IMG/VR virus record: IMGVR_UViG_3300044800_000104
Location: 1-23,888 of that record
DNA length: 23,888 nt
Direction: 5' to 3' (one strand)
Source of the DNA: a virus
This document shows, piece after piece, positions 1 through 23,888 of the stretch (positions are counted from its first letter, which is position 1; each line of letters starts with the position of its first letter). The position numbers were made by a program, and so were the translations under genes. The notes below the pieces were generated by a model. The model was given only the letters and a program-made list of their open reading frames with translations. It was not told where the DNA came from and made no database searches.

Positions 1-2
1 TG

Positions 3-92
3 AAAAAGAAGTTTGGGAAAGTTTGGGATGGAAGAGAATGGGGAGCAGACAGGGAGCAGAAAAGGAAGGCCGTTGGAATCATTGATGAATAA
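3..92 (+). CDS. Possible 3' end of an unknown gene (partial)
   Basis: The frame starting at base 3 is open from the window edge to a TAA at 90-92 and gives a 29-residue, lysine- and arginine-rich tail ending in AVGIIDE. A second frame, from base 2, is also open as far as 85, so the choice of frame is uncertain. The stretch carries short direct repeats (gtttggga twice, gggagcaga twice). If coding, it would be the C-terminus of a plus-strand gene lying left of the window. No domain can be recognised from so short a piece. Confidence 0.25.
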   Translation, partial: KKKFGKVWDGREWGADREQKRKAVGIIDE

Positions 93-100
93 GGGGTTGC

Positions 101-173
101 TGGCTGGGGGACGAGGAGTCGAACCTCTTTCCCTATATGTCTTAACCTATGGATTTAATTAAAATCACCCCCT
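101..173 (-). other. tRNA 3'-end-like sequence (possible att-site relic)
   Basis: Read on the minus strand this ends in TCCCCCAGCCA, which looks like an acceptor strand, a discriminator G and an encoded CCA. It is preceded by a T-arm-like AGAGG-TTCGACT-CCTCG (4 of 5 stem pairs) with the conserved TTCGA loop. At the other end, GGGGG at the expected distance can pair with CCCCC, for a total of 73 nt. The middle is not a proper tRNA: the D-arm loop lacks GG and the anticodon stem does not pair. It is therefore either a decayed tRNA or the tRNA 3'-end portion carried in a phage attachment site. Which of these cannot be settled from this window. Confidence 0.4.
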
Positions 174-221
174 TAAAATAGTATCTAATTTTAGGGGGAC
201 AGTATGGGAGCAGGAGGGAAT

Positions 222-836
222 ATGAAAACTTTATTTATCTTCATCTTTATCGTTTTACTCGTAGTTCCTGCTGTTTCGTTAGCAAAAGAGATTGACATTT
301 CGGTTACTGGAAGCATTGGATATGGTCATGCTAAATGGGGGAGTGGGGAGGCGATTCAACTTCTTGGGGCTATGGAGAAGTCAGCCGTAATCTATAATCC
401 GGCTATTCAGATAAAATATAACAAGTGGGCGTTTCAACCAACTCTCGAATTTAATTACCGGTGGACGAAGTATGACTTCTCGACATGGCAAGCTCCAGTT
501 CAAAAGATGGAGCCCAGGGCATGGTCCTTTCTCTTAGGCCTAACAAAGGACTTTAATTTCCTCTACGCCTATGCCCTGGTAGGAATGACCTTCTATAATG
601 CTAATCCGAGTTTAGTAGAAAGGCATCCTCCACTCTATCACGGAACCAACATAGGGATTGAATCAACTCTTTTTACCTACAAAGTCGGAGCGTATAAACT
701 CTGGAAGATAGGCCCACTCGAAGTTGGCCCCGAGTTATCACTCCAGGGTTTCTTTACTAAGCCTGGATTTGAAAGATGTAGGAAGGGAAGGGAAAACATT
801 ATTCAGCCTAATGTGGGGATAAGGGTTCAGTGGTAA
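222..836 (+). CDS. Exported outer-membrane beta-barrel-like protein
   Basis: The product is 204 aa. An upstream ATG at 204 is in frame, but ATG 222 has a textbook AGGAGG six bases before it, so 222 is chosen. Residues 1-21 form a Sec signal peptide (Lys, long hydrophobic stretch, then a likely cut after Ser-Leu-Ala). The mature part has alternating polar and aromatic residues typical of beta-strands and ends in GIRVQW, a terminal aromatic as in outer-membrane barrels (usually Phe, here Trp). The size suits a small 8- to 10-stranded barrel. In phages such proteins can act like Lom or surface-exclusion factors, but no specific family is recognised here. It is the first gene of the plus-strand group and is followed by an inverted repeat. 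Confidence 0.65.
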   Translation: MKTLFIFIFIVLLVVPAVSLAKEIDISVTGSIGYGHAKWGSGEAIQLLGAMEKSAVIYNPAIQIKYNKWAFQPTLEFNYRWTKYDFSTWQAPVQKMEPRAWSFLLGLTKDFNFLYAYALVGMTFYNANPSLVERHPPLYHGTNIGIESTLFTYKVGAYKLWKIGPLEVGPELSLQGFFTKPGFERCRKGRENIIQPNVGIRVQW

Positions 837-838
837 GG

Positions 839-848
839 CGGCCAATGG
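839..848 (-). repeat. CCATTGGCCG motif, inverted copy
   Basis: CGGCCAATGG lies 2 nt after the stop codon of the barrel gene and is the reverse complement of the motif at 910-919. The match extends through GTGT with one bulged base, so the two arms could form a hairpin closing about 60 nt. Between them TATAAT at 882-887 resembles a -10 box, but there is no convincing -35 box at the right distance. No gene is seen in 837-936. Confidence 0.6.
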
Positions 849-909
849 TGTGGGTGCCAATAAAGGGATAAATGACTACTTTATAATGTCGTAGCCAGCC
901 ACTTAACAC

Positions 910-919
910 CCATTGGCCG
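910..919 (+). repeat. CCATTGGCCG motif, direct copy 1
   Basis: This copy stands 17 nt before the ATG at 937 and just upstream of its AAGGAGGGG ribosome binding site. It is also the right arm of an inverted pair with 839-848. Confidence 0.7.
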
Positions 920-936
920 TCTAAGGAGGGGAAAGG

Positions 937-1113
937 ATGATACCTAAACAAGAAGACTGGATAACTGAACGTGGTGTACCGGATGGGTATGAACCAGTAT
1001 GGCCCAATGACCCAAAAGCAACTCACGCAATTTGTGGATGTGAGAGGCATATATTAGTGTTGAAGGATGACGATAGTCATTCTTGCGTATGGTTATTTCT
1101 ATTAAAGAAATAA
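937..1113 (+). CDS. Small protein of unknown function (58 aa)
   Basis: The start is an ATG preceded by AAGGAGGGGAAAGG. The 58-residue product is acidic in its first half (MIPKQEDW, then a WPNDPK segment) and has a CGCE motif followed by a His and a later Cys, a possible partial metal site. The C-terminus is hydrophobic and ends in two lysines. No family is recognised. The repeated CCATTGGCCG motif precedes the ribosome binding site, and the next motif copy follows the stop codon by 2 nt, so this is one unit of a small-gene cassette series. Such short genes next to phage late genes often encode host-modifying or regulatory proteins, which is only an inference here. Confidence 0.6.
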   Translation: MIPKQEDWITERGVPDGYEPVWPNDPKATHAICGCERHILVLKDDDSHSCVWLFLLKK

Positions 1114-1115
1114 GT

Positions 1116-1125
1116 CCATTGGCCG
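1116..1125 (+). repeat. CCATTGGCCG motif, direct copy 2
   Basis: Sits 2 nt after the stop codon at 1113 and 10 nt before the ATG at 1136, directly ahead of the TAGGAG ribosome binding site. Confidence 0.7.
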
Positions 1126-1135
1126 TAGGAGATTT

Positions 1136-1306
1136 ATGCAAAACCCCGTTATAAGAAAGGGTAAGCGAATATTGAGAGAACAGGAAACAAAACTCTATCA
1201 GATGCATATTATATTGTGTTTGAAAACAAGAAAGGATGCTCTGACACCAGAAGAATGGGGAACTTTGAGTTTTCAAGAGAAGGCCATAGCGGCAGGAAAA
1301 GAATAG
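1136..1306 (+). CDS. Small basic protein of unknown function (56 aa)
   Basis: Starts at an ATG preceded by TAGGAGATTT. The 56-residue product has a basic N-terminal segment (RKGKRILREQ) and then a predicted helical region with LTPEEWGTL near the middle and an alanine-rich helix at the end. The size and charge would suit a small nucleic-acid-binding or partner-binding protein, but no family is recognised. It is flanked on both sides by the CCATTGGCCG motif; its stop is one base from the next copy. It lies antisense to a longer open frame that has no ribosome binding site and was rejected. Confidence 0.55.
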   Translation: MQNPVIRKGKRILREQETKLYQMHIILCLKTRKDALTPEEWGTLSFQEKAIAAGKE

Positions 1307-1307
1307 C

Positions 1308-1317
1308 CCATTGGCCG
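1308..1317 (+). repeat. CCATTGGCCG motif, direct copy 3
   Basis: Sits 1 nt after the TAG at 1306 and 14 nt before the ATG at 1332, with AAGGAGGG between motif and start. One extra C on the left is shared with copies 1 and 4. Confidence 0.7.
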
Positions 1318-1331
1318 TTTAAGGAGGGAAA

Positions 1332-1490
1332 ATGGATGAGATGTATGAAGTGAGGAAACGTCCATCAGATAAAAAATGGTGTATTTATCTTAGGAAATAT
1401 AATGTAGTTATTGCAGTTTTTGTAGATGGTTGTAATAATGATGCACAAAAAATCAGGAAAATATTGGAAGGAATGAACAAGGGTAAATAG
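1332..1490 (+). CDS. Small protein of unknown function (52 aa)
   Basis: Starts at an ATG with AAGGAGGGAAA upstream, a strong ribosome binding site. The 52-aa product begins MDEMYEVRKRP, continues with a likely beta segment (WCIYL then VVIAVFVDG) and ends in a basic helix (QKIRKILEGMNKGK), so a small alpha/beta fold is plausible. No family is recognised. The N-terminus and leader resemble those of the coiled-coil gene at 1611, where the motif, GGAGGGG and ATGGATGAG recur. The following gene starts 12 nt downstream without the motif. Confidence 0.55.
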   Translation: MDEMYEVRKRPSDKKWCIYLRKYNVVIAVFVDGCNNDAQKIRKILEGMNKGK

Positions 1491-1501
1491 AGGGGGGAAG
1501 G

Positions 1502-1588
1502 GTGATTTGGGATAAAATTACAGCCTATTACTTTTTAGTTATAGGATTCTTTATAGGAATCCTCACGGGTTGGTTACTTTGGCAATAG
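1502..1588 (+). CDS. Single-span membrane micropeptide (28 aa)
   Basis: GTG start with AGGGGGGAAGG just upstream. The 28-residue product is a near-pure transmembrane helix: after a short polar start (IWDKI) it runs through FLVIGFFIGIL to a tryptophan-rich end (GWLLWQ). The tight spacing between neighbouring genes and the strong ribosome binding site are the main evidence that it is real. It may act as a small membrane regulator or toxin-like peptide, but no family can be named. Its stop codon is one base from motif copy 4. Confidence 0.5.
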   Translation: MIWDKITAYYFLVIGFFIGILTGWLLWQ

Positions 1589-1589
1589 C

Positions 1590-1599
1590 CCATTGGCCG
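1590..1599 (+). repeat. CCATTGGCCG motif, direct copy 4
   Basis: Lies 1 nt after the TAG at 1588 and 11 nt before the ATG at 1611, overlapping the start of the GGGGAGGGG ribosome binding site. Confidence 0.7.
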
Positions 1600-1610
1600 G
1601 GGAGGGGAAG

Positions 1611-2219
1611 ATGGATGAGAAGGTAAAAGAAAATCCCTTAGCAATAAAAAGCGGAGATATATTTCCCGGACCTGAATTGAAAGTATCATCTGCTTATATT
1701 CAGAGGATTGTTAAAGAAAATAATAGATTATCAGAAGAATGGCAAAAATGCCATGATTGGAATAATAAAATAGTGGACGAAAATCAGAACTTGAAGGCAA
1801 GAATCAAAGAAACCGAACAGGAAAGAGAACGTCTTTCTAAATTGCTGATTTTAGAAAGGATGAAGGTAGTGGAATTGGAGGGTGAACTCTCCAAGTGGAA
1901 GGCTCCACATGAAGACAGTGAACTTCAAGAAATGAAAGAACAATCTCAACAATCCTCGTTATCTGCAAAACAGGCTTATATAAATGCACTTGAATGGAGA
2001 GTAAAACATTTGGAGAGAAATGTGAAGGAGTTGGAGGAGGGATTAGAAAAAATTGGTAGAGATAAATACTGTGAAGTTTGTTTTGGATCGTTAGAGCTTG
2101 ATGGAAGTTGCCTAACCTGTAGACTTGCTAAAAAAGCAATGGAGTTAACGGGGGGGATTGAGGAATATTTAACTATGGGTGATACTGGAATACTCTATAA
2201 ACTTGTGGAGAAGAAATAA
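1611..2219 (+). CDS. Coiled-coil protein with C-terminal zinc-ribbon-like cysteines
   Basis: The product is 202 aa from ATG 1611, chosen because GGGGAGGGGAAG lies directly before it; an in-frame TTG at 1593 would place the start inside the repeated motif. Residues about 30-150 are a long heptad-rich coiled coil (KENNRLSEEW, then ARIKETEQERERLSKLL and later VKHLERNVKELEEGLEK). Near the end C154-x2-C157 and C167-x2-C170 form a CxxC-9-CxxC pair, a likely zinc site. No enzyme signature is seen. The start and the end of the coil resemble the next-but-one gene (2325-2642), so the two may be paralogues. It overlaps the next ATG by one base. Confidence 0.7.
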   Translation: MDEKVKENPLAIKSGDIFPGPELKVSSAYIQRIVKENNRLSEEWQKCHDWNNKIVDENQNLKARIKETEQERERLSKLLILERMKVVELEGELSKWKAPHEDSELQEMKEQSQQSSLSAKQAYINALEWRVKHLERNVKELEEGLEKIGRDKYCEVCFGSLELDGSCLTCRLAKKAMELTGGIEEYLTMGDTGILYKLVEKK

Positions 2220-2332
2220 TGTGCCCTTTTTACGATGATGAAACTTGTATGTGTTCAGAAATTGATATCTGCATTCATGATCCAGAATGGTATTTAGATT
2301 GTGATGTATATTTGGAGGGGGAAGATGAATGA
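2219..2332 (+). CDS. Cysteine-rich acidic small protein (37 aa)
   Basis: The start ATG overlaps the previous stop codon as TAATG, suggesting coupled translation. The 37-residue product is strongly acidic, with five cysteines (C2, C10, C12, C18 and C28), including a C-x-C and an E-I-D-I-C-I-H patch that could bind metal. The last 8 nt overlap the start of the next gene. No separate strong ribosome binding site is visible, which fits coupling. No family is recognised. The overlap on both sides and the low complexity make it a moderate-confidence call. Confidence 0.45.
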   Translation: MCPFYDDETCMCSEIDICIHDPEWYLDCDVYLEGEDE

Positions 2333-2642
2333 GAAGATAAAAGAGATTGAGGAAAGTTTACAGCATCCGATGTTTATTAAAGAACCTAGAAAGCATTTAC
2401 AATCTGGACAAGCAAGGGATGATATCAAATATCTCCTCTCCAAAATCAAGAAGTTGGAGGAATTAACAAAAGATATTGGAAGTGATAAGGCATTATCAGA
2501 AGTGCTTTATGAATACCATGAGCGAGCAGATAAGGCAGAGGCAAGAATCAAGGACTTGACAGAGGGGATTGAGAAGCAGATACGTCCCAACTGTCCTTGT
2601 AGTTTATGTGAGTATTGGAGAAAGTTGGTGGGGAAGGAATGA
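2325..2642 (+). CDS. Coiled-coil protein with C-terminal CPCSLC motif (105 aa)
   Basis: ATG 2325 is chosen over an in-frame GTG at 2301 because GGAGGGGGAAG lies directly before it. The 105-aa product starts MNEKIKEIEE, has heptads at about 35-85 (LLSKIKKLEELTKD, then ADKAEARIKDLTEGIEK) and ends with C90-P-C92-S-L-C95. The coil followed by clustered cysteines is the same plan as the protein from 1611, and the DNA around both starts is alike, which suggests duplication. The function is unknown. It overlaps the next gene at its stop. Confidence 0.65.
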   Translation: MNEKIKEIEESLQHPMFIKEPRKHLQSGQARDDIKYLLSKIKKLEELTKDIGSDKALSEVLYEYHERADKAEARIKDLTEGIEKQIRPNCPCSLCEYWRKLVGKE

Positions 2643-2836
2643 TGGATAGAATAAAGGAATTGGAAAGGGAGATTAGAAAATTAATAGATAAACCAAAGAA
2701 GATGCAGAAAATAATGAGAAAACATAAATTTGTGATAGATAATTTAGAAGATAGATGGCAAAAATTAGCTTTTACTTTTTATACAGAGATTGTTGAAACA
2801 GATTGTAGACTTAAAAAATTGGTAGAGGAGAAATGA
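2642..2836 (+). CDS. Small coiled-coil protein (64 aa)
   Basis: Two adjacent ATG codons (2639 and 2642) can serve as start; 2642 gives better spacing from GGGGAAGGA, while 2639 gives an ATGA overlap with the previous stop. The 64-aa product is very rich in Lys and Glu, starts MDRIKELEREIRKL and ends in LKKLVEEK, so it should be all helix. It looks like a shortened relative of the two coiled-coil proteins upstream but lacks the cysteine cluster (only one Cys). It is the last gene of the plus-strand group and is followed at once by a terminator. Confidence 0.6.
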   Translation: MDRIKELEREIRKLIDKPKKMQKIMRKHKFVIDNLEDRWQKLAFTFYTEIVETDCRLKKLVEEK

Positions 2837-2864
2837 GGTCAACCCGTGAGAATTGACCTTTTTT
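2836..2864 (+). terminator. Rho-independent terminator of the plus-strand operon
   Basis: The 7-bp stem AGGTCAA / TTGACCT closes a 10-base loop and is followed by a run of T (2859-2864). The stem begins at the last base of the previous stop codon. The T-run abuts the stop of the minus-strand gene, so the two convergent units meet here. The minus-strand reading has no T-run after the hairpin, so it should act mainly on the plus strand. Confidence 0.75.
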
Positions 2865-3555
2865 ACCACCTCCCTACCCTGAATTCATTTCCTTCAATGA
2901 TAACACCCTGACCGCCCTGACCTTTCCAGTATCCAGAGTTCTTGTACATTCCATCTATTTCTGCATAATGGATATGGCCTATGACCAAAGGGATTGATCT
3001 TTCATTTGCCCATTTTTTCATTATTACCTTTATGTCCTCATGCCTTGTGGACCCAGCACCAAAAGGGTTCGGGATGCCCAGATTGTCGTATAATTTCCAG
3101 ATATGAACTGCTGCCTCCCCTATAAAAGATAACTGGTCATCAACTGGATCTCCCTTGTGACCATGCGTTATGAGAATGGGGGGATCAGAGTCTAACACTA
3201 TGGCCTCCGGCAGGTCTGTCCGTTTATTATCATGGTTCCCACGTGTCCTAATGTCAGAATGCAAGTCCCCGTAGTATTTATACGGAGCGTCTCCAAATTC
3301 CCACAAATCATCGAGGTCGCCGTTATCTATGAGAAGATACCCAGTTTGACGGAAGGATTGTCGGACCTGATTATGTAAGTCCTCATTCTTGAGGAACTGG
3401 TCTGCAACGCTTTTATCCCCCCGGTGCTGATCGGAGAAGACTACTGCCTTGCTCGTTGAACCCCATGGGATTCTTGTGGCGTTCTTCAGGAACCCATCGA
3501 GGAGGCCCCATATTATTTCTTCCTCGATGGCAAATAGTCTGTCGTCCATTTCCAT
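2863..3555 (-). CDS. Calcineurin-like metallophosphoesterase
   Basis: The 230-aa product carries the full motif set of the calcineurin-like phosphoesterase fold: D42-x-H44 (FSDQH), G79-D80 with D83 (NGDLDD), G106-N107-H108-D109, H131 in THGH, and G193-H194-x-H196. These ligands normally hold two metal ions for phosphate ester hydrolysis. Family members include LpxH-type lipid A enzymes, nucleotidases and phage phosphatases; the substrate here cannot be told. It is the last gene of the late unit, after the lipoprotein gene, with AGGA seven bases before the ATG. A second ATG two codons in (3549) is possible. It has no signal peptide, so it should be cytoplasmic. Confidence 0.85.
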   Translation of the reverse strand: MEMDDRLFAIEEEIIWGLLDGFLKNATRIPWGSTSKAVVFSDQHRGDKSVADQFLKNEDLHNQVRQSFRQTGYLLIDNGDLDDLWEFGDAPYKYYGDLHSDIRTRGNHDNKRTDLPEAIVLDSDPPILITHGHKGDPVDDQLSFIGEAAVHIWKLYDNLGIPNPFGAGSTRHEDIKVIMKKWANERSIPLVIGHIHYAEIDGMYKNSGYWKGQGGQGVIIEGNEFRVGRW

Positions 3556-3556
3556 T

Positions 3557-4000
3557 TTAAAGTCCTAACGCAGTGACGTAGGGCAATATTTTTGCTAACA
3601 CCGCCGGAAAGAATGTCTGCATAATTTGATCAACTCCACTCTTTACGATAGATCCCCAAATCCATCCCCACAATACGACGACTTGCCCCATATCCTGATC
3701 CGTAAGCTCCTCACAGGTAAGAATCCCGTTCGCATCCTTTTTGACGCACTTCGCAGCAATGGTATCGAGCGTCTTGATGTCGTCACTGCAAGCACAAGGC
3801 AGCAATGTAGTGAACTTTTTAAGCACTACAGTAAGGGCACTTGAATTAAGAGGCCATGTCGAGGCTATTTCCCTGGCCGCAATTCGGGTCGTGGCAGCAT
3901 TTTGCTGGTCCATTACCGAGACCTTAGTCATAGCACTTTGATACGTTGCACAACCCATTAGAAACAGAAAAAAAAATGATATTATAATGAGCTTTTTCAT
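3557..4000 (-). CDS. Lipoprotein, possible outer spanin
   Basis: The product is 147 aa from the ATG at 4000, which has AAAGGAGGAAGTAAA before it; an in-frame ATG at 4018 lacks such a site. Residues 1-17 form a lipoprotein signal (MKKLIIIS, a Phe-rich core, then the lipobox L14-M15-G16-C17). The mature part is mixed and has paired cysteines (PCACSD and later CVKK, LTCEE) and a hydrophobic C-terminal third. Its place after an endolysin and small membrane proteins would suit an outer-membrane spanin subunit, but it is longer than typical Rz1 proteins and not proline-rich, so this is only a suggestion. Confidence 0.6.
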   Translation of the reverse strand: MKKLIIISFFFLFLMGCATYQSAMTKVSVMDQQNAATTRIAAREIASTWPLNSSALTVVLKKFTTLLPCACSDDIKTLDTIAAKCVKKDANGILTCEELTDQDMGQVVVLWGWIWGSIVKSGVDQIMQTFFPAVLAKILPYVTALGL

Positions 4001-4014
4001 TTTACTTCCTCCTT

Positions 4015-4197
4015 TCATTGTCTTATTGTTCCTCCAGTCACATTGAAATCCTTTGCAAGGAAACCTATTACTGCAACCGCTATCGCCATGATCAATGCGT
4101 GAGGATCAATCTTGCCCGATTGAATAATCGGATAAATGGCGATGCAAACGGCGCCCAGCAAACCAAACAAAGAAGTCTTCCAGTTTTTCCCTAACAT
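4015..4197 (-). CDS. Small membrane protein, holin candidate (60 aa)
   Basis: The start is preceded by AAAGGAGGTGAGTTAA, the same leader as the gene at 5614-5841. The 60-aa product begins with KNWKTSLFGLLG, has a hydrophobic helix at about 9-25, a short IQSGKIDP turn and a second hydrophobic helix at about 33-48, then a polar tail (KDFNVTGGTIRQ). This two-helix pattern with a KDxNVTGG end recurs in small phage proteins often found next to lysis genes. Size, topology and position suit a holin or holin-like protein, but holin families are diverse and this is unproven. Confidence 0.6.
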   Translation of the reverse strand: MLGKNWKTSLFGLLGAVCIAIYPIIQSGKIDPHALIMAIAVAVIGFLAKDFNVTGGTIRQ

Positions 4198-4213
4198 TTA
4201 ACTCACCTCCTTT
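4195..4213 (-). repeat. Duplicated translation-start leader, copy A
   Basis: AAAGGAGGTGAGTTAAATG (19 bases, ending with the start codon) is identical to 5839-5857. Both precede small two-helix membrane proteins. Confidence 0.7.
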
Positions 4214-4219
4214 CATTTC

Positions 4220-5236
4220 TCATAAAGCATCCTCCTGCCTTTCATGAAAGTATCTTTGAACTTCCCTTCGCAGTTGAGGGTTTCTATCGTTTAGAACATA
4301 AAGCCCCTGCCAATCCCTCTTCAAATCCGTATCGGGGTTAAACTGACATTTTACCAGAATGTTTTCCCTTGTTGCATATTGCCTTCCGGCTTTTGGCCCA
4401 TGCCAGTAATGAAGGCAAACACCATTGACAACCCCTGCATTTCCACAAATAGCCCGCTCCTGCCACAAGCTTTGCTTTGCACGGTTCTCCCACTCAAAGA
4501 GCCGAGCCTTGAGCCGAGGATGGTACTTTCTCTGTAAATAATAATCAAGATGACCAACCAACGCATAGGCCATATAACTGTCTCCAGCTCCAAGGATGCA
4601 ATAGTCAATTAGACCTCCCAACTGGTCCCAGGCTTCTCTTCGCATGGCCCACGCAAGACCAGGTGCTCCAGGATAGAAAGGCTTTTTTTCGATGCTTGGA
4701 TAAGGATAGGGATAAGGATAACCAGTTTTTATGGTGTGGATTACCTTCTCTGGATTTCCGTTCATCCACCAATCAATAAAGCTCCTAATCGTTCCTCTCA
4801 AATTGTAGTCCGAATCGAGATCGTGCATCTGAGTCCACATCTGCACAACGGGCCAATGCTGGAGAGCATGAATCGTTTCGTCTGCCCAGTCAGAACGGAC
4901 GAAGTGAGTATCTGCATCCACCCAGGCCACATAGCTCCAGTCCTTCGGGAGCCTCTGGACTCCAAGATTGATAGCGTTCTCCTTGTACCAAAGTTCATGG
5001 TGTGTCCTCAGTTGCAGGTGGCGAGGATTATCTGGTTGTGTGACGGCGAATTCTCTTTCTCCAAATGCAATCTCTACCGTATAGAGGATCGCACCCGTGT
5101 TCTCACAGGATAAGGCAAAGTCCTCATAGAGTTTCCATCGGCTTCGATACCTGGGAGAGTTGAAGACCGTCGTAATTACATAAAGTGGTTTTTGGATTCG
5201 GTCTGGCCGCTGAAAAAAAGTGTTTATGTGAGCCAT
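4220..5236 (-). CDS. Glycosyltransferase, GT-A type
   Basis: The 338-aa product has an early beta strand (PLYVITTVFNS), the metal- and nucleotide-binding D107-A-D109 in YVAWVDADTHF, and an acceptor-side segment (GAPGLAWAMRREAWDQLGG then GAGDSYM) resembling the G-x-G...R...GG...ED pattern of family 2 enzymes, with Gly-Asp in place of Glu-Asp. A late HYWHGPKAGRQY motif adds conserved-looking histidines. No membrane span or signal is seen, so it should act in the cytoplasm with a sugar nucleotide. Phage enzymes of this kind may modify host surface glycans, DNA or virion proteins; the target is unknown. A YPYPYPYP stretch (residues 173-180) is coded by tandem 6-base repeats. The start has AGGGGTG upstream. 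Confidence 0.8.
   Translation of the reverse strand: MAHINTFFQRPDRIQKPLYVITTVFNSPRYRSRWKLYEDFALSCENTGAILYTVEIAFGEREFAVTQPDNPRHLQLRTHHELWYKENAINLGVQRLPKDWSYVAWVDADTHFVRSDWADETIHALQHWPVVQMWTQMHDLDSDYNLRGTIRSFIDWWMNGNPEKVIHTIKTGYPYPYPYPSIEKKPFYPGAPGLAWAMRREAWDQLGGLIDYCILGAGDSYMAYALVGHLDYYLQRKYHPRLKARLFEWENRAKQSLWQERAICGNAGVVNGVCLHYWHGPKAGRQYATRENILVKCQFNPDTDLKRDWQGLYVLNDRNPQLRREVQRYFHERQEDAL
4698..4721. repeat. Hexanucleotide tandem repeat GGATAA
   Basis: Four tandem 6-base units (GGATAA, GGATAG, GGATAA, GGATAA) lie within the glycosyltransferase gene and code for alternating Tyr-Pro. Unit gain or loss would keep the frame. Confidence 0.7.
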
Positions 5237-5245
5237 AATTCACCC

Positions 5246-5563
5246 CTATCCCTCAAAAGAGTAGATATGCCAAGACTGTTCGGGCTTTCCTCCCATAGCC
5301 GTCCATTGGGTATGCCAGTAATCCCATCCCTTTACGGGATCACAACGGTTTCCATTTGCATCCCAGAAGAAGATGTATGCAGCCAAACCCAACTGATAGG
5401 GGGATACATTACTAACACCATCATATCCAGTCAGACCAAGTTCAAACAGTATCCTTACCGCAAGCCTTGATTGCTGGACGAAACCGAGTACGGGTCTTTC
5501 CCCCTCGTTGACCATTTGCTGAAGCAATGCAGATATTTTTGACGTGAACTCTATCCTATCCAT
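5246..5563 (-). CDS. Hypothetical protein (105 aa)
   Basis: Starts at an ATG with AAGGAGGTAAAAA before it. The 105-aa product opens with an amphipathic helix (ISALLQQMVNEGERP), a helical segment with LAVRILFELGLTG, and then an aromatic-rich second half (YIFFWDANGNRC and WDYWHTQW). It has no signal peptide and no clear membrane helix. No family is recognised. It sits between a holin candidate and the glycosyltransferase, with a 9-nt gap to the latter, so it may be a partner of either. It is soluble by appearance and probably an accessory protein. Confidence 0.65.
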   Translation of the reverse strand: MDRIEFTSKISALLQQMVNEGERPVLGFVQQSRLAVRILFELGLTGYDGVSNVSPYQLGLAAYIFFWDANGNRCDPVKGWDYWHTQWTAMGGKPEQSWHIYSFEG

Positions 5564-5613
5564 TTTTTACCTCCTTCCAGGTTTAAAATTTGATGTAAAG
5601 AACTCAAGCGAAT

Positions 5614-5841
5614 TCATGGCTTGATCTCTGTTGGTTTATCCTTACCATTGTTAATATCCCCTGACCTTCTCATGCTCAACCCTACGGCAATTCCAAATAA
5701 TCCTGTAAATGCCGCTGTGACGATTGTATCTGCTTTATCAGGAATACGTAATATGAAAAGAATAGAAAGGGCTGTAACCGCCACAATAACCAGAACCTTG
5801 TCATTTATGAAAACCTGACAGAGTTTAACGAGAGTATCCAT
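5614..5841 (-). CDS. Small membrane protein, holin candidate (75 aa)
   Basis: The 75-aa product has two predicted membrane helices (about 16-32, VLVIVAVTALSILFIL; about 40-56, VTAAFTGLFGIAVGLSM) joined by a short RIPDKAD loop, and a charged tail (GKDKPTEIKP). Together with the adjacent M15 endolysin upstream and its size, this is the best holin candidate in the window. The leader AAAGGAGGTGAGTTAA is identical to that of the membrane protein at 4015-4197. No specific holin family can be named from the sequence alone. Confidence 0.65.
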   Translation of the reverse strand: MDTLVKLCQVFINDKVLVIVAVTALSILFILRIPDKADTIVTAAFTGLFGIAVGLSMRRSGDINNGKDKPTEIKP

Positions 5842-5857
5842 TTAACTCACCTCCTTT
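5839..5857 (-). repeat. Duplicated translation-start leader, copy B
   Basis: Identical over 19 bases to 4195-4213 and ends with the start codon of the holin candidate. It overlaps the stop codon of the endolysin gene. Confidence 0.7.
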
Positions 5858-6201
5858 TAATAAAGCCAAATTACATCCTGTGGATGTTCCTCAACCGTAT
5901 CCAGATGAATAAAGGTTTTACCAATTCCAATTCGCTTAATCCCCCTCTTAATGGCACAACTGACAATTTTAAATCTTATTTGTGATAGAGCAGCAGCCAC
6001 ATCTATTGCCTTTCCTTTATTGTGATTTCCATCCCCATGGATTTCTTCATCATGCTTGGTGCATCTGAATCCTGAAACTACTCCTATCGGTTCCCCAACA
6101 TCTTCTCTGATCGAGTCCATAAGGTCCATGAAGGTAGGATTCATATTGCATTGACCACAACATTTACACTGCAATTCTGATTCCGAGAAGTATTTGCTCA
6201 T
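5857..6201 (-). CDS. M15-family peptidase, probable endolysin
   Basis: The 114-aa product is a compact peptidase M15 domain of the D-Ala-D-Ala or L-Ala-D-Glu type that cuts peptide cross-links of the cell wall. Visible features are VVSGFRCTKHDEE (substrate-side segment), the zinc ligands H60 and D67 in NHNKGKAIDV, and the last ligand H99 in FIHLD. The N-terminus FSESELQCKCCGQC is the cysteine-rich start often seen in this family. There is no signal peptide, so export would depend on a holin, and holin candidates sit next door. AAAGGAAGGAAA precedes the ATG. The full set of ligands argues that it is active. Confidence 0.88.
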   Translation of the reverse strand: MSKYFSESELQCKCCGQCNMNPTFMDLMDSIREDVGEPIGVVSGFRCTKHDEEIHGDGNHNKGKAIDVAAALSQIRFKIVSCAIKRGIKRIGIGKTFIHLDTVEEHPQDVIWLY

Positions 6202-6211
6202 TTTCCTTCCT

Positions 6212-6472
6212 TTAAAAGCGAAATACCGTTTTTGCCACTCCTGAGATGAAACCTCCGATCAATCCAAATACCCCACTCACAGTCATATCGAGCTTCTTTC
6301 TATTTTCCAGAGTTTTAAACCTTCCATTGCAGCTCATTAATCTATTCTCGCAGTCAATATCTTTTTTACAGAGAAGAGTATAGACATTAGCTGTGTAATC
6401 AAAAAGAATATTTAACTTTGTGTTCGGGTCACTTATTTTCTCAAAATCCCTTTGATCAATCATTGAGGGCAT
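6212..6472 (-). CDS. Small C-tail membrane protein (86 aa)
   Basis: The frame is open further upstream inside the next gene, but the ATG at 6472 has GAGAGGAGGACTGCG before it, so the product is 86 aa. It begins MPSMIDQRDFEKI, has a helical middle with several cysteines (LLCKKDIDCENRL, MSCNGRFKTLENRKK) and a single hydrophobic C-terminal helix (SGVFGLIGGFISGVAK). A helical domain plus a C-terminal membrane anchor next to an endolysin recalls XhlA-type lysis accessory proteins, but the match is only in plan. The start region overlaps the end of the gene upstream by no more than its stop and leader. Confidence 0.6.
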   Translation of the reverse strand: MPSMIDQRDFEKISDPNTKLNILFDYTANVYTLLCKKDIDCENRLMSCNGRFKTLENRKKLDMTVSGVFGLIGGFISGVAKTVFRF

Positions 6473-6485
6473 CGCAGTCCTCCTC

Positions 6486-7127
6486 TCAAATGTTACAGGC
6501 TTCAGCGGTAACCATCTGGATAGTGATAGCGTCAGCAGTCCCGGAGGTGATGCAGATCCCAATATAAGTCGGCACGGTGACATCAAACGTACCTGAAATC
6601 GTATTGACTACCACGAGAGGGATCGTGGCATGTCCGGTTCCCGCCAGGTTGTGATGCATGATAAATTCGCCCGCCACGACTCCCGAAGCTGAAAGCGGCC
6701 CCCTGACTACGGCTGTGATCTCAATCCATCCTTCATCTATTACTGCCGTCCCAACTGGTTTGGTAAATGACACCTGTGCGGTATCGGCGGTAGTGCCAGC
6801 CGTTCCAAACGCTATGTCAAAGGTGCTCGCTGCCGTTCCGGCGGCAGTCTTCGTTATATTAAATCTCCAACGAAATGTCGTTCCGATTTTCAATTTACCG
6901 GGCAAATAAACTGATGATCCTAAAATATATGTTCTGGTAGTTGCAGCAGGGGTCTGAGCGGCTGTGCTGTAGTTAGTCACCATACCAGATAAGATATTGC
7001 CCGAAACATCAACAAGAAAGGCAGGCATAGCCGTAGTGGGGTAACCCGGGGGGGGATAGGTTAATGCCCACGCTTGGGTCGTCAACATAAATACAATCAG
7101 AAGTCCGAATACAAAGAGTTTTTTCAT
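6486..7127 (-). CDS. Exported beta-rich protein, possibly a surface or virion protein
   Basis: The 213-aa product has a Sec signal peptide (MKKLFVFGLLIVFMLTTQAWA, likely cut after residue 21). The rest is rich in Thr, Ala, Gly and Val and reads as alternating beta-strands (TFRWRFNITKTAAG, STFDIAFGTAGTT, GWIEITAVVRG, GEFIMHHN), suggesting a jelly-roll or similar beta-sandwich. Similar beta-rich proteins in phages are often minor structural or fibre-associated proteins, but a signal peptide on one is unusual. It sits between the fibre genes and the endolysin. It shares an ATGA overlap with the gene upstream and has AAAAGGAGGAAGTGAA before its start. Confidence 0.6.
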   Translation of the reverse strand: MKKLFVFGLLIVFMLTTQAWALTYPPPGYPTTAMPAFLVDVSGNILSGMVTNYSTAAQTPAATTRTYILGSSVYLPGKLKIGTTFRWRFNITKTAAGTAASTFDIAFGTAGTTADTAQVSFTKPVGTAVIDEGWIEITAVVRGPLSASGVVAGEFIMHHNLAGTGHATIPLVVVNTISGTFDVTVPTYIGICITSGTADAITIQMVTAEACNI

Positions 7128-7408
7128 TTCACTTCCTCCTTTTTAGCGGGATTTTGTCCCTGCTCCTGTTTTGGAATATTTTTCTTTCCCTCTTCCTGCT
7201 TGATCTGCTCGGCCTTCATTATGTCATTCAACCTGATTTCTATAGTTTGCATATCACGTTTGGCGAGCTCAAATTCAGCCATGAGACGGCCCAATTTCTC
7301 CTGTAACACAGCCCTCTGGAGTTGAAGCTCTTCTCTTTCACCCGCCCTTGCAATCGTCCACCCGCAGAGGACAGCCAACAGAATTGACAAAATAATCAAT
7401 TTTTTCAT
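7124..7408 (-). CDS. Exported or inner-membrane coiled-coil protein, possible inner spanin
   Basis: The 94-aa product begins with a hydrophobic N-terminus (MKKLIILSILLAVLCGW) that could be a signal peptide cut after ARA (residue 22) or an uncleaved anchor. Residues about 24-66 form a charged coiled coil (EREELQLQRAVLQEKLGRL, then AKRDMQTIEIRLNDI), followed by a Lys/Gln/Glu-rich tail. An N-terminal anchor with a periplasmic coiled coil is the layout of inner spanins (Rz-like), and a lipoprotein is coded downstream, but the two are not adjacent as usual. AAAGGAGACTATAT precedes the start. Confidence 0.55.
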   Translation of the reverse strand: MKKLIILSILLAVLCGWTIARAGEREELQLQRAVLQEKLGRLMAEFELAKRDMQTIEIRLNDIMKAEQIKQEEGKKNIPKQEQGQNPAKKEEVK

Positions 7409-7420
7409 ATATAGTCTCCT

Positions 7421-10400
7421 TTACTGAGCTTTTAAAAAACCACTACCATCTACTACAACCTTCTTTAATACTCCACCCACTACGATATTAATTGGGTTAT
7501 TAGCATCTGCATTGGAGTCCAATCTCATATATTCCACTCCAGTGCGTTGAAAAGATAATCCATAATCAACGGAAGCAGTTTCATTATCCAAAATATCCCA
7601 ATATTTAGTGCCGTCTTGGCGGGTTAGCCTTAGAGATGGAATTTCTTTGCGAATCTGTAAATTTGCATTGAGAAGGCTAACGTGACCCCCTGCATTAATA
7701 TCCATCCATCCCCAAGCACCAGTGATTCCATAAGGTAGATTTTCTCCATCCCTCCAAGAATGGGCATGAAAATAGTTTGGATCTGGAGTTCCAGAAGAAG
7801 CAATGTCTCTTATTGAACAACCGTAGAAATTATTTGATTGAGGATATACGGAAAAGGTATTTCTTAAAAGCAATCCACGTTTTGTGCTTGCATGGGTATT
7901 CCCAATGTCCACTTCAATAAAGGTGTTAGAGTCAGTAAAATCTAAAACCGCTGGATAGTAAGAAGTCGGAGTACCTGAATCCAAAACTTGTATTACGCCA
8001 GCGTGAAAGACATTTCGATGCCAGTCGTTGATGTTGCCTGATTTCGTCCCATCTATCACCATTCCATAAGCATCGCCTATTTGGATGAAAAAATTCTCAA
8101 TTAGATTTGTGCTTGACCATCCGCCGGAAACATTCTCACAATTCAGATCAAAGGCAGTTCCCCCGACTGCTACATTTAACAGTCGGAAGTTCTTGAATTG
8201 AGACATTGTTGCTCCAATGATACTCAAGAGCTTCGTCGCATTATTATTGCCGTCAACCTGAACACCATCGAGAATATATCCGCTTCCAGAATGAGTATAT
8301 TCTACAACCGTTCCACCACCAGAGGTCTTTTGGATTATGGTTTGGTCAGGGCCAGCAGCTATGATCTTAACTCCAGTCCTTACTGTTGCGTCGCTTCCTT
8401 GAGGATAGAACGTGGTTGTGCCAGTAAAAGTCCCTCCAGCCACAAGGATTATTCCTCCACTTGAGGGAAGAGAATTGACTGCGGTTTGAATGTCCGCAAC
8501 GGTTAGACCTGATTTTATATAAAGGACTGTCGAGGCTCCTCCAAATATTCCACCATCATTAAATTGAAATTGGGGATTTGAACCTCCAGGACTGCCTCCT
8601 CCACTACCAGTACCAGAGATTAAATTCTTGTTAGCATCTGTAAAAACAGGCTTTGAAGCGGTCAAACCTGCAATATTTACATAACCATCATTGGTGATAC
8701 GCATCCTCTCGTAAGTGTTTAAAGAACCAACTGGAACCGTTTGGAATATAATATCGCTTGGAGTTGATGTAACACTGAAAAGTCCAGCTGCTTGAACTAT
8801 AATTCGAGCTGATGTGTTAAACAAAGCTCCACCACCAAAACCTGCAAAAGAAATAGTCCCCAACGCATCCCCTGATTGTGGAAAGTAAGGGGTCGTTGCT
8901 CTCCCCTTAGCAAAATTAAGATATGGCCCACTGGCAGAGTCAATAAACCCTGTCAAGGCAGCATAAGGAGCACCCCCGTAAACAGCAGGATAGAGGGAGA
9001 TAGCATAAGGGCCACCGCCATATAAAGAAACAAGGTCTAATTGACCAGTTGTTTCCAATCTCATCTTTTCTGCATTATTCACTCCAAATATCATCGGAGC
9101 ATTAGCCTTACTCCAAAGATATGAATATCCACCATAAGTAGTAAAGGCTGAGGAGTTTATTCTTAGATAAAATTGATCTGCTGTTGAGTCATTGCCTAAA
9201 CTTATCTGGTTATATGAACCTGTTCCAGCAGAGATATTTCGAGTGGCCAGTGATATCTTGCCGCCTGTATAAGAACCCAAGACGCTCAGGAGATGGTTTG
9301 TATAATCGTAGGTAAATATCCCTGAATCTGCTCCAAAAGTGCCGCTTGCGTTAACCTGGACATCCTTATCAGAACCTCCAACGGTTAACCCAGAGGCCGG
9401 AGTGGCCCAACCAGGGATTAAATGCCCTCCGCTCGTAACTACTGTCATAATTTGGCCTAAGGTTTGAATGGGCAATCTGTCGGTAGTATTACTGATATTT
9501 CGATAAATCATATCCCCAATGGTGGTCATGGGGTCAGACATTCCTCCACCTGAGCCTGAAGCCCAATTTAAAATGCCAACCCAACCATTTCCAGAAGAAG
9601 GTACTTGAGTAATAGCCGGAACATACCCAAGAGTTCCTGCTCCTCCTGGGATTTCCCAAATGATGCTCTGGGAGATGGAGTTTGGAGCCTTCAACCCAAT
9701 GTATGTCGTGCCATTTACGGTAGCTTCTCTTAACCTAAGTTCTGCTCCCACGGAAGATGAACCAGAAATATCCAGTTGGGAACTAGGATTTACTGTCCCA
9801 ATTCCGACTTTTGCATTTAAAGTCAATATTTGGCTGACTGGATCATCAGCAAATACCCCATAGATCAATGACTTGGTGTATTCATCCGAGGCGGACGGTC
9901 TCGCTCTGTCATCAATAAGAAAAACATTACTTCCGGTTTGGTGACTTCCAGCAAAATAACCAATAAAAACATTTCCTGATCCAGTTGAGTTCCCATATCC
10001 TATAAAGGGAGAACCGGCTGCGCCTCTACCAATATATATATTGGACGAGCCAGTCGTATTCGAGCCACCCGATTCTTGCCCTAAAAATGTGTTATCCTGT
10101 CCAGTTGTGTTTTGACCTCCAGAATATTGACCCAAAAAAGCATTGTCTGAACCGGATATATTTGATGCTCCAGATGATGTTCCGACAAATGTATTCTCAT
10201 ATCCGGCAATGTTTGCCTGTCCCGCTGATGCTCCCATAAAAGAGTTATAATATCCAGTGGTGTTATTCTGTCCCGCTGATGTCCCCATAAAAGAATTCCC
10301 TTGTCCGGTAGTATTACTGTACCCAGCAATCGAACCAAAGAAAACATTACTGTTTCCGGTGGTATTATATATTCCAGAGTTGATACCAACAAACAAATTG

Positions 10401-10819
10401 TATTGACCATCTACCCCACCGATATGACTTAAACTTCCTCCACCATTCCCAAATATAAGACTTCCAGCAAAGTTAGTTTGGTCGGGGAGATAAATCATTT
10501 GATATGTATTAACCCTCATTTTTCCCTTTATTTCCAATTCATAAGAATGGACTGTCCCAGTTGTTTTATCAAATGTGAAATTTAGATTTCCTCCAAATGC
10601 CCCGCCGTCGTTGAATTGAACTTGAGTATTTGAACCCCCAGGAGTACCACCCCCAGGCAGCGGAAGCACCGATTGAAGGCTATAGCAATGAACGATTCCG
10701 CCTATTGTACCAGGAGGACTATTATCACTGGTTACATAATAATCTGAATCCGCTCCAAAGCAAAATGCAGGCAATAGGGCCACAAGAAAAATAATAAGGA
10801 GACTCTTAATTTTTTTCAT
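7421..10819 (-). CDS. Large tail fibre or tailspike-like protein with signal-like N-terminus
   Basis: The product is 1132 aa. Residues 1-23 look like a Sec signal (MKKIKSLLIIFLVALLPAF then CFGA). PGGSNTQVQFNDGG at 60-73 and a near copy at about 743-757 are linkers seen in phage and metagenome fibre proteins. Residues 141-259 are seven 17-aa repeats of the N-x-F-x-G-x-x-x-G-x-x-N-T-T-G type, followed by two irregular ones. VGIGTVNPSSQLDIS (338-352) is a typical fibre motif. From about 765 to 990 is a pectate-lyase-like segment (LTVADIQTAVNSLP, then a run of short beta strands), suggesting a parallel beta-helix that may bind or cut host glycans. It overlaps the previous gene by ATGA, which places it among the baseplate and fibre genes. 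Confidence 0.8.
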   Translation of the reverse strand: MKKIKSLLIIFLVALLPAFCFGADSDYYVTSDNSPPGTIGGIVHCYSLQSVLPLPGGGTPGGSNTQVQFNDGGAFGGNLNFTFDKTTGTVHSYELEIKGKMRVNTYQMIYLPDQTNFAGSLIFGNGGGSLSHIGGVDGQYNLFVGINSGIYNTTGNSNVFFGSIAGYSNTTGQGNSFMGTSAGQNNTTGYYNSFMGASAGQANIAGYENTFVGTSSGASNISGSDNAFLGQYSGGQNTTGQDNTFLGQESGGSNTTGSSNIYIGRGAAGSPFIGYGNSTGSGNVFIGYFAGSHQTGSNVFLIDDRARPSASDEYTKSLIYGVFADDPVSQILTLNAKVGIGTVNPSSQLDISGSSSVGAELRLREATVNGTTYIGLKAPNSISQSIIWEIPGGAGTLGYVPAITQVPSSGNGWVGILNWASGSGGGMSDPMTTIGDMIYRNISNTTDRLPIQTLGQIMTVVTSGGHLIPGWATPASGLTVGGSDKDVQVNASGTFGADSGIFTYDYTNHLLSVLGSYTGGKISLATRNISAGTGSYNQISLGNDSTADQFYLRINSSAFTTYGGYSYLWSKANAPMIFGVNNAEKMRLETTGQLDLVSLYGGGPYAISLYPAVYGGAPYAALTGFIDSASGPYLNFAKGRATTPYFPQSGDALGTISFAGFGGGALFNTSARIIVQAAGLFSVTSTPSDIIFQTVPVGSLNTYERMRITNDGYVNIAGLTASKPVFTDANKNLISGTGSGGGSPGGSNPQFQFNDGGIFGGASTVLYIKSGLTVADIQTAVNSLPSSGGIILVAGGTFTGTTTFYPQGSDATVRTGVKIIAAGPDQTIIQKTSGGGTVVEYTHSGSGYILDGVQVDGNNNATKLLSIIGATMSQFKNFRLLNVAVGGTAFDLNCENVSGGWSSTNLIENFFIQIGDAYGMVIDGTKSGNINDWHRNVFHAGVIQVLDSGTPTSYYPAVLDFTDSNTFIEVDIGNTHASTKRGLLLRNTFSVYPQSNNFYGCSIRDIASSGTPDPNYFHAHSWRDGENLPYGITGAWGWMDINAGGHVSLLNANLQIRKEIPSLRLTRQDGTKYWDILDNETASVDYGLSFQRTGVEYMRLDSNADANNPINIVVGGVLKKVVVDGSGFLKAQ
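10043..10399 (-). repeat. Seven 17-residue (51-bp) repeats in the fibre gene
   Basis: The consensus per unit is N-x-F-[VFML]-G-x-x-[AS]-G-x-x-N-x-[TS]-G-x-x. All seven units are exactly 17 residues long. A 23-residue unit and a shorter one follow. The pattern fits a left-handed beta-roll as in YadA-type trimeric proteins. Confidence 0.8.
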
Positions 10820-11820
10820 AGGTTATCTTCCCACCCCGATGCGTAGAGATAAGATGCAGCACCCCCGTTGGCCCAATAAATGTTCGTGCTTTCAAGGATC
10901 ATTTTAACGAGCATTCCCTCATAAGTAGCGGCATAATTGCTTGCGGGGACTAAAAGGCAAAGAGGCGGGTTTGTGGTGCTATCAGTTCCACCGTAATTAT
11001 TATTCGGGACCACGGCAATGCCCCAGTTATTGAGCTCATAGAGTTCGAGGGCAATTTGAAAAGCGGTAGGGGGAACAAAGTTTCCGACTGGTACGGCTAC
11101 CCATGTGGGTGTGGTTAAATTGCCTGCCGCCCCGCTTGCCATCACGGGAAGACCTGACCCGCTGTTGACGTACTGGACTGTGCGACCATATTGAATTATT
11201 GGAATTAAATACTTATTTGCATCCGTTCTGACCCAACCTAATCTTACTCCATAGGTATAGCCAGAAAGCGTGGGGTATGTTGCGCTGAGCGAAATCACTC
11301 CGGTCAAGGTAGATGTAGTGGGGTTATAAAGCGCCCACACCGCATACCACGTGTTTGCAGCTAATGATCCGGTATCGAGGCCACCTGCCCCAGAGACCCC
11401 AGTATTTATGGTTAGATTCACGCCTGATTGCCTGAGCGATAGGCCAAGGGTTGAATTCCAGAGGTTGATAAAATTAGCCAAGATGGTCAACTGTGTGGTG
11501 GAAGTTACCTTAATTGCCAGCCCACTAAAGTCGCTGGTTTGCACTATTGGAAGCTCCGGCTTCGTCACGATGTCGGAAAGCACCGTGATCAGAGTGGATA
11601 TGCTGGCGTCGGAGATTGTGTAACCCTTAGCTTTCAGCATTTCTCCCATTGCCCTGACGAAAGTAGAAAGCTGGTAAAACAATTTATTAGCCGTCAGGGA
11701 TGGGAAAATCTGTCCATTCGGAGCACCGCCCGATCTTTGAGAATCCGCCAAATAAGCTGTGTCATCTTCTTGGTTTACTTTGTTAGGGTTCCATTGCAAT
11801 AAATTATTTGAGCCTGCCAT
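10816..11820 (-). CDS. Tail fibre or baseplate-attached fibre protein
   Basis: The 334-aa product has an N-terminal block (NLLQWNPNKVNQEDDTAYLADSQ, cut here to the key pattern LQWNP...N..D..YLADSQR..GAP.GQIFPS..ANKLFYQ) that I recognise from fibre proteins of contractile-tail prophages, where it probably fixes the fibre to the baseplate. The remainder is Thr/Ser/Gly-rich beta-type sequence with a TWYAVWALYNPTT segment, then EGMLVKMILES near the end. There is no signal peptide. It follows the DUF2612 gene and precedes the large fibre, which is where distal fibre genes lie in P2-like gene orders. AAAGGAGAAAATT precedes the ATG. Confidence 0.75.
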   Translation of the reverse strand: MAGSNNLLQWNPNKVNQEDDTAYLADSQRSGGAPNGQIFPSLTANKLFYQLSTFVRAMGEMLKAKGYTISDASISTLITVLSDIVTKPELPIVQTSDFSGLAIKVTSTTQLTILANFINLWNSTLGLSLRQSGVNLTINTGVSGAGGLDTGSLAANTWYAVWALYNPTTSTLTGVISLSATYPTLSGYTYGVRLGWVRTDANKYLIPIIQYGRTVQYVNSGSGLPVMASGAAGNLTTPTWVAVPVGNFVPPTAFQIALELYELNNWGIAVVPNNNYGGTDSTTNPPLCLLVPASNYAATYEGMLVKMILESTNIYWANGGAASYLYASGWEDNL

Positions 11821-11832
11821 AATTTTCTCCTT

Positions 11833-12801
11833 TTAAATCCATTTTCCTAAATCCCAGCCGGATACAAAGCTATCGACCCTGTCAAAACCGAAGAATGGCA
11901 TCGAGCCGTATGAGAGATTCATTAAAACCCCCTGTGGCCTCGGAACAATGTAATCATGGGTTATCAAACCAATTATAATGGAAGAAAAAGCCCCGCTCAG
12001 TAATACAGTGAAACTCATGTCCTGGTTCGTTTGAGGGAAAATCTTTCCTCCAGGAAAGACCCTTTGCCATAGTGATTGAAGGCTGTCAATCGTCCCGTCC
12101 CACATGTTCTTCCCTATCGTGGCCAGTATTAACGTGCGATAAGTATTGTCATCAAGAGTTGGGCTTGGTATTTCTTGAACCGACACATCGTCAATGTAGA
12201 ATTCGGCTGCTACGGAACCGGAATTATTTATAAAATATATGTTGGGGTCAGCCCCAATGCAGGTTCTCGTAAATTCTCCATATATCCAAGAACCAGTGGT
12301 GGTGTAGATATGGGCATCAGTATCGGGTTGTACCCTTAATGTTCCATTGACTAAATAATACCAAAAGGAAAACTTATATGTTTTACCTGTTATTATTGAT
12401 AAAGGTTGGCTAAATCCCCCATAACTTGGAGTTGAATCGATAATGTGAGCAGAATAACTTCCGCTATGTTTCTGAACTCCACTTTGTTCAAAAGTTTCTG
12501 GGGTAAAAGCAGCACTCCACCCCGTAGGCGGATTTCCAGTCTCCATTCCCCCATTGGTCACTAACTCTGGCCCGTTAGACGGCTGAAAGCCAACGGTTCT
12601 CGATACACCCACATAGCCCCCCAGGATGTCAAGTTGGTTCCCCACGGCGTTATCCACATCAAAGGCCGCTGGCAGAGAATTTGCACAATTCTCAATGTCG
12701 ATAAACAATTGGAGTGCCGCCTGAAGCCACGCCGTGAATTTAGGTCGGGTTTTGTGCTCGGACGTTATTAAATTTTTGTAGTAGTTTAAATCAAATTTCA
12801 T
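11833..12801 (-). CDS. DUF2612-type (gpI-like) baseplate protein with inserted carbohydrate-binding-like domain
   Basis: The 322-aa product has the two halves of a DUF2612-type tail protein: residues 1-76 end in AVGNQLDILGGYVGVSR, and 212-322 begin with LDDNTYRTLILATIGKNMWDGT. They are split by about 134 residues (78-211) that look like a family 4/9 carbohydrate-binding module: NGGMETG...GW near its start, SGSYSAHI in the middle, YKFSFWYY and FYIDDVSV at the end. The tail protein likely joins the baseplate wedge to the fibres; the insert may give the baseplate a second glycan contact. It overlaps the baseplate J gene by ATGA. Residue limits are estimates. Confidence 0.8.
   Translation of the reverse strand: MKFDLNYYKNLITSEHKTRPKFTAWLQAALQLFIDIENCANSLPAAFDVDNAVGNQLDILGGYVGVSRTVGFQPSNGPELVTNGGMETGNPPTGWSAAFTPETFEQSGVQKHSGSYSAHIIDSTPSYGGFSQPLSIITGKTYKFSFWYYLVNGTLRVQPDTDAHIYTTTGSWIYGEFTRTCIGADPNIYFINNSGSVAAEFYIDDVSVQEIPSPTLDDNTYRTLILATIGKNMWDGTIDSLQSLWQRVFPGGKIFPQTNQDMSFTVLLSGAFSSIIIGLITHDYIVPRPQGVLMNLSYGSMPFFGFDRVDSFVSGWDLGKWI
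12169..12570 (-). other. Inserted carbohydrate-binding-module-like domain
   Basis: Codes for residues 78-211 of the DUF2612-type protein. It starts with ELVTNGGMETG and ends with YIDDVSVQEI, both characteristic edges of CBM4/9-type beta-sandwich modules. Confidence 0.65.
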
Positions 12802-13976
12802 ACGCTCGTTACCGTGATATTAGCCGCAATTCCTTGGCAAACTTCATTAAAGTTGATAGAAATATCAGTTTGTGCAGGCGTCCCGCCGTGCAAGCAGGCC
12901 CCCACTGACTCTATGGAGAAAATAGGCTTAGTGAGATCCGGCATCAATGAAAGCGTCGCCCCTACTATCCCCGTTAATACTGTCACCAGTTCTCCTATCT
13001 GAAGAGAATTTAGGTAATTGACAATTGCCGTCTTTATTTGTGCCAGAAGGGCGGACGTCCCTCCAGGCAAGAGGTGTATGGTCATCATGACATCTATCGG
13101 CTTATACGTGGGCCGATAGAAATGTATTTGAGTAACAAACCCATACACTGGGTCTGTGACATCTACTTCTGTGGTCCCATTGGTGTACGCATAATTGCTG
13201 TTATTGTAAATGGCATAGGCAATGTCCGATTGAGCACCGCCCTCCACGACGCATGTGATTGAGTGAGCGGGTGTCCCGTATGTATCGGGAGATCCAGTCG
13301 GGTTCTCAAAGATGTTGTACCTTGTCACCCCATTTATGCTGGCTATGGCACCCATCGTGCCGACCAGGAGGGTCTTTGAGGGTAATGCGATGCTGATAGC
13401 CTGTCTCGCTCTCAACTGCGCATCCGTCTCCGCGGGTTGACCGAGAATGGCTGCGTTAACGTTCGTCACGCTCACCCACCCGTAGGTTGGAGTGACTATG
13501 CTGGTTATGGTTCCCGGAAGAGCGGCTATTGCGCCTATAGTTTGACATGTGGCGGTCACTGTGATGGCGCCTTGAGCGGGAATTGTTACTGATACGGGTA
13601 AATTCCACTTGTAACCAGCACTGTCCCCCACGACCCCATTCAGGATTATAGTCCCTGCGTATCCGTTTATCGTCACGTCGCATGTGGAGAAGGATGCGGC
13701 CTTTCTGCTGATGCCATTAATTTTCATAAGGGAATCAAGGGCCGTTTGGATAGCAGTCAATGGGGATCTGTTATTGTAATCAAGCTGAAGGGTCTTCATG
13801 GTGTCCGAGGCAAGCAGCGCCATCACGGAAATCCATTGGTAATCCTGGCTGTCGTTGCCTAAGTATACATCCGACCCAAAGATAGACTGGTAGTTTGACA
13901 CCAAATAAGCGAGAATGTCAGCGTAAGATGGTAAAATCAATCCTGCAGATCCAACATAAGGAGCCTGATAACTCAT
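12798..13976 (-). CDS. Baseplate J-like protein
   Basis: The 392-aa product has the hallmark of baseplate J/gp6-type wedge proteins: ILAYLVSNYQSIFG near the N-terminus, ALDSLMKINGISRKAAS, the PAETDAQLRARQ segment and a C-terminal region with repeated beta-alpha units (VMMTIHLLPGG, IKTAIVNYLNSLQIGELV). In P2 and T4 this protein forms the wedge ring of the contractile baseplate, surrounding the hub. The length is near the usual 300-400 aa. Its ribosome binding site AGGAGG is in the last codons of the gp25-like gene. It lies in the standard order between the W-like and I-like genes. Confidence 0.9.
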   Translation of the reverse strand: MSYQAPYVGSAGLILPSYADILAYLVSNYQSIFGSDVYLGNDSQDYQWISVMALLASDTMKTLQLDYNNRSPLTAIQTALDSLMKINGISRKAASFSTCDVTINGYAGTIILNGVVGDSAGYKWNLPVSVTIPAQGAITVTATCQTIGAIAALPGTITSIVTPTYGWVSVTNVNAAILGQPAETDAQLRARQAISIALPSKTLLVGTMGAIASINGVTRYNIFENPTGSPDTYGTPAHSITCVVEGGAQSDIAYAIYNNSNYAYTNGTTEVDVTDPVYGFVTQIHFYRPTYKPIDVMMTIHLLPGGTSALLAQIKTAIVNYLNSLQIGELVTVLTGIVGATLSLMPDLTKPIFSIESVGACLHGGTPAQTDISINFNEVCQGIAANITVTSV

Positions 13977-14318
13977 TTAACCTCCTGTAGCCACAGTGCC
14001 GTAAGTAGTATTGACATTGGCTTGAAAACTGTACTGCCTATTCACAAAGCTTGAAGAGAAATTTTGAATTCCTATTACTCCTTGTGTCCCCAAAATCCTC
14101 GCCGTATAGATAGCGTCGATCTTATCTTTGGGAGTCCTTTGACCAAGAATCTGCTGCCATAAAGGAAGTCCATCTGTAAGATCTTCCCACCATTCCCCGT
14201 ATAAAAGCTTGAGGCGTGTGACCACGGCCTGCCCCACGGCATCCCTGCCAGTTAAAAAGTCATTCGATCCGCTGCCCGTGATCATATCACCATTGCTGTC
14301 AAGCTTCCTGTATTTCAT
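13977..14318 (-). CDS. Baseplate wedge protein, gp25/W or Mu gp46-like
   Basis: The product is 113 aa from the ATG at 14318, which shares an ATGA with the stop of the spike gene; the open frame extends upstream but without an alternative start of merit. The visible pattern ITGSGSNDFLTGRDAVGQAV, then RLKLLYGEWWEDLTDGLPLWQ, and I-x-x-x-x-x-ARILGTQGVIGI fits Mu gp46/gp25-type baseplate proteins, which clamp the wedge near the sheath start. It has the usual small size and precedes baseplate J. Confidence 0.82.
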   Translation of the reverse strand: MKYRKLDSNGDMITGSGSNDFLTGRDAVGQAVVTRLKLLYGEWWEDLTDGLPLWQQILGQRTPKDKIDAIYTARILGTQGVIGIQNFSSSFVNRQYSFQANVNTTYGTVATGG

Positions 14319-15178
14319 GACGTTCCCATGGGTAAAAAATACAAAAATGAAGTATAAGCCCCCGCACTGATAACCTGCAAAGTAGTGCTGTAAGTCTCCC
14401 CTTTTCTCACGGGAAAACAAAATGAGTTTGAAGGGATAAAATCAAGACCACCATACATAGATATGCCAGCTGTTCCGCAAAGCACGCCGCCTGCATATCC
14501 TAATAGTCGAACAATTACATTTGGTGCTCCATCAACAAACCCACCATGTAAGAATCCATCAGTATCAGCCGTGTAAGATGATCCTACGGCTTTAGTCTGT
14601 CGAGCACCGAATGATGAGACCTTTTGAGTTATGATATTAAGGGTGTCCGTAGTAAGCTCTATGCTCTGGCTTCCAAAGACAAGCTTCACATGGTCCGCTG
14701 AAAGCTCAATATAATTCGTTCCGGCATCGTTCCTCATTTGAATTGAATTTTGAGAATACCCCTGGAGCACCCTTGGCTGACTCCATGGAGCAAGGATGGC
14801 AAAAGCGTCACTAAGATCGTGTCGCCTCCTAAACATCTGATCCTGAATCCCCCCTGCACTCCACCAGGAGTCTATGCAACTATCGGAGAAAATGAGCAGG
14901 CACTCATCCCCCTGGCTTATTGGGAGCGTGATTGAGAATCCCCCGCTGCGAGGAAGGATGATAGGGACGTCGACAATAAGAGGAAGCCTCTGCCGAGACA
15001 AAACCCCGTCAATATTTATCCTCTCCGTAATACAGGGCTGAACCGTCACGGTTTGCTTTGTGGCATCAAATGACTGGATGATGCCAGGCATCGCCACATG
15101 AAGACGAAACATCACGTTATCGATGATCCTTCTGAAAAGCTCTTCCTGTTCTCCTAATCTCTCTGATACACCCTGCAT
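14315..15178 (-). CDS. Baseplate spike protein, Gp138 N-terminal type
   Basis: The 287-aa product opens with a helix (LFRRIIDNVMFRLHVAMPG) and an OB-like region (GIIQSFDATKQTVTVQP, VDVPIILPRSGGFSITLPI, GDECLLIF, then RRHDLSDAFAI) as in the Gp138 N-terminal family of central spike proteins. The C-terminal part has beta-rich DAGTNYIELSADHVKLVFG, as in needle-like spikes, and then a Gly/Ala-rich segment. It should form the membrane-piercing tip of the tail. The leader AAGGTGAAATA overlaps the stop codon of the hub gene. No metal-binding HxH apex motif is apparent. Confidence 0.8.
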   Translation of the reverse strand: MQGVSERLGEQEELFRRIIDNVMFRLHVAMPGIIQSFDATKQTVTVQPCITERINIDGVLSRQRLPLIVDVPIILPRSGGFSITLPISQGDECLLIFSDSCIDSWWSAGGIQDQMFRRRHDLSDAFAILAPWSQPRVLQGYSQNSIQMRNDAGTNYIELSADHVKLVFGSQSIELTTDTLNIITQKVSSFGARQTKAVGSSYTADTDGFLHGGFVDGAPNVIVRLLGYAGGVLCGTAGISMYGGLDFIPSNSFCFPVRKGETYSTTLQVISAGAYTSFLYFLPMGTS

Positions 15179-15182
15179 TATT

Positions 15183-16166
15183 TCACCTTGTATGAAGTGG
15201 GGTAAATTCTGATATATCCGAATATTTACCTTTAACGTTTACCCCCGTCACATCCACGTACCAATCATTCCCACGTGTGTCCCCGACATAAGAAACCCCA
15301 ATGATTTTGAATTTAAATTCTCGGTCCAAAGCAGTCCAGAATTGACCAACCGTAGCCCGTCTTGTTTTTATGGCGATACTTTGAGGAATTTGAACCACTG
15401 TGAGAGGAGCAGTTATTTTGAGACGGGGATCAAGAAGATGGCGAAATTTAACTCCAAACTCCCACTGTTGGGGCGTCCCAATAAGACCAGTTTCTGGATC
15501 AATGACAATCGGATCTGCTAAATACGGTTCAGCAAGCTTTGCAACATTCCATTCTCCATTTTCTATAAAGGAATAGGCATCTTCATCCTGACAAATCCAT
15601 CTCATTAGCTCCGGAGGCTCCCCAAACATGGTACATCCCCTGGGACTTTGTTTTGTACTAAGGGTTGGAGATATCGTCCCTATTGGTATTGGCTTATGAG
15701 CGTTTTTTGCCATTGTCGCAATCATGCCAGCGTAATCGTATCCCGCCATCTTGGTGGCATTTACAAAATTGGATTCCAGGAGGCCCAACCCATCAAGACA
15801 TCGAAGAGTAGTTTTATAATCAACGACATTCTCTCTATCAAAAAAAGGCTGCCAAACTTTTCCGCTGAAAATAGAGCCATAAGGACCATCTTTATAACCA
15901 GCCTGAAAATTTACCCCCACCAATTCCTGAATGGCAATTTGCTCCGTTTCACTTGCAAAATTCCAAATCGTGAAATCTGCCCAAAATCCCTGTGCAAATA
16001 CGGATTTTTGAATGTTAAATTGCATCTTTAATGGCGTTGGTTGATCGCTTGAAATCTCCAAAGCCTCCGAAGGAAGAGGCGTAGCTTCCGCTCCAAAATA
16101 AGGAGCTAATTCGGGCTTTAAAGTTACAAGGAGCTTCCATTTCCTTCCGTAATACTTAACTGTCAT
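15183..16166 (-). CDS. Baseplate hub protein, gpD/gp27-like position
   Basis: The product is 327 aa from the ATG at 16166, which overlaps the upstream stop as TAATG and has AGGTGG before it; the open frame continues 12 codons further but without a better start. FNIQKSVFAQGFWADFTIWNF, then EQIAIQELVGVNFQAGYKDGPYGSIFSG, and LRCLDGLGLLES follow the pattern of phage hub proteins (strands around the tail tube, then a domain carrying the spike). The C-terminal half has the hub-like KTRRATVGQFWTALDREFKFKI. It sits directly before the spike gene, as expected. The specific family was not confirmed. Confidence 0.7.
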   Translation of the reverse strand: MTVKYYGRKWKLLVTLKPELAPYFGAEATPLPSEALEISSDQPTPLKMQFNIQKSVFAQGFWADFTIWNFASETEQIAIQELVGVNFQAGYKDGPYGSIFSGKVWQPFFDRENVVDYKTTLRCLDGLGLLESNFVNATKMAGYDYAGMIATMAKNAHKPIPIGTISPTLSTKQSPRGCTMFGEPPELMRWICQDEDAYSFIENGEWNVAKLAEPYLADPIVIDPETGLIGTPQQWEFGVKFRHLLDPRLKITAPLTVVQIPQSIAIKTRRATVGQFWTALDREFKFKIIGVSYVGDTRGNDWYVDVTGVNVKGKYSDISEFTPLHTR

Positions 16167-16708
16167 TATCCACCTGAGATATGAATGGCCGAGCCATTCC
16201 AAAACTTGTATTGATGGGATGTCATATTGTACCAGCGATATCCATCATGCTCCATTCCCCACCCAGTTGTGTTTGGATCTGTCATCAAATAAGGAGTCTC
16301 GGGTTGTGGCACGGCAGATGGAGTAGGAAGCAGAGCCTGCGCCACGGAGACCGGGACGGCTGCGGCAGGACCCGTGTCGCTGTAAACCAATTCAAAATCC
16401 GTGCCGAGGTTTTTGTCGTCCGGCTGCTTCGATGGATCGCCACTAACGTTTATTAGGTAAAGGCTTCCAATGACAAGATAAGCATATTGCTCTAATAGAT
16501 TTGCCGCCGGAAATACACCTGGAAGTAATGGGATACCGCAAATATAAGGAACTCCCGTCGGGGGATACCTTATGTCCATTGTCCAGTATCCCGCAGTCTC
16601 GTTGTAGGACAGAAAAAATTCAAGCGTCAAATTCCTCCCGTCTATATTGACCTGGGCCTGGAACTTCTGATTTGGGTCAGATGATAAAGGAATAATTTGA
16701 TCGCTCAT
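16166..16708 (-). CDS. Baseplate plug-like protein
   Basis: The 180-aa product begins IIPLSSDPNQKFQAQVNIDG and continues LTLEFFLSYNETAGYWTMDI, then GIPLLPGVFPAANLLEQYAYLVIGSLYLIN. This resembles the small baseplate plug (gp18 type) of cyanophage Pam3 and its relatives, which closes the tail tube above the hub. The Pam3-type domain should fill about the first 115 residues; the rest (VPQPETPYLMTD, then GYRWYNMTSHQYKFWNG) is an extra aromatic-rich tail of unknown role. It is joined to the genes on both sides by TAATG overlaps. The family assignment is from memory of the pattern. Confidence 0.65.
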   Translation of the reverse strand: MSDQIIPLSSDPNQKFQAQVNIDGRNLTLEFFLSYNETAGYWTMDIRYPPTGVPYICGIPLLPGVFPAANLLEQYAYLVIGSLYLINVSGDPSKQPDDKNLGTDFELVYSDTGPAAAVPVSVAQALLPTPSAVPQPETPYLMTDPNTTGWGMEHDGYRWYNMTSHQYKFWNGSAIHISGG

Positions 16709-17328
16709 TAATAACTCCCAGTCGCCCCACTGGCGTAACTTCCAGTCGCTCCCCCGAAACTTTTAGACTCTTGCGGGGATAGTGAATGGCATTGTAGTGT
16801 GCCCTCATTGGTGATATCCGATGTATCCTTCCTTGCGGATACCGGAACTTTTAAAACTTCAGCTGTGAATATCTGCTTCATCACTATGGTTGCACGAAGA
16901 GCAAACCTGGTTTTAATGTCGTCCTCCGTTGGCATACTCTCAATCACCATATTGTTGTATACCTGAAGCCTCGTATATAAGGTGATCGGCTGGCCAGACA
17001 TCTGAAGGTCGAGAAATTCCTGATATGCCGATTTTGATTTAGAAGGGTCCCCGTTGTAAGATTCTGTCATTTTTTCAAACCCAGGCGGGACGTAAACATC
17101 CATCACATCACTCATCCCTATTTCGATCGAGACCCGCGTTGGAAGTTGATATGAATGATCAGAGATGTTGGCCCCGGTCTGAATGGGGTGTTCCGTTATC
17201 ACACGGGACGGGTAATGCATCGTCTTAAAAACAGCATCGAAAAAATAAAACGTTGGTCCTCCGGTCTTTTGAATTTCCATGTAGACGAGTTGAATTTCAT
17301 CGTTTCCTTGCGGAGGTTTGTATCCCAT
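16708..17328 (-). CDS. Dit-like baseplate protein
   Basis: The 206-aa product has PTFYFFDAVFKTMHYPSR, then ITEHPIQTGANISDHSYQLPTR and VSIEIGMSDVMD, which matches the Dit-like N-terminal domain of baseplate proteins in short-baseplate myophages. Next is TLYTRLQVYNNMVIESM, typical of the barrel. The last 30 residues are low complexity and end in ATGSYASGATGSY, a small repeat. It should form the ring between tail tube and hub. AGGAGG lies at the end of the tape measure gene, with the two genes nearly abutting. Confidence 0.72.
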   Translation of the reverse strand: MGYKPPQGNDEIQLVYMEIQKTGGPTFYFFDAVFKTMHYPSRVITEHPIQTGANISDHSYQLPTRVSIEIGMSDVMDVYVPPGFEKMTESYNGDPSKSKSAYQEFLDLQMSGQPITLYTRLQVYNNMVIESMPTEDDIKTRFALRATIVMKQIFTAEVLKVPVSARKDTSDITNEGTLQCHSLSPQESKSFGGATGSYASGATGSY

Positions 17329-17329
17329 T

Positions 17330-18934
17330 TCAACCTCCTCCCACCGAGCTCATCAGTCTTATCTGTCTTGAGCTTCTTCGGCGCCTCTCTTCTTCGGCGG
17401 CATCCAATATTGCTCTCTTCACTTCTTCAGGATTTCCCCCATGGACAGTTACGTTTACATTAAAGTCCCCTTCGGTCACGTTTGATGAAGGATAATATCT
17501 ACCGGCTGTTTTTAAAATGTACTCCTCCACGGACGGGTACATTCCCCCTTTTCCCTGTCGTCTCCATGGATCATAAAGTGGCTTCCCTCTCTGTAGGGAT
17601 TCGGCATATCCTTCGCCCGCATACCAGGCGGCCGCCACAAGTCTTTCATCCCCGAACTTTTTCATATAATGACTGAACATGAAAGAAGCTACCTGCTCTT
17701 GGTTCCCTGGGGTCATAGGGGCGTTTGCTGGCAAACCAGCTTTCGGAGCCCACTGTGCCCAAGTTCCGGGCATGATCTGATACTTGCCTCGTGCCCCGCT
17801 GGGATTATAAGCGTAATAATTTCCTCCCGATTCCTGAGCCGCTATGGCCTCACGGATAGAAGAAATTCCTGAAAGAAATTTCGTTACGCCAGGCAAGAAT
17901 CGCAGGATTGGAATTCCAGCTTCAAGCGCCCTTCCCAAAGTAGACGGCTCCGCCCTACCTTCTTTAGCACGGATTTCTCCTACACTTCCTTTTCTTTTTT
18001 CTTCAATTGCTCCCATTTTCAAGGCGCCTTTTTCTATTTCATCCATCATGTGACTCAATCGCTCAGCGGCCTCGCTATAATTCCCAGTAAGAATAAGGGA
18101 TATCGCATGGGCAGCGATTATGGCGGTCTTTGCAAATGTTGATAAGAAGGTAAGACCCTCTTTTAGAAATGCAATAAAATTTGCTTTTCCTTCGGACGTA
18201 GAAAGCCCAAAAAGCTTGAAAAAGAGATTACCAATACTCTCCTGTAATTTGTACCAATCTGTCAGGATTTCTTTAATCTCCGGCCAAATTTCCTTTACGA
18301 CACGGAGAATCTTCATCAAAAAATCAGATATCCTTTCCGTCCACATTGGAAGATTAGATTGAATATAGGTATTTAGTTTACGCATCCACTCAAGAGGATC
18401 AATGCCAGCTCGTTTAAGTCCCTGCATGATGAAAGAGGTAAGGAAGCGTGCACCAAGCTGCATTTCCATTCTGAGCTTTGTGAATTCAAAGGTGATATCC
18501 CGCACATACCGGAGATTCTTTTCTACGTCTGGCCCTCCTATCATTTTCTCAATGCCCATCAATTCCTTTAATCTTTCCCTTAGTTCGGGCACCCACATCA
18601 CTTCTTCAAGAGGTCTACCCAGGGCGTCCAGCGCCATTTTCAGACGCCTCGCCTGATCGGTCGCCATGAACATACGCATGGCAAACACTTGATAATTCAA
18701 ATCGGCAGTGGCAGTTTTTTCCATCAAGGCAATGGTGGCGGCTGTTATTGAAGCGAGAGCGGTGACAACCGTTGCTGCGCCCCTAACGAAATATGTCCCC
18801 ATTTTGGAGCTGTGTTCTTCGGCGAGTTTGGAGATGTTTTTCAGGGTCTGCTCGAATTTGGCATATGAGGCGGTATCGATCTTAAATCCGAGTCCGACAA
18901 GGTATTCTTTGATAGTATTAAGGTCAAAGGGCAT
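17330..18934 (-). CDS. Tape measure protein with lytic transglycosylase domain
   Basis: The 534-aa product is helical through most of its length. It opens with YLVGLGFKIDTASYAKFEQTLKN, typical of tape measures, has a hydrophobic segment at about 53-70 and a second at 269-283. Residues about 358-485 form an SLT/lysozyme-like domain: E368 in AAQESGGN is the likely catalytic Glu, followed by NPSGARGKYQIMPGTW and AAAWYAGEG. It sets tail length (at about 1.5 A per residue roughly 80 nm) and locally opens peptidoglycan. AAAGGA lies before the ATG, which overlaps the chaperone extension by 11 nt. The C-terminus is very basic. Confidence 0.88.
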   Translation of the reverse strand: MPFDLNTIKEYLVGLGFKIDTASYAKFEQTLKNISKLAEEHSSKMGTYFVRGAATVVTALASITAATIALMEKTATADLNYQVFAMRMFMATDQARRLKMALDALGRPLEEVMWVPELRERLKELMGIEKMIGGPDVEKNLRYVRDITFEFTKLRMEMQLGARFLTSFIMQGLKRAGIDPLEWMRKLNTYIQSNLPMWTERISDFLMKILRVVKEIWPEIKEILTDWYKLQESIGNLFFKLFGLSTSEGKANFIAFLKEGLTFLSTFAKTAIIAAHAISLILTGNYSEAAERLSHMMDEIEKGALKMGAIEEKRKGSVGEIRAKEGRAEPSTLGRALEAGIPILRFLPGVTKFLSGISSIREAIAAQESGGNYYAYNPSGARGKYQIMPGTWAQWAPKAGLPANAPMTPGNQEQVASFMFSHYMKKFGDERLVAAAWYAGEGYAESLQRGKPLYDPWRRQGKGGMYPSVEEYILKTAGRYYPSSNVTEGDFNVNVTVHGGNPEEVKRAILDAAEEERRRRSSRQIRLMSSVGGG

Positions 18935-19169
18935 CGGCGTCCTTTCTCAACTTCATCCATCCTTGGTATCTTTTCTCATTCTCCGCTTTCGTCTCAGCCA
19001 TTTCGTACCAGTCAAGAAGGTCTTCAAAAGTATAAGTCCCGTCCCAGACTTCGTGTTGTTTCCATTCGCCCGCCATTACGGGGCCATAGGCGAATTGATC
19101 GACGGTTTCGCACCGGGCGGCACTAAATCCCGGAGAGTCTTCAACCCCTCGCTCAGTGCGTTTCCTTCG
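18924..19169 (-). CDS. Tail assembly chaperone frameshift extension (GT-like)
   Basis: This frame joins the upstream chaperone by a -1 shift at the TTTTTTC site, giving a fusion of 139 plus 81 residues (220 aa). The extension is RRKRTERGVEDSPG and so on to the C-terminus GWMKLRKDADAL, with a helical TFEDLLDWYEMAETKAENEKR segment. An ATG at 19076 overlaps the previous stop as TAATG, but no ribosome binding site precedes it, so separate translation (50 aa) is less likely than frameshifting. This matches the G/GT and P2 E/E' arrangement upstream of the tape measure gene. Confidence 0.75.
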   Translation of the reverse strand, partial: RRKRTERGVEDSPGFSAARCETVDQFAYGPVMAGEWKQHEVWDGTYTFEDLLDWYEMAETKAENEKRYQGWMKLRKDADAL

Positions 19170-19585
19170 AAAAAACTTGTTAGGTTGAATATGAGGGCAT
19201 GACCCATCAGCATCAGCACCGTCATGACATCCGGTTCCTCTACCGCCCATCTCCCGTCCGGCATCAGGATGTCAAGGGCCGCCTCGTCATTTCCCAACGG
19301 CCTCAGCTCTTTGCACACCTTTAGGCAGTCCATTTGGAGGTCTACGAACTGCTGCCTCGTCATTATGGTGCGCTGTACCGCCATTCCCATCGAGCCGAGC
19401 AGTCCTCCAACATCAGTTTCAGATTGATTTCCCACGGCTGAAAGCACCATCTCGTCGAACCCAAGGGGAATCATGGTATACATAAGTTGATAAAGAATGT
19501 AGCTCCCAACAAGCGGAGTGAACTTCTGTATCCTCCATCGCCTATCCGACAATTCGATGTCTTTGTAGGTCTCACGTTTCTGCAT
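19076..19585 (-). CDS. Tail assembly chaperone (G/E-like)
   Basis: The 169-aa product is helical (DIELSDRRWRIQKFTPLVGSY, FDEMVLSAVG, QFVDLQMDCLKVCKELRPLG) and sits between the tail tube and tape measure genes, the fixed position of tail assembly chaperones. It also has EPDVMTVLMLMGHAL, a hydrophobic helix that may bind the tape measure. The expected slippery site lies near its 3' end, so a minority of ribosomes would make the extended form. AAAGGAACAT precedes the ATG. The function in coating the tape measure is from knowledge of the family. Confidence 0.8.
   Translation of the reverse strand: MQKRETYKDIELSDRRWRIQKFTPLVGSYILYQLMYTMIPLGFDEMVLSAVGNQSETDVGGLLGSMGMAVQRTIMTRQQFVDLQMDCLKVCKELRPLGNDEAALDILMPDGRWAVEEPDVMTVLMLMGHALIFNLTSFFEGNALSEGLKTLRDLVPPGAKPSINSPMAP
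19169..19175 (-). promoter_or_regulatory. -1 programmed frameshift site TTTTTTC
   Basis: The zero-frame codons are AGT TTT TTC, so T TTT TTC fits the X XXY YYZ rule. A -1 slip continues with CGA AGG AAA in the frame that stays open to 18924. A GCACT/AGTGC stem could form starting about 9 nt downstream, but with a long loop. P2 gene E uses the close variant TTTTTTG. Confidence 0.8.
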
Positions 19586-19596
19586 ATGTTCCTTTC

Positions 19597-20043
19597 TTAT
19601 GCGTTAATGGTCTGAATGTCAGCCGCCATCAGAGGCCAATGCCTGACTTGACCTGATCTCTGGTAAGGCTGATCGGCTAACTTTTGAAAACTCATCCCAA
19701 ATAGATTGTGAGATCTTCCGGTCACGATGTCCCTAATAGTTGCAGTCATCAAAGCCCATTGGTCCGGAGTTGCGATGAGAACTTGGTTATAGGTCTTCAA
19801 GAGCCATTCATCAAGATCGCTCGTTTGCTGAACTTCCAGAGTCACAATGCCGTTATTCCCTAAAATTTTGGATATCATCACGATCCCGTCTGCGGCCACA
19901 CTATGCTCCGTTTTTTCAGTGGACATCACGATGCTGACGCTCCCAACCCCTGTCTGTAGACCCCCCGCACCGGCAAAGGCAAATACCCCCGTCAATGGGT
20001 GATCTAACGCACCTGCCACGTTCTGAAAGCTATAGACGTACAT
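19597..20043 (-). CDS. Tail tube protein (DUF3277-like)
   Basis: The 148-aa product follows the sheath gene, the normal place for the inner tube. It begins MYVYSFQNVAGALDHPL and has SVSIVMSTEKTEHSVAADGIVM and GNNGIVTLEVQQTSDLDEWL, alternating strands that fit a tube barrel; the pattern recalls DUF3277-type tube proteins found beside DUF3383-type sheaths in Burkholderia Bcep-type phages. The length is typical for a tube monomer. It stacks in hexamer rings within the sheath. AAAGGAGGGATAAAAA lies before the ATG. Confidence 0.82.
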   Translation of the reverse strand: MYVYSFQNVAGALDHPLTGVFAFAGAGGLQTGVGSVSIVMSTEKTEHSVAADGIVMISKILGNNGIVTLEVQQTSDLDEWLLKTYNQVLIATPDQWALMTATIRDIVTGRSHNLFGMSFQKLADQPYQRSGQVRHWPLMAADIQTINA

Positions 20044-20069
20044 TTTTTATCCCTCCTTTATCAGTCATA

Positions 20070-21428
20070 TCAATCTACATTGACCTGGATAAGAACGCCC
20101 TGAACGCCTCCCGCCTCATGACAGGCCACATAAATAGGAGGTGCCTTTCTTGCCTGTCTGTCTGCATTCGATTGAGAAGCCACAGTCTGAGACTGCACCA
20201 CATATCCCCTCGGCATTGGATCACCGGGGTTCAATTTCAATATGTTTATAAGCCCCATCCATGTCCCAGGAGCCAGATACCCTATGGTCACCGCCTGATC
20301 ACAAGCCTGGTTGATCACGTGAACGATCTGATTGACACCCGCTTCGGTTTGGGGAATCTTGGGAGTCCCGTAGAGCAGGTCCATAACGTTCAATTGGATA
20401 TTCACCGCCAGCATGTCGGAGTTTATAATTTGATCGAGCCATCGACCAGAGGGCATCGCTCCTTTCTCGAAGAAGTCATAAAACCCGCCCCGCTCGATAT
20501 AGACGTTGCCATTATTTCCCTCTATGGTCTGAATGTCGTTCTCACTCAATGGATTGCTCAGGGCCAGGTTCTCAGGAGTCACGCCCACGAGGGTTTTGAA
20601 GTCTATGATGAAGGCGGAATTTGCAAGTCCGGTATTAAGCCCCATTGCCCTTCCCATGCCCGCAGCCATCGCATAGGGAACGGTGCTCCACAGCCCTATT
20701 GAGCGATTATAATTATTTCCCTTGAGCACACTAAAGACATTCCCTGCCACCCCCGACCTTGCGTCTCCATCCGAGGTGTCTATCATATAAATTGAGGGAG
20801 GAGTGGCGCTCTCAGCCCACAATGCTAAAGCAATGTCATCCGCTTTTACCGCTCCGCAAAAGTAACCCGCATACCAATGGGGACTCACCGCCCTACAAGC
20901 CTGCATGGCTAATGTGGGATCTTCATTCTGAACGGCGGTGATATTTACCTTGAATCCCGTGCCAAGTCCCCCCGTGGTGCTGAGGCCATTGGCTACCGCA
21001 TAGCCCGTGCCATTGGTCTGAATCTGGAAAGTTAGAACAACGCCGGCATTTACCGTGAGAACTTTTACGGTTCCACTTACCCCGCCACTCTGAACTACTG
21101 TGCATATATCATTCACGGCATAACCAGTTCCCCCCGCATTAAGGGTCAATGTTCCCATTGCACCGTTGTCCTGTCTGCCGACTGAAAGGTATAGGGGAGC
21201 TGGGCTCTGGGCAAAATAAAGCTGAGCGGCCAGATACTCGGGGTCAGTGATTTGGAAGTTGTCCGTAATCATGCCCGCAAGATCCGTGTAGCGCTTCACC
21301 CTTGTGGCCGTGGGTATGTGAATGCTCACCCCCATGATAAGACCTTCATTGAAGGTGGGCCTGGGGGCCGCTGCCAGAGCTATTTGGATCACAATCTGAA
21401 CAATGTTGTTGAGAGTTAATGGAATCAT
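20070..21428 (-). CDS. Tail sheath protein (DUF3383-like) with inserted domain
   Basis: The 452-aa product starts with VQIVIQIALAAAPRPTFNEGL and has the Asp-Pro-Glu-Tyr-rich core (TDLAGMITDNFQITDPEYLAAQLYF), the sheath-like PLYLSVGR strand and a C-terminal region with NVMDLLYGTPKIPQTEAGV and IGYLAPGTWMG. These fit the DUF3383-type sheath of Bcep-like phages. Residues about 92-167 are a Gly/Thr/Val-rich insert with two GTGY motifs that has a relative in the neighbouring neck protein; it should lie on the outer face of the sheath. It is followed directly by the tube gene. AAAGGAGGAAAAGACC precedes the start. Confidence 0.85.
   Translation of the reverse strand: MIPLTLNNIVQIVIQIALAAAPRPTFNEGLIMGVSIHIPTATRVKRYTDLAGMITDNFQITDPEYLAAQLYFAQSPAPLYLSVGRQDNGAMGTLTLNAGGTGYAVNDICTVVQSGGVSGTVKVLTVNAGVVLTFQIQTNGTGYAVANGLSTTGGLGTGFKVNITAVQNEDPTLAMQACRAVSPHWYAGYFCGAVKADDIALALWAESATPPSIYMIDTSDGDARSGVAGNVFSVLKGNNYNRSIGLWSTVPYAMAAGMGRAMGLNTGLANSAFIIDFKTLVGVTPENLALSNPLSENDIQTIEGNNGNVYIERGGFYDFFEKGAMPSGRWLDQIINSDMLAVNIQLNVMDLLYGTPKIPQTEAGVNQIVHVINQACDQAVTIGYLAPGTWMGLINILKLNPGDPMPRGYVVQSQTVASQSNADRQARKAPPIYVACHEAGGVQGVLIQVNVD
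20928..21155 (-). other. GTGY-type domain inserted in the sheath
   Basis: Residues 92-167. Two units of G-[GT]-x-G-Y-x-x-x-[ND]-G/D-[IL] type, each with a following beta strand (ICTVVQSGG, VLTFQIQTNG). Closely parallels residues 32-107 of the protein at 21443-22249. Confidence 0.7.
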
Positions 21429-21442
21429 GGTCTTTTCCTCCT

Positions 21443-22249
21443 TTAAGAAATTTGAATTAGTTCATCTATCCCCTGGTCTGTTATCAATTCTACGCCCGAG
21501 CTCTTAATAAAATGACTATCTGCATTTCTAACTATTCCTTCATAGAACCTTATGTAAAAATCACACCTATCCCACCATTGCCCTACCCAAGGCTCAGGCG
21601 CCCTGACTGGAAGCGGGATATTGGGAATAATCGAAAGATTGTTCTGGTCAAGCATCTCCTGAATCTCTGGAGACAGTATTTGCTCCCATATAGAAAGGGC
21701 ATGATCACTTGAATTCGGCCCATAAAATATCCAGTTGATCCGGTTGACGGCCACATAGGACATGGCCCTGTTCTGACTGTCGGGTTGAGGGTTTGAATAT
21801 TTTACGTCCCTGATCCTGGCGTATGGGTCATCGTCACGGCTGACGTATATAAACCCCACGTCATCAGTCCTTCCCCATGCCGGAGCACCCACCGGAGGCC
21901 ACCCTATCCTAATCTTATCGGGATCAGGAATGACGGTCAGAACATTAAGAATACATCCCGTTCCTCCTGAAGGAATGACCGTGGTCAAAAGGCCTGACCC
22001 GATCTCATACCCCGTCCCAGGATTGAGGATAACTATTCCCGCTACTGCACCCCCTGCGCCAACTTCCACTACCTTTACCGTGGCCCCTGCTCCCCCGCTC
22101 TGTACGACCGTGAGCACATCATTTAAATGATAGCCGCTTCCTCCGACATTGATTGAGGCGGCGGCGACCTCCCCATTTATGCCCAAGACCTCACACGTGA
22201 TAAGTTGGAAAAGGGTCTCTAAATCTGAGATGGATTTGTATGTATCCAT
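21443..22249 (-). CDS. Neck or tail terminator protein with inserted GTGY domain
   Basis: The 268-aa product has an N-terminal helix (SISDLETLFQLITCEVLGING), a Gly/Val-rich insert at about 32-107 and then KIRIGWPPVGAPAWGRTDDVGFIYV. The C-terminal half has WVGQWWDRCDFYIRFYEG, the most family-like part; it recalls gp12-like neck terminators of Bcep/Pam3-type phages, which cap the tube at its head end. It sits between the connector-like gene and the sheath, as expected. The insert is the same kind as in the sheath. It overlaps the next gene by TAATG. Confidence 0.72.
   Translation of the reverse strand: MDTYKSISDLETLFQLITCEVLGINGEVAAASINVGGSGYHLNDVLTVVQSGGAGATVKVVEVGAGGAVAGIVILNPGTGYEIGSGLLTTVIPSGGTGCILNVLTVIPDPDKIRIGWPPVGAPAWGRTDDVGFIYVSRDDDPYARIRDVKYSNPQPDSQNRAMSYVAVNRINWIFYGPNSSDHALSIWEQILSPEIQEMLDQNNLSIIPNIPLPVRAPEPWVGQWWDRCDFYIRFYEGIVRNADSHFIKSSGVELITDQGIDELIQIS
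21929..22156 (-). other. GTGY-type domain inserted in the neck protein
   Basis: Residues 32-107, VGGSGYHLNDVLTVVQSGG and NPGTGYEIGSGLLTT being the two units. Similar to the sheath insert at 20928-21155. Confidence 0.7.
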
Positions 22250-22617
22250 TAATCACCTATCATGCGAATCCCCAGGGCCTCATAGAATCCGTAGTCTTCA
22301 TGGGAGTGGACCTTAAAAATCCTCCATCTATCATCACTCCATAGTATCTGATCGCTCGTTATCGCACCTGCCACGCTTGCCGCACTGGTAATAAAGATTT
22401 CAGAATGCGAAACGAACTCCATCACCCCCCGGATTCTATCCCCTTCTGGCACCTGCATTAGCTCACTGGCCTCCACATGGAGCACGATCCCGTCCATGAT
22501 GATCGTTTCCTCTTTCGTAATTGACCATCTTCCCCCAGCCCACGCCCCGTGCTGTCTAAAGACGGTAAATTTCTGACTGAAATCACGATCAAATACTATT
22601 TCACTAAGATCGATCAT
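22249..22617 (-). CDS. Head-tail connector or neck protein, putative
   Basis: The 122-aa product has DFSQKFTVFRQHGAWAGGRW, then MDGIVLHVEASELMQVPEG and a C-terminal WSDDRWRIFKVHSHEDYG. This is the general pattern of small head-tail joining (stopper-type) proteins, with beta strands around a central pore. It lies just upstream of the neck terminator, which fits the gene order of connectors in tailed phages. The family was not confirmed. GAGGGGGAA lies before the ATG. Confidence 0.6.
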   Translation of the reverse strand: MIDLSEIVFDRDFSQKFTVFRQHGAWAGGRWSITKEETIIMDGIVLHVEASELMQVPEGDRIRGVMEFVSHSEIFITSAASVAGAITSDQILWSDDRWRIFKVHSHEDYGFYEALGIRMIGD

Positions 22618-22624
22618 TTCCCCC

Positions 22625-22984
22625 TCACAAAAAACTGACTGGAAGCCAAAAGCTTATTTCGTTTACCCGCCCCCCGCTGGTCGTGATTAGATTCGTCACT
22701 TTATATCTTTGGTTTGCATTTCCTCCAGAGAGCCAAATCACTGTTGCACTACTGGTAAAACTTGTGGCCTGTATAATCAGCCCCGGAGCCGTCCATGCGC
22801 TTGCGATGATGACATCTCCCAACAGCCATTTACTCCAATCGACTTCATAATCCAAAATGGCTACGGGGTCCTTTATCGGGGAAATCCAACCTTGAGAGCC
22901 AAAACTGAAACTTTGCGCCATCAAGTTGTCGAATGGAGCGAGCAACGACAGAATAATAAAAATAATGATGACGAATTTCTTCAT
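22625..22984 (-). CDS. Signal-peptide-bearing small structural-type protein
   Basis: The 119-aa product starts with a Sec signal (MKKFVIIIFIILSLLAPFDNLMA, likely cut after residue 23) followed by SFSFGSQGWISPIKDPVAILDYEVDWSKW and ITTSGGRVNEISFWLPV. Without the signal, the D-P-x-x-x-L-D-Y-x-x-D-W start and the T-x-x-G-R end are those of a small Ig-like phage structural protein family seen in many phages, whose exact role is not settled. The combination with an N-terminal signal peptide is unusual. It overlaps the upstream gene by ATGA and the next gene lies 7 nt away. Confidence 0.65.
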   Translation of the reverse strand: MKKFVIIIFIILSLLAPFDNLMAQSFSFGSQGWISPIKDPVAILDYEVDWSKWLLGDVIIASAWTAPGLIIQATSFTSSATVIWLSGGNANQRYKVTNLITTSGGRVNEISFWLPVSFL

Positions 22985-23888
22985 GGCATAACTCTCAACA
23001 CTCGATCCTCAACAGGATGAATAATACTTCTCAATTCCTCGGGATGAATTAATACAATCGGAGAAACAGGACTGCGCCATGTGCTCCCATTTCCAATAAT
23101 AAAGCTCATCCCATTTAAGGTCAGCACAAAAAAATACTGATTTATCACGTGTACGACAGAAGACCCAGAAGCGTATAAAGAGGCGGAACTAAGGGCCTCG
23201 GAAAGAAGGGCAAGAAGTAATGAGTTATCTGAAAAGGACGAAAGTTGGGCCAACGTCTCAGTTAAGAAATATTGGTTTCCCCCCATGGAGGAGTAACCAG
23301 ATTTTTGAGCAAGAGCATTTGAGACCATAAGGGATAACAGGGGGGACTGGACCAGGCCGGACTTCTGAGCCATGGCCACCGACCCTTGGATTTGTCCGAT
23401 ATTAGAATTTAACAACCCCGAACTTTGCGCCATTGAAAGACTTGACGCAACCGTCCTTAAAACGGAATCGGTAAAATTAGAGACCTGCGCTAATGTCTCG
23501 GTTGAAACATATACGTTTCCCCCGAAGGTAGAATAGCCAGAGGCTTGGGCCAATGTCTCTGAAAGTAAAATTGCTTCGATGCCAGAACCCAAATAGCCCG
23601 AGATTTGCGCCAAGGTCTCAGTGGGAAATGAAGTCCTTAGAGACGATCCAGAATAGCCAGAGATTTGGGAAAGCAGATAAGAACCCAGTGCAGTGTTATA
23701 AATTGAATTAGCAATGCCGGAGACTTGGGCCAACGTAATGGATGAATTATATACAGTGCCCCCTGCCCCCACATTCCCGCCTTCCCAATCGTCAACATAA
23801 CCATTTCCAGAACCATATGCGTAGATTCCTGCTGATCCAGAAGCTATGTCACTACCAGCGGCTTGTGTCCCTTTGGAGACACCGTTTA
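22981..23888 (-). CDS. Repeat-rich protein, 5' end beyond the window
   Basis: The frame stays open to the right edge with no stop (upstream residues include QAAGSDIASGSAGIYAYGSG), so only the C-terminal 302 aa are seen; a GTG at 23772 is an internal codon. Nine tandem units of exactly 20 residues follow the pattern E-T-L-A-Q-x-S-G-Y then 11 less conserved residues ending in S or T. The last 80 residues change to a Val- and Pro-rich end (VHVINQYFFVLTLNG, then VLIHPEELRS). No family is recognised. Its position upstream of the neck genes suggests a virion or fibre-like protein. Confidence 0.65.
   Translation of the reverse strand, partial: NGVSKGTQAAGSDIASGSAGIYAYGSGNGYVDDWEGGNVGAGGTVYNSSITLAQVSGIANSIYNTALGSYLLSQISGYSGSSLRTSFPTETLAQISGYLGSGIEAILLSETLAQASGYSTFGGNVYVSTETLAQVSNFTDSVLRTVASSLSMAQSSGLLNSNIGQIQGSVAMAQKSGLVQSPLLSLMVSNALAQKSGYSSMGGNQYFLTETLAQLSSFSDNSLLLALLSEALSSASLYASGSSVVHVINQYFFVLTLNGMSFIIGNGSTWRSPVSPIVLIHPEELRSIIHPVEDRVLRVMP
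23200..23739 (-). repeat. Nine 20-residue (60-bp) tandem repeats
   Basis: Each unit is exactly 20 residues and contains [ETSVNL]-x-[LM]-[AS]-Q-x-S-[GNS]-[YLFI]. Three units carry ETLAQ-x-SG[YF] or a close variant and three have AQ[KS]SG[LY]. The repeat is strict in length but diverged in sequence. Confidence 0.85.

Follow-up and report, generated by a model that had tools for sequence, protein, structure and literature searches.

Why would a tailed phage place Sec-type leaders in front of proteins that resemble parts of its virion? The morphogenesis of tailed phages is treated as wholly cytoplasmic, and to our knowledge no cleaved Sec leader has been described for any virion protein of the Caudoviricetes. 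The question is raised by a 23.9-kb fragment of an uncultured tailed phage (IMG/VR record IMGVR_UViG_3300044800_000104; label G000), which we refer to hereafter as the window. A preliminary description of this DNA had proposed that three consecutive genes (6486–7127, 7124–7408 and 7421–10819) and a fourth at 22625–22984 begin with an MKK-hydrophobic leader followed by a plausible cleavage site.

Leader-bearing genes of a contractile-tailed phage

Profile searches (PHROG and Pfam) assigned the minus strand of the window to a contractile-tail module with neck, sheath, tube, tape measure, baseplate hub and wedges, a gpI-like DUF2612 protein, fibres and an M15 endolysin. The tail core (12798–22617), in which PHROG matches identify baseplate wedge and hub, a tape measure with a lysozyme-like domain, tube, sheath and neck, is without leaders. 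Also leaderless are a baseplate/fibre-base protein at 11833–12801 (DUF2612 with a CBM_4_9 insert; PF11041, PF02018 and phrog_587) and a fibre/receptor-binding protein at 10816–11820 (phrog_17105, 8.4e-40). The M15-type endolysin (5857–6201; phrog_894, 3.5e-21) comes after the leader cluster. The window has no close relative among isolate phages, the best sheath match being 38% identical, and a sheath query of viral contigs likewise returned no close relatives. Similar copies of a Gly-rich repeat, GGTGYxxxDxxTVVQSGGxGxxVKV, occur in the neck protein (21443–22249) and the sheath (20070–21428), apparently as an inserted domain. A glycosyltransferase-like protein of 338 aa with no Pfam match (4220–5236) is encoded between the endolysin gene and a lipoprotein gene.

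Leaders were scored with a home-made rule, not with SignalP, that considers the charge of the n-region, a hydrophobic stretch free of charged and H/N/Q residues, and the residues at −3 and −1; it does not discriminate between a cleaved signal peptide and an N-terminal anchor of the Rz type. All four ORFs were confirmed at the positions given above, each starting with MKK, 10–16 uncharged hydrophobic residues and small residues at −3/−1, and all four passed the rule (positive n-region, 8–16 uncharged hydrophobic residues, small −3/−1 residues). None of the 58 proteins annotated as structural in lambda, Mu and P22 passed, and the positive controls, lambda Lom, Bor, Rz and Rz1, did. When the residues of the four N-termini were shuffled, 1.7–5.7% of the products still passed. 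Thus, the proposed leaders were borne out by this rule-based prediction. Elsewhere in the window, the rule flagged an outer-membrane-barrel-like protein on the plus strand (204–836; aromatic last residue, ...GIRVQW), a minus-strand lipoprotein with the lipobox LMGC (3557–4018) and a small membrane protein (4015–4197), and none of the core tail genes.

The leader ATGs of the four genes are plausible starts in their sequence context. A Shine-Dalgarno sequence, AAGGAGG, lies 7 nt ahead of the start at 7127 (gene 6486–7127), and AAGGAG precedes the start at 7408 (gene 7124–7408); the starts at 10819 and 22984 overlap the preceding stop codon as ATGA. An internal ATG at codon 22 of 22625–22984 has no Shine-Dalgarno sequence.

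The proteins behind the leaders

In the product of 6486–7127 (minus strand), the leader comprises residues 1–21 (7065–7127), with cleavage predicted between MKKLFVFGLLIVFMLTTQAWA and LTY, and a phage beta-sandwich head domain occupies residues from about 50 to 213. Homologues 54–69% identical are found at loci L002–L006, with more at L096–L110; all are leaderless, and 12 of 12 homologues of the head domain on viral contigs have no leader. In alignment with L003–L006, the leader is a pure prefix. Elsewhere, the domain is either a leaderless phage gene or, in two cases (L006 and L101), fused behind fibre-type N-termini. A tblastn search of isolate phages with the head domain gave no match, and an AF2 model (pLDDT 54) displayed only a general beta-sandwich with low confidence.

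The 1132-aa protein of 7421–10819 (minus strand) is of the fibre/tailspike type, matching PHROG virion structural, tail-spike and tail-fibre families (PHROG 23837, 6002, 4636 and 9942; 8e-10 to 1.5e-6). Its leader, residues 1–22 (10754–10819), has a predicted cleavage between MKKIKSLLIIFLVALLPAFCFG and ADS. YadA-head-like repeats (residues about 138–300) are followed by a 240-aa block (349–588) that is 61% identical in G001, a 60-kb uncultured phage record with a large-terminase match (loci L007 and L206 are among its labels), and by a right-handed beta-helix-like stretch at about 790–1050, recognised by eye only. Behind the leader, this protein and L007 both have the short motif DYxV..GxVHxYSL. 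Pfam gave no match anywhere in the protein, mature N-terminus included, and revealed neither an outer-membrane anchor nor a surface-export signal. A trimeric autotransporter, brought to mind by the YadA-head-like repeats, was rejected: no YadA-type anchor was found, the C-terminal 353 aa having no Pfam match. The AF2 model of these 353 aa was unusable (pLDDT 31).

The 119-aa product of 22625–22984 (minus strand) is a Gp77-type fibre-tail adaptor (PF23148, 1.3e-24; 87 bits against a cut-off of 27), which phmmer also matched to 8jou_D, a virion-associated protein of GP4. Its leader, residues 1–23 (22916–22984), is predicted to be cleaved between MKKFVIIIFIILSLLAPFDNLMA and QSF. The Gp77 of podophage GP4 has the same PF23148 domain and is located in the virion, between fibre and tail, in PDB 8jou. 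The window adaptor follows an Arg-tailed fibre gene; it differs from GP4 Gp77 in its Sec leader and rapid evolution. Among the non-redundant homologues with complete N-termini on viral contigs, 66 of 67 have no leader, the sole exception being that of L169. Alignment with the leaderless L175 (MTTSFISNSDGW; MTTSFISNSDGWPVIDKDP...) shows that the window Gp77 retains the entire adaptor, with 23 residues added in front. The two leader-bearing Gp77s have the longest end branches of the family tree (1.28 and 1.48; median, 0.46), a result that relaxed virion docking would predict, and their leaders may have a single origin. We had also considered the missing conserved 'DER' motif of these two proteins as a sign of lost docking; this was dropped, as the virion Gp77 of GP4 is also without DER.

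Upstream of the adaptor gene, a frame open to the contig end (22981–23886, minus strand) encodes its presumed partner, a repeat-rich fibre with its N-terminus beyond the contig end and an Arg-repeat tail, HPEELRSIIHPVEDRVLRVMP, like those of the partners of other Gp77 genes. Fibres preceding Gp77 genes (e.g. L162, L175 and L116, as well as 22981–23886) end in the pattern ...ExRxxxVxAExRxxx..., to which the adaptor probably binds. Most Gp77 genes examined have an Arg-tailed fibre upstream. At the leaderless Gp77 loci, none of 24 complete upstream Arg-tailed fibres carries a leader (counted by eye; the automated search caught off-frame ORFs).

Judged from these alignments, the leader was added, as a derived prefix, to virion-type proteins that are otherwise complete, and the comparison with leaderless homologues proposed in the preliminary description came out in favour of export. 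Its label 'virion-type' is firm for 22625–22984 (PF23148) and good for 7421–10819 and 6486–7127; it did not hold for 7124–7408, a coiled coil.

This 94-aa coiled-coil protein (7124–7408, minus strand; L007/G001 homologue) has a leader or anchor, with cleavage predicted between MKKLIILSILLAVLCGWTIARA and GER, and is encoded directly downstream of the fibre. A search of genome contigs with the coiled coil found no relative. Compared with the L007/G001 relative, 12 of 22 leader codons differ nonsynonymously, whereas the 59 mature codons contain 5 such changes. Such divergence of the leader over a conserved mature part is expected of a signal peptide, which preserves a pattern rather than a sequence. 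The protein is a candidate for a periplasmic fibre chaperone or an i-spanin. Taken alone, it may be the latter, that is, an Rz-like protein with an N-terminal anchor and a periplasmic coiled coil, a layout that it shares with lambda Rz; it would then be uninformative on fibres, and the lipoprotein of 3557–4018, which is also common to G001, would be its possible outer-membrane partner. Lysis genes are close by. However, its matches to Rz-like profiles are weak (PHROG 739, E = 0.0032; another, 0.047), and in both phages the coiled coil adjoins the leader-bearing fibre upstream of it, not the endolysin.

Leader-bearing fibre genes in other uncultured phages

G001, in which no relative of the window's sheath was found, shares a set of genes with the window: an outer-membrane-type protein (204–836; 89% identity), a metallophosphatase (90%), the lipoprotein (92%) and two small membrane-type proteins (97–98%). 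One of the latter, encoded between the leader cluster and the endolysin (6212–6472, minus strand), likely starts at codon 39 of ORF 6212–6586; the G001 match begins at residue 35 of this ORF (98% aa and 96% nt identity). At the DNA level, window segments 2863–4211 and 6210–6486, with the metallophosphatase, lipoprotein and small membrane-type genes, are 85–96% identical to L206 15647–18270, and the gene at 204–836 is 88% identical to its counterpart in the otherwise unrelated G001. From these identities, we take the shared metallophosphatase, lipoprotein and membrane genes to be a lysis/envelope cassette recently exchanged between a contractile-tailed phage and G001. The 204–836 product is possibly a surface or exclusion factor.

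Besides the coiled coil and the 240-aa fibre block, G001 shares with the window the head of the leaderless protein 10816–11820, residues 91–334 of which are 52% identical to a leader-bearing G001 protein of 416 aa. In this protein, Mtd_N (3e-14), an N-terminal domain of phage receptor-binding proteins, starts at residue 30, directly after the leader, so that it resembles the receptor-binding proteins of the major tropism determinant (Mtd) type but differs from them in having a leader in front. 10816–11820 itself has a weak match to the Mtd second domain (1.5e-4, below the cut-off). A leader-bearing Gly-rich fibre tip fills, in G001, the slot of the window's 6486–7127, beside the shared lysis-side genes.

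Leader-bearing fibre-type genes recur in unrelated uncultured phages, namely G001, G003, G004, G005, G006, G007 and G008. In a non-redundant set of 62 viral proteins that contain the PGGSNTQVQFND fibre motif, five have leaders, and these occur in runs (L021, L046, L052, L061 and L081); L021 encodes leader-bearing fibres of 778 and 1405 aa, the longer with Peptidase_S74, and L061 a leader-bearing protein of 1561 aa with a C-terminal K1-lyase_C. Over 148 loci, 10 adjacent same-strand pairs of leader genes were observed against 0.86 expected (maximum of 5 in 5000 across-loci shuffles), a statistic that measures clustering and not frequency, the loci having been chosen via fibre genes. Across-loci shuffling is the informative test; shuffling labels within loci gave a weak excess (11 versus 5.8). 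A large-terminase match was present in five of the eight leader-gene records, and none of the eight contained a relative of the window's sheath. A tblastn search of isolate phages with the leader-bearing fibre-type proteins of G003, G004, G006 and G007 gave no match. The leader genes occupy fibre slots, followed by lysis genes, and in the window they show translational coupling with tail genes. The window (10816–11820), G005 (554 aa), G006 (302 aa) and G007 (462 aa, by eye) each have, in addition, a fibre or fibre-like gene that lacks a leader.

At L169 (G008), leaders are found alike on the Gp77 adaptor, on a 149-aa protein (hinge) homologous to a mycobacteriophage virion structural protein, and on a 786-aa Arg-tailed fibre. 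Such a set is what co-export would predict, as a single positive case and not a statistic.

Proposed roles: periplasmic fibres or envelope-acting proteins

What has to be explained, then, are leaders that are derived, variable, recurrent and clustered, and that in one phage are common to fibre and adaptor. Sec export of the leader-bearing proteins is, by prediction, very probable. The preliminary description had suggested export to the host envelope, for example as decoys or exclusion factors; the export part gains from the leader grammar, the contrast between leader and mature part, the leaderless homologues and the recurrence, and the exported proteins may be either decoys or exclusion factors or virion parts that join late.

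We tentatively favour the reading that fibre complexes are made beyond the inner membrane and meet the virions at lysis. A Sec leader would have been added secondarily to the N-terminus of a fibre/tailspike, a coiled-coil partner, a receptor-binding head and a fibre-tail adaptor. Late in infection of a Gram-negative host, the four proteins would pass through the inner membrane and acquire their fold in the periplasm, where docking-competent fibre complexes would form; these would join the leaderless tails of the cytoplasm only once the inner membrane fails at lysis, making assembly a two-compartment process. A possible gain is that receptor- or glycan-binding parts are kept from receptor precursors, or that folding takes place where Ca2+ is plentiful and conditions are oxidising. 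Attachment of fibres to completed particles is feasible in general, as seen with T4 and P22 in vitro. We narrowly prefer late joining because, in addition, adaptor and fibre would be exported together, docking modules are kept, and the fibre-slot genes are coupled to tail genes. More guardedly, assembly in some tailed phages might be divided, the cytoplasm yielding capsid and tail core and the periplasm, after Sec export, a full docking-competent set of fibre, adaptor, head and possibly a chaperone, with the two joined only at lysis; unrelated phages would have arrived there by prefixing leaders to ordinary fibre genes.

It is a serious possibility, ranked close behind, that the proteins are exported and never enter the virion, acting in the periplasm or outer membrane as depolymerases or as blockers that bind receptors or glycans, like Lom, Bor, Llp and Cor but derived from fibre modules; they could serve superinfection exclusion or guard progeny from re-adsorbing to debris. 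The securely known leader proteins of tailed phages (lambda Lom, Bor and Rz1) all act on the envelope. Lambda Lom and Bor, T5 Llp and Cor are comparable in that their genes, which are of late or prophage type, encode Sec leaders, and lom is located in the lambda tail-fibre region; they are, however, small outer-membrane proteins or lipoproteins, whereas those of the window are fibre, head and adaptor modules, and no lipobox or barrel was found in the four leader proteins. The exported G001 head shares 52% identity with its virion-type counterpart in the window, a likeness to be expected of a receptor competitor, the outer-membrane-type protein and lipoprotein are common to both phages (89–92%), and the leader-bearing Gp77s evolve faster. 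Because the window, G005, G006 and G007 also have a leaderless fibre or fibre-like gene, adsorption of the virion might not need the exported proteins. On the other hand, a plain decoy gains nothing from the export of an adaptor with its fibre or from keeping Mtd_N, and such docking pieces are kept, namely Gp77 and the Arg-tailed fibre in L169 and Mtd_N in G001. The large protein, in which no outer-membrane anchor or surface-export signal was found, is also not easily reconciled with this role, nor are genes that sit in fibre slots and are translationally coupled to tail genes.

The preliminary description's other suggestion, a leader retained in the virion to contact the membrane, is disfavoured. 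That it remains uncleaved there, or anchors fibres in the inner membrane, is unlikely: the rule also flags Rz, and the h-region of 7124–7408 and its L007 relative is long (about 16–19 residues), but the other three proteins have h-regions of only about 10–13 residues and small −3/−1 residues, the 7124–7408 leader is not conserved relative to its mature part, and leaderless homologues exist in other phages. Chance hydrophobic starts or misplaced start codons are very improbable: a few per cent of shuffled N-termini do pass the rule, but the leader ATGs have Shine-Dalgarno sequences or stop-start coupling, 0 of 58 controls passed and the clustering is far above chance.

Virion proteins made with Sec leaders, which are cleaved, are familiar from filamentous phages (pIII and pVIII); these, however, belong to an unrelated virus type assembled at the inner membrane, whereas the window's virion is a contractile-tailed particle. 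Among tailed phages, our literature search, which covered papers outside subscription, found no precedent beyond a single protein, and no isolate or proteome was found for phages of the present kind. This protein, ORF22 of Thermobifida phage P1312, is a 1096-aa protein with a predicted N-terminal signal peptide and CBM_4_9, for which secretion and prevention of superinfection were proposed (PMC4569894); it differs in being a metallophosphatase of a phage with a Gram-positive host and in lacking a fibre or adaptor set. A recurrent set of Sec leaders on fibres and their adaptor would mean one of two things: some of the virion's parts mature outside the cytoplasm, or phages station copies of their fibres in the host envelope. 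The two options have consequences for host range, superinfection and the assembly of fibres, and are directly testable. For annotation, a metagenomic protein that combines fibre domains with a signal peptide is not necessarily a cellular adhesin.

Leader-bearing genes for proteins of about 150 aa, of different families, were also seen in head regions (L196 5946–6407, L199 14240–14680 and L205 1348–1776). In G007 such a gene directly follows the one for the major capsid protein, in G005 it apparently does so too, and in G001 it lies a short way downstream of the portal region.
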